The notes under the pieces: generated by a model
Told to the model about the DNA's origin: nothing
Seen by the model: only the letters and a program-made list of their open reading frames with translations
Database searches by the model: none
Assembly (NCBI GenBank): GCA_036245805.1
Contig: BTRK01000002.1
Coordinates: 6,072,689 to 6,136,688, forward strand
Direction of reading: 5' to 3'
Source of the DNA: Pristionchus mayeri
Taxonomy: Eukaryota; Nematoda; Chromadorea; Rhabditida; Neodiplogasteridae
Length of the DNA: 64,000 nucleotides
Position numbers and translations under genes: made by a program
Shown: positions 1 through 64,000 of the stretch, one piece after another
Layout of the letters: every line of letters begins with the position of its first letter
Numbering within the stretch: position 1 is the first letter of the stretch

Positions 1-1363
1 ATGAAGCGAATTTTGCAGTCCACCTCCACTCCGACATTTTCATCAGGTATAATGCGGGACTCTCTTCGTCAGTGTATCGTCTGTAATCGATTCGGGACCC
101 ACATTGAGATGTGAGTATACACAAGGATTCGGGAGAAACGCAAAGCATGGGTGAACGCTGTTCGCTCAACTTCCGAAGGCCGGAAAATACTCATGAAAGG
201 GATTATTCGAAATACTAACAAGACCAACAAAAACAAGCATTCTTTCATCTGTTCAAGCCATTTCTCTCCCTCCGACTTTAAACTGTCCAATCGCACCTGC
301 ATCAAGGCGAACGCTATTCCCTTCTTCGATGTAAGTGATTCATTTTCTCATATTTTTCACCATTTTTTCTCCTGAATTAACTGTAATTTCAAGGACGCTG
401 AACTCAATTCAACTGGCACTGGGGATCGTTTTCAATCTACAGATGACATATCTAATGAGATCAAAGAGGAACCAATGGAAATGATGGATGATCCTATCGA
501 TGAGTTGGATGAAATTGAACAGCCAATTGATGATGTGAGTTTAGCTTGTGTTTATTTTCGTGCTATCGTTGAGTGTGACAGATATTCTGTCCATCGAGTG
601 GCATGTCTGCTAAATTTGCATGCTCGCAGTGCACCAAAAAGTTCATCTCACAGGCATATCTCAATAAGCACATGATAAAGCATTCCGGTTAGTTTGTTAA
701 GCATCAAACCCTTCTAAAAACCTACATGTTTGTATAAAAATATTATTTTTGTATCGATTTTTCATGTTCGTCAAGCTTTGCTCTGCTCAATGATGTGCCG
801 GATGGTAACATAAAACGAGTTTCAATTTGCAGCCTTACCGAAATTTGTCCCATGCTCAAAGTGCACCAAAAAATTCGTATCTCAGGAATATCTCAATAAG
901 CACATGAAAAAACATTCAGGTTAGTTTGTTAAGCATCATACCCTTCTAAAAGCCAATACTTTCAATTTTTGATATGCCCAGTGAGGTGCCGGATGGCAAC
1001 GTAAAACGAGTTTCAATTTGCAGTTTCATGCTCAAAGTACACCAAAAAATTAATCTCCCAGAAATATCTTAATAAACACTTGAGAAATCATCCCAGTTAG
1101 TTTGTTAAGCATCAAACCCTTCTAAAAACCAATACTGTCAACTTTTGCTTTGCTCGGTGATGTGTCGTATGGCAACATAAAACGAGTTTGTATTTGCAGT
1201 TTCATGCTCGAAGTGCGCCAAAAAATTCATCTCACAGGAAGATCTCAATAAGCACATGAGAAAATATCCCAGTTAGTTTTTAACATAAAAAATATGAACA
1301 TCAATCGTTTCCTCTCTTCGAGACTATAGTGAAGGAAGAAGAAATGGAAGAGGATGAACCAGG
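1..1363 (+). pseudogene. THAP-C2H2 zinc-finger gene, copy 1 (broken)
   Basis: The reading frame starts at ATG 52. Exon 52-330 encodes a THAP-type C2CH domain: C-x2-C (CIVC), the invariant Trp, CSSH, and an AIPF end motif. A TGA at 112-114 stands where the third paralogue has CGC and would stop translation after 20 residues. Downstream coding stays open: acidic exon 394-534 and a classical C2H2 finger in exon 582-687, followed by three more finger exons (833-919, 1024-1095, 1200-1271) and probably an acidic exon ending near 1362. Splice phases agree throughout. The last two fingers have lost a ligand (Cys to Tyr, then His to Tyr). TTTTGCAG before the start may be a trans-splice acceptor. THAP domains are DNA-binding modules related to P-element transposase. 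The TGA lies inside a GTGAGT motif, so rescue by alternative splicing cannot be ruled out. Confidence 0.72.
582..1280 (+). repeat. Tandem exon-plus-intron duplication of C2H2 fingers
   Basis: A unit of about 180-210 bp is repeated four times. Each unit has one finger exon (core motif CxxCTKKFxSQxxLNKH) followed by an intron opening GTTAGTTTGTTAAGCATCA and ending near AACGAGTTT...TTGCAG. Exon ends are all phase 1, so each duplication keeps the frame. The downstream units are shorter and have lost zinc ligands (TAC for TGC near 1037-1039; TAT for CAT near 1265-1267). Confidence 0.85.
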
Positions 1364-1398
1364 TTCTTTGCCTTTGTTTTTTTAATAATTTGTTTTGA

Positions 1399-1642
1399 TT
1401 AAGGCCCCATTAAGGCCCCCGCCTGGGCAGACCAAGCCCTCTATCCCTCCGGGGTCGGTAAATTGGTAGTGACCTCGGTCGCGAAAGGTAACGTTCCCTA
1501 GAAGCACTTTCGGCAGCAGGGGTACGTAGTCCTAGCAGTAGTCGTCAGTAGTCTCACCGCGCTACACCACCTAGCGTAGTCGTTTACGACTGTAAAATCG
1601 CTTGACGTTTCTGCACCTTTACCTTTTACCTTTTAAGGCCCC
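1399..1642 (+). mobile_element. Short retroposon (SINE-like, 5'-truncated)
   Basis: A GC-richer insert of about 213 bp is flanked by the direct repeat TTAAGGCCCC (1399-1408 or 1410-1419, and 1633-1642), a plausible target duplication. Its 3' end is a short simple-repeat tail (ACCTTT units, 1615-1633). The segment around 1420-1490, with AATTGGTAGT-like sequence, matches the body of the tRNA-headed SINE at 50.2 kb, so this copy probably lost its tRNA head. It lies in the 3' region of copy 1. From its end to 2086 I see no gene. Confidence 0.6.
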
Positions 1643-2086
1643 TCATCTGCACTTCTCACTGCTCTTTCCGCCTCTCCCTCTCGAATTTGGGATTCTGCCC
1701 ATTCTCAACTGAAGTAGAAGGGATATTGTAACTTGTGATTTATATTTATGCTATTTCGTTCGAAATAAGGCGCAAAAATAATGTAGATCGATTCGTTCGA
1801 CGTTTTCGCTTTTTTATCCTTTCTTGCTAAATGTCGTTCTTGTTGTTGTGTCTTCTGTGATCTGTTTATGAAAAATATTAAATATTATATCTCCAGTATT
1901 TCACTTGAATTGCTTTTCCAAACTGTTATGATAAACTTCTGATCTTCTATTATTTTTTATTTCAAAACTTAAAGTCGTTGTTTGGTCGACTATTCTACTT
2001 CACATGCTCAGATCTCTCCGGAAGTTAATCGAGTTACCCGTCTACATTTCCTTTGACCATATCTTTTATCATGCGTATTCGCTTAG

Positions 2087-4361
2087 ATGCAACGCCATCA
2101 GTGCGTCGTGTGTCATCGAACCGGGATAAGCCGCGAGATGAATGTATTCGCGAGGAAACCGAATAAGCGCCAATCATGGGTGAATGGAGTTCGTTCCACT
2201 CCCGAGGGACGAAAAGTTCTCGCTCAAAAGATTCGAAATAGAAACCTCAAGAACAAGCCTTCGTTTCTGTGTTCAAGCCACTTCTCTCCTTCCGACTTTA
2301 ACTACATCACTAAGCATACAGTGCTCATGCCAGACGCTGTTCCCTACTTCGATGTAAGTGGTGATCACGCATTTTCTCCTTTTGCGCTCACGATTTGATC
2401 ATTAAGCATTTGGAATTTCAAGGACTCTACACTTGATGTGATGAATGAGATGGAAAAGAAACCGTTGGAAATCAAGGATGAACCTTTCGATGAAATTGAT
2501 CAGATCGGACAGCCAATTGCCGATGTGAGTTGTATTTATTTATTTTTTATTATTGAATTTCTAAAATTGTTTTTAGATGTTTTGTTAGATGCTTTTTCTT
2601 TTGATTCTTTATTTTATAAAACCCAAAAAAATTTAACCATCTTTCAGTTGTTCTGTCCATCGACTGGATTGTCTCGTCCGGTCGATCAGTCGACTTCCAT
2701 TAAATATCCGAAGAGTGGCGGAAAGTTTTTGTGCTCGGAGTGTGGCAAGAAATGCAAAACTACTGCTGGTCTCGACTACCACTTGCTCGCTCATACAGGT
2801 TCGTTTTTTCAGTAATGAAAAACAATCACTCGAAAAGGTAGTATTGCATTAATCCAGTGAACTTACAGTATTTATGGTCAAAATGTTAAAAAAAATCTGA
2901 GCCCGAAAGAGTTGAACATTAATTCATAACTTTTCTTCAATTAACACACATTCCTCAGAAAACAATAATACTTTCCTCGACTAGGTGAAAGGCCCTTCCG
3001 TTGTGATTACTGTGATAGCTCCTTTCGTTCAAATGGGAAGCGGCACAATCATATCCGCGTGTTTCATAAGATGGAGGTATAATTTCTCTTCTTTTCATTC
3101 ATTGAAAAATTGCATATTTTTGGATATTTTATGGCACGTATTTCGAATGGTTCCTTGCAGCCCCACTCGTGTCTCACCTGTGGATTGGGTTTCCTTAAGA
3201 AAGCTGGGCTGAAGGACCATCTACTCAAGAATGAGGGACATCAGGCGTTGGACGAAACCGTACGTACTCGTATTTGATGTGTACATGGCACTTATTGAAT
3301 TTCTGGCCCCGTCCCACTCTTCCTCCTCTATCATTTATCACCCCAAAAATTGTGCTCCCGTTCCAGTTTGTGCCGAAGAGAACATCGGCACCCGCAGAGA
3401 AATTGTTTGCCTGCTCAAAGTGCGACTTAAAACTCGTCTCTCAGGAGAATCTCAGAAGGCACATGAGCACAACTCATGCTGGACTTCGAGCATTCGACCT
3501 CGTACGTTTCGATTTCTATGTTTTTGTTGTACGTTTAGGCTGTATCGCGGTTGTTTGAGCAATGGTGTCATTCTCCTCATATTCCCCACTCTTTCTCATG
3601 TCTGATAAAGTAAGGGATAGTGAAAGAGGAAAATAATACACAATTACTCCGATGCTTCGTTATCTGCGATTGATCATTCAGGATAATGTGATGGACAAAG
3701 AAAAGTTCAAGAAAGCTGCTGCTTCAGTGCCGAAAGCAAAGAAGAAAGCTAAAAGAGCTAAGGCAAAGAAGTTTTCGTGCTCGAAGTGCGGCAAAAAATT
3801 CATCAGCAAAGGCGGATTCGAGTATCACATGAACAGACATGCGGGTCAGTTATGGACCATTAATAGTGAAATAATGCCTGCAAAGCGTTATTCTTTTTTC
3901 TATCTATTGTCGGTTGAAAATTTGTTATATTCAGGTTGCACCCAAATAGAACATCGTGCTGTGAGAGGAAAAGAGCCGGTAAATACTTAGAGTATGCTTT
4001 ATGTAATGTATGAAATGCGTTTGCAGAGATCGAAAGTCAATGGTCTGCCCAAAAGCAAAAATGTTGTAGTCTTTACTAATTCCAGCGGATTGAGCAAGAT
4101 GAGAGATGGAACAGAGGCAAAACACAAGGTTCGAGTATTTTTTTCATCTGTTTAAAAACGTTTGTGCCTGGTCGCTCGTTTCTACATCCGATATTCATGA
4201 GTAACACTTTTACAATCAACGTGAAGTAATTTTAAACATTTAAATACATACGCCATATTGAGGTCCCTGAACAGCAATCCTATCCACTCTTCGAAGATCC
4301 AGTGAAGGAAGAACAGATGGAAGAGGAAGACAAGGAAATGTTACATTACATTCTAGCATAA
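2087..4361 (+). CDS. THAP-domain protein with five C2H2 zinc fingers (copy 2, intact)
   Basis: Proposed exons, all with compatible phase: 2087-2353, 2423-2524, 2648-2798, 2985-3076, 3161-3259, 3367-3501, 3682-3844, 3935-3978, 4027-4128, 4263-4361 (TAA 4359-4361). Exon 1 is a complete THAP domain (CVVC, Trp in QSWVNGVR, CSSH, AVPY end motif). Exon 2 is acidic. Fingers follow in exons 3 (CSEC), 4 (CDYC with a TGERPF-like linker), 5 (CLTC, non-canonical His spacing), 6 (CSKC) and 7 (CSKC, preceded by a Lys/Ala-rich basic stretch). The C-terminus is acidic. It is likely a nuclear DNA-binding regulator; the target is unknown. A second last-exon candidate (4398-4470) resembles the final exon and suggests alternative 3' ends. 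This is the only one of the three neighbours without an obvious lesion. Confidence 0.85.
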
Positions 4362-4892
4362 TTTTGTGACACTTATTTAAAAAAAGGTCATTTTAAGGTT
4401 CCTGAGCAGAAATTTTTTCCATTTTTTGAAGAAGCAGTGAAGAAGGAAGAGACTGATGATGAAGAACCAGGTTTGCTTCTTTCAAGTAAATAAATGCTGA
4501 TAATTTCAGGCCCCTCTTGGGAACTTCATTAATCTCCCTTCGTCTGGATAGTTTCTCCTGATTTTCTTCTCTACTTTCCTCGCTGTTATCTGGAGTAAAT
4601 TGATTATCATTAGAACCCCCGATTCAATTGATTCCTACGATAATTATTCTATTCCGTTTCCTCTGTTTTACTCGCCTTTGTTGTGGTTCTAGTGATCTCC
4701 GAAGACATGTTGTTATCGTTTTCTCCTGTTTTCCTTTTTAATATTATGATAAATTGTTCAACCGTTATAATTGTATTCTTCTGAGTGAATCGTTGAATGC
4801 TCGACTGGTACTTATTCTTCTTAATAAGCACTTACTACTATAATGAAGCAAATTTCCAGTTCATCATCTCTCCGACCTTTTCGTAGGGTGGA
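4362..4892 (+). other. Alternative last exon and intergenic region
   Basis: Segment 4398-4470 is preceded by TTTTAAG and followed by a GTTTGC donor. It encodes an acidic KVPEQ..FF..A.KKEE stretch homologous to the last exon of copy 2, so it is probably a duplicated terminal exon. The rest of the interval is AT-rich, with no gene seen. Confidence 0.5.
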
Positions 4893-6842
4893 ATGAGGGA
4901 CTCCCTTCGTCAGTGTATCGTCTGTAATCGAATCGGGACCCACACTGAGATGCGCGTATTCACAAGGATTCAGGAGAAACGCAAAACATGGGTGAACGCT
5001 GTTCGCTCAACTTCCGAAGGCCGGAAAATACTCATGAAACTGCTTATTCGAAATACTAGCAAGACCAACAAAAACAAGCATTCTTTCATCCGTTCAAACC
5101 ATTTCTCTCCCTACGAATTTAAAAACGTTGCAAAGCATACCTGCATCAAGGCGGACGCTGTTCTCTTCTTCGATGTGAGTGACACATTTTTCCCCGCCTT
5201 AATTCTAAAATCTATTTTTTTTAAATTTCAAGGACTCTGAACTCAACTCACCTGGCATGGTTGAACTTTTCCAATCTACACTTGACATGTCGAAAGATAT
5301 GAAAGAGGAACCGATGGAAATAAAGGATGAACCTATCGATGAGTTGGATGAAATCGAACAGCCAATTGCCGATGTGAGTTTATCTTTTGTTTATTTTCAG
5401 ATTATCGTTGAATATTCCAGATATTCTGTCCATCTACTGGCAAGACTCGTCCTCCAGATATACGTAAGTTGAGGCATCCAAGCAAGGCTGGTTTGCCACC
5501 CCCGCGCCAATTCTGCGTTCAGTCTGTCCTGAGGTTATCAGCGACCTATGCGTGAGGCTACCGCCCGTGTTGTGTGCACGTGGTGGGGGATTTCTGACCT
5601 ATTTATGTCCACTCTAATGGGAGTTACTTCCAGTGATGTTTCCGGTATGCTACTGGTTACTTTGTTAAAATTTTCGTTCTCGCTCTTTTTTTGAATTTAA
5701 GTTTCTCCTCTGTTTAAAAGTCTAACATTGCTATTTTTAATGATGAAATTTTGAGATTGTTAAGGTTATGTTTTCCATACATCAGAATATAATTTCCCTT
5801 TAAATTTTTTTGTGATTTGAATGTTTTCCTCAGGTGACAGGCCATTCACGTGCCATTACTGCAATGTCAGCTTTCGCACTAATGGGAAGCGGGCGAGCCA
5901 CATTCGCCATATCCATAACATTCAGGTATCATTTTCTCGGCACTAGGTCTCGGCACTAGGCCGTCATGCCGCATTTCATATATCACAGGCGGTATGACGT
6001 CTTAGTTCATTGTTATCTTCCGACCTAGCACCGTTCACTCAGATCTGATTTCTACATTTTAAGTGATCTCACTATTTGCTATTCAAATAAATGTAAATAT
6101 TTAATTATATAATGTGCGAATGCCAATCGTAGCCCGATGTTCAATTTCTTTTGCAGCCCTATGCGTGTCGCACATGTGAGGCAAAGTTCCCTACGACAGG
6201 AGGATTGAGAGGGCATCTGCTCAAGAATAAGGGTCGTCAAGCATTGGATAGGACTGTGGGTTGCCTCGCATTTCTGTTACTTTCTCGGATAATGTTATCT
6301 TGATTTTGAGGGTGAAAATAGAGCACACTTTTGATTTCTGGCAACACTCCTTTTCAATTTCAACAATCCGTTTCCATCTTTTAAATGGGGTGAATGAAGA
6401 TGCTATGGGTAGGAAGAAACCAAACAATTGCCGAAGGACATTGGACAGGACCGTGGGTTGTCTCTAATTTCTATAACTTTATCGGATAATTTTCTTTAAA
6501 AAATGTGTGAAAATAGAGCACACATTTAATTTTTGGGTGCGCTCCTGTTCAACTTCAATTATCCCTTTCCATCTTTCAAATGGGTTAGTTGAAGATGGTA
6601 GTGGATCGGAAGAAACCCAAGAATTACCGAAAATGATGCTCGGCATCGGCAGCGACATGAGAACTCATGCGCGTATGTTTTTATTTTTCAAAATAAACTT
6701 TCATCCCAAAGGATGTTCTATCGTTATTTTTTCTTGATTTTTTACAGGTTCGAAGCTTGTATTCAAGTGTTCTTACTGTGAGAAGTCCTTCCGTGGTTTA
6801 GCTTCTCGGAAGAATCACATCCACAATGTGCACTTGATGCAG
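4893..6842 (+). CDS. THAP-C2H2 zinc-finger gene, copy 3 (THAP ligand lost)
   Basis: Proposed exons 4893-5174, 5233-5373, 5421-5463, 5834-5925 and 6157-6255 join in frame. A further finger exon lies at 6748-6842, with an acidic exon before it ending near 6672 whose acceptor I cannot place. Exon 1 matches copy 1 closely, but the CxxH pair reads RSNH, so the third THAP zinc ligand is Arg. The first finger present in copy 2 is missing from exon 3. Remaining fingers are CHYC...H, CRTC with its last His changed to Arg, and CSYC...H. A palindromic MITE lies in the intron after 5925. The gene may be expressed but is unlikely to fold a normal THAP domain. Its end beyond 6842 is not resolved. Confidence 0.65.
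5951..6032. mobile_element. Palindromic mini-MITE, copy a
   Basis: Ends GGCACTAGGCCG and CGACCTAGCACC are imperfect inverted repeats around an inner GTCATGCCGC...GCGGTATGAC stem. It lies in an intron of THAP copy 3. Related copies are at 6851-6941 and 38411-38482. Confidence 0.7.
6251..6655 (+). repeat. Two-copy tandem duplication (period about 197 bp)
   Basis: GGAC[T/C]GTGGGTTG recurs at 6251 and 6448, followed by parallel sequence (AAAATAGAGCACAC, TTCCATCTTT, then a GAAGATG...GGAAGAAACC segment). It looks like a duplicated intron-exon unit of THAP copy 3; only the second unit keeps an open acidic frame leading to the finger at 6748. Confidence 0.7.
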
Positions 6843-6850
6843 GTAGTAAT

Positions 6851-6941
6851 GGCACTAGGTCGGATGAGAAGTATTTTGCCATGTCGCATTTGATATATCA
6901 AAGGCGGCATTACTGAATAGTTTTCATGCGACCTTGTGTCG
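6851..6941. mobile_element. Palindromic mini-MITE, copy b
   Basis: It starts GGCACTAGGTCGGATGAGAA, has a central TGTCGCATTTGATATATCA/AGGCGGCAT stem region and ends GCGACCTTGTGTC. It is the same family as 5951-6032, directly after the last recognised finger exon of THAP copy 3. Confidence 0.65.
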
Positions 6942-7131
6942 GTAATGACATAATATATTCGAAACTCCATTACATAGCCAGAATGAGCGCTGAATTGAAA
7001 CTCTTTGAAATATTGCTCCATAAACCTCTTAGGTTATATCACGTGTATCACGAGTCAGTGGAGAACAACTGACCTCCTCGGGAACAATTTGCAAAAAGTT
7101 TACCTTGTTTACTTCATACTATGATGGGATA

Positions 7132-7222
7132 ATCACCAAAATGGAAAAAAAAATTGAAATTTCGATTTTTCGACCATTTTGGCCCAAAAAATCGAAATTT
7201 CAAAATTTTTCCATTTTGGTGA
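7132..7222. repeat. AT-rich inverted repeat (about 38-bp arms)
   Basis: ATCACCAAAATGG...GAAATTTCGATTTTT is followed after a short spacer by its near-perfect reverse complement ending CCATTTTGGTGAT. No coding sense. Confidence 0.8.
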
Positions 7223-8431
7223 TTTTTGCACATGAATACGTTTATAAGCTCCAGTGCGACTCCTGTACAAAATTTGAACGCAATTGGTAGTAAACGGTAT
7301 CTACAATCATAAATATCTGATAAATAGGTCCAGTTTTACAAAAATTCGGTTATTTGAACCGTTCGGAAAAATTTTATTTGGCGATAATCTCTTTGAAAAG
7401 AATGTACCTGGGGTAGAGAAGTGCGTAGATTCTGAATCTGAAGAGAACTCAGGGAACATTGCAATAATATTTTTCAAGCGAGCCAATTTTCGGGTCAAAA
7501 AATGATCAACAAATCACGTTTCCAAATTTCCTAAATTTATCAATTGATGTACCGTTTCATGCTCAACATCAAAGTTGTTCGCCTCGTCATGTCGGTCATT
7601 TTTCTTTTTTTGATCGACTTGATTACTCAATTTCGAACGATCTTATCAATTTTTGAATTTTCAAAATTTCGAGAGCCGTATTTTAGGTATTTTCAATTTG
7701 ACGGCTTTGTAACTCGCATTAGAAAGTCCTTGACCATGGATGCATTAACCCTGATAGTAGCGTATTTCTGGAGCGTACAAAGGTATTTCTGGAAATTCCT
7801 TTGTTCAAATTTTGACAAAGTGTCCTTCTCCAATAAAATTTTTCCATCTCATCAGTACACTAGGGGAATGAAAGAACCCATACCTTATCTTCGGATGCCT
7901 CTCTTTGCACGACCATCTCCTCCCTAGAGATGAGAGACTAAGACTGACAAAGTCAACGCGACAGCCGTGGCCTAGAACGCTCTCTCCATGCACAGAGATT
8001 CATAGGGAAACGTGCAGATTGGTAAACACGATAGGACCATGACCACAGTGCAACGATACGGACCACAGCAGCGATTCTGCCGTGTTGATTCCAGTGTGAA
8101 TAACCTATTTCCACCTCTCTTAAAGTAGTCTTCCTAGCTTGTTACTCAACGAATGGGATGATCCACTCCCTCTTATCCCTTTTATAATATAACCTTATTC
8201 ACATTCTGCACTTCCGGAAGCGCAGTTGGGGTACAAGAACGATAAAAACATCTCTTCGTATCGAAAGCGTAGTCTTCCAACAGCATTTCACATACATATC
8301 AGACCAGGAAAATATCGGAACAAGATGACACATATCTTTGATCCCAGTGTGAATAACTAATTGATCGCAAAATATTACTACAATGTGTTACTACATTTCC
8401 CATTGTAATTTGCAAACGGACATCAGAATAC
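7223..8431. other. Non-coding interval
   Basis: AT-rich sequence with only short random frames. No supported exon, RNA gene or recognisable element ends. Confidence 0.5.
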
Positions 8432-8447
8432 TTTATTAGGCTTTATT
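8432..8447 (-). terminator. Poly(A) signals of the neuropeptide-like gene
   Basis: On the minus strand the stop TGA (8449-8447) overlaps AATAAA (8447-8442), and a second AATAAA lies at 8437-8432. This fits the 3' end of the gene whose last exon is split by the RTE. Confidence 0.65.
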
Positions 8448-11400
8448 CAATGCCTGTACGGGTAACTCCCGGTAGGGGTGGGAGGAGGGTACGTGTGGGT
8501 GGGAACAGCGTGGGTGGTTTCGTACGCGTAGTGTCTGCCGGTTCATTATTTCATTATTTATCCAAGATCAAGGTCTGGGCCTGGTGGAAAATGCTATTCT
8601 TCCAAGCAACGGGATCTCTTCTACACACGCTATCCCAGTTCGGTCCCAGTTGTTGCACGAATTCGTCCCTCCATCTCGTCCGTGGTCTTCCAATTGGACG
8701 GACTCGATCATAGGGAGTCCATTCCATCACTCGTTTAGTCCATCTGTCGTCATCGAGCAATGCTATTCGTGCTGCCCAGTTCCACTTTCTCTGCATCGCT
8801 TGCACTCTAATATCCGGGATTGGCACTTTCTGCGACAGCCATTCATTGGTTCGACGATCCAGCCTCGTAACTCCGCACATTTTCCTCATCATACTTCGTT
8901 GTACTACTATGAGACGGTTGGTAATCTTTTTGGTCGGACTCCATATTTCACTTCCGTATAAAAGTGCTGGCATAACACACATTCTGTAGACTCTGGCCTT
9001 GAGGCCCATTTCTATCTTTCTGTTGATTAAGAATTCATGAAATCGATTAAATCCTCTCCAAGCACTTCCGATCCGGCGATTTATTTCAAGCATGAGATTT
9101 TGATCGAATGATACCCTTGTTCCAAGATATACAAAGGAATCGACGTAAGTCAAAGGTTGTCGGTCAGCAAATAATTTGGTTTGTTTTCGATTGCACATAA
9201 CGACAGTCTTCTTTTTGTTTAAAATCAGTCCCACCTTCTTGCTTGCGGAACAAAGATCGTCAATCATCGTTTGTACTTCTTTTGGGGAATGTGAGATTAA
9301 TACTACATCATCTGCATAACGAAGGTGACTTAGTCTTCTCCCATCGATATTGATTCCATACTCCTCCCAATTCATCGCACTCAGACAATCCTCGATTACC
9401 GCGTTAAACAGGTGAGGAGAGAGCGGGTCGCCTTGTCGGACACCTCTGGCTACGTTGATAGGGACTTTGTCTTGTCCCAAACGTACGAATACTTGGCCTT
9501 TATCGTATGCGTTCCTTATAACATTCACAATTTTAGAATGCACTCCTTGATTCGTTAACGCTTGCCACACTGCTCCAAATTCTATGCTATCAAAGGCTTT
9601 TGCGTAATCTATGAAGACCAGAATGCATGGAAAATCATACTCCACTGAGCGGCTTATGAGTTCACTGATTGCAAACGAGTGGTCTAGTGTAGAAAAGTTT
9701 CTCCTGAATCCAGCTTGCTCGCTTGGTTGGTGGGCGTTGAGAGTTCGTTCTATCCTTGTGTCGATCGTGGACGTAAACACTTTGTAGATGAGATTGAGTA
9801 AGGCGATTGGCCGGTAGTTTGTTATGTCCAGCATGTTTCCCTTCTTGAATATGAGTGAAATGAAAGAATTCGAGAGACTGTCCGGAATCTCTTCTTGGGC
9901 TATCCACTGGTTGAACAATTCGGCTAAAGGTTCCAAGAGCACATTTAAGCCACTCTTTAGCATCTCCGCATTAATTCGATCAGGTCCCGGTGATTTTCCG
10001 TTTTTCAGTTTCTTCACTGCATTTTTAACTTCACTTTTCAATATCGGGAGAAAAGAATCAGTTGAACAAGATTTAACTCTCGGCGGCCTTTGATTGCTCA
10101 CAAATAATCCATCGTAAAAGCCTTTCACGACACATTTCATATCATTCTTGGAGTAGGCAATGCTTCCATCGGGCTTTTCCAATTGATTCACTTGAGTGTT
10201 TCCTATCTGCGATGATCGTAGAGCTCTTCGTGTACTATGCCCGTATCGGACTGCTTCGCGCACTACCTCCAAGTGTCGCTTTCGCAGATCTTCTGCTATT
10301 GAGAATCGCAATAATTTACTTGTTTGGCAATATTGGATTCGATTCAGTACGTTGGCTCCGCTATCTCGCAAACGTCGCCTTCTTTCAAATAATTCCTCAG
10401 TATTCTTAGAGAACCTCGGGTCTCTTTGTCTCGGCATCATTGATTCGTTAGCCAATTCCCCCATCGCGATTGATAGTTTCTTATAAGAGGAAAACTCAGC
10501 TTTTGATTTCAAATGAATTTTGCTTTGAAACAATAGACGGTCAAATTGCATTGGAGGACGAGGCTGTTTGTAATATCTTCTCGACTTGACTTCAATTTTC
10601 ATTCGAGCCATAATTAATCGATGGTCTGTGGCAAAATTGAATCGGCCAACAACACTGACGTCTTGAATTATTGGCTTATCACGAGATAGAATATAGTCTA
10701 TTTGGTTTCTCGTTTGCATATTCGGAGACAACCATGTCCATTTTCTTGATTCTCGCTTGTCGAATTGGGTGTTGTGCACGAATAGTTTGGATTCTGTGCA
10801 GAAGTCGAATAAGATCTGGCCTCTTTCATTGCGATCTCCTGAACCATGTCTTCCTACAAATCTTTCATCGTCCGATAGTCGTTTCCCAATCTTGGCGTTG
10901 AAGTCGCCGGTGACTACTACATGTCCCCTGCCTCCCCCAGGTAGTCGAACACTACGGGAGGAAGAGTCCACGAGAGCACCTAACTCATTCAGAAGGCAAT
11001 TGTATTCATCGTCAGAGTGGCTTGTTGTTGGGGCGTATACAGATATGACACGTAGGCCGAAAGAAGGAACATCGATAAACGACAGATCGTTGACGGAGTG
11101 GAAGGTGACTTGAGGAGCGAGATGGCTGGCAACCAGGAAGCCGGTGCCATTGTGGGATCGGACTCCATATGCAACTAGCAGGTGACCAGAATTGGCTAGT
11201 GTGATGGAGGTTCGACCTGGCCTACGGACTTCCTGGAGCGCAATTACGTCGAAAGAGACTCCACTCACGCAATGTTCCAGTTCTGCCACTCGAGCATCCG
11301 ACTTGAGAGTTCGTGCGTTTAGAGATCCGATGCGTAAGGTCGAAGATTGCATCCGATGGACAGGCGAGACCCAGTGCGGTTGTCCAAGCTGACGACTGGG

Positions 11401-12626
11401 GACTCCCAAACGCGCACCAGAGAGGAGGCGATCAGAGTACGACCACCCCTCGCGAGCGCACGAATGGAGAATGGAGAATGGAGAATGGAGAATCGAGAAT
11501 GGAGAATGGAGAATGGAGAATGGAGAATGGAGAATGGAGAATTGTCTGCCGGTGGACTCGGGATAATCGTAACCTCGGGTAGGGGCGGGACGAGCAGGGT
11601 ACGTTTCGGCGGTTTCGTACGCGTAGGGTCTGTAGGTGGAAGTGTGATAATAGTCAGCCTCACGCTTGCCGGATCCGGGTCTGAAGAGAAAAGGTTAGTC
11701 TGGTAATCAACGCTACAGTATCCCGATCCCGAACTATGGCCCTGGTACCAACCTGAAGTTGGGTCTGCCGAGGGCGAGGCTGGGGTTCTCTTCAACCTCG
11801 CGCTTGCCGGGTCCGGGTCTGAAGGTAAAATATTATTCAAAAATCAAAAGCAACAGCATCCCTGTCCCGAACTACGACTATGGTACCAACCTGAAGTTGG
11901 GTCTGCCGAGGGCGAGGCTGGGGTCCTCTTCAACCTCTCGCTTGCCGGGTCCGGGTCTGAAGAGGAAACGTTAGTCTGGTAATCAACGCAACAGTATCCC
12001 GATCCCGAACTATGGCCCTTGTACACACCTGAAGTTGGGTCTGCCGAGGGCGAGGCTGGGGTCCTCTTCAACCCCGCGTTTGCCGGGTCCGGGTCTGAAG
12101 AGAAAACGTTAGTCGGGTAATCAACGATACAGTATCCCGGTCCCAAACAATAACCCCTGGTACCAACCTGAAGTTGGGTCTTCCCAGGGCGAGGCTGGGG
12201 TTGTCTTCAACCTCGCGCTTGCCGGGTCCGGGTCTGAAGAGAAAACGTTAGTCGGGTAATCAACGATACAGTATCCCGGTCCCAAACAATAACCCCTGGT
12301 ACCAACTTGAAGTTGGGTCTTCCGAGGGCGAGGCTGGGGTTCTCTTCAACTTCGCGCTTGTAATGATGAGGGTAAGCGGTAGTAGGGTAAGGGTACGTGT
12401 CATAGTACGTGTCGGTTGAGCTGGGATAATAATCAGCCTCTCGCTTGCCGGGTCCAGGTCTGAAGATAAAACGTTAGTCAGGTTACCAAAGATACAGTAT
12501 CCCGGTCCCGAACTATGACTCTGGTACCAACCTGAAGACGGGTCTTCCGAGGTCGAGGCTGGGATCCTCTACGGCACGGGCGCAGACGACGCCCAGAAGG
12601 ACGCCCACGACGATGAACAAACGCAT
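8447..12626 (-). CDS. RPamide-like neuropeptide precursor (NLP-2/22/23 type), last exon split by an RTE element
   Basis: Proposed minus-strand exons: 12626-12532, 12459-12307, 12233-12168, 12094-12029, 11956-11891, 11818-11753, then a last exon 11680-11543 continuing at 8531 to the TGA at 8447. Exon 1 encodes a signal peptide (MRLFIVVGVLLGVVCARA) and the first peptide. Every junction splits one Arg or Lys codon in phase 2, so each 66-bp exon adds 22 residues. Six copies of a core like DPSLALGRPNFRPGPG each end in KR, a prohormone-convertase site with a Gly amide donor. Tyr/Pro-rich spacers starting EADYY occur in exon 2 and the last exon. ALGRxxFRPG recalls nematode RPamide peptides, but here PG is added before KR. 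Unspliced frames hit stops inside the introns, so splicing is required. Donors are the unusual GTTGGT, which lowers certainty. The ATG follows TTGTTTCAGG, an acceptor-like signal. Confidence 0.8.
8554..11409 (-). CDS. RTE endonuclease-reverse transcriptase
   Basis: An uninterrupted frame of about 951 residues. The N-terminal AP-endonuclease-like domain (about 25-270) has SLNARTL (Asn31), LQE (Glu60), GDFNAKIG (Asp169, Asn171) and a TDHR motif near its end. The reverse transcriptase domain (about 470-760) has KAFDSIE, GVRQGDPLSP and the catalytic YADD (Tyr698 onward). A C-terminal GRPRTRWRD motif is also typical. The first in-frame ATG is at residue 20 (11352), directly before the endonuclease domain; the frame is open far upstream, through the heptamer repeat and into the neuropeptide exon. 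All visible catalytic residues are present, so the protein could be active. Confidence 0.93.
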   Translation of the reverse strand: MGVPSRQLGQPHWVSPVHRMQSSTLRIGSLNARTLKSDARVAELEHCVSGVSFDVIALQEVRRPGRTSITLANSGHLLVAYGVRSHNGTGFLVASHLAPQVTFHSVNDLSFIDVPSFGLRVISVYAPTTSHSDDEYNCLLNELGALVDSSSRSVRLPGGGRGHVVVTGDFNAKIGKRLSDDERFVGRHGSGDRNERGQILFDFCTESKLFVHNTQFDKRESRKWTWLSPNMQTRNQIDYILSRDKPIIQDVSVVGRFNFATDHRLIMARMKIEVKSRRYYKQPRPPMQFDRLLFQSKIHLKSKAEFSSYKKLSIAMGELANESMMPRQRDPRFSKNTEELFERRRRLRDSGANVLNRIQYCQTSKLLRFSIAEDLRKRHLEVVREAVRYGHSTRRALRSSQIGNTQVNQLEKPDGSIAYSKNDMKCVVKGFYDGLFVSNQRPPRVKSCSTDSFLPILKSEVKNAVKKLKNGKSPGPDRINAEMLKSGLNVLLEPLAELFNQWIAQEEIPDSLSNSFISLIFKKGNMLDITNYRPIALLNLIYKVFTSTIDTRIERTLNAHQPSEQAGFRRNFSTLDHSFAISELISRSVEYDFPCILVFIDYAKAFDSIEFGAVWQALTNQGVHSKIVNVIRNAYDKGQVFVRLGQDKVPINVARGVRQGDPLSPHLFNAVIEDCLSAMNWEEYGINIDGRRLSHLRYADDVVLISHSPKEVQTMIDDLCSASKKVGLILNKKKTVVMCNRKQTKLFADRQPLTYVDSFVYLGTRVSFDQNLMLEINRRIGSAWRGFNRFHEFLINRKIEMGLKARVYRMCVMPALLYGSEIWSPTKKITNRLIVVQRSMMRKMCGVTRLDRRTNEWLSQKVPIPDIRVQAMQRKWNWAARIALLDDDRWTKRVMEWTPYDRVRPIGRPRTRWRDEFVQQLGPNWDSVCRRDPVAWKNSIFHQAQTLILDK
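11461..11542 (-). repeat. 5' heptamer array of the RTE (ATTCTCC x 11)
   Basis: Eleven 7-bp units on the minus strand; the seventh unit ends G instead of C. It lies inside the target duplication and is therefore part of the element. Because 21 bp equals three units, it is open in frame and encodes a seven-residue FSILHSP repeat. Confidence 0.9.
11680..12306 (-). repeat. 138-bp exon-intron tandem array of the neuropeptide gene
   Basis: The motif CCGGGTCTGAAG recurs at 11675, 11813, 11951, 12089 and 12228 (spacing 138-139 bp). Each unit is one 66-bp exon plus an intron of about 72 bp; intron sequences are almost identical, pointing to recent duplication or gene conversion. The exons are symmetrical phase 2-2 and can multiply without shifting the frame. 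Confidence 0.92.
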
Positions 12627-12795
12627 CCTGAAACAATTGGGTTACGGTATCTGGGAAGGTATACGATATCCGTCCGAGAACTGGGTTCAGGTCAGAAGAG
12701 GGATGAGGGTGGGGGGGGGTGCTGGTTGGGGTATGGTACCTGCTGACAGCGGTCGAGCCTGGATGTGAATAGTGAGGAGAGGGGGCTGAGGAAGG

Positions 12796-12812
12796 GGTTT
12801 TTATAGGCGGAG
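12796..12812 (-). promoter_or_regulatory. TATA-like box upstream of the neuropeptide gene
   Basis: The minus strand reads CCTATAAAAACCCC about 175 bp upstream of the ATG. A CAG|GTACCA donor-like site between it and the TTTCAG before the ATG would allow a 5' UTR intron. Inferred from sequence only. Confidence 0.4.
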
Positions 12813-13084
12813 GCCGATCGATGGTAATGAGAGTGGGAGGAATGAGAGAGTGAAATTAATAGAGAGACAAGGGGAATGAGGCTAATAGGATTGGATTTTG
12901 CCAATTATAATCAGCCGAGGTCAGAGTCAAATTCATGTTGACCTTTCATTCTGCCGCGGCTAATAATTTGTGCGGAATTCAGGTAATCGTCTCTTAATTT
13001 CGCACACCCTCTCGACCGGTCGAGCGGCGAGATAGTGTGGGAAATGAAGAGAACACCTGATTTTGGAACTCTAGTAATAATTCA

Positions 13085-13235
13085 GGTAATATGCCGAGGA
13101 GGAAATTTCAAGGTTGCAGAATAGAAAGTTTTTTTTCGACAGGTAATGTGCTTCCTATAAAAAAAGCATCACTTTTTATAGGAAACATATTACCTTCCGA
13201 AAAAAAGCGTTCTATTCTGTAACCTTGTGATTGCC
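13085..13235. mobile_element. Palindromic MITE, copy a (TTCCTATAAAAAG stem)
   Basis: A hairpin centred on CCTATAAAAA...GCATCAC...TTTTTATAGG with outer arms AGGTTGCAGAATAG / CTATTCTGTAACCT. A second copy is at 16460-16580. Outside this hairpin I see no gene between 12813 and 14355. Confidence 0.75.
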
Positions 13236-13589
13236 TCGGTATTAATCCTCCCTTCATTTCACACACTCTCTGGATAGATCTGGCAGATGACTAATGGTGC
13301 CACCCTGTCTCTATTACATGCACTCAAGTGACTGCACGAAACACGTGATGAGCAAGTTAGAATCTGTTGAGTCATGACGAGCCAGTCGAAGAATTGTAAT
13401 TTCTAAGCACGTTGCGTTTTCAAATTTTAGAAATTACTTAAGAAAATCAGAATGAGGCATCAATGGAGCAAGGTAAGCCAGTCGCATCAAAGTGGAACTT
13501 TCGAGTTCTAGTAACAGTCTAAACCACGCGATGAAAAATGAATCTCGAAAGACCCCCAAAACAAAGTGAGAGACAAGGAAAACAAAGGC

Positions 13590-16200
13590 ACGCACATTAG
13601 GAGGCGCACTAACACGCCGCCTTCGCCAACTTCCAACTACACGTGCGGGGCAAAAGAGAGGAGCTACTCTCTTTGTCCAAGTATTGGTTGAATAGTATTG
13701 TAAGTTTCGCAGAAATTATGAAATGATTGCAGAATTTGAACCTTATAAATTTACCACGCCTCCTGATATGCCCATTCCCTTCCATATTTTATGAAATGAT
13801 TGCAGAATTTGAACCTTATAAATTTACCACGCCTCCTGATATGCCCATTCCCTTCCATATTTAAGCATTCCTTTACAAATGCCACTTTTTTCTCCCATTC
13901 AGTTCAATTCTACATTAATAGGGAGAAAGGAGGAGCCATTATGGTGTTTGTTGTATGAAATTATGATATCATTTCAGTCTGGTCTGTGAACCCGATGACT
14001 TTATAAGATGAGGGATGGGCAGGGGTGCGTGCTTTTCCTCGTTCACGCATCGTCCTCGTTGAAATGTGTGCGGACCTGGAAGTGTGAGCTTAAGAAATCT
14101 CGTCAACTCGTCCCCGTTACTACAAAGTAGGGTTGACTAAGCAGAAAGCGACCGTACGTAGAACAGATGCAGTTTAGAGTATGTACTACAGAGAGTACCA
14201 AAACTGCACATAATTTCCGCAAATGTATATTTCCCAGAATGTCCAATGATAGTTAGTTTTAACAGTAAGGCACTCTCTACGTTTCACACGCTCAAACGTC
14301 GGTCAGACCGAGAGAGGGAGTACTCAAAATAAGAAATGTGCGAGTGTCCCCGGTGCTATCCCACCTGCTCCAGTCCGAGTTCCTTCTTGCTCATCAGCCG
14401 CAGCTCGTACTTCTTCACCTTCCCCGTGGCAGTCAACGGGAAGTCAGCCTACGATAGGTAAGGATTACGGTGGCAGGACTACGGTAGGTCAACCAACCTC
14501 CTTCTTGATCAGCACGTACTGGGGAATCTTGTAGTGGGCGATCTGCAAGGAATGATCGATTGAAGCAAATACCGCACCCAGTTTAAGCGATCGATAATTT
14601 GGCTCTAAGTCGGATGAGGAGAACAAACTCCGGCACTTCTGCAGTATGTCGTACCAAAATGAGAGGGGTGGGAATGCGGCGGAGGTATGATAGGATAGGG
14701 TAAGTGATGGGCGAAAATTATTTACAAAAATTGCTAAGTAGCCTAACGAATGGTACTAATCAGTCATACCGTCATACCCTATCCTGCCATACCTCCGCCG
14801 CATTTCCACCCCTCTGGTACGACATACTGCATAAGTGCCCAAACTCCTTCTACTATTCGATCAACATTGGTACAAGCCAATCTGTCAGACAAAATCCAGT
14901 TCTCTCCAACAGTATAGCTAAATCAAACTAGCTACCGTAAACCCGGATACAGTATACTAAACCTACAAGGGAAGATCGATAACTACCGAACCCCATTTAC
15001 CGTATACCTTGCCCTTGCAGGCCTCCTTGATCGTCTCGGGAGTGATGTTGGTGACGCCCTCGCGCAATCTGACCCAACCAACCTCCTTCTTGATCAGCAC
15101 GTACTGGGAATCTTGTAGTGGGCGATCTGCAAGGGGAGATCGATTGAAGGAACTGCCGTATCCTGTTTAAGCGATCGATAATTTTGTCCTAAATCGGATG
15201 AGAAGAACACACTCCTTCTACTATTCGCTCAACATGGATACAAGTGAATCTGACCGACAAACTCCAGTTATCATCCGAATAGCATAGCTAAATCAAAGTA
15301 GGAAGCGTAACCACGGATACAGTATACCAGATCTACAGGTGAAGATCGATAACTATCGTAACCCCGGCTATCGCATACCTTGCCCTTGCAGGCCTCCCTG
15401 ATCGTCTTGGGAGTGACGTTGGTGACGCCCTCGCGCAGTCTGATCCACGCGCACACTGCCTCGCCCATGCGCTCATCCGGCACACCGATCACCTGTGTGG
15501 CATAATGGGTGCGGTAGTCAGCAGTGTGACATCAATGATCCAAGATTACAGTAGTCAGAGAAGTCAGATTCGTTGACTAATACATTTTTGACTAGAACAA
15601 AGAGGGAATTACATTTGAAGTTGACAAGGAATCTGACCCATCGAACTACCGTACTCTCACTATCGTGTACCTGAGCATCCGCGACGCCTCTGAGCTTGAA
15701 GAGGACTGCTCGATCTCGGTGGGGTAGATGTTCTCGCCGCCGCGGATGATCTACAGAGCATTTCTCACGTTCACAGAAGATATAGTAAGATAAGGGCCAG
15801 AATCGAAAACGGAACCAGAACCGGATATTAGAAAGGCCGAATTTTAGTGGAAGCAGGACCGGATATTAGTACCATGTCCTTGGTGCGGCCAACGATGTTG
15901 ACGGCGCCGTCGTCCGATATGTAGGCGGTGTCTCTGAAAGAAGGTGACTTTGATAATCAATTTTTGAACTGGAACAAGTGTGATCGTAATTTTCTCATTG
16001 CCCAGATGCATTCCTTGACAATGTGTACGTGGTACACCAATTCAGAACCAACAAGTCGCGGCAATGAGTCTTTTCCGAAGCACAAATCAACCAATCCCTC
16101 CTCGTATGTCAAGAGTGACGATTCACGATAAACTAATCTATGCATAGTTACAGCTTTAGAAAGAATTGCCCCCTCTCACTCACCCTGTGTGGTACCATCG
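13590..16200. repeat. Segmental duplication, copy A (pairs with 33395-36430)
   Basis: High similarity from CACGCACATTAGGAGGCGC through the 3' exons of the acyl-CoA synthetase gene to the CCCTGTGTGGTACCATCGATC segment. Copy B at 33.4-36.4 kb carries extra insertions. Confidence 0.85.
13718..13863. repeat. 73-bp tandem duplication
   Basis: ATGAAATGATTGCAGAATTTG starts at 13718 and again at 13791, with near-identical sequence through CCCATTCCCTTCCATATTT. The homologous place at 33.71 kb has a single copy, so this happened after the segmental duplication or was lost there. Confidence 0.9.
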
Positions 16201-16459
16201 ATCGGGTGTTATCTGCTCAAAAGGAGTAGTAGCCCCTCAAAAGGAGTAGCCCCTCAAAAGGAAACAACGTTATGGATTAGCCATTGATCTCTAGCCGGAA
16301 TTCGATTTCTTTCAATGGGACGTTGATCAATGTAGCCATGATACTATATTTCTAGAAATATTTTTTATATTTGATCTCTAGACAAAACCCCGTTAATTTT
16401 GGTAAATAGAAGGATGGTATTGGGAGTTGTGCAGTGAAAACATTGCAGATATGCCAAAG

Positions 16460-16580
16460 AAATCTTAAGGTTGTAAAATATAACGCTTTGTCGACAGGTA
16501 ATGTGTTTCCTATAAAAAGCATCACTTTTTATAGGAAACAAATTATGTGTTCTATTCTGCAACTTTAAGATTTCCTCGTC
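16460..16580. mobile_element. Palindromic MITE, copy b (TTCCTATAAAAAG stem)
   Basis: Same hairpin family as 13085-13235: GTTGTAAAATATAACGC, TTTCCTATAAAAAGCATCAC, TTTTTATAGGAAAC and TTCTATTCTGCAAC. It lies in an intron of the acyl-CoA synthetase gene. Confidence 0.75.
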
Positions 16581-17829
16581 ATTCATCCAATTTGATCTAA
16601 CTTTACCTCGCTAGCAGCTCTCCTTTGGTGCCTCGGGGCACTACTTGACCCTCGTCATCAACGACCAGCAACTGGAATGGATTACACCATCTATTACATA
16701 GGATGATCATTGATCGTTGCCACCCTTTTCCTATCTTAACAGCTCCGCAATTTTCATTACGCCCTTGCTCATTTCAAGTTGAAAATATTACATTTGGTGA
16801 TATTGAAATGACCAGAGCCGATAAACGCGTCATTCAAGTGATAGTTATATAAAAATAATATTTTCCCCTTCCCTTCTTACAATCATTACTATTTATCCCC
16901 CAACCAGAGCTCTTACAGTACCTCCACGTGATCCATCACGTATCCGACGTTCTTGATGCGTTCGGCGGGCGGGTGATCGAGTCGGGACATCGTCACCACC
17001 GGCGACATCTCAGTACTGCCTATAAAGATCAGAGATAAATCGGGCAAGATGTATTTAAAAACAAACATGAGATTACGGTAACTTCATTCGATACACTCGC
17101 GCATCTAAATCGATCGAGATCACGATTTCTAATGGAAACTAATGATATGAAAAAGAGGCACTTCTGCGGTTTCTGGCCACCCGTTCCCCCATCGCTCATC
17201 AAGCCCACTAATTTCTAGGTATTCCTCCCTGACTCGCGGCCGCTCAATCCCTCAATGATGGGCGGGGATGAGAAGTGAGGGGGGGGGGGGTAGCCAGAAA
17301 CCGACGAAGCGCCGCAAAAGAGATTTCCCTAATAATGAGGAAGAAAAGGCCAACGGATCAAAATCTCACCATAGAGCACGGAGAGATTGCGCATGCCGAG
17401 TTCGTTGACTAGTCGATCGCAGAGGGCGAAAGGGCACGGAGCACCAGCGATGTAGCCTGAAGGAGGTGATACGGTAAATATGTGGGAATGAAACGTTAGA
17501 CACACTACACAGCAGTTCTATACATCGATCAGGTTTAGAAAGCATGAGAAAGCATAATGTAGCGTGCACAGAATTATGAAGTAGTTATACTGCGCAAAGG
17601 CCTATCCAAATCGTGTTTGGAATATCTTTGCCAACATAAAGCAAACATATAGCGCAAAGTTACTGACGCAAAAAAAGAAGAATATCGCTAAATATTCGAA
17701 AATATCATGTATATTTTCATTCGGTCAATCGCCATTTTACTTCACAAATTCGGTAGAACGGTGAAGTGGTGAGAGGGGAAAAAAGAGAGTGAGAGACCAG
17801 TACCCGGATTGTAATAAATCAATTATGAT

Positions 17830-17995
17830 TACTGTGAGAACAGAAAGCGTAGTCCGTGGTGTGGTGACGAGATAGTACATTTGAATCAAAATATGCGCGG
17901 AACGTGGAGGACAACGTGTTCCGCGTATATTTAGAATCAAATATACTAAATCTCGGTACCACACCTCGGACTACGCGTTCTGTCCTCAAAGTATT
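17830..17995. mobile_element. Palindromic MITE, GTCCGTGG family, copy a
   Basis: Arms ACTGTGAGAACAGAAAGCGTAGTCC... and ...GGACTACGCGTTCTGTCCTCA, with an inner palindrome GCGCGGAACGTGG/TGTTCCGCG. Located in an intron of the synthetase gene. Confidence 0.85.
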
Positions 17996-18713
17996 AAGAA
18001 TTAGTCCTCACCGGCATTAAGCGAGTTGATATTGAGTCCCCTCTTCTTGATCTCCTCCAGATGCTGCAGAATGCCGATGAACATCGTGGGAGTGCCGTAG
18101 AGCGACGTGCAATGCTCCTTCGCCACCACCTGAAGAGGAGGTACGGTAGGAGACGTACAATAGATGAAGTACGGTAAGAAAGATATGGAAGCCAACCACA
18201 GGCTTGGTTACCAATCGCTAAATGATATTCGTAATAACAATGAGGCATAGAAAGCTACAGTAACTACAGTAGTATACCTCGAGGGTCTTGAGCGGATTGA
18301 AGCCGGCGTCGGGGAATATGGTAGTCTGCTTGTGGGAAAGGGCGTTGAGCACGCCCATCGTGCTGCCGAAGCAATGATAGAGTGGATTAGGGATGCAGAT
18401 GATGTGATCCTGAAGGAATAAGATTTAAACATGAAAATATTAATAATTATATTTTCAAAAACAAAAACTTGATAATTCCAACGATAAGTTTACAAAAGAA
18501 TTCGCTATTGTTTTCCCCATTCCAAACGTGTTCCCATAGGCTAGACAGAGCAAATACGAACATGAATTTTTTTTATCAACCATGACGTTTTAGCGCTTCG
18601 TCTGCTTCATGAAATTTGGAGAAAATGTTATGGAATGATGGTGCGCGGGTTCGTTGACCAAATAAAATAATATTAAAAAGGGAAAATAACATTAATATTA
18701 GTAATACATTAGT

Positions 18714-18882
18714 ACTGTGAGAATAGAAAGCGTTGTCCGTGGCGTGGTGTGCGAGATTTAGTACATTTGTTTCTAAATATACGCGGAACGCGGAGGAAAA
18801 ATGTTCCGCGTATACTCAGAAACAAATATACTAAATTTCGCCCACCACACCGCGGACTACGCTTTCTATTCTCACAGTAGCA
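18714..18882. mobile_element. Palindromic MITE, GTCCGTGG family, copy b
   Basis: Near-perfect 165-bp hairpin: TACTGTGAGAATAGAAAGCG...CGCTTTCTATTCTCACAGTA. Same family as 17830-17995 and better preserved, so probably younger. Confidence 0.88.
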
Positions 18883-19041
18883 CTTTTAGCGTTTCTAGAC
18901 TGCGCTTTCTAGTATCATGGTGGGAAAACATGAGAGCTAATTACGACACAATGGACACAATGGAACATTGGATTTCGAACGCCTTTTTTAATTTTGGAAG
19001 AATTCAAAAGAATTCAATATTTTTTCGATGAAACGCTGTTA

Positions 19042-20307
19042 TTAGGTTGGTCATAAAGTTTTGCGCGATTTCGGACCCCAAGTTTGAGTTCGTATATTTT
19101 CTTTTGCTCAAATCGCCACTTGTTGTCCTGACGATGATATATAGGTACATGTTCGACATTTAGAATAATATTGTTGAACTATTCCAAGTATCTCTACTAT
19201 GCGAGAAATCAAGATCTGCGTAACTTTGAATTTTTCAGAGAAAAAAAGATTTTATATAAAGTTGATGTACTTCGCAGATAAATTTTTAGATGGAGACTCA
19301 CAAAGTTTATTAAAAAGCACTAGGCGTGCACTATCTAGTTTCAAAAAGAGAGACCTGTCGAATTCGAAATGGGCTTCGTAGAGGTCAATGAAACACGGGC
19401 ACTTAGAAAAATAAGATTTTTATCAAGCAAATCACCGGTTTAGAGGATTGACGCGGGTGACCTCTACCTATGGGCGCTGTAATCACTACTTACATGGTTC
19501 TCTATTATATCAATATTTAAGATATTGACTTTACTTTCTCATCTAAAAAAGTGAAATTTGTATCTCAATTATTTTACTATTTAAACGTCGAAAAACCTGA
19601 CATGGAGGGTCGTCAATCACTGCTAACCCTAGAAAAAGTAGCGACCTCCACAATAATCCTAAAAAGTGAGTGATAGGGCAAGGGTTGTTCGTTAATTTTA
19701 ACAGGAAAGTACCGTCCTTCAAACCACATGGCAAGCACAAAAAATCCTAAAGTGTGTATTTCGATGTTCCAAGTTGGGCACCTAAAATCCGAAGAACCAC
19801 GTTCGTGAACGGAGAGCCTCCTTTGTCCCCCAAGGGAATTGTGACTTGTACTGGAAAGGTAGTTTACAATCATGAATAATTGAAATCTCAAGAACTGTCG
19901 GTATAGATATAGTACTCCAAAACTTATCTTGACAAAGTGCCATTAAAACCCCAATTCGGATTACGCGTATATTTCTAATATGCCCTTTGTGGCTGGTCAG
20001 TCTCAACATCACCAGTACGATATATTCTCATCATACTTTACTACTGTGGTTTAGATTGGGTCCTATCTCCGTTCTAAATGAAAAGCAAATCCTTTGAAAA
20101 GTCAGGTCGTTGATCAACCACATGAAGTTTGGTGCATCGCCTTATTCTTTCCCTTGATCGGACAGATCTATGATAGTGTACTCTAAAGAGAGTATAAAAG
20201 CCCCTATCTACCACTAAAAGATCTACGTTGATTGGACAACAACGAACGATTGTAGATGCCAGAATGCACTTTAGTCGAAATCGCGCAAAACTTTATGACC
20301 AACCTGA
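19042..20307. mobile_element. Non-autonomous mariner-like element, copy a
   Basis: TIRs of about 30 bp: TTAGGTTGGTCATAAAGTTT...GATTTCG at the left and its reverse complement at the right, in an intron of the synthetase gene. The interior of about 1.2 kb has no transposase frame but matches 58813-59590 along most of its length. Confidence 0.82.
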
Positions 20308-22266
20308 TATATTAGGGTAAAATATCATTAAAATTGCTCACCCCGTGGTCGTACATGGAGCGGAGGCCCTGGAAGTGCGAGTTGTTCAGCAGATTGTGAT
20401 GGGTGAGCGTCGCCCCCTTCGGGTAGCCTGTCGTGCCCTGCATTAAAAGAAATAATAATTTCGCGATGAGAATAAATTTGCACACAGATGTGCTTTGCAC
20501 ACAGAAGTAGTATCGGTGACTTCACATATTACAGCGTATAGTAAACCAGGATAAAGCTCAAGATATATAAATTCATATTATAGTTAATAGAGATCAAATA
20601 TAACTCCACTCACACTCGTGTACTGTATGTTGACGGGGTCGTCGACGTGAATCCTCTCCTCGATCGACTTCAGTCAATTCTCCGACGTCGAGCCAACGCC
20701 CATCATCAAATCCTCGCATCTAGAAAGTGGTTTGTTGTTTGTAGTTTGATCTCTGATCTCTAATCTCCTCACTTCCAAGCTCCCTTTACGTTGTCGTGCT
20801 CGCCGAACATCACGATGTGCTCGAGATCGGGAAGGTTCCTGCACTTTTAAAAGTTAATTTTTGAACTTTGTAGTTTGAAGTTTGATCTCTAGCCGCGCCG
20901 ACCTGCACTTGACGTGGCCACTGCCCGGCTTGGCCGAGGAGAGATTGGGAATGATCTGGAATGTACTTGTTGTTTGATTTCCGATCTGTGGCCTTACATC
21001 CTTGAGCGTACGGTAGTAGTTGCTCTTCTTGTGGGAGCGCGGCGTGATCAGACAACGAACGGACACCTAAAATTGTTACATAATTTTTTTAAATTTAAAA
21101 AATAAACAAGCACCTTCTCAAGGGCGAAACGAAGTTCCTCCGACTGGTACGAGGGATTGATGTTGACCTGCGATGGAGGAGGTTACATCGCTAACGAATG
21201 CTGTAGAACAGGAACCGTCCCCTATCGTAACATGTGGCGAGACCCACGGGTTACGGTAGCATACTGTACTCACTCCAAGATCTGGAATCTCACCTGGACG
21301 AATCCTCCAATGGCCGTCGCCATCTGGCACGTCACCCACTCGTAGTGGTTTGGGCCCCAGATGCCCACGCGGTCTCCTGTAGAATGATCTTTGATCTCTG
21401 TGAACGTTATAGTTTGTAGCTCAATGCTCTGTTTAACTCGTCGCATTGTGGTTTCTCATAGTACCCTTTTTTCAGTTGTTTCTTCCAAGGGCCAGCAATA
21501 AGTGAACTTCGGAGATAGTGTGATGTAACGTAATCTCCCTTCCATCGCTCGAGCAGGGCGCACGCGAGGCGGCGCGCGTCACCGTACGCCTCCGCGTATG
21601 ACTTGCGCACGTTCTGCAATACTTTTCCGATTACTTCACATCTTCCGCACGCGATAAGAGTGTAGAGAGTCGTCCATCGAAGAACGAAATACTTCGACTG
21701 CAAGTATGAGATCTGCACAAATGAAAGGCCCACGGATACGATGGAATTGAATTACCCAGAGTACTGTAACAGTGGTACAGTACCCAACAAGGTCGAAACC
21801 CTGATCTCACCCTGATCCCGTCGCGTGTGCGCACGTGGGCTCAGAATAAATCCCCTGAACAAGAAAAGTATAATTAGAGCGGGCCTCGGGCGGGAAAATT
21901 GGCCACCGTTTCAGCAATTGATAGTTATGAAAATCGTTGCGAGAGTTAGTCATGCATAAAGTTATAAATCACATTGTGATAAATCTCTTGCCTGAGTATC
22001 GCCTATATAACCACCTACGCAGTCACACCACTTATCGCGAACTATTCTAGTAAATGGTGTGCTAGTAACTTTGCAGAAATTATACGTTTTTTCCCGCAAA
22101 AACTTTTGAACGGTCCAAGCTGTCCAGACTTTTTGTACTAGGCTGAGCCCACATGGTACGAGGGAGTATGCAAAAGTGAGAGAGCGCGGGATTACGCTGA
22201 TCATTTCCGGCTTTCCCTTGAGGCTATTATTGATTTTTAGCATTTTTGTATATTCTTTCTCAACTA

Positions 22267-23522
22267 TTAGGTTGGTCGATAATGAATGCAAGATTTTTTT
22301 GTTCATAACATTTTTATTTATAATTCAACAACACACAACAATCAATCAACAATATAATCACCATTGTACTGCACAACATTGGTCCACCTATTGGGCAGGT
22401 CATTGATGCCGTTCTCCCAGAAGAACGATGGCTGGGACTCGAAGAAGTTGGCGACATCGGTTTTCAGGTGGTCAAAGTCCGCGAAGGTTTTGTTGCGTAG
22501 GAACAACTTGAGGGCCCGGAACAAGTGGTAGTCAGAGGGTGCCAAGTCAGGAGAATATGGCGGGTGGGGTACGGTTTCCCAGTTCAGTTCGGCAAGCTTG
22601 GACTGAGTTAACTTTGCTGTATGAGGTCGAGCGTTGTCATGAAGCAGGTATACTGTAGTTCGTCTCCGACGCTTCTGTTTCATCGCAGCGGCCAGATTGT
22701 CCAGTTGAGTACTGTAGAGGATAGAACTGACTGTTTTCCCTTGAGTGAGCAGGTCATAGTACAGCATCCCTTGCGCATCCCAGAAGCAGCACAGAAGAAT
22801 CTTCTTTGGATGGGGGTCGGCTTTGGGTTGCGTTGGCGGCTCTTCTCCTCGGGGGATCCAGACAGCGTGACGGGTACTGTTATCGTAGAGGATCCAACTT
22901 TCATCTCCAGTCACGAGGTCTTCTAGAAGCTCCTTCCTGTGGGGGCGAAGGAGGAGAGATTGGCAGATGCTTGTACGGGTCATCCTCTGGCCATCGGTGA
23001 GTTGGTGGGGCACCCATCTGGATAGAACTTTGTGGTAGCCAAGCGTTTTGAGGTGGTTGACAACAGTACTATGGACGCACCCAAGTGTGGTCGCCAGTTC
23101 ACGGGTGCTTGATTCCGGCTTCTCCCTTATGGCACGGAGTAATTCAGAATCATCGGTGGTGATTGGGGGACCAGTGGAGTGTCCGCTTTCGAGATTCGTC
23201 TCTCCTTCCTCAAAGCGATTGAACCATCGGTGTACTGTGCTGTAGGTAGTCACATCCTTCTTGAATGCTCCGTTGATGTTAGCAGTGGTCTTGCTCGCGT
23301 TGGCTCCGCGCAGCCATTCGTAATAGTGCAAGACGTGAAGTTGGTCTTCGGTAATGTCGGTCATAGTTTATTCTACCTTGAAGCGGCCGCTTTTATATAT
23401 CTTTAGGGGAGTACCTCCGAGAACACTCTAGAACATTCTAGAGTTGGGAAATTGCCAACCTGCAAAAAAGCGGGAAAATTAAATTTTTTAAAAAATCTTG
23501 TATTCATTATCGACCAACCTAA
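22267..23522 (-). mobile_element. Complete mariner transposon
   Basis: TA target duplication and TIRs of about 30 bp (TTAGGTTGGTCGATAATGAA at the left, reverse complement ending GACCAACCTAA at the right), enclosing an intact transposase. Confidence 0.94.
22342..23364 (-). CDS. Mariner (DD34D) transposase
   Basis: 340 residues with no lesion, the usual mariner length. An N-terminal helix-turn-helix pair (about 5-110) is followed by the family signature WVPHQL (117-122). Catalytic Asp154 (GDESW), Asp243 (LHDNARPH) and Asp278 (APSD) give the DD34D spacing, with YSPDLAPSD conserved. It cuts and pastes the element between TA sites. With intact TIRs it may be an active or very recent insertion. 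Confidence 0.95.
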   Translation of the reverse strand: MTDITEDQLHVLHYYEWLRGANASKTTANINGAFKKDVTTYSTVHRWFNRFEEGETNLESGHSTGPPITTDDSELLRAIREKPESSTRELATTLGCVHSTVVNHLKTLGYHKVLSRWVPHQLTDGQRMTRTSICQSLLLRPHRKELLEDLVTGDESWILYDNSTRHAVWIPRGEEPPTQPKADPHPKKILLCCFWDAQGMLYYDLLTQGKTVSSILYSTQLDNLAAAMKQKRRRRTTVYLLHDNARPHTAKLTQSKLAELNWETVPHPPYSPDLAPSDYHLFRALKLFLRNKTFADFDHLKTDVANFFESQPSFFWENGINDLPNRWTNVVQYNGDYIVD

Positions 23523-24188
23523 TAATTCAGCCATCGGCTATTCAATGGAGGACAAAAATAGGGGGTCAATTTTGTCATTGTTGGGTAACTTTAACGCGTC
23601 TTTCACTATAAAAACATCTCATATAGTTCTCATACAACATTACTCCGAACAAACAATACTTTGCATTATGAAAATACTCTATTTTATTAAAAAGCATTAT
23701 AAAAAATAAACCGACCGTTTCTCTACAGTTGATCATAGGAGCTATGGAGGCCCCACAAATTAATGCTTGAGAATAAAAGTATTTTAACAGACTTCAGCGA
23801 CTGTTGAAGCACGTTTTACGAACATACATTTGAATAAGTAATTTATTCATTTTTCCAACTCTAATTTGAAAGCAAGAAATAATGCTCTACATGGTGTATT
23901 ATGAATCGCTTATTTGAGAAAAACATTGAATACCTATGAGTAAAAACAAATCTACGATACAATTGTACTGCATTTCCTAACAAATGAAATATATTGACGG
24001 AACAATCACTGATCTACATATCTAAAATTTACTCTGAAAATACGGGGAAAACTATGGTCCTCTTCCTCGGCCTGTCATACTACACCCTCTATCAACCACA
24101 TGGTAAGAAATGGGCATTATGAAATGGAATGGTGAAGAGTCAGATATATGAAATGGAAAGACTACGGGATGTGGTCGTTGTCACTCCA

Positions 24189-24295
24189 TTACAGCTGGCA
24201 GAAGAAGTGACCAGGCTGCTCCGGGTTGCTATGCGTTCCGTCGAGCTCCTGGACGACTTTCTCGATGGTGGGCAGCTCCTCGCACTTCTGAAAGC
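24189..24295 (-). CDS. Candidate last exon, unidentified
   Basis: After a TTTCAG acceptor the minus strand encodes KCEELPTIEKVVQELDG followed by about 15 more residues to a TAA (24191-24189). Codon use is GC-rich like the synthetase exons and unlike the surrounding AT-rich DNA. It could be a relic exon of an acyl-CoA synthetase paralogue (LPxIEKVV is seen in that superfamily) or of an unknown gene. Low certainty. Confidence 0.35.
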
Positions 24296-25033
24296 GTCTG
24301 ATAGTTTTTTTAAAAAATTGTTCACAATCATATTTATAAGTTTCGAGCAATAATCTAACTTGTAAAGCTATATTTTACCAAGAATCAGGGGAATATGTCA
24401 GGGGTAATTGCTAACATGGCAACAAATATGAGGTAGCGAATGTTGCACAATTGAATGAAAATACCCTCAGCACGCGCTGGACGATGGGGCAAGCTTCACG
24501 ATAAATCGTGCACACGAAACCTGCCTCAACCGCGAAAAGAACGGAGACGCGTTGGGTGGAGCGAGGCGACGAGAAGCCATTACCTTAGCATGACATGATT
24601 TTTTTCCCGCCACTGCTTCAGAGCGATGGTCCCTTCGAAATCAATATAAAAATAGAAAGTGTGAAATGTCGCAGCCACGAAAATCCCGGCTCCGGCTGTC
24701 TGGAAGCTACCGTAATGCAAAGGAGATTTATCCATTCTTACTGAAATTTCAGGCCCTATTTTAAATTTTTATAAAATGCAGGGACTGTACCGTAGTAAAA
24801 TGTACTCTTTTAAAATTTGTACAGTAATTCAAGGACGTGATCCGTCCAGAGCAAATCACGATTTTTTCGTTTTCCTGGAGTCACTTTGTTCCTGTCGTCA
24901 GTAAAAAATCATGCCGTGCCTTAGAATAAAAATTTACAATTAAAAAAATCAATTACTTTCACAACTCGCAATTCGGAAATATTAGAAGGTATGTAATAAT
25001 AAATTTTAAATTTTTTATAAGCTATTTTAACCT

Positions 25034-25136
25034 TTTCTACATCCAATGACAACGAGCAGGATGGGAGTGTCGAGGTTGTGCAGCATCTTCACCAGTTCAT
25101 CCAGATTCATGTACACCTCTTTGCATTTCTGCTTAT
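25034..25136 (-). CDS. Candidate exon, unidentified
   Basis: Preceded by AACATAAG and followed by a GTTAAA donor-like site. It encodes KCKEVYMNLDELVKMLHNLD and then a hydrophobic strand (TPILLVVIG). It starts like the exon at 24295, so the two may belong to one gene or be duplicated modules. No further exons found. Confidence 0.35.
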
Positions 25137-25363
25137 GTTAAAAATAGTAATTTGAAATATCCAACCCAAATATTTGTCCCATCGATATAACGAGCTCGCT
25201 AAAGTACTAAGCTGTTTTGTGATCGAGCAAAAATGTGCAGAGTTGGTTTTAGGTCAAATGTTAGGTCTTCAATTAGGCTACATGAGCTTCATCTTAGCTT
25301 AGTCAACTTAAACGATAGTATTGCACTTAGTACTACAGAATTAGTAGGGTTATGAACCATTTA

Positions 25364-25588
25364 AAGTTACCGGACGAAGACGAAACCCTGATCTGACCCT
25401 GATCTCGTCGCGTGTACGAGAGAGTATGCAAAAGTGAGAGAGCGCTGATCATATCTGGCTTTCCCTTGAGGCTACTATTGATTTTTAGCATTTTTGTATA
25501 TTCATTCTCAACTAATTCAGCCATCGGCTATTCGATGGAGGACAAAAAATAGGGGGCCAATTTTGTACTTGTCTGGTAACTTTAATAA
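25364..25588. mobile_element. AGTTACCGGACGAGG-type MITE, copy b
   Basis: Ends AAAGTTACCGGACGAAGACGAAA and TTTTGTACTTGTCTGGTAACTTT form TIRs of about 22 bp; the interior includes GAGAGTATGCAAAAGTGAGAGAGCG. Same family as 22130-23610 and 39468-39683. No gene seen between it and 26003. Confidence 0.8.
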
Positions 25589-26002
25589 GAAATCGTACCG
25601 GGCATATTGGTTGTTCGGCCTTAATCCCCATCCATACGCGTCCCTCGGTACTCATTCGAGCATGGGCGTTAAGGAAGACCAAATGCTGAATTGAAGGGTA
25701 GGGCAAAATCTCACTCCGTGTAGAGGTCAAGAACTGTAAAAAAAAATTTATACAACTAGAAATAATTGTATCAAAATTAGATATTTTAGCCACCAAGTAG
25801 GACAATTCTCGGAGTAGCCGATTAAAAAAATATTTCTCTCTCAAATAATAATTTGCTAATTATTGAACAAAGAGTACCGTGCAACTGCAATTGAAGTCCT
25901 TCCGAGAACCCGAGAAACGGCCGAGGCTCATATCCTGATGATAGTTTTATCAAAAAATTATAACTGCAATTAAACTACGTTGCCAATATTAAATTATAGC
26001 TT

Positions 26003-29000
26003 CTACTTGCTTGCGTGCGTTTGGGAAAATATAGTTCTAACCAGCTCAGATTTCGAGGGTGGTTCTTTTGTGTAGAGGTGCACAACGCGGAAGTGCGTCA
26101 ATTTCCCTCGATTCCTCTCTGCCGCCCTCGATTGATGTAGTGCCTTGAGCCGCTCGATAGACTGCAATAATCCATAGAAACTGCTGTCAAAAATGGCCAA
26201 TGAAGTTCAGCACGACTTATCACTTTTTTAATATGTGCACTTACTTGTTAGTTTTTAAAATATCTGCAAATAAATTACAACAACAAAGCCATAATAAATA
26301 TCGAGCAATTCCATCAGCATACAGTGCTCAAAATCGTCATGACGGAGGCGGCGGACAAGATGATAAGGCTAGCGTAGGCGCACAGGATGAGGGGGAATAT
26401 ATCATTGACTGCACTTGATGATCGATCAGAGAGGGCTGAAATGAAATAATTCTGAATATACACTTATAGATAACCGTTATGAGAAACTTTTCTGGTATGC
26501 GTCTCCAAGTGGCGGGCAAGTTTGATAACCACTTGGGAGAACTCTCTCTCTCTCTCTCCTTATTACATGCTCCCTCGTATCGCTGACCAACCAACTCCCA
26601 GGAAAATTCAATGACTGAACTTGAAGTCGGTCAGAGATAGAAGAGAAAGTAGTGACCTACAGGGTGTCCAAAAAGTATTGTTACACGGATATAACCATGT
26701 ATCTTTCTTTAAAAGCAACATAGACAACTCAAACGGGGCACAGTATTTATCAGTGACCATATGAACATAACAATGCACGATCACTCGATCTGGCCTCCAT
26801 TGGCCGCGATGACCTCTCTGAGACGACGAGGGACCGAGTCGATGACGGCCCGCAGGTAAGGGACGTCGATCTTCTCCCATGCCTTGAGAAGGGCTGCCTT
26901 GAGGGAATCGCGGTTCTTGTGGCGAGTAGAGCAGGCCTCCTTCTCCAACACTGACTAAATGCTGAAGTCCAGAGGGTTGAGATCGGGGGAGTTCGAGGGC
27001 CATTCCTCACTCGAGATGAAGTCGGGCAGATGGGCGCGACACCATGCCTGCGTCACTTTTGCCGAGTGTTTACATCAACAATCGATAGCCGGATCGAACG
27101 TACACTGTCACAAAATCAGCCACCAGAACAAGCAGGCTTTCGCAAGAACTATACCACTACAGATCACATATTCACACTCAACGAATTGATCTGTCGCTCC
27201 ACTGAATACGACTTCCCGCTCTATCTCGTCTTTATAGACTTCGCAAAAGCGTTCGATTCTGTGGAGTTTAGTGGCGTGTGGAGTGCCCTTTGTCAACAAG
27301 GTGTTCATTCAAAAATAGTCAATACAGTGAGAGATGTATATGATCGTGCTGAAGTTTTCGTGAAAGTAGGAAGAAGCAAAGTTCCAATCGAAGTGGGCAG
27401 AGGTGTCCGTCAAGGAGACCCCCTATCCGCACACTTATTCAATTGTGTATTGGAGAGTGTCTTCCGTGAACTGGACTGGTCGAATTATGGAATCAGCATA
27501 GATGGAAAGAAAATAAACCACTTACGGTATGCATACGATATTGTTTTAATTTCCCACAACCCAAAAGAAATATCGCGAATGATGGATGAACTAGTGAAGG
27601 AAAGTGCAAAAGTCGGATTAACGATCAATAAGAAGAAAACTGTCGCCATGTCAAATAGAAATCAAACGCCATTGTTCATAGATCAAGATCAATTGATTTC
27701 CGTGAACAGTTTCATTTACCTTGGCTTCCGCTTATCATTCGACAATATTCTTCTGCTAGAAATAAACAGGAGGATCGGAAGCGGTTGGAAAGCGTTTAAC
27801 CGTTTTCACGATTTTCTTACAAACAAATGCGTTGCAATGGGACTAAAAGCAAGAGTCTATCGAATGTGTATTGAACCTGCGCTCTTGTACGGCTGTGAAG
27901 TATGGAGCACTACGAAGAAAATAAGATCAAGGTTGATAGTAGCTCAACGCTCGATGATGAGAAAAATGGCAAACGTAACGAGGATGGACAGAAAAACCAA
28001 TGACTGGCTCTCAAACAAAGTGCCCCTTCAAGATGTTCGAGTAAGAGCAATGCAGAGGAAATGGAAATGGGCGAGAAGGATAGCTTTGTTTAATGATGAA
28101 AGATGGACGCAGCGATTAGCTCAATGGACACCTTGGGACAGAGAAAGACTGATCGGAAGGCCCAAAATGAGGTGGCGAGACGAACTTGTGCGCCACTTGG
28201 GAGTTAACTGGGCCGACAAAAGCAGAAGATACCCCGATAAGTGGAACGATTGCATGATTCAACAGGCCCGTGACCTGATGCTTGAATAAATTTGATTTGA
28301 TTTGATGGATAGTCGTCCTAAATAAATTGTTAATATAGCAATTCCTGTTTGTTTAACCCGAAATCGCTTCGAAAAGAGTTATGTTTAAAATGTGAATATC
28401 AAATGTATTTAAAATATTTATTGCCCACTGATTTTGCTGAAAATTGTCCTCCATCCTTCGTCAAGAAATTGAATTCGAATTCCGTTTTCAGAACGTATTT
28501 CTGATTGTGCATTCGTTCGAGTGGATCAGTTATTGACTGCAATATTTCGCGTTTTTGTGTTTGTACATAATATATAGCTTACAATGTGCGTAATGGAAAA
28601 GATCACATTATTGGATCCAGATTGTGTAATTGGATCCATATCTATGTAATCATCCATTTTCTTTCCATTAGTACCTTCGAACGCAACAGTGCATCCATCC
28701 TCTTGAAGTGTACAGGGTGTCCAAAAAGTATTGTTACACGGATATAACCATGTATCTTTCTTTAAAAGCAACATAGACAACTCAAACGGGGCACAGTATT
28801 TATCAGTGACCATATGAACATAACAATGCACGATCACTCGATCTGGCCTCCATTGGCCGCGATGACCTCTCTGAGACGACGAGGGACCGAGTCGATGACG
28901 GCCCGCAGGTAAGGGACGTCGATCTTCTCCCATGCCTTGAGAAGGGCTGCCTTGAGGGAATCGCGGTTCTTGTGGCGAGTAGAGCAGGCCTCCTTCTCCA

Positions 29001-32000
29001 ACACTGACTAAATGCTGAAGTCCAGAGGGTTGAGATCGGGGGAGTTCGAGGGCCATTCCTCACTCGAGATGAAGTCGGGCAGATGGGCGCGACACCATGC
29101 CTGCGTCACTTTTGCCGAGTGAGCAGGCGCTGAATCCTGTTGAAAGGTCCAGCGAGCCCCTTTGAAGTGGGAGCGGGACCAGGGGAGAAGGGCCTTCTGG
29201 AGAATTGCCCTGGTGTAGTACTCCTTGTTGATCTTGACCCCGGGATCCACGAACACGAGAGGAGTCTTGCCCGTCGAGCACACACCAGCCCAAACCATCA
29301 GTGCCTGGGGGTGGGCAATGCGAGAGATGGTTCTACCTCTGGCGTCAGCTTGCTGAAGAGACTTGGCGATGATCCTGGTGTTCTGACTGTTGTAGACCTC
29401 CTCGACTGAGAACAGCTTCTCGTCAGAGTAAACGGTAGTCAAGTGCTCCCCACGATCGGCCCGCTGAAGGAGCAGCTTGCATCTCTCCAGGCGCTTCTGC
29501 TTGTGGACATCAGTGAGGCCATGGCCCTTTCTCATCTTGTAGGGGTAGGACTTGAGAAGAGAATGAACGATGGCACACACGGATCCTTTGGAGATCTTGA
29601 GATCCTTAGCCATCTTCCTGATGGATCGTTTGGCATTGCGATTCACTCTCTTCTCCACGATTCTCCTGTTCTTCTGAGTGAGAGCGGTCTTGGGTCTTCC
29701 TGATCTTGGACGGTCCTTCGCAGTGCCCAACTGCTTGAAACGGGAGATGGTGCGATAGACTGTCATTCGGGAAATACGAAGCTTCCTCCTGATGGAATCT
29801 GGGGGGTCGCCGAGGGTCCAAAGGTTGATAATAGTTTGACGATAGCGATTTGGACGAACCATGACTATGGGAAACTAATTAGTAGGTTCTCTCAACGCAC
29901 CGAAGGGTGGGCTCAAACGTGTTATTACAGGTTTTGACAACTCGACCTACATGTTAAAAAAATTCGCGTTTCAAAAGTGTAACAATACTTTTTGGACACC
30001 CTGTATTACGTAGTGACCAAACTTGGTCGCCACAAGCGAGTTTACACTTTGTTCTCATCAAAATGATTTAGAATTTTTTTCAGAAAACATGATTTATGAC
30101 CTTGAGGCTCGGAGAACAAGAGCACGATAGAATCGAAAATATGTAAGTCGAGTGCAGTGTCCACAAAAAATCTGGAAAGATTGAGATATGTTTATTCTCA
30201 TTCTGAATCAATTTTTCAAAGTAGATACGAAATTGTACTGCTTTCCAAACAATAGCCATAAAATATTCACCTGAACATCGATTTTTTCTGAATAATCGAG
30301 AAGATTGCAGTGAGAATGAATAGAGCTATGCCCGAAGTCAAAAGGATGCTCTAAAGTGATTGAAGTTTGATTTTAAAATTTTTAAAACTAAACTCAGACA
30401 AGAATTTACCAAATTAAAGAGATTTAAGAGAGACTATCTGAGTGAGTGAACATATGCTTGGCAAAGTTGGAAAAATGGAATTCACCCTAAATTTGTATAT
30501 GAAGCTGTTCGCGTAAGAATCGAACAAATCGGAGCAGGTTTGGCACAGACCAAAACTATCGATTTTTCGAAACTCTGGTTACTGGGGTTTTCGAGGGTGC
30601 TGAAGACGATGGCCATATTCATTTTGCACATGGAGCCTTCGTTGATGCCAGACGGCGTCACGTCGAAATCGCATTATCGCATGTATCTCTGCATCTGGTA
30701 ATCCCAAAATTAAGTGAGCATGTTTTTAGGAGTAAAATTCAACGGCGATCACGACTATGTAGTCTAAATTTTAAAATGTACGAAAATAAATTTTAAAACT
30801 TTTCTAAAAATTCGGAGAGTCAAAAGCATAAAATGAATTTACCACCGATTTGACCGGATTGATGTGACGATTCCTAATATATTTTTCATTTTCGTGTTAG
30901 ACATGCTCAATTTTTGCAGTGTAATTAAATGTATCTGAAAATGGAGAGATTATCAGAATGAGTGCCAGTGGGCAGGACGAGAGACAATGGGAAGAGGAGA
31001 GAGTGTAGACAGTCAGAGGAGCGAGAGGCAGAGGAGGGCAGAGGTCAGTCGATACGGGCCGAGACACACGAGGTAGATCAAAGGGAGGAGGCAGTTCATC
31101 TCTCAATTTTCAGATACATTTAATTAAACTGCAAAAATTGAGCATGTCCAACATGAAAATGAAAAATATATTAGGAATCGTCACATCAATCCGGTCAAAT
31201 CGGTGGTAAATTCATTTTATGCTTTTGACTCTCCGAATTTTTAGAAAAGTTTTAAAATTTATTTTCGTAAATTTTAAAATTTAGACTACACAGTCGTGAT
31301 CACCGTTGAATTTTACTCCTAAAAACATGTTCACTTAATTTTGGGATTACCAGATGCAGAGATACATGCGATAATGCGATTTCGACGTGACGCCGTCTGG
31401 CATCAACGAAGGCTCCATGTGCAAAATGAATATGGCCATCGTCTTCAGCACCCTCGAAAACCCCCCCCCAGTAACCAGAGTTTCGAAAAATCGATAGTTT
31501 TGGCCTGTGCCAAAAATTGTTCGACTCTTACGCATACGGCTTCATATGAGTAGTACTCAGTGAGCATAGATCGTGCATGGTATATTTAGTGCTCTAGGTG
31601 CCTTACTGAGAAGTACGCGGCATGTTAGTCGAAAAACATCAATTTTCGAAATTTCTCATTTCGCAATCGATCTGAGCGTCATACTTCAAAAAATTCGGAA
31701 TATTCATATGATTATATTTATCTAGTATCATCCTTCTCGGCTCTCAATTCTTTCAGAAAATTCGAAAAATCGATTTTTTTTGTAATTTTTTTTATTATTA
31801 CTCTATCACCGGGGTGGTTTGGGAGCGTTTATATTTTTGATTCTTGTAGTAGTAATTGCCCACTATTTACTGGGAGAAACAAAGGGAAATTAAAAATACA
31901 GTTTTCGCAAAATTCGTGGTGAAGCACTGAAAAGTCGAATAAAGTCAGTTTGTAATAAGGACCTGCCTACCGTAACCCAAAACAAAATTGGAGGGTAGGT

Positions 32001-33219
32001 GTTCTAGAGTTATCTTGCATGCAGTACTCGATGAGAGAACTCCACCATACTCAATAATATTTCGATGCGCATCCGCGCGCGCGAGAGCGGTGATTTTAAA
32101 AAATCGAATAATTACGGTAATTATTTAACGTCAGCGCTCTCTCGCGCGAGGATGCGCGTCGAAATTTTATTGATTCTGATGGAGTTCTCTCATCGAGTAC
32201 TGCATGTAGGATAACTCTAGAACACCTACCCTCCAGTTCTGTTTTGGGTTACGGTAGGCAGGTCCTTATTACAAACTGACTCGATAAGGATGAAACTTTT
32301 CAAATATAATCATATGAATATTCCGAATTTTTTGAGGTATGACTCGTTCCGATCGATTTCGAAATGTCAAATTTCGAAAATTCACGTTTTTCGACTAACA
32401 TGCCGCGTACTTCTCAGTAAGGCACCTAGAGCACTAAATATGCCATGCACGAGCTATGCTCACTGAGTACTACACATATACCCATTTAGGGCGAATTTCA
32501 TTTTTCCAACTTTGCCAAGCCTCTTCACAAATATGTTCATTTACTCAGATAGTCTCTCTTAAGTAATTATCTTTAAACTAACGGCCAGAAAGATGAAAGG
32601 AATGATGAGGAGCGTGGGTCCACGATACAGTCCAATGGGAGAAATCACTGAACACACAAGAGAAACCGATAGAATAATGCACATCGTCTGAAATGAACCG
32701 TTTTTGGAAACAGTTAAAAATAAACATACACGCTTGATATTTGTAAATAAACATACACGCTTAATATTGTCAGTTGCATCGGAAAATCATGCAATAATAA
32801 ACAATAACTAACATTGTCAATTTCGAAAATAATAAGTAAATATTAAGTGAGGTCGTAAACTTACCACTCGATGAGCAGAATCGGGTGCTAGGATGTAGAG
32901 AAGGAGAGAGACGGCGAAGATTAGAGAGGACACCACATATGGGAAGTTCATCGCTATCTGCAATTATCTCATTGTGGTTGAATGGAAAAGACGGTGAACT
33001 GAGTTGTACTTAGTGTCATAACAAAACAAAAAAAAAGATCGCAGTATTTGTACCTAGAGAAGTTTAAGAGAAGGTAATGCAGGAGAAAGGAATGTAAATC
33101 AGAAAACAGACTAGACAAAAGGAATCATAACGGTAACACGAAGAATTCCTTCCGAAAATTTTTCGGAATGAATACAACAATACCTGAAAGATGAGCCCGC
33201 TTCGAATGCCTCTGGGCAT
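26003..33219 (-). CDS. Four-span membrane protein of unknown function (six exons)
   Basis: Exons 33219-33184, 32957-32865, 32687-32583, 30350-30271, 26413-26323 and 26161-26003 (stop TAG) join without a frame break to 564 bp, 187 residues. The ATG follows a CAG acceptor by one base. Four hydrophobic segments are visible: NFPYVVSSLIFAVSLLLYIL, CIILSVSLVCSVIS, a long PTLLIIPFIFLA-ILLTSGIALFILTAI span, and FPLILCAYASLIILSAASV. A basic tail with ERLKALHQSRAAERNRGK follows, presumably cytoplasmic. Intron 4 (26414-30270) contains two maT copies and an RTE fragment; intron 3 holds nested fold-backs. I do not recognise the family; a small tetraspan-like membrane role is only a topology guess. Consistent phases and acceptors make the model convincing despite the large introns. 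Confidence 0.75.
26660..27068 (-). mobile_element. maT fragment (3' third, one TIR)
   Basis: Begins with the TIR CAGGGTGTCCAAAAAGTA after a TA and appears identical to the matching part of the complete copy at 28713-30003, including the TAG in the transposase frame. It stops abruptly at an AGTG shared with the adjoining RTE fragment. Confidence 0.92.
27063..28289 (+). pseudogene. RTE reverse transcriptase, truncated and catalytically dead
   Basis: Open for about 400 residues, homologous to the reverse transcriptase half of the 951-residue protein at 8.5 kb: KAFDSVEFSG, GVRQGDPLSAH, then RYAYD at 27525-27539 in place of RYADD. The first catalytic Asp of YADD is therefore Tyr. The C-terminal GRPKMRWRDELV is kept. 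No endonuclease domain is present. Retrotransposition from this copy is not expected. Confidence 0.9.
27069..28309 (+). mobile_element. 5'-truncated RTE retrotransposon fragment
   Basis: Joined directly to the maT fragment; carries the RT and C-terminal part and ends in a TTTGATTTGATTTGATGG tail just after the stop at 28287-28289. It is a different subfamily from the RTE at 8.5 kb. Confidence 0.9.
28713..30003 (-). mobile_element. maT (mariner/Tc1-like) transposon, complete ends
   Basis: TA duplications at 28711-28712 and 30004-30005 flank perfect 27-bp TIRs that start CAGGGTGTCCAAAAAGTATT. Length 1291 bp, in intron 4 of the membrane-protein gene. Confidence 0.95.
28834..29862 (-). pseudogene. 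maT (DD37D) transposase with one in-frame TAG
   Basis: A frame of 343 codons from ATG 29862 to TGA 28834, interrupted only by TAG at codon 285 (29010-29008). An N-terminal paired-like helix-turn-helix (about 1-110) contains a GRPK linker motif. Catalytic Asp147 (YSDEK), Asp243 (QQDSAPAH) and Asp281 (NPLD) give 37 residues between the last two, the maT type. The stop sits directly after DFSI, where related transposases usually have Trp, so a TGG to TAG change is likely. All catalytic residues precede the stop; loss of the last 58 residues probably inactivates it unless the stop is read through. Confidence 0.9.
30425..32570. mobile_element. Outer fold-back element with a nested fold-back
   Basis: Outer arms: AGAGAGACTATCTGAG...GCTTGGCAAAGTTGG at 30425-30500 pairs with 32480-32570. 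Between them 31553-31730 pairs with 32300-32475 (GAGAAGTACGCGGCATGTTAG), and an inner palindrome spans 31947-32285 (TTACGGTAGGCAGGTCC; GCGCGCGAGAGCG centre). The left arm is interrupted by a second fold-back at 30500-31555. Confidence 0.85.
30500..31555. mobile_element. Fold-back element (GCGTAAGAATCG ends) nested in the above
   Basis: Arms of about 430 bp (30505-30945 and 31098-31550) are near-perfect reverse complements starting TATGAAGC.GTTCGCGTAAGAATCG. The loop 30950-31090 is a purine-rich GA tract. No transposase frame. Confidence 0.88.
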
Positions 33220-34252
33220 CCTGGAATAAATTGGATTGGCTTTCGAGAAAACTTTGAAATGGTTTAAATAAAATGCATTAAAGGTTTTCGTAACCTATTA
33301 TAAACAATCGAAAACTGGATTTATGAACATTTTATCTGTCCTGCAAATAAAAAAAGGTAGACAACGTCAAGAAAAACCACGCACATTGAAAAGTCACGCA
33401 CATTAGGAGGCGCAGTAACACGCCGCCTTCGCCGGCACTTCTTAACTTCGCGGGACCAGCCGTAATGACCTTAAGGCATTGTGTTGATAAATACTATAAA
33501 TTTAGTCTATTTATTTGGATCTAATTACTGTGTGCCGCCTACTTCCCAAATCAATCATCACCATCCCATTCCAAATTTTCTATTGGGCCGGTCCCGTGAA
33601 GCAAAGTGCCCCTTCGCCAACTCTCCACTACACGTGCGGGGCATAAGAGAGGAGCTATTCTCTTGGTGCAAGTATTGGAAGAATAGTATTGGAAGTTTCG
33701 CAGAAATTATGAAATGATTGCAGAATTTGAACCCTATAAATTTATCACGCCTCCTGATATTCCTTCTCTTCCATATTTAAGCATTTTTCTCCCATTCAGT
33801 TCAATTCTACATTAATAGGGAGAAAGGAGGAGCCATTATGGTGTTTGTTGTATGAAATTATGATATCATTTCAGTCTGGTCTGTGAACCCGATGACTTTA
33901 TAAGATGAGGGATGGGCAGGGGTGCGTGCTTTTCCTCGTTCACGCATCGTCCTCGTTGAAATGTGTGCGGACCTGGAAGTGTGAGCTTAAGAAATCTCGT
34001 CAACTCGTCCCCGTTACTACAAAGTAGGGTTGACTAAGCAGAAAGCGACCGTACGTAGAACAGATGCAGTTTAGAGTATGTACTACAGAGAGTACCAAAA
34101 CTGCACATAATTTCCGCAAATGTATATTTCCCAGAATGTCCAATGATAGTTAGTTTTAACAGTAAGGCACTCTCTACGTTTCACACGCTCAAACGTCGGT
34201 CAGACCGAGAGAGGGAGTACTCAAAATAAGAAATGTGCGAGTGTCCCCGGTG

Positions 34253-36190
34253 CTATCCCACCTGCTCCAGTCCGAGTTCCTTCTTGCTCATCAGCCGCAG
34301 CTCGTACTTCTTCACCTTCCCCGTGGCAGTCAACGGGAAGTCAGCCTACGATAGACATGGATTACGGTAGCAGGACTACGGTAGGTCAACCAACCCTCTT
34401 GATCAGCACGTACTGGGGAATCTTGTAGTGGGCGATCTGCAAGGAACGATCGATTGAAGCAAATACCGTACCCAGTTTAAGCGATCGATAATTTGGCTCT
34501 AAGTCGGATGAGGAGAACAAACTCCGGCAACTTCTGCAGTATGTCGTACCAAAATGAGAGGGGTGGGAATGCGGCGGAGGTATGATAGGATAGGGTAGTA
34601 TGGGCGAAAATTATTTACAAAAATTGCTAAGTAACCTAACGAATGGTACTAATCAGCTATACCGTCATACCCTATCTTGCCATACCTCCGCCGCATTTCC
34701 ACCCCTCTGGTACGACATACTGCAGAAGTGCCCAAACTCCTTCTACTATTCGATCAACATGGGTACAAGCCAATCTGACAGACAAAATCCAGTTCTCTCC
34801 AACAGTATAGCTAAATCAAACTAGCTACCGTAACCCCGAATACAGTATACTAAACCTACAAGGGACGATCGATAACTACCGAACCCCATATACCGTATAC
34901 CTTGCCCTTGTAGGCCTCCTTGATCGTCTCGGGAGTGACGTTGGTGACGCCCTCGGCAGTCTGACCCACGCGCACACTGCCTCGCCCACGCGCTCGTCCG
35001 GCACACCGATCACCTGCGTGACATAATGGGTACGGTAGTCAGCAGTGTGACATCAATGATCCAAGATTATAGTAGTCAGAGAAGTCAGAAAATTCGTTGA
35101 CTAATGCATTTTTGACTAGAACAAAGAGGGCATTACATTTGAAGTTGACAAGGAATCTGACCCATCGAGCTACCGTACTCTCCCTATCGTATACCTGAGC
35201 ATCGGCGACGCCTCTGAGCTTGAAGAGGAACTGCTCGATCTCGGTGGGGTAGATGTTCTCGCCGCCGCGGATGATCTGCACCGCATTTCTCATGTTAACA
35301 TAACATATAGTAAGATAAGGGCCAGAATCGAAAACGGAACCAGAACCGGATATTAGATAGGTAGAACTTTAGTGGAACCAGGGCCGGATATTAGTACCAT
35401 GTCCTTGGTGCGGCCAACGATGTTGACAGCGCCGTCGTCCGAGATGTAGGCGGTGTCTCTGAAATAAGCATTCGTTGTAGTGTTGGCGGTTTGAATTTTT
35501 GCGACAGCACTCTTTAAATCTTTGCGACAGCACTCGAAAATGAAAGAGCGGAATGGTTCTCGAAATTCGACTCTCTCAATTTTGCATAGAATCAAATGAT
35601 TCCTTCTAATTTCTCTTGAGAGTTTGCGTAATTCGAAACCAATTAATACCAAAACGTATATAATACAATTTTGAAACACATTTGATTTCATTGAGTCGAT
35701 TGATGGGGGGGGGGGGGGGGGGCGGACATTTCCGCAACGGAGTGCCATTCGCTTGACAGAAGGAGTAGCAATATGGGAGTTGTTGCATTGTTACCAGTAT
35801 GTGCTCCCCCACTTTAGCATATATATATTTTTTACCAGGCGACCATGAGTTTCAACGTATAGGTTCATGAAAATCCACAAACCATGAACCCCGGGTCGTT
35901 GATTTGAGGTAAAACTCAATATCGTCTGGTAACAAAATTTATATATGCTAAAGTGGGGGAGCACATACTGGTAACAATGCAACAACTCCTATGTGCTACT
36001 CCTTCTGTCAAGCGAATGGTACTCCGTTGCGGAAATGTCCGCCCCTCGATTGGTGATCTTGGGAATCAATTATTCCCAGAACCACCGATGACCAGAATCA
36101 AATGACTCGGAATGAAAGGAATCAAAAGGTTCTGGGAATCGCCAAAGAATCAAATCGACAACACTAATTCGAGATGTAGGCGGTGTCTCT
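34253..36190 (-). pseudogene. ACSF2-like acyl-CoA synthetase, copy B (3' exons only)
   Basis: Minus-strand exons: RDTAYISDDGAVNIVGRTKDM (35465-35400, plus a stray piece at 36190-36170), RGGENIYPTEIEQFLFKLRG (about 35283-35210, undamaged here), GVPDERVGEAV...VTPETIKEAYKGK (35010-34905, with a 1-bp loss near 34955), IAHYKIPQYVLIK (34440-34396) and DFPLTATGKVKKYELR in the last exon (about 34345-34253). The AMP-binding core is absent, so this is a non-functional tail. Its lesion differs from those of copy A. Confidence 0.78.
35704..36050. mobile_element. Palindromic MITE with a G-run at its edge
   Basis: Arms of about 105 bp: 35723-35832 (CGGACATTTCCGCAACGGAG...) and 35940-36047 are reverse complements around a loop with CATGAACCCCGGGTCG. 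An uninterrupted G-run of about 19 (35704-35722) abuts the left arm. It splits one exon copy of synthetase copy B. Confidence 0.88.
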
Positions 36191-37318
36191 GAAATGAGTA
36201 AAAGTTGATCTTTGATAAAAAATTTTTGAACTGGAACAAATGTGATCGTAATTTTCGCATTGCCCAGATGCATTGCTTGACAATGTGTACGTGGTACACC
36301 AATTCAGAACCAACAAGTCGCGGCAATGAGTCTTTTCCGAAACACAAATCAACCAATCGCTCCTCGTATGTCAAGAGTGGTGATTCACGATAAACTAATC
36401 TATGCATAGTTACAGCTTTAGAAAGAATTGCCCCCTCTCACTCACCCTGTGTGGTACCATCGATCGGGCTCACTCACCCTGTGTGGTACCATCGATCTCC
36501 TTCCTCGTACGCTCCTCATCATTGTAGTAGCCGCGCATGTTGCAGTAACCCCTCAAAGGGAACAACTTTATGGATTTTTCGCTCTTTTTTTTCAGCCATA
36601 TTTTCACGCGTATGGTTCAGTAATTTAAACCATGTTTTCATTCAGTTTGACGCTATTAAAATTCATAATTCGGTCCTCGCATATAACATACAAGTTTATA
36701 TCTCAATATATGGATGCTGAGAAAGAAATTCGAAAATGTGATTTTTCAAAAAGATAATTCCGTATCAAAGTGTGATGCAGTTATTTTCATATTTCTCCGT
36801 TTCCTGACATCGTATTTCCGCCTAAACAAGTATACTTTAAAGATGAATGGTTGCTCTCCATACTCAAGTTGAGAAAGTGAGGGAATTATTATCCGAAGAT
36901 TTTTTATTATTAATTAAAGAGAAAAATGAGCTGCGGGCCAAGGGCCCATTTTTTCGAACTTGAAAATCGAAAAGCTCTGAAAGACAAAATCGATAGATGG
37001 GGAACTGTAATAAAATTGTTGGAGGTACTGTTCGCAGGCATACAATGGCGAAAGCAGAAATCTATGCTATCATTACTTCGCGAGATATTACATAAAAGAC
37101 TTGTCACCATACTTTTCTCGCACCCTGTATAGTTCGAAAGAGAAAAAATAATGAAAAATAGTGAACGAACTTTCAGAACACCCTAATAATAAGGAAAAGC
37201 CAAATGAGCGAGTACCTGCGTCGCCTCTGCAAGTCTTCCTTACATTACCTCTCGTTTTCTCAAACCTGCGAGATAATGTGCAGTCTGAGGAGAGCAGGTC
37301 ACCTGCGTAACGGACCTG

Positions 37319-37427
37319 GGTTGTGCAAAAATTTTACGGTCTCTTCATTCCGCATACTCTCTCGCCGGGTAGACAGTGCGAGAGAGTATGCGGAATGAAG
37401 AGACCGTAAAATTTTTGCACAACCCCG
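37319..37427. repeat. Near-perfect 48-bp-arm hairpin
   Basis: GTTGTGCAAAAATTTTACGG...CTCTCTCGC, a loop of about 12 bp, and its exact reverse complement. From 36430 to 38400 I see no gene besides this hairpin. Confidence 0.9.
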
Positions 37428-38410
37428 TAACGGACGCACTGCCTGGTCGTTTTGCATGTTGCGGGTGTGCTCCCGCCTACCCATAAATTCATATGGGCAC
37501 GAGAATGCAATTCTGCGCGGAACGCTAATAAAACTAAACTCAATTAAAAAAATACAACCAAAACCCTAACTAAACTCAATTTCTTAATTCTAGCCGTCCT
37601 ATTGGATGCAGCAGCAGAAGCTACTCTAAAATACTTGTTCAGCAACAGGGAGGGAGGAGAGTGGAAAGAATTGCTTGCTTCGGAAATGAGAACGTTATTT
37701 GCATGGTGATTCCTCGCTTCGTCACCTAGTCATGAATTGATATGTTCATTCGAATACGATTCAGTGAGCGACAGTTTGCTTGACAAATAACAATATAAAA
37801 TAAAGTAGATACTGGCCAGCGATACTGGACTTCAAATTTCGATTTTGCGATTTTTCCAGATGTTGCTTTTGAATGGAATGTTGAATCTCCACAATTATTT
37901 TATGGTAGCATCCACATGCTATGCTCTTTCACTTCTGATAAATTTAAGACCATTAGCTCGTTCATCAGAAATGCGCAGCTCCAAGAAACAAATTCCGCAA
38001 TATTCAAGAACTCAAAACTATGATATTCCTGCCTATCTGGTCAGGCAGTTTCAAGGCTGATCCGATGCGCGTCTACTATAAGAATTCCCATGCAAAATAC
38101 TTTTCGAAAATAGCGTTGTTGTGGCGCTATCATGATTACGCAATGAGTACCATTACATCAAATTGGCTGTGCCAAATTTCAAGTTTGTGGCATTTCGATC
38201 CTTGACATTCCAGTAGAATCGATTGATCACGTATGAGCATATGTGCGCTATGGAGAGCGCACGTGTACTAATATCACGCAAAAAGGAATGAGAGATTTGA
38301 TAAAGTTCGAAGCAAAAACTTCATGCGTGAAAATGGAGCGAAACTTATGAATCAACCTAATATGAAGCGTTTGAGCGATTGCATCAAACATAATTTGTAA
38401 GCTTTCAAGC

Positions 38411-38482
38411 TATGACGTCGTGCCGCCGTTTACATATCAAAGGTGGCATGACGCCATAGTTCTCATCCGACGTTGTGCCCAT
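38411..38482. mobile_element. Palindromic mini-MITE, copy c
   Basis: TATGACGTCGTGCCGCCGTTT...AGGTGGCATGACGCCATAG and the end TCTCATCCGACGTTGTGCC match the reverse complement of the 6851-6941 copy (GGCACTAGGTCGGATGAGA). Confidence 0.65.
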
Positions 38483-38659
38483 TTTAATGTGCGTGCTAAT
38501 TTCATCAAATGTGTTGCATAGAAGACTATGGTGCGTGATGGGCTGAGAATCGGACGAATTTTAGGTGGACATTTAAAATAATTATTTAACTAAAACTATT
38601 TTAGTGAATGATTGTTTTCTTTATCCATCCAAATATGCATAGTATTTCTTCACTACATC

Positions 38660-41600
38660 TGCTATCGACGACCTAGTCTTCCTTCGTTTCCGGAGATTCC
38701 TCCTCCTCCTCCTCCTCGCAATTTGCAAAACACAATATTTAATGAGAGTTGTTTTTATAATAGTGTACAAATAATTATTGAATTTCCTAAATTGAATTGT
38801 AATTTAGCCATATGAGAGATGTGTGTAGTGGCAGACAGGCTCTCGTTTCATAATTAGTACTGTGTATGGCCCTAAGTTATTAGTCTGCACCGTCATACAC
38901 CCCATTTAAATATTTTATCCGCCATGATGCGTGCCTATGCAGATACTACTTCTTTTGCATCCCTATATTCCCTCCGCCATTTAGTCTTGTTTACTTCTCT
39001 CCCGCGTGCAGCGGCTAATTCTTCTTCTCTTAATCTACGACAAACTCTAATTCTTTCTCTCTGCTTCCCATGTGTACGCAAATGCATAACATATAGTAAT
39101 TCAATTTAATTGATTACTAAATTAACTAAGTACCTATGTGTGAGAGAATGTGCTGCTGCAGCGTTGATTTCCAAGCAAACGACTTATCACAGACATCGCA
39201 CTGGTAAATCTTCTTGCGGGGATCGCCATCGACTGGAAATGATAATTACTTGTCATTTATTCCAAATATTTTCAAATTAATTCTAACCTAAATGCGAATT
39301 TCCGTGTCTTTCGAGATTCCCTTTCTGGCTGAACCTTCTACCACAGTCGTTGCACTTGAATGGGAGACGATCTTCCTCTTTCTCTGAAGATCAAAGGTCA
39401 GTCAAGTCCTGTTAATTGAGTGACAAATGAAGGAATCAAAAGATTTGCCAATCGATCGATTAGTCGATTAAAGTTACCGGACGAGGACGAAACCCTGATC
39501 TGACCCGTCTCGTGTACGAGAGAGTGCAAAAGTGAGAGAGCGGTGATCATTTCCGGCTTTCCATTGTGGCTATTATTGATTTTTAGCATTTTTCTATATT
39601 CATTCTCAACTAATTCAGCCATCGGCTATTCGATGGAGGACAAAAAATAGGGGTCAATTTTGTCCTCGTCTGATAACTATAAAACAGAAAAGAGTGTTGA
39701 CTCGATCGATAGGTAACACAATTAGAAAAAAACGTAAATCATAACGTAAGAATACAAATGAAGGAAATCTCGCCCATATGAGTCTTGATGTGATATTGCA
39801 GCGAATTATAATTTGGGAAATACTTATCGCACAATTCGCATTTGAAGAATTTCTTACGCGGATCATCGTCAGCTGAAACAATACATAAAAAAATTGTTTT
39901 CAATTTACTCGAAATTTTAAATTTGAATTCCCTGAATGTTATTGTATTTTATTTTTCTGATTTTTTAGGGATTGTTTTCGAGTTCCTAGTTGATTCACAG
40001 GCAAAAAAACGAGATAGAGCAAATTATTGGAATTCGAATTTCCACTTCTGCTGAAACAAAGCTATTTATTTTCGACAACCATTGCTTAGTAAGCGAATGC
40101 TTACCCAAATGCGAATTCTCGTGAGCAACAAGAGTCGATTTATGGCTGAAACTTCGATCACAGTCGTTGCACTTGAATGGGAAACGATCTTCCCCGTTCT
40201 CTGAAGATCAAAGATACATTTAGTTACCAATTGAGTGCATGCAACTCAGTGACGAATGAGGGGTTTAATTGAATGGTCAATAGACTGACTAATTTCGAAC
40301 TGTTTGACGAAGTCGGAAAAGTAAATGAGCTTTAAAAAATAACCGACTGACTATAGATGAGAGGGGGATCTATATACATAGTATCATTAATTTTAATGAT
40401 GCTGTACACAATTACTCACCTCTATGGGTTTGAATATGCCTGTTCAGTGAACCTTTTTGCGCGAAGGTCTTATCGCACAATTCACATTTGAATAATTTCT
40501 TGCGCGGATCGTCATTAGCTGAAATTAGGATTTGTTTTTCTCACTTTGTATTTCGCGTCTAAAATTGAATTTGCATCAATTATATCACGCGTGTCGCGTA
40601 AGATTCGAATAAGCCCTGGTACATTCGAAAAGTCGAAATTGGGCTCTGAACAGTTTTGAATAGCCCATATGGTCCCTCAACAGAAATCATCAAGTTTTGT
40701 TCCATATCTCCATCCTCGACGATGTGAGACGCCGTCAAAGTCGACGGCTTCCGAAATTTGCCATTTTTGGAGGCATGATGCTCTGCCTACATGGCGTCTA
40801 GTTACACGAGAAGAAAGTTTTCCGCACCAAATTTCATGGAGAATAAGCCTGTGCAATCTGTTCATCGATATGATCATTAGTCTTTTCATAAATCGATTAA
40901 AATTATTGATTTTTACCGCAATTTCGTACCGAAGCTGTTTTTCAGCTCAATCGATAGAGCTCGAAAAGACGAATCGAATGGTATGCTGAATGCATATGCA
41001 ACTCGCGCACTAAAGATGTCAAAATCGCGAAATTAGATTTTCACTTACCCCCCATTCAGACATTGTAACCCTCTGGCACTTAGCCTGGCCTTTTGATTTA
41101 CCCTCGTATCTCGCCCTTGAGATCGATTTGCTTTTCGTTTTCAGAAAAAAATGAATCATTTTCTAAAAGTAATTTCAATCGAATTAACATTTTTTGAATC
41201 ATAAATATCCCGTTTGCCTAAGAATCGAGTGAGACCCGGCACCGTCGCCTGGCAATTCTCCCACCCCTCCGCGCTGTCCACGCGCACCCATCATCGCCGC
41301 ATCAATAAAAATGAGGGAGTGGATTCCCTCATTTTTATTGATACGGAGTATTCAAATATTTCGTTTTTAAACTACCTTGACTGATAAGAATACTAACGAA
41401 AAGCGTCCTATGAACGGCGTCGGAGCACTTTGCCTGCCTACGAGTTAATTTTTTGGGTTGTTGAACACTCGTCGCGAAGCGCTGGTGGGATTCAGCTGCG
41501 AAATACATCACCAGAAGTACTCTGGACTTCACAAAAACAGTGCAAAAGAAAATAAAAAAAGTGAGCAGTTTCGAACCTGCGGCGACCGGGCAACGAACTC

Positions 41601-44600
41601 AGAACAAAACCTATCAGCTATAGAAGCACTTTGCTGTGGGCTCGCGCTAGTCATAGAGTACATGGTTGAACAGGCGAGACTGACTGCGAGAGGATCAAAC
41701 GGGGATAAATGAAAATCTAATTTCGCGATTTTGACATCTTTAGTGCGCGAGTTGCATATGCATTCAGCATACCATTCGATTCGTCTCTTCGAGCTCTATC
41801 GATTGAGCTGAAACACATCTTCGGTACGAAATTGCGGTAAAAATCAATAATTTTAATCGATATATGAAAATAGTAGTGATCATATCGATGAACAGATATA
41901 CCAGGCGTATTCTTCATGAAATTTGGTGCGGAAAACTTTCTTCTCGTGTAACTAGACGCCCTGTAGGCAGAGCATCATGCCTCCAAAAATGGCAAATTTC
42001 GGAAGCCGTCGACTTTGACGGCGTCTCACATCGTCGAGGATGGAGATATGGAGCAAAACTTGATGATTTATGTTGAGGGACCATAGGAACTATCAGAAAT
42101 CGCTCACAGATGAAGGGGTGAAAAAATGTACCAGGCTGTTCACAAATCTATTCGATTCTTACGCGGCACGCGTGATATTGTTTAAATTGTCTTTTTGGCT
42201 ATGAGTTGTTGAATCGATCGATACACAAATAAGAAAGAATGGCATCGATAACCGTGGGAATTCAAAGTTGAACTTTATCCTTCTTCATTATGTTCGAAGT
42301 TAGATATTCTCGACTGCTTACCCAAATGCGATTTCTCGTGATCTGCGAGATGCCCCTTCAATCGAAATCTTCTACCACATTCATTGCACTTGAATGGGAG
42401 TCGATCTTCCTCTTTCTCTGAAGATCGAAGATCAATTAATTCAAACGGTCTGTGGTCTGTTATAGCAAGCGCTGCCTATTGAGATAACAAAATATGTTTT
42501 GAAAAATAGAATGACGATAGATGCAAAATAGGATCAATTGAATATCACTATTTTTTCGTTTTTTGTGCTTAAAAAGCTTACCCATATGCGACTTCATGTG
42601 ATAGTTCAGCGATTTATTATTTGGGAAAGATTTATCGCACAATTCACATGTGAAGCATTCCTTGCGCGGGCGTTTGTTAGCTGAAAACAATCCATGAGTT
42701 TTTTTCAATTCACGACATGAAACGATTTACAATTTTCAAAGCGAATTTTTCTCGAAAACGAATGCTTACCTAGAGTTCTCGTGAAATGTAAGGTTCTTTT
42801 TTGATTTTTTTCTCTGTTTTTTTTGGTTTTTTTCTTTTTTAAAAATTGAATTGAATTGAATTGAATTGAATTGAATTTTTGAATTATATTCACAGACAGG
42901 AGCGAAAAAAAGCGAGACAGAGCAAGGTATTGGAATTCGAATTTATACTTTTTACTTCTGCTTACTTTGATATGCAAACTATTTTCGACAACCATTGCTT
43001 ACCCAAATGCGAATTCTCGTGAGCAACAAGAGTCGATTTATGGCCAAATCTTCTACCACAGTCGTTGCACTTGAATGGTAGACAATCTTCCTCTTTATCT
43101 GAAATCAAGGATCAAATTGAGTTTAATCGAGTAGTACAAATTTTTGAATGTCATTCTTGCTATTCACAAAAACTCACCCATATGAGTCTTGAGGTGATAC
43201 TGCAGTGAACTATAATTTGGGTAAGACTTATCGCACAATTCACATTTGAATAATTTCTTGCGCGGATCGTCGTTTGCTGAAGATAATCCATAAAATATAT
43301 GATTGATTGAATTAGTGAAAATTTTTAATTTTCATTGGAAATTGAATTTCACCGATTTTAATTTTAATTTTCTCGATGTATCAATAAACGCCTGTATCGG
43401 ATCGAGATTTTATCTTAGATTATTTTCATAAGTTTCGATGTGATCGATACATGGATGATTGTAAAAAGAACGGTTACCCAAATGCGAATTCTTGTGATCT
43501 GCGAGATGCCCTTTCTTTCCATATCTTCTACCACACTCGTCGCACTTGAATGGGAGTCGATCTTCCTCTTTCTCTGAAGATCAAACACCAATTGTGATAA
43601 CTGGTATTTGAGTGACTAGTTAAGGAATCAATCGTCTGGCCGTTCGGAAGACTAATTTCGCCTGATATGGTGAAGGCGGAATAGTCAGATATTAAGTCGC
43701 ATAGAAATAAGTCAAGCAGTGATGAAAGGATTATTTTTAATGTCGTTCTTGGGAGCAAAAAAGCCTCACCCATATGTTTGTTGATGTGATGGTACAGATC
43801 GCTATTTTGTGGGAAAGACTTATCGCACAAGTCACATTTGAAAAATTTCTTCCGGGGATCATCGTTAGCTGAAAACAATCCATAAGTTCCTTTCCTAATT
43901 CATATCATTTTAGATTTGCAACCTTGAATATAAATTTGAATTCCCACTGAGAGAAGTGAAAACAAAAGAAAATGACAAATTAAGAAAATGACAAATTAAA
44001 AGGATGTCGTGGAAGTGTATGAAAGTGGAAGTGTAAGACCGTGGAAATGTGAGAAGGTGGAAGTGTACGTGGAAATGTATGTGGAAGTGTAGTACTGTAA
44101 GAACTTTATGCGTGGTGCAAAGATACGGCTTATATACAACATATCTATGCAAGGTGCAGAGTGCAGCGTGGGAGCTAGGGTGCAGCGTGGGAGCTATGAG
44201 TAGTGTGAGTGTGTTTGTATAGAAAACCATGGCTCTGCTAAGAGTCATGACACTGGGGGCGGTAGAAAGAAGTGAGCGTGATCAATTAGCCACTATACTA
44301 AAATAAAGGTATATCATGATGTGGTTATTCAGAGGGGGAGAATACCTAGTTTGACTAAAGAGTGAAGAGGGTATGGAATTTGCATCGCATCTCCCGGGCA
44401 CGAAGAACGAAGTGGCATCGGACGCGATTAAGGGCTCGAGAGAGACGTCAGAAGAAATACCGGTAGAAGGCGCCGTCGTCGTATCTCAAAGATTCAGACT
44501 CATCGAAAGCGTCGATAGCTACGTTGGTAACGGGCGTGTTCGGGCGGTTGCCAGTCTTGGACTTCTGGACTTGCTGTGGATGGGGAGTAGTGGGTGGACG

Positions 44601-47600
44601 AGATGGATTGGCTGTGGATGAGGAAGATGATTGGCAGATAGCAGAATGGTGCGTGCCATCACATGTGCGGCATAGTCTTGGTGATCGACATTCTGAGGTC
44701 GAGTGATTCGATCCAAGGCACCGACGGCAGAGATTGCGTTGTATTGCTACTGTAGTACGATCGCGAACTGTGGCATAGGTTGTGCACGAATCGGGGCAGT
44801 GTTCGTAGTGATGACAAAGTCGACAGAAAGGGGAACGATGATCTTGGATGCTATTGGATTGACTGAGATCTGAATGGGAAGAATCAGTGGGCGGGTCGGG
44901 TGGGGCAGGTAAAATGGGTGGACCAGAGCCATTCTTTATCGCATTTTCAATTCTCTTCTTTTCAACTTCGTTTGCAATCGTATCGAGAATCTCGAAGACG
45001 CGGATAGGATGACCAGCGTGAAAATTTTGCATGAATATTTTGCATTGTAAATACGAAGGGAGTTTGGACAGGACAATGTTGGCTAAGATTTCTGAACTGT
45101 CTTCGTCATTTTCCGGGAAGAGTTGATGGATAATCTCGGACAAGGGGAGATATGTTTCTCGGAGGCTTTCGCCATCTTCGTCGCATGGTTCGAGGATGCG
45201 AAGTCGGGATAGAAGTGTGTGTCTCACCAATGCGCTCTTGTCATACTCCTTGGCGAGAATCAGCATTGCCGTAGCATAATTCCGGTCTATTCTTCTTAGG
45301 CCAGCAATTAGCCTCTTTGGTTCGGGGCCAAGACAGGAATGGAGTATTGCGAGTTTGGAGACCTCATCAAGGCTCCCGAATAGGGATTCCAACGACTCAC
45401 GAAATTCTGCGAAAGCAGTGATGTCTCCATTAAACATTGGTGGTTGGACTCGACCAGTCATTGCGGATTGTTGATAGAGAGTGGGGATGGGGATTCCAGG
45501 AGGAAGAATCGGAATGGATTGAGATGATTGCATTGAATTTGAACTATGAATGGGATTTGATTGATGATTGATGGATGAATGAATTTGAGTATTGGATCGA
45601 TCAATAATATGTTGGTTTGAATTCGGAACAAGGGATGGTGATATGGACCTTGGAAGTGGTACAGGAGGAATTTCACGAGCAGGAGCACCGGTTGTGGATT
45701 GAACGATGACTTGCTCACTGGATAGGGAAGATGAATATTCGTCGCCTGGAGAAAGGTCGATCTCGAGTTCATGCGCGATCTCCTGGTATGAGCTGAGAAC
45801 CATATTGGCAGATTCGAAGACGTTCGAAGCTGATTCCAAGACTTCGCAACAATCTCCATAGTGATCTGGGAGCTTCTCCATGATCAGTTTCTCTTCTGGT
45901 GATGAGCGAGAGCTGAAGTCTGCGAGAAGAATCGTTAGCTTTTTGTGGACATCAATTGCCTCATCTCGAACTTCGAGAAGGAAATCGTGATTGGTAACGA
46001 ACGTATCCTCATCGAGAGATTTGATGTAATCAACTTGCGATTCAGTTAGGGTGTCCTCCAGGTCAGGTTCCAATGTGTTGGTTGCATTGCGAACGGCTTC
46101 ACGAAGAGCTGCGACTCGATGATGGAGCGTTCCAACTTGTGCAAGTATGCGTCTGCGGTACGAGCGAGAGGAAGAGGTTTGGGTAGCCGGGGTGGTCACC
46201 ATGTCAGTATTCTTGGGGGAAATAAATGGAAGGATGTCGTAGAAGTGTAAGAAGGTGGAAGTGTAATAACGTGGAAGTGTACGTGGAAATGTATGTGGAA
46301 GTGTAGTACTGTAAGAACTTTATGCGTGGTGCAAAGATACGGCTTATATACAACATATCTATGCAAGGTGCAGAGTGCAGCGTGGGAGCTATGAGTAGTG
46401 TGAGTGTGTTTGTATAGAAAACCATGGCTCTGCTAAGAGTCATGACACTAAACTTTACACTTCTTTCATGCGCTATTCCAATGTGCAACAAGTTGACAAT
46501 ACAAAATTAAACCAGAGCGTACTCGAAATGGGATGTAATCGAAATCTACCGAAAAAAACTTGGAAAATGGAATAGTCAGAAACTTTTGCATCAACCTAAT
46601 AGTTACTTCTGATCGCCATCCTATCCTTTATCAACTACACCTCCGCTGCTGCTGGAATGAGCTCTACCTAGGCAGGTAAAGTCGCGAGGCATCGAGCGTA
46701 CGAAAATTCCTTACGATGTCTATCTTCGAACCCATAAACATTTTGCAACTTTTGAAAAGCGCTTTCGGATGTCCTTCCCAATTACACAATAGGGTTTGGG
46801 GAAGTGTGACTTCCGACCAAGCCCATGTTAGGAGGTATTATTTTCGAAACAAGTTATTCGCGAATGCTCACCCAAATGCAAATTCTGGTGAGTTTTAAGA
46901 GCAGATTTTTTGCTGAATCTTTTATCACAGTCGTTGCACTTGAATGGGCGACGATCTTCCTCTTTCTCTGAAGATGAAAGACCAGTTATGTCAACTGGCA
47001 ATTTAGTGACAAATGAAGGAATCAAACGATTTGCCAATCGATCGATTAGTCGAAGAAACATAAAAGAATGTTGACTAATCGATCGATAGGTAACACAATT
47101 AGAAAAAAAACGTAAATCAAAACGTAAGAATACAAATCAAGGAAATCTCACCCATATGAGTCTTGATGTGATATTGCAGCGAATTATTATGCGGGAAAGA
47201 CTTATCGCACAATTCACATTTGAACAATTTCTTCCGGGGATCATCGTTAGCTAAAAGCATTCGTCAGTTATATATCTTTATATCAACACTTCTCCGCGCC
47301 TTTCGAGCACTTTTCTGCCTGAATCTGTGGCACAAGCAGATATTCCAAAAAAAAACAATCATACGGGAGAGCTTTCTCTATGAGCCCGTTTGCGTAAGAA
47401 TCGGACAATGCTGCGGAGTTTTGGCACAGGTTCAAAAAAGTCAAATCGGCTCAACTTCGCATTTTGGAGTTATTTTGGAGTATGCTGATGACGATGGGCA
47501 AAAAGTGATAACAAATACAAAAAGTGTCCCATGACTTTCCGGGGCGACTGTATGTTCGTTTAGTTTTTGCGATATCCAGTGTCCGGATAAGTGAAAATGT

Positions 47601-48184
47601 CAGATTTCGGCGTGACGCCATCTGGAGCCAACGACCAATTTCTGAGCAAAATGAATACGCCTTTCGTCATCATCATACCAGATAACCCCAAAATACGAAG
47701 TTTGGCCGATTTGACTTTTTTGGACGATGCCAACAACTGTTCGACTCTAACGCAAACGGGCTCCTATATATCTGCACGCTCTCACTCACCCTCTGTAGAA
47801 TGCCGTGGATCTGCGACAGCTGCAGCAACTGCAGCAACGTCGGTCGCGAGTGGGAGAGGAGAGGAGGAAGCCATAGTGAAGAGGCAGAGAAGACCGCCTG
47901 ACGAGAGGGAGAGAGGAAGGAGTGAATGGGAGGGAATAATATGGAGAGAGAGGGAGGAGGTAGGCTAATGAGGACCATTATCATATTTACTCTCATTAAT
48001 CACGTTTCTCTCACGTTCCCCGACCTTTCCACACATATTCCCGTTCGCCACTAGACTTTGAAACATAACATGCTGCTAAAGGAGGTGCCTCAGCAACCGC
48101 GCGCGCTTAGAGAAACGATACGATCACTCTCTCGCCTCGCTCGCTCTCTAGCTCGTTCCCTGAGCTATTTACCTTGATGTCCAT
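38660..48184 (-). CDS. C2H2 zinc-finger protein, 13 alternating finger exons
   Basis: Thirteen minus-strand exons each encode one intact C-x2-C-x12-H-x3-H finger. Type alpha (preceded by NDDPRKKFFKC-like sequence): near 47253-47149, 43870-43771, 43280-43179, 42685-42581, 40520-40424, 39872-39776, 39232-39135. Type beta (preceded by EKEEDRLPFKC): near 46975-46872, 43575-43477, 43100-43003, 42420-42324, 40201-40105, 39384-39287. They alternate strictly, all in phase 1. A terminal acidic exon is likely near 38705-38673, and a short first coding exon (MDIK) possible at 48184-48173; both ends are tentative. Presumed nuclear DNA-binding factor; the finger specificity residues differ from exon to exon. 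An LTR element and a fold-back have landed in its introns without hitting an exon. Confidence 0.78.
39468..39683. mobile_element. AGTTACCGGACGAGG-type MITE, copy c
   Basis: AAAGTTACCGGACGAGGACG...TTTGTCCTCGTCTGATAACT ends, in an intron of the zinc-finger gene; same family as 25364-25588. Confidence 0.82.
40585..42185. mobile_element. 1.6-kb fold-back element in a zinc-finger intron
   Basis: Arms of about 450 bp: 40590-41040 and 41705-42180 are reverse complements (ends ATCACGCGTG.CGCGTAAGA.TCGAATA; inner GACGCCGTCAAAGTCGACGG). The central 660 bp includes a small hairpin at 41300-41345 and a pol III-like segment. Confidence 0.86.
41545..41640 (-). ncRNA. tRNA-like / pol III promoter-like relic
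   Basis: Minus strand: TAGCTGATAGG (A-box-like), 40 bp later GGTTCGAAACT (B-box-like), then a T-run. A four-pair T-stem is possible but no convincing acceptor stem, so this is a decayed tRNA or SINE head rather than a gene. Confidence 0.3.
44005..44252 (-). repeat. LTR (3' relative to gag)
   Basis: Near-identical to 46235-46447, with two extra internal duplications (a GTGGAAGTGT block and GGGTGCAGCGTGGGAGCTA). Confidence 0.88.
44448..46202 (-). CDS. Pao/BEL-like Gag polyprotein
   Basis: 584 residues, uninterrupted. An N-terminal coiled-coil-like region (about 15-170), a Ser/Pro/Asn-rich linker, then a capsid-like part with the PPMFNGDITAFAEFRESLES region typical of DUF1759-type Gag proteins. 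A C-terminal Cys/His region includes CRRCLGSNHSTSEC (a CCHC knuckle) and a second CxxC...C cluster. It ends shortly after the knuckles, with no pol following. Family role: assembles particles and packages element RNA; without pol this copy could only move using enzymes supplied in trans. Confidence 0.88.
   Translation of the reverse strand: MVTTPATQTSSSRSYRRRILAQVGTLHHRVAALREAVRNATNTLEPDLEDTLTESQVDYIKSLDEDTFVTNHDFLLEVRDEAIDVHKKLTILLADFSSRSSPEEKLIMEKLPDHYGDCCEVLESASNVFESANMVLSSYQEIAHELEIDLSPGDEYSSSLSSEQVIVQSTTGAPAREIPPVPLPRSISPSLVPNSNQHIIDRSNTQIHSSINHQSNPIHSSNSMQSSQSIPILPPGIPIPTLYQQSAMTGRVQPPMFNGDITAFAEFRESLESLFGSLDEVSKLAILHSCLGPEPKRLIAGLRRIDRNYATAMLILAKEYDKSALVRHTLLSRLRILEPCDEDGESLRETYLPLSEIIHQLFPENDEDSSEILANIVLSKLPSYLQCKIFMQNFHAGHPIRVFEILDTIANEVEKKRIENAIKNGSGPPILPAPPDPPTDSSHSDLSQSNSIQDHRSPFCRLCHHYEHCPDSCTTYATVRDRTTVAIQRNLCRRCLGSNHSTSECRSPRLCRTCDGTHHSAICQSSSSSTANPSRPPTTPHPQQVQKSKTGNRPNTPVTNVAIDAFDESESLRYDDGAFYRYFF
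46235..46447 (-). repeat. LTR (5' relative to gag)
   Basis: Starts TGTCATGACTCTTAGCAGAG on the minus strand; similar to 44005-44252 apart from the small internal duplications. Confidence 0.88.
46448..46605. mobile_element. Mariner-like terminus remnant
   Basis: Ends ...CAGAAACTTTTGCATCAACCTAATAG, the right-end sequence of the AGGTTGATGCA-type TIR. No matching left end remains nearby; the LTR element may have replaced it. Confidence 0.4.
47375..47766. mobile_element. Small fold-back (GCGTAAGAATCG ends)
   Basis: Arms 47375-47510 and 47600-47766 are imperfect reverse complements beginning GAGCCCGTTTGCGTAAGAATCG and sharing TTTGGCACAGG with the 30.5-kb element. Upstream of the first recognised finger exon. 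No exon seen from 47767 to 48170, which is purine-rich and then pyrimidine-rich. Confidence 0.75.
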
Positions 48185-48599
48185 GGCTGGTAATGGGCCA
48201 AGTTGCGAAAACTCAGTTTAGAGCAGAGGCAAAAACCTGAAAATTCCAGAATAATATCTTATCGTTGGGGAAAGCTAGGCATTGGCAGTGAAAGTGTACA
48301 TTTCCTCGTTTTGCCTTTGCTCCTCCTTGCCTTTGCCTTGCCTTTGCCTTTGCAATATGCGTGTCCAATGATATTTAAATGCTATCAATTGCCATAACTA
48401 GTGATCTCGCTCGTTATTAGGTACGATGCAGCTCAGCTATGCCTTGTATGAGAATTTCCCCGTCAACATGAATAATCTCTGCAGTATACACCGCGGGACT
48501 CCCGTGGCGAACACCGCGGCTAATACGTAATAAAACGATTTTGTCTTTATCCAATTATGCATGATATTTCTTCACACCATCTGCCCTCGTCTGTCTAGT

Positions 48600-48930
48600 C
48601 TTAATAAATTTCCGGGGCTGCTTCCTTCTCTTCCTCGCAATCTATAAAAACAAATTATTTAATGAGTTTTTTTGCGATTCCGCCATGAAATAGTGAAACA
48701 TAATAAGTTAAAACTTCCATAAAATGATGTTGTTTAGTTGTTGAAATTTACGTGAGATGTTGCATTAACAGATATAATAGGCACTTGTCTTATAATAATT
48801 AATTAAATTAAATCAATTAATCAACCATATAGTACCCATGTGGGTGAAGAGGCTGCTGAACATTATTCTTCTCTGTGTACGTCTTATCACAGACATCACA
48901 TTAGTAGATCTTTTTGCGAGGATCGCCTTC
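48600..48930 (-). pseudogene. Paralogous zinc-finger gene, 3' remnant
   Basis: An alpha-type finger exon (about 48925-48839) reads DPRKKIY, then TAA, then CDVCDKTYTEKN; the stop replaces the Gln codon of the homologous exon at 39.2 kb, and the second half of the finger is altered. A terminal exon candidate (EEKEAAPE) lies at 48635-48601. Upstream the gene is cut off where 48934 enters terminal-repeat sequence of the large element. Confidence 0.7.
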
Positions 48931-48933
48931 GGA

Positions 48934-49028
48934 CTTTTTCCGCCATTCTCCTATCACCCCTCATCATCCACCATTCCTCTCTAATTGAGTTTGCTCAATC
49001 TCTAGTCTCCCTCTCCCGTCGAGTCGCT
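48934..49028. repeat. Detached piece of the large element's terminal repeat
   Basis: Reverse complement of 49265-49358 (CGCCATTCTCCTATCACCCC...CTCTCCCGTCGAGTC), lying just outside the left TIR. Probably an older insertion or a rearranged TIR fragment. Confidence 0.75.
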
Positions 49029-49687
49029 AGTGGAAATTTGAGCGCTGTGGACTATTCCTTCGTTCTTATTTTCTGAGCAACACGCTGCGCTCTCCGGTTC
49101 TGAAACGAAGACATATAGTTTAAGCGGAAGGTCTCATTGCAATTAGGGAGCTTTTTATATTCAGGAGGGGGAACGTTCCCAGCGGGCGATGGGGGAGCAT
49201 GCGTCGCGGGCGAGAGAAGATTACACGAAATCTCTCGTCTCCCTTTCTCGTCCATAGATCTGACTCGACGGGAGAGGGAGACTAGAGATTGAGCAAACTC
49301 AATTAGAGAGGAATGGTGGATGATGAGGGGTGATAGGAGAATGGCGGAAAAAGTACGCGTAGGCAACAACACACAAGATGATTAAGTGGAAGGTCTCTCT
49401 GGAAGAAATACATATATTTCTCATTTCCATCTGAACGCGAAGCTGAAAACAATCGATCGCACGCGCGCGAACGCTCTCTCAACAAGATAGAGGCAGCGGA
49501 CGAAAACAAACCGCTCGGCCTCTAGTCTTTTATCGCTTTTCTCTTTTTCTTTGAAAACTCTGCTCACATGAACGTATCTGACTACATTTCTGTTTGTTTA
49601 TCTGTATCAATTTTCTCGTTTATACCGCTTTCTCGTTTTCTATTCGTCTATAATATTGTTTATTTTGAGATTAAATTATTGTAGACG

Positions 49688-49937
49688 ATGAAAACTCTTC
49701 CGTTTTTCATTCTAACTCTATCGATTCTACATGAACTGAAATGCCATCCTCCCGCATTCTCAACCGACAGGGAGGTAAGAAATTTCTATTGAAAGGTTTC
49801 CAAAAATGAGCATTTCAGCGGCTTAAAAACAGCAGACTTTCATGCTTCTTCGCAGTTGAGCGATACTCAATCTCGAATACCCGTAAACGAATTGACTCGA
49901 CTGCGGTTTCCACCACGTGTACTGGTAGCTCAAAGAA
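49688..49937 (+). CDS. Candidate small secreted protein, 5' exons
   Basis: Exon 49688-49774 (29 codons) encodes MKTLPFFILTLSILHELKC, a good signal peptide, followed by a GTAAGA donor. Exon 49819-49937 after a TTTCAG continues in frame (RLKNSRLSCFFAVERYSI...). No later exon or stop could be placed. It lies inside the large TIR element. May be real or chance. Confidence 0.4.
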
Positions 49938-50154
49938 GTACGATTAGCTTTAATAGTTAAATAGTATTTGAATATAAGGACGTTTGAGTAATGGTCGAGC
50001 AAATGGGCCTAAAAATCTAGATTCTGCATAACTACATGATTTGGAATTCTCGAAGATTTCCTAAACACCTTTCAAATCTTCACTCATAGACCTAAATGTC
50101 TAAAGTGCTAAGCCAGTGTCAATTTGGGCGGATTCAGTCCGGAGTGTCCACCTT

Positions 50155-50318
50155 TCGCCGGACATATTTACCTGCGTGATCTAGTCACGACTACCAATTC
50201 CCCGTCCCCAATGGGTAGGCGCCTTGGTGAGGCGGAAACGGTGTCACGGCCGGGACTCGAACCCGGTGGGATGGAATGGGAGGGCACGCCATATACCACT
50301 ACATCACTTCCTCCCACT
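50155..50318 (-). mobile_element. tRNA-derived SINE
   Basis: Minus strand: GTGATGTAGTGGTATATGGC (A-box region), then GGGTTCGAGTCCCGGCC (perfect B box and T-stem), followed by a body with CGCCT...GGAATTGGTAGTCGTGAC that is shared with the insert at 1420-1632. Spacing between the boxes is tRNA-like. The 3' end is not clear. Confidence 0.72.
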
Positions 50319-50497
50319 AATGACAACTCGGTTCAAAATAGAGATATGAATGTAAAATTGTCAGAATCTCTTATGGTTGTCCAAAGCTAGGTCATGGATA
50401 TGACGGCGTCGAAAGTCCAACATTGCATACACTCCTTCTTTAAGCCATGTGAATGTACGAATAGCGAATTGAGAATTGTGTACTGTACTAGGACCCT

Positions 50498-50933
50498 GTA
50501 CTAGGATTTCCCATTCTAGCGCTCGTGATGGGCGGTCGTCCCTGACCCCGCTCTTTTCCGACCTAGTTTGGGGAATCCTCTCCCGTCAGCTTGGGCAACC
50601 CGGAGAGTATCGCCTACTTGGTACACTTCAAGAGGAGGAGCACGGACGGATTCCCATCGTCTCGAGTGATCTACCGTCAAGAAAACCTCGCTGTCTGCGT
50701 TGTGAGTTCCTAACCGGCGCAAGTCAGGTGTTCGGCGGCAGGATGATCTACTTCGATGCTCAACGGAGATCCGTCACGATCGTCCCTACAGTTGACCAGA
50801 GAAGCCAAAGAAGATCCCATCCCTTGACCTAACGACGCTCTGAGACCGAAGATCCCCATTCTCTCTACACTGAAGTCACCCTCCTGCAGGACCATTGTGC
50901 CTGACGTCAGGATAAATATGAATATGAATATGA
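50498..50933 (+). mobile_element. Short RTE-derived (non-autonomous) retroposon
   Basis: Flanked by the 11-bp repeat ACTAGGACCCT (50487-50497 and 50934-50944), with a 3' tail of ATATGA units. The 5' 120 bp is homologous to the leader of the RTE at 8.5 kb (GCGCTCG.GA.GGG.GGTCGT; GTCAGCTTGGGCAACC, translating as SRQLGQP in both). No endonuclease or reverse transcriptase, so it likely moves using RTE enzymes. Confidence 0.82.
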
Positions 50934-51017
50934 ACTAGGACCCTCAGTATCTGATCCACTTTCATCAAACGGGCCCCTATATCTATCTAAAAACAAGTTT
51001 TAAACTCATCATTTCAG

Positions 51018-54000
51018 ACTTGGTACCCTTCTTGGACCGACCCGTATGGAACTCTATGGAACTTCCTCGAAAATGGGCCTCGCAATGACTCGAGGAATGG
51101 CATTCTATTCGAAAAATGAGGAGGAGCTAAGGCAATTCGCTGAATTGGACATCTGTGAGCACCATGAAAAAGAGTTGCTTACTCAATGGTCGACAAAACA
51201 CATCAAGGTCAAGACAATCGGTGAGAAAGTGTGGAAAAATAAGTGCTCTTGAATTCGGGAATCTTCAGGCGAAACACACCATCAAAAGTGTAGCTTTCCA
51301 ATGATCACTGGAAAACTCATGATGCTTTTGCTGAGAAAGAAGATAGCCATACACACAATGTTCAAAAAGAAGAAGCCCGACTCTTCACGGAGGCTTCTGG
51401 CCACCACATTCATGTGGGAACTCGTTAGTAAATACCACTCTATGAGAATTCCAAAAAAACAATTTCAGCTATTTGTGCGGATCACCATAAAATGATCACA
51501 GGAATTATTGAAGACTACAAAAGTGGTGATATGGATTGAAGCCCGTCCAACGAAGAGCCAGTTCCCACTTTTTCGCCCATTGAGTTGATCAAGAGAGCTG
51601 TGCATGCTCTTGCGGAAGCATTACATCTCGACAAATACATCCCGAAGGATCCATTCTCGGGCTTAGCCCCGGATACGAAGAGAAAGAAGGCGGATGATGG
51701 GTTCAAGATGTTTCGTGCTGTGCTAACTGGACTCGCTCCTGGGCACGAGACTGAACTGTACCCAATGATAGAGAGGAAATTCCATCCTCGTAACTGGGAT
51801 CGCCACCTCGAGCACAACTTCGATGATGTGATGAGAGTAGATGCTGAGCAGTACATGCTGGCTCCTACTCATCGCCTCCAAGAATTCACTCTGGCTCTCA
51901 TTGCTGGTCAATTCCCTCAGGGAGTCCTCCTCCACTACATCCCTAACCTCTCTGTGTATCGATACCAAAAGGCGAGAAGAATTGCTCGATCTGGGAAGTT
52001 CTATCCAATGACTGTGGACCATCAGATCTATGAGAGATACGACACTATTGCTGTTAATGGACTAATTTCTCTGATAACGAGGTATACATAGGTTCAAGAG
52101 CAAGCGATGAAATTCACTTTCAGCCCTCTTGTTCTAATGGGCCTTCCTTGGGGGGAAAGACTGTGACAACATCGAGCGGCGAAGTGCTGACGATACCTAA
52201 CACTGTGCGAATGATGAGCCAGGCGGAAATAGTTCGCCAGTTTCCTCTGTTCATGGCAGCACAAGGCGAGGGAGACCATACTCTGAGTCCTTCTTCGATT
52301 ATTCGTCTCCTCAATTCTCTCCCTGCAACGGCTTCTCACTCAATGACTTGCGTTGACAGCTTTCTCGCCAAAGCCAATTATGTACGATATAAATTGCTTT
52401 ATTCAATATGACAAAGCTTTTAAGGCATTCGAGGATTTATTGAGAATAGTCGATCGTCTCCATGAAATGGCTATTCTCAATAAAGACGCGAAGATCGATT
52501 GGAGGTGAGTGCGAAAAGGGGCCATCAACTTAGAATCCCGAATATTCACAGAAACAATATTCTCGAAGACCAGCTATATCTCAAAACTGACTTCAAGCTT
52601 CACCTGAAACACGAGCCCCTGATAGCGAACCATTGCCTAACGTTCGCTCTCTCCGACCCGGACGATCCGGCATTCCGCAAAACTGAAGATCATCAGCATA
52701 CGGAGCAATGCCCGAGATGCACGCACTTGTCGAAGTCGTTCACGTGAGCATAATAGAGATTACATCGATCAATTGTTATTTCAGAGAACTCTTGGAAGTA
52801 ATTGCTGATGCATCTGCTGCTTCTACTTCTGATTCGATGAAGAAGGAATTAGCTGAAATGCATTTCCGAGTTAAATCTCATCAGGAGATCATTAAGAGAC
52901 AACGGAATCATGAGGTACGCCCCTACTCTAAGGTATCAATAAGTATCCTTCTCTAGATTCGTGCTGCGTTCACTAGCCTAGAAAGAGAAGGAATCATTGA
53001 CAAGATGGAAAATCGACAGTGCCTAGTGACTACTGAGTTCGCCACAAAGTTTCTCTCAGCATACTAATGGCAGGAGCAGAGTCTCTTCTTCGGCCAGACT
53101 GGACATTCGTGGCACTTCTCCCATTCTCTCTGCAAGCTAGAGGATCAATTCATCCAACATACTTTCATACACTTATTAAAGACCGAGCGCCAGGTATTAA
53201 AATCTTTCTTGTAAATTACAATGACGATTTACAGGACAGTGTGACCGTCTCCCATGTCCTCGATCACGTGGCTGGAGAACTGAAATCTGTCGGGGTTGAG
53301 AAGATCCATCTTCGCTCCGACAACGCCGGTTCGTTATATCAGAATTCAAAACTGATGACGTTTATTAAGTTGATGCATCAAATTTTTCTATTTTAACATT
53401 GCTTTTTTATTGTTTCCTGATTCAGCAATCATTGAGGCACGCCTCTACAGAGGCGCGCTACTATCCACTACTTCGCAGCTATAATATTATGCTAATATAA
53501 TCAAACTCCTCGTCTCTTCTTTTTTCTAAAAAAATCAATTGGCAATTTTTTTTCGATCTGATATGAGTATAATCGTTTTTATTTGAGCGATATTCGAGCA
53601 AAGTTCTACGAATGCCAAGTATCCCCAAACTTGAGCAATATGGCGAGGGCAGCATGTTAAATTAGTCGAAAAAAGGTTTAAAATAACTCGGAAAAGAGGA
53701 GATGACAAAAGTAGACATTTTGCTGTCATTTTTTGGCAAAAATGTTCGGAACGATACATATTCTGATGATAAAATTAACTGGTTATCATACTAATAATGT
53801 GCGCTCATTGAGTGAAGAACTCTCTAAATGACTAATCGTAGCATACCTAATTTTAATATGATATTAGCATCTACGCAAGTTTCACTTTTTTGTGATATTA
53901 CGGGTTTGTCCTGGCATTGCTATTCGCAGAGTACAGACTATCAAAAGACAGGCTTAGTCGACCTACTCAACGACTTTGATTCAACATTGTGGTTTTAACG

Positions 54001-55483
54001 CTGAAAGTTTTGGCTACTGCACATGGTATACATGAGAGTATTAATTCGCCTGCTGATAAAAAATAACTAAATGAAAATCAGTCCAATGAAAAATGCAGGA
54101 CACGACCAAATGTAAAAAATGTGAAAATCAGCAAAAAAACTTTTTCAACCTAATACTACACTTACAAGTGATGGCCATGCCCAATTTGTTTATTGTTCAG
54201 GATGCTACCACTCGGCTGCCACACTCGGAAGCATCCCTGAAATAATGGAGACGACGGGCCTGAAGATTGGATCGTGGAGCTTCAGTGAGTCGCAAAATGG
54301 GAAAGCGGCTCCCGATCGGATGACTGCAACGGCAAAGGGTGTCCTTCGCCGTTACTTGGACAGTGGGAAAGACATCAAGGATCTTCACGACATGTTCCTT
54401 GGGCTTACTTCTGGGAAGGGAATGCGAGGTGTCACTATCTACGAGGCCTCAATTGAATCCCCAAGCAAAGAAGAGAAGAACACCTTCAGGATCCCCGGTA
54501 TTTCCGACATGGGACATTTCCATTACGAGGTGGATAGTGATGGAAACGTCACTATGCGGTACTGGAAGTACCATGGTATTGGCACAGGGAAGACTATCAC
54601 GAATCTGAAGGCCAATAAGGGCGCAATGGATATCATCGCCACGGGTGGTCGAGTACTTATCACGCCTGGACTAGGCGAAGAGGAGATGGAACGACTGAGG
54701 AATAATGAAGAGACTCTGTTTTGGATCAACGACATCACTCGCAACTCTATTGATGAACCGTTCGACGTGGATGATGATGCCGACGAGCCCATTGTCACCC
54801 CGCCCAAGCAGTCCCTTCCCCCTGATGCACTCCACTATTGTTGGTGTGGAAGCGCCTTTATCCGCTTCCAAAACCTACTCAATCACTTGGAATGGGGTCG
54901 TCATAAGATCTGCCCCGAGAAAACGACGATGTGCGACTATGGGATAGGGACATTCAAGAGGACAATCGAAGACACGCAACAGAAGGCATCTTTACTACCA
55001 CTTCGCGACACTGTATCGTGCACAGTTGATGCATCTGTTCCCCCTCTCGGAGAAGGATTCGCACTGAGAGCAAGAGCGCATGGTGGAGCATTGCCTGAAT
55101 CCTCTCGAGCATTCGTAGTGAAGTACTTTCACGAAGAAACGAAGAAGGGCATGAAGCCAGATGTTACAGAAGCGATGAATCGACAAAACATGGCGATCGA
55201 AGTTCCTTTCGAAGACCGTCTCACCCATGACCAAATTCGAGCCTTATTCTCGAGACTCAACAAAGCGAAGAAGCCAAAGAATAAACGATCCGTGTCTGAT
55301 GACGACAGTATGAGGGGAAGTGACGGAGAAGGAGATGAGGAAGACGAAGTTGAAGATGAATATGGAGATGGAGAGTGGGATGAGGATTGTAAGGAACCAG
55401 ATCAACCTGAACTCGACCCGGAATATGTAATCTATAGACACATCTACGAGAATAAGAAGAAACTATTCAAAGTTGAGAATTAG
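51018..55483 (+). pseudogene. Transposase-like gene of the large TIR element (broken)
   Basis: Multi-exon gene, about ten exons, including 51018-51220, 51269-51427, 51469 to about 52100, about 52142-52382, about 52424-52507, about 52552-52744, about 52785-52917, 52957 to about 53194, about 53235-53331 and 54201-55483. Key blocks: FFGQTGHSWHFS, LRSDNAG joined by splicing to CYHSAATLG, then SWSFSESQNGKAAPDR; later a C2H2-like CWCGSAF...HLEWGRH, DRLTHDQIRALFSRL and an acidic tail. From memory, these blocks occur in an uncharacterised transposon-linked protein family found in cnidarians and other invertebrates; the acidic residues in RSDNAG and FSESQ may be an RNase H-like active site (inference). 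Lesions: TGA near 51538, a frameshift in a G-run near 52150, TAA near 53075. AATAAA near 55537. Confidence 0.7.
53363..54159. mobile_element. Mariner-like insert in a transposase intron
   Basis: Left ATTAAGTTGATGCATCAAATTT and right AAAAAAACTTTTTCAACCTAATA resemble AGGTTGATGCA-type TIRs. It fills the intron between the RSDNAG and CYHS exons. No transposase frame. Confidence 0.55.
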
Positions 55484-55559
55484 TTGGTTCAACTCTATTT
55501 GATGTATCTAAGCAACAATATTGTGCCTTATACTGAAATAAAAATATTTTTACTTTTGT

Positions 55560-56055
55560 AACTGAATAAATGTAGACTTGTGCTTGAAATTGTCTTTAAA
55601 CTGGAAGTTATCCGCTAGTTTCTTGTGTTCTAAATTATGGCAGAAGGGAAAGGGAAGAAATTTGCAAAATCGACAATTGGCAGAGGAATGAACAGTGAAG
55701 CAAGACGTGGAACGTGGAACTATCGTGAATAATTAAGAGCTTGAAGAAAGGAAATGAATCAAATGATTTCGCACGCACCCTCAGTTATGGCGCGGTCAGT
55801 GTCACCATTTAGACGCATTTTCTAGAAAGACAAATATACTGGCAGCACCATTGTTGTTCGTGATTGGGTGCGTTAAATGTAGCAGTTATTAGTATCGAAC
55901 GCTGACAAGAACGGGCGAATTTGCGAAGAAAAAATGCGAGAATTGGCGGATGATCGCATAGCATGTGAAATCAATGATCACAATGGATTTACAATATGCC
56001 AGAAATGGACAAAAACGCTAATACGAGCCGAGCATTACAGAAGAAGAAGATCGAG
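55560..56055. other. Internal non-coding DNA of the large element
   Basis: Between the transposase poly(A) signal and the right TIR; no open frame or repeat recognised. Confidence 0.5.
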
Positions 56056-56558
56056 AAAAGACTAGAGGCCGAGCGGTTTGTTTTCGTCCGCTGCCTCTAT
56101 CTTGTTGAGGGAGCGTTTGCGGGCGTGCGATCGATTGTTGTCAGCTTCGCGTTCAGATGGAAATGAGAAATATATGTATTTCTTCCAGAGAGACCTTCCA
56201 CTTAATCATCTTGTATGTTGTTGCCTACGCGTACTTTTTCCGCCATTCTCCTATCACCCCTCATCCTCCACCATTCCTCTCTAATTGAGTTTGCTCCATC
56301 TCTAGTCTCCCTCTCCCGTCGAGTCAGCTGTCTGGACGAGAAAGGGAGACGAGAGATTTCGTGTAATCTTCTCTCGCCCGCGCCGCATGCTCCCCCATCG
56401 CCCGCTGGGAACGTTCCCCTCCTGAATATAAAAAGCTCCCTAATTGCAATGAGACCTTCCGCTTAAACTATATGTTTTCGTTTCAGAACCGGAGAGCGCA
56501 GCGTGTTGCTCAGAAAATAAGAACGAAGGAATAGTCCACAGCGCTCAAATTTCCACCG

Positions 56559-57391
56559 ACTTAATAGCGCGTATCGCATGAAAACATTCGTTGACGAGAA
56601 GCAAAAGAGGATTGGCATAAATGGTCTGAACTCTATAGTTATTATTCACAGTTAATTAAACCAATAAATTAGTGAAATTCCAGCAACCCATAAGCTTGGC
56701 AAGAGATTTCAAAAGCAGGTGTGCTACTTCAATCGGTAATGATTTCCAGTTGAAAAGTTAAATAAATAAATAAATTATGCTTAAAATTTCCTACCAAAAT
56801 ATCATCACATGCGCAATACCTACGTTGGAATAATGTCGTTCCGTGATAGTGAGCTAGCGTTACCGTATCAAGGTTACAGTAAACGGATTACTACAGGCGT
56901 GGGAAAGATATTCCATTAGTGCCCGACCCCTATAAAGCCAGCGTGAGCGCGTTTATCTTCACGTGTTGTGTCTACAGTATTTAGAATGCGGTTGATCGGA
57001 GTACGGTAGCTTTCAACTGAATATGGGATGTCTGTAGGTGGTGCCTGTGATGATACTTAGGGTTGGCCCAACATCGACTCCACACGCATTTTGGACCATG
57101 ACCCCCTATACGTGCAATGTGACAGGAGGCGCGCACCCATGAGTAGGGGGTCATGGACCTCACCGGTGATTTTATTCCGGGGATGGTATATCAGGTGAGA
57201 AATAGATGTATTTCGATCAGAAAATTAATTTCTGATCATTTTCGAAAATTGGGAAAAGTCGTCCAACTTTTGCACTCACTTACCGTAACCCAAAAACCAC
57301 TCCATAATTCATAAAAAAATTATTTTAACTAACTTACGCGTCCTTATCCAACGCGTCATTTTGCTGAGGTATGTATCGCCTCAAGCAAATA
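56559..57391. other. Non-coding interval
   Basis: No gene. A short imperfect palindrome (CATGACCCCCTA...TAGGGGGTCATG, about 57097-57154) is the only structure seen. Confidence 0.5.
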
Positions 57392-58306
57392 CTATTAGGT
57401 TGTTGCAAAAGTCCTGTGGTTTTTTGTGTCCGCACTTTGAACAATCATAACTCGCGTGTCTCAAATCTTAATCGCCAACAAACATAACATTGTTTAGGGG
57501 TATGCTTAAACTTTGTTCACACATATTTCAATCAAACCGATCTTGCCACCAACGCAAGAAATTATGATTTACCCAAATGCAAACAGTTGACCAAATTTTG
57601 CTTTAAATTTATTTCTCTAGATATTTTGAAGGAAAATCCAAGAAACAACTTCATATTGTTAGCTGAGAAGTAGCATTGATATTCTTTCAAAAAATAGGTT
57701 AGACCTGCCATGTGAGTGGGTTTGAACCAAATTACATGATTGCAAAAATATGAGCAGACCTCGGCTGCATGTGACTTGTACCTTCTTTTCTGAATGGAAG
57801 ACCAAGCATACAGGCTCCGTCATGTGTGCGCTGTATGCACTCGAGAAGAGGCTATATTCTCATAAAAAAATATTGGAGCTTGCTCTTCTCCGTTTCAGAA
57901 AATTTGAATTTCTTATTTTTCAGAAATATGCAAAATCAACACCGAAATGCAACAATGAAGTCATGTCTAGATCAATGCATTCCTCGAAAGGGTGTAACTT
58001 CCAGCATCCATGAGAAAAAGTGTTTATAGGGTAAAGGTTGGGGCTTCATATAACCACCATAGTTTGAGCATTCATGCTTCAGAGAAAACAGAAAATTGAG
58101 AAATGTTGCGTTTACGATGGATGAATTTTCGTAATTTTAACTGGATCCTGTTGTCGCCTCTCTGATTGGGCAATGCTGATAGGGTGCGCATATGAAAGAG
58201 TATGCAAGGCCTCATTAGTAATCAATATCCCGAAGTTCATCTATCAATCCAACAAGAAGATGGAAGGCAAAATTTCAAAATTCCACAGGACTTATGCAAC
58301 AACCTA
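57392..58306. mobile_element. Non-autonomous mariner-like element (AGGTTGTTGCAAAAG TIRs)
   Basis: Left TTAGGTTGTTGCAAAAGTCC and right GGACTTATGCAACAACCTAA form TIRs of about 27 bp. The 915-bp interior has no convincing transposase frame. Confidence 0.8.
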
Positions 58307-58812
58307 ATATATCACCAATAATATTTAGGGGAGTTCTTGAAAAATTTTTGGGGAATGGCATTCATGTCCGAAGTAAAAGTGAAATTATCGATTTCCGGAG
58401 CTAGATGGAATCTGATCGAAAAATTCCCCGAAGTAAAAAAGTCTTAGAATTTGTCAAGGAATGCAGCGCCCCTACCTCTGAATCGATTGGGATCGTTTTT
58501 AAAAAAGTTCGAATTTTCAGTATTTTTGTTTAACATCCGCTCCCGCGCGGACGCGGACGCGGATCGAAATTCTGGTGATGCTCGTCGGTTTTACTAGTTG
58601 AGTACTACCTACTGGTGTAGTCAGAACGAATTCTAATTTTCGGCCGGTGCCAAGTATTTGTCGATTCTGTCTGATAGTGTGTTATAAGACATGCTCTACC
58701 TAGTAGCATAAAGTGAGAGTTGCTGGATTCATTACTGCCTTCGTACATGTCATTGAATCCGAGACACCATTGAAAATAAGAATCTTCGCGAAGAAATTCC
58801 CTGTTTCGCAGA

Positions 58813-59590
58813 TTGACTGGACTGGCACCTACCTAGGGGCGCTGTTATCACTGCCTACAGGACTCTCACTTGTGCCGATAGTTAAGATACTATTTGGATT
58901 TTTTCATCTTAAAAAGTGATGTTGGTTCATCAACTATCTTTCGATTTAAATATTGAAAAATCTGATATTAAGTCTTTTCAGGTAAAGCCTACCCCACAAA
59001 AAGTACCGATCTCCAAGAGCTTCCTAATTAGTGACCGATAGGGAAAGGATTGTTCTTTAATTTGAGCACGAAATAACTGCTTTTCAAACCACTGCGCTAT
59101 TACAACAATGTCAGAAAGTTGAATGTCCATGTTCAAAATTGGACACTTATAATCTGAAGAGCACTGTTCACGGAGGAAGTGCAGCATACCCTCCTAAATA
59201 AAATTATGGCGTGCACTAGAAATGTAGTTCATAAGCATCGGATTAAGCACTCATCTTTAATAAGCCTCTCGAGGATAGTCAGTATCAACATCACCAGCGC
59301 GATATATGTCAATCATACTTCATTACTGTGGCAAAGATTTGACGCTTTCTCTATTCGCAATGAAATGCTGATCCTTCAAAAAGTCAGGGTGTTGGTCAAC
59401 CACATTAAGTTTAGGACATGACTGTATCTGTTTCATTGGTCAGACAGATATATGGCAGTGTGCGCTAAAGAGAGTATAAATGCCCCTATCTATCATTGAA
59501 AGACATAAGCTGATTGGATTACAACGAGCGGTGGGAGAGGTCAGAATGCACATTAGCCGAAATCGGACAAAACATTACTCAGCCTGATAT
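58813..59590. mobile_element. Non-autonomous mariner-like element, copy b (left-truncated)
   Basis: Homologous over about 780 bp to 19042-20307 (e.g. GGGCGCTGT.ATCACT.C.TACA and the right end GAAATCGGACAAAAC....CAGCCTGATAT). The left TIR was not found. From 59591 to 60474 I see no gene. Confidence 0.75.
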
Positions 59591-61454
59591 ATTTGATGGC
59601 TGGGGGGAATATGCAAGTATGAGGGACTTTTATTTGAAATTAATTATCTAATGCGTTGCAAAAGTAGTCGAGCGGTGTGCATTGAAATGATCGTTGTTCG
59701 GCGTCTCACTGCCTTTTTAGAAAGTTTAATTCACTGAAGTTAAAAAAAAAACAATATCGTCATCACATATGCATCCGTTTTCTGTACACAAATTCCTCTT
59801 GCTTGGGCGAATTGACATTTCAGACAGCAAACACCTCTCTATCATCGTCTCTCTCGCTCTCTTATCTCCCCTGGCACAGCCGAGGACACGCATCGTGACA
59901 CACAAGAGGAGTTATCAGCTTTTATTGACTTCTCTCCTCATCCTCTCTCCCAGTCTTTCCCCTTCCCCCAGGTCCATTGAAAATGAAGAGACGTCACCTT
60001 AACGTTATTCATTGGCATCGTATCGTTTACCATCCATTGTAAACTCACTGGCATCTGTCTTTGTCAAAATTGCATCAACAATATCTGTTCATTTATAGTT
60101 GAATCAGAAGAATGTTTGTTGCTCGATTTTTTTTCAATTCTTATGGGCAATTTGAGCGCGTTGTTTCAAATTGTTCCTCATTCAATGGTGCTCTCAGCTT
60201 CGCAATTATGAATTTCGAAATTGAATGCGCCCATGACATCATCCTTGTTTACGATCCAACCTATAGAATATCGTCCGTGAGATAATATATTGTGCAACTT
60301 CTTGATTGTTTTGTTCAAAATCTGCTATTTAGGACACGATGACCTCTCCAGAAGATTACTTGAATTATTGGTGGAGCGAGCTCGAGGTAAATGGAAAATA
60401 CTTACTTTTGCAGCGAACACTTTCATGTATTTATGAGGCGAATCGCGAGAGAATCGACCATTTGAGGGGGGTGGGCGGCGGTAGGAAAAAAATGTGACCT
60501 ATCTAACAACAAATTCAAGTATAGGTATTTCAAATGATGCTCTTTCAAACTGCGTCGTCAGAATTTTAATATCGGTCGTCATCTTCGAGATTCAGAAGGC
60601 CAAACTTGGTAGTATAACTTTTTCAAATCGGGACATTCAAATCGGGACCACTTAAATGATCATAACTTCGTTTAAAGTGAAGATAGAAGCTCGTTCTTTG
60701 TTTAGAATGAAAGCTACCATCATGCTCTACAACAATATCTAGACGCAATCATTCCTGGTCTTCTTCATGGTGAAGGGCGGTCGGGCGGACCAAAAATGAC
60801 GTATCTTTTGAAATCGGAAAAACTATCTGGGTTTTCATGTTTAAGTTTAAGTTCATACATGGAACTAACTTATCGCCAAAAATTAGGGCAATCTGGGTAT
60901 AGTAAAAAATAAAGGGCTCACTTTTGTGCGGCGACCCCAAAATGAGTTCTGGAAAAAAGTACTTCCGTATCTTCAATTGGCATTATTTGGGCTCAAAATC
61001 GTTCAAATACATCCAAAACAACATTCTAAGTATCTACCCCCATGTTGTAGCTCTTCCATTGGTCATAAATGGCCACCTGACCGAAAATTTGAAATTCCGT
61101 ATTTTGACCAATTTCAACATGCGGGATGGGCCCAAATGCACTAAATGGGTTTCAAATAATGTAAATACATCCCTCGAAACAGCTCAAAGAAAAAGGGCTA
61201 CTGAAAAGAGGAAATTTCACCTGAAGAATCCAAGGAAACACGCAAAACTATGACCGCGGTTAAAATAGGCATAGAGACTAGGCTGGACAGAAATGTAGAT
61301 CACGATGAGCTGTACATTTTGTCTGAAGAAAGTGAGTCTCTATCTTATCGTTGAAACATGCTACAGAGCCTGGAAGGTAGCCAGAAACGACGGAAAACGG
61401 GCCCAGGGGAGCGCTAAATAGAGGGGAGGGAGAGGGGCTCTCTCTCACTTTAGA

Positions 61455-61740
61455 GGTCCCAAATCAAATTAGAGATTCCTAAAAAATCAAATTAGAGGTT
61501 CTAAATCAATTTAGAGGTTCCAAAAAATCAACTTAGAGGTTCCTGCCAATTTAGGGATTCCAGATCAATTTAGAGGTTCCATGTCAATTAAGAGGTTCAT
61601 ACAAAATAGAGGTTCCATGTCAAATTAGAGGTCCAATCAATTTAGAGGTTCATTTGAAAAGTTTAGGACATTATTTCACCTTGAAATTCGCGTGTCAATT
61701 TAGAGGTTCCATGTCAATTTAGAAGTTCCAAAGTGTGCAG
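61455..61740. repeat. TTAGAGGTTCC direct-repeat array, left
   Basis: About ten spaced copies of TTAGAGGTTCC-like 11-mers separated by AATCAAAT/TGTCAA-type spacers. Mirrored by GGAACCTCTAA copies at 62670-62900, so the array is an inner part of the fold-back arms. Confidence 0.82.
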
Positions 61741-62669
61741 AGGCGTAATTTCAAGTTAGACATTTTCGTAATGGTGGCGTTTAGTCGCCTTCCACCAGCA
61801 TTATCAAACTGTACAATGACAGCGTGTCACAGCTCATCGACTCGGCTTTCAGAAGTGGACAGAATCCGATACCGAATGGATGCACCAAAAGCGTCGTACT
61901 GACAAGGATCGTTCACGTAGGGGGATACCAGTTTTTATTTCCACCTCAAAGAGGATGCATAGAAAGCCTTAATCAAATTGCTATGATTTTCGATATATCG
62001 ATAATATACCCTTCTTATATTTAGTTTGATCAAGTCCCATATGACTCTACGCTCTAAGAAACTAAGAAGCACCTCAAGTTACACGGACTCGATGAGCGAA
62101 TCAACACCAGAAGAGTAATGGCACCGTAAACTGATGTAGCTTGTTATTCAGCGAATAAATATTTGCATCATCGAAGGCAAACTGAATATCCAAAACGGCA
62201 AATAACTGCCCCTGATCCAGAAGAATCCAAAAATAGTTGTGGTGAGACTGTTTATACCTCTTGTTGTTCCCGCTTGTTGTTGTCACTCCGATATCCAGGA
62301 TCGCTACATCCCCCCACCGAACTCCCCCGATCTCAGCTCCTATTTTTCTGTGTTTTGGGGTGTCGTAGTCCACGATATTTAATAACAAGAACTCGACTTA
62401 AATCACCCTCCAGGATGTCATTCTAAAATCATGAGATGAAATTGACCAAAATTTTGTACGTTCCTGGCAGATTGGTCTGAGAAGAAACGCAAGGTAAGTG
62501 TCAGATCAAATATAGGGCCAACGAAATTGGCTAGCATTTTACTATTGCCATATTGCTGGAAAGCTGTTCCTTGAACCATAACTTTTTTTTCGTTAGCTAC
62601 AGTTCCATTCTAAAGGAGGGAATAATGTGAAAAATAATTGTCGGAATAATTTTGGTTAGCCCTGTAATT

Positions 62670-62900
62670 TGTACGGACCTCTAAATTGATATGGAACCTC
62701 TAATTTGATGAACCTCTAAATTGGCATGGAACCTCTAAATTGAAACGATGGTTCAACCTTTTGGAACCTTTAATTCGACAAGGCAAATTTTGGAACCTCT
62801 AAATTGATTTGGAAACTCTAATTTGACGAGGTATTTTTTGGAACCTCTAAATTAATTTGGAACCTCTAAATTTTTTTGGAACCTCTAAACTGAAACAGAG
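62670..62900. repeat. GGAACCTCTAA direct-repeat array, right
   Basis: Inverted counterpart of 61455-61740, about nine to ten copies. The 770 bp between the arrays shows no gene. Confidence 0.82.
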
Positions 62901-64000
62901 CCGGGAGAGGGAGGTCGCGCCAGACGGTTAGAGCACGCGCTCTCGGGGGATTCTAGCCCATTTCTGGCCATCTTCCAGGCTCTGTAGCATGTTTCAACGA
63001 TAAGATAGAGACTCACTTTCTTCAGACAAAATGTTCAGCTCATCGTGATCTACATTACTTTCCATTAGCCTAGTCTCTATGCCTATTTTAACCGCGGTCA
63101 TAGTTTTGCGTGTTTCCGTGGATTCTTCAGGTGAAATTTCCTCTTTTCAGTAGCCCTTTTTCTTTGAGCTGTTTCGGGGGATGTATTTACATTATTTGAA
63201 ACCCATTTAGTGCATTTGGGCCCATCCCGCATGTTGAAATTGGTCAAAATACGGAATTTCAAATTTGCGGTCAGGTGGCCATTTATGACCAATGGAAGAG
63301 CTACAACACGCTACAACGAATGTTGTTTTGGATGTATTTGAACGATTTTGAGCCCAAATAATGCCAATTGAAGATACGGAAGTACTTTTTTCCAGAACTC
63401 ATTTTGGGGTCGCCGCACAAAAGTGAGCCCTTTATTTTTTACTATACCCAGATTGCCCTCATTTTTGGCGATAAGGTAGTTCCATGTATGAACTTAAACT
63501 TAAACGTGAAAACCCAGATAGTTTTTCCGATTTCAAAAGATACGTCATTTTTGGTCCGCCCGACCGCCCTTCACCATGAAGAAGACCAGGAATGATTGCG
63601 TCTAGATATTGTTGTAGAGCGTGATGGTAGCTTTCATTCTAAACAAAGAACGAGCTTCTATCTTCACTTTAAACGAAGTTATGATCATTTAAGTGGTCCC
63701 GATTTGAATGTCGAAAAGTTATAGTACCAAGTTTGGCCTTCTGAATCTCGAAGATGACGACCGATATCAAAATTCTGACGACGCAGTTTGAAAGAGCATC
63801 ATTCGAAATACTTATACTTGAATTTGTTGTTAGCTAGGTCACATTTTTTTTCCTACCGCCGCGGCGTGGTCGATTCTCTCCCGATTCCTCTCTTATGTTT
63901 GCAGAAAATAATTCGTTCCAACACAGCGTTTAAACGGTGACTGCCTCCAAGCGCTCTTCAATAATGCAATGTACGAAAAAGGAGAATGTGAAAGTGAGAC

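Follow-up and report, generated by a model that had tools for sequence, protein, structure and literature searches.

Neuropeptide precursors are known for varying in the number of peptide copies that they carry. In nematodes, the RPamides have Ala at position 3, Gly5-Arg6 and a C-terminal FRPG, and GnRH/AKH-like receptors respond to the RPamides of C. elegans, according to the passages on these peptides in PMC7303124. The nlp-22 genes are given as having a single peptide copy each in the corresponding part of PMC4654748. Another RPamide gene, nlp-87, encodes S(I/L)ALGR(F/L)(S/N)LRPG in the account of PMC8764417; the S(I/L)ALGR core start is shared with the gene described here, but nlp-87 ends in LRPG, without the PG extension discussed below. 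In Drosophila, the number of fmrf peptide copies differs among species, but the whole precursor lies in one exon, and for this reason the change is not one of exon duplication (passages on fmrf in PMC2575521). Tandem peptide-encoding exons with almost no divergence are described for the caerulein and magainin genes of Xenopus laevis, and the caerulein gene is said there to derive from a neurohormone gene (passages on these genes in PMC3731216). In most schistosome micro-exon genes, numerous small symmetric exons come after a signal peptide, and these exons can be skipped in frame (passages on these genes in PMC4015677).

The gene considered here lies on contig C2 of the Pristionchus mayeri genome (290.8 Mb in 73 contigs were searched), in a 64,000-nucleotide piece of that contig that we call the window. 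It belongs to a family of arrays on C2 that resemble nematode RPamide genes (nlp-2/22/23) in the core x-x-Ala-x-Gly-Arg-x-x-Phe-Arg-Pro-Gly, in KR sites and in a signal-peptide-like start; one member, L024, carries RPGKR units, and an intron in the Arg codon of the FR/PG motif (slashes mark splice junctions) is shared with genes on contigs C1 and C4. Unlike nematode RPamides, the C2 arrays add PG (or SG) before KR, predicting an RPGP- or RPGS-amide. Most of their KR sites are separated from the core by an acidic segment, and their tandem exons encode roughly one peptide each, with as many as 20 cores. They also differ from fmrf, each copy being an exon-intron unit. The Xenopus genes are vertebrate, unrelated and serve skin-gland secretion, whereas the window gene is known from sequence alone. 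In schistosomes, skipping yields protein variants, whereas the window exons are nearly uniform, and the passages of PMC4015677 on micro-exon genes contain nothing on KR-flanked amidated peptides; we take the two as unrelated. Among the matches listed for the open-access literature, supplementary files aside, no nematode neuropeptide gene of such a build was found, and those listed for a search with the peptide letters look unrelated by title and abstract. We consider it likely that the window holds a multi-copy secreted neuropeptide precursor gene of nematode RPamide descent, of the nlp-2/nlp-22 kind, which would work by the mechanism given in the last section.

The window gene and the insertion in its last exon

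A preliminary description of this DNA had joined seven minus-strand exons in phase 2, and the start, the exons and the six introns are indeed as it described them. Read from the sequence, the exons run from the ATG at 12626 to 11543, where the insertion in the last exon follows, and the first six measure 95, 153, 66, 66, 66 and 66 bp. When joined, the seven encode a hydrophobic start, then six units that each close with KR, then a tail rich in Tyr and Pro, and the tandem period of the array is 138-139 bp. The introns are 72-73 bp each, all GT..AG and all phase 2, and all six lie inside the Arg codon of FR/PG (Lys in one unit), so the claim that every intron splits the same Arg/Lys codon stands. 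Two further claims apply to most but not all of the gene: GTTGGT, which is not a textbook donor, is used by five of the six introns, the other having GTGTGT, and the exon size of 66 bp is that of four exons, the remaining three of the seven being different. The features of the gene, all on the minus strand, are as follows.

12799 to 12805: TATA box (TATAAAA), some 65 bp upstream of the point where the predicted non-coding first exon ends
12628 to 12739: predicted 5'UTR intron (CAG/GTACC ... TTTCAG/GATG), from sequence reading and a three-locus alignment
12532 to 12626: exon 1, with ATG, signal-peptide-like MRLFIVVGVLLGVVCA and first core SLDLGRPVF, from sequence reading and hydropathy
12307 to 12459: exon 2, with PGPGKR, a Tyr-rich spacer, KR, core SLALGRPNF and Lys at the junction
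12168 to 12233: exon 3, 66-bp repeat unit PGPGKR EVEDNPSLALGRPNF
12029 to 12094: exon 4, 66-bp repeat unit PGPGKR GVEEDPSLALGRPNF
11891 to 11956: exon 5, 66-bp repeat unit PGPGKR EVEEDPSLALGRPNF
11753 to 11818: exon 6, 66-bp repeat unit PGPGKR EVEENPSLALGRPNF
11543 to 11680: exon 7 ahead of the insertion, PGSGKR and a Tyr/Pro-rich tail, the final 11 bases being a target-duplication copy
8543 to 11542: RTE-type non-LTR retrotransposon of 3,000 bp inside the last exon, from Pfam, copies and target duplication
8442 to 8542: displaced end of the last exon, with the other target-duplication copy (8542-8532) and a tail ending in SYPYRH

The TATA box is conserved in all three aligned loci (window, L021 and L024), as is the 5'UTR intron donor CAG/GTACC, and the acceptor of that intron reads TTTCAG in the window, TTCCAG in L021 and TTTGCAG in L024. 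Residues 3-15 of the precursor are hydrophobic, with a mean hydropathy of 3.18. Exact matches to SL1, the sequence that we take to be the nematode spliced leader, number 465 in the genome (269 forward, 196 reverse; 0 for the reversed control). Upstream of the gene there is a perfect 73-bp tandem duplication (13716-13861) and, at 13099-13237, a 65-nt inverted repeat with arms that are 85% complementary and 9 nt apart, possibly a MITE. An Rfam search of the window gave nothing at the gathering score.

The six units are, in order, SLDLGRPVFRPGPGKR, SLALGRPNFKPGPGKR, three copies of SLALGRPNFRPGPGKR and SLALGRPNFRPGSGKR. They had been called near-identical, which holds overall but passes over three differences: the first unit is a variant, the second has Lys, and the last has Ser where Pro would stand. 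Four of the six read SLALGRPNFR, in line with the RPamide core (Ala3, Gly5-Arg6 and, close to the C-terminus, FRP); of the other two, SLALGRPNFK has Lys in place of Arg and SLDLGRPVFR has Asp in place of Ala3. The preliminary description had noticed the extra PG before the cleavage site, and its Pro-amide prediction does follow from the sequence: the extension predicts RPGP-amide ends, and an RPGS-amide for the last unit. It had also half said that these are not strict RPamides. RPG stands directly before KR in none of the six units, which read RPGPGKR, KPGPGKR or RPGSGKR, and for this reason we class the predicted peptides as RPamide-derived rather than as RPamides in the strict sense. Mature N-termini are uncertain, because most KR sites are directly followed by an acidic stretch (EVEEN and the like) and not, as in known RPamide precursors, by the core. 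Computed [M+H]+ values are 2078.0777 for EVEENPSLALGRPNFRPGP-NH2, 1591.8815 for NPSLALGRPNFRPGP-NH2, 1380.7858 for SLALGRPNFRPGP-NH2 and 1988.9937 for EVEENPNFAIGRTNFRP-NH2. A Pfam search with two precursors gave only matches below threshold, the best being TRH with 21 bits against a cut-off of 27.8 (for L024) and three others being weaker.

The span of the gene had been drawn to 8447. The displaced end of the last exon does lie there, with a stop at 8449-8447 and AATAAA at 8447-8442, and it is 74% identical to the end of the L021 tail exon, but the 3,000-bp element at 11542-8543 inside this span had gone unmentioned. The element has one 951-aa ORF with Pfam domains PF03372 (endonuclease/exonuclease/phosphatase) and PF00078 (reverse transcriptase), a short AATGAA-type 3' repeat as its tail and an 11-bp target duplication, ACCGGCAGACA, with copies at 11553-11543 and 8542-8532; in the uninterrupted last exons of L021 and L022 this sequence occurs once. 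A single endonuclease and reverse transcriptase ORF, a 3' repeat tail and a target duplication are features that we take to mark the RTE clade, hence the name. An 801-bp piece of the element has 227 candidate places in the genome; of the 40 that were scored, 37 (36 besides the window's own copy) show 98-100% identity across the part that matched, and they are spread over C1 to C6; because the scored copies are this similar, the family is judged to be young. The frame of exon 7 is open into the element ORF and ends at the stop of that ORF, 8556-8554, and a fusion of precursor and reverse transcriptase would be possible on paper. All six peptide units lie upstream of the insertion and are untouched, the last KR-containing part sharing exon 7 with it. 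Further ORFs of a mobile-element kind are present in the window.

22342 to 23364, minus strand: 340-aa ORF with matches to mariner-type transposase (PF01359, HTH_48)
27030 to 28289, plus strand: reverse transcriptase ORF
29008 to 29862, minus strand: HTH/IS630-type ORF
44448 to 46202, minus strand: DUF1759 protein ORF, presumably a BEL/Pao-like element

Sister loci on contig C2

The repeat unit is present at five C2 loci: the window, L021, L022, L023 and L024. A DNA search of the genome with one exon gave 33 matches, all on C2, and a degenerate pattern (Ala-x-Gly-Arg-x-Asn-Phe plus the split Arg) gave 38, against 1 in the control: 20 in L021, six each in L023 and L024, four in the window gene, one in L022 and one on C4. 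Searches with the signal-peptide exon (4 matches), the L024 exon (33) and the L021 tail exon (6) indicated no further array loci, and a short-peptide search of the genome led nowhere. The window gene has 6 units, L024 and L023 have 7 each and L021 has 20 cores, and the earlier suggestion that peptide dose can change by exon duplication fits these numbers.

The L024 gene (C2:13.30 Mb) looks intact from its sequence. Its precursor has five NFAIGRTNFRPGKR units, one SLALGRPNFRPGPGKR and a short PNFRPGKR. The five NFAIGRTNFRPGKR units read NFAIGRTNFR and have RPG directly before KR, and for these units L024 is classed as an RPamide gene by the strict reading applied above. About 0.8 kb upstream of its start there is a coding stretch with Gly-X-Y repeats, named collagen-like by eye. 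L021 (C2:28.68 Mb) has its 20 cores in 21 exons; exon 20, which has a TGA, is preceded by 18 complete units, and the acceptor of exon 3 reads AC where AG is expected. Over 18 units the order of unit types is AABBAABAABAABBAABB, and mean unit identity is 0.975-0.980 at lags 3, 4 and 7 and 0.956-0.969 at lags 1, 2, 5, 6, 8 and 9, a pattern that hints, if only modestly, at exchange between blocks. In L023 (C2:6.03 Mb) there are seven units, with and without the PG extension, and the locus is truncated at the 5' end: there is no signal-peptide start, only bases 41-95 of the signal-peptide exon match, and the open frame upstream has no ATG. L022, which lies some 12 kb from L021 in inverted orientation, is a 3' fragment with a single core.

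L021, 5149 to 7769: exon array repeating every 138 bp, with unit types in a loosely AAB-like order
L022, about 3730 to 4690, reverse complement: 3' end of the L021 gene plus the flank downstream of it, copied almost without change and inverted
L024, from 2401 or earlier to about 3046, reverse complement: collagen-like stretch

These lesions bear on the idea of decaying duplicates, in which the intact L024 would be functional and the window gene, L021, L022 and L023 would be pseudogenes or on the way there. The retrotransposon in the window gene, the stop and the lost acceptor in L021 and the truncation of L023 and L022 all speak for this, but the six units of the window gene and the splice sites upstream of the insertion are intact, the consensus units of the loci differ synonymously only, and the L021 stop comes after 18 complete units, in an array where symmetric exons could be skipped in frame. 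We consider such decay unlikely. This and the other alternatives discussed here are not mutually exclusive, and the probabilities that we attach to them need not add up to one.

Divergence of exons and introns

The differences between consensus exons are few: of 66 positions, 1 differs between window and L021, 4 between window and L023 and 3 between L021 and L023, all of them synonymous third positions. For the consensus introns, compared over the 72-base introns (23 in all, which excludes the 73-base introns of the window), the corresponding numbers are 10, 19 and 21 of 72. Between loci, pN/pS is 0.17 (window-L021), 0.19 (window-L023) and 0.11 (L021-L023); within loci, it is 0.27 for the window, 0.08 for L021 and 0.36 for L023, the unit with a 130-base intron being omitted from these values. 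The selection comparisons took the 66-bp exons encoding LALG (4 from the window, 19 from L021 and 4 from L023), leaving out L024, L022, exon 1 and the 153-bp exon 2 of the window gene and the 60-bp exon 6 of L023. Across these 27 units, codon positions 1, 2 and 3 have 5, 1 and 11 variable sites, with a chi-square p of 0.011 that serves as a guide only, the units being related. Varying sites make up 17 of 66 in the exon and 23 of 41 in the interior of the intron.

In the window gene, L021, L023 and L024 together, 43 introns were modelled, and all are phase 2, in the Arg/Lys codon before Pro. The donor is GTTGGT in 35 and the acceptor TTCAG in 39 (one reads TTCAC); a branch-point-like motif is missing from 11 by the pattern used. 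Splice sites were chosen by patterns drawn from the window gene, two fitting donors (in L021 and L024) being omitted, and the uniform codon position of the introns is for this reason partly built in. The preserved KR-containing frame through all modelled introns is not built in by the choice of sites. If retained, 38 of the 43 introns would bring in a stop and 3 more a frameshift, and only 2 could be kept with the frame open throughout; because of the other 41, a continuous reading across the introns was rejected.

A non-coding 138-bp minisatellite that happens to resemble a gene would share the tandem period of 138-139 bp, but it would have to cope with consensus differences confined to third positions and introns that change faster than exons, with a start, promoter, tail and poly(A) signal all in place, and with a unit that recurs in the differently built L024 gene. 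We find it scarcely credible, and a simple minisatellite was rejected on the spliced-frame structure across loci and the pattern of exon and intron divergence. The array is more than a chance arrangement: its unit recurs at four other C2 loci and varies in the manner expected of spliced coding sequence.

RPamide relatives and the proposed mechanism

Ordinary RPamide genes are found on two other contigs. The uninterrupted pattern GRxxFRPGKR has three matches in the genome (control 0), all in one nlp-2-like gene on C1, in which a fourth unit, the first in order, is split by an intron. A gene on C4 encodes a single SNFAIGRTNFRPG followed by RKR.

L068, about 4693 to 5030: C4 one-peptide RPamide gene, with a 40-bp intron in the Arg codon of FR/PG

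For the C4 gene, nlp-22-like is a loose label, because nlp-22 is reported only in Caenorhabditis in the relevant passages of PMC8764417 and the name is used more widely in those of PMC4654748. The intron of the first C1 unit and that of the C4 unit agree with the introns of the C2 arrays in both Arg codon and phase, and the chance of both coinciding is about 4e-4, a rough value from a uniform model with introns counted by eye. The C1 protein, spliced by eye, is 75% identical over 114 aa to Pristionchus fissidentatus PFISCL1PPCAC_23346 (P0006), a canonical RPamide precursor that corresponds to the C1 gene rather than to the C2 arrays: of its four units, the first ends in FRPSKR and the other three in FRPGKR, unlike those of the arrays. 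The L024 precursor retrieves nematode RPamide precursors from the protein database, which includes Pristionchus; these are orthodox RPamide precursors only, with no C2-type relative. With the window precursor, no relative was found among the candidates scored at E <= 1e-3, and with the L021 precursor no C2-type relative among those scored at E <= 1, where there was one weak match (E 0.13). Three database proteins (P0001-P0003) have four SLALGRxNFRPGKR units each and are likely RPamide precursors of other nematodes.

RPamide kinship had been proposed from the peptide core alone, and the comparison strengthens it: because L024 has both unit types, NFAIGRTNFRPGKR and SLALGRPNFRPGPGKR, and the C1 and C4 genes share the phase-2 intron in the Arg codon, the window family is judged to descend from RPamide genes. 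The C2 exon unit looks as if it arose by tandem copying of the split unit of an ancestral RPamide gene, and the PG extension looks like a six-base duplication (CCCGGA to CCCGGACCCGGC) directly after the splice acceptor. Gain of PG is the presumed direction, because C1, C4 and most L024 units are without the extension.

Another possible outcome of this descent is a gene that once made a neurohormone and has been taken over for bulk secretion, for instance in gland or epidermis, its output raised by additional exon copies. In favour are the near-identical cores, of which there are up to 20, the Tyr/Pro-rich tails and a promoter whose TATA box is conserved among the three aligned loci. Ordinary RPamide genes remain on C1 and C4 and would leave the C2 family free for a new role, and frog skin caerulein, with tandem peptide exons and an origin from cholecystokinin, is a precedent (passages on this gene in PMC3731216). 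The cores have, however, stayed RPamide-like under purifying selection, and receptor signalling fits equally well; we rate bulk secretion as quite improbable.

The mechanism that goes with the likely reading, that of a secreted multi-copy neuropeptide precursor, would start from a phase-2 intron in the Arg codon of FR/PG, which is present in RPamide genes of this genome. In the C2 family, the stretch from this intron to the next copy has become a symmetric exon (66 bp in the arrays): its first part carries the amidation and KR cleavage signal that belongs to one peptide, and its last part is the core of the following peptide. By unequal exchange, such 138-139 bp exon-intron units could then add or remove peptide copies without a frame shift, and because the 66-bp exons are symmetric, the gain, loss or skipping of an exon would change only the number of peptides. 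The transcript would be spliced at the predicted junctions, and the precursor would enter the secretory pathway to be cut after KR, trimmed and amidated. The products would mainly be EVEENPSLALGRPNFRPGP-amide-like peptides or N-terminally shortened forms, acting on GnRH/AKH-like receptors such as relatives of GNRR-3/GNRR-6, and exon number would set the peptide yield per mRNA.

Annotation based on ORFs would miss such a gene, as is suggested by the window gene, where no exon before the last is longer than 153 bp. The five loci may be seen as different stages in one genome, which has also kept ordinary RPamide genes that share the intron, and because these coexist, both peptide dose and the step from RP-amide to RPGP-amide would be directly testable. 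A more far-reaching idea, which we put forward tentatively and regard as doubtful, is that the six-base duplication and the symmetric exons gave rise to a dose-tunable RPGP-amide hormone with its own role, through a new receptor or bulk secretion, and with a copy number that unequal exchange could shift between about 6 and 20. If this is true, the caerulein story would have been repeated in worms, starting from a GnRH/AKH-related RPamide gene.
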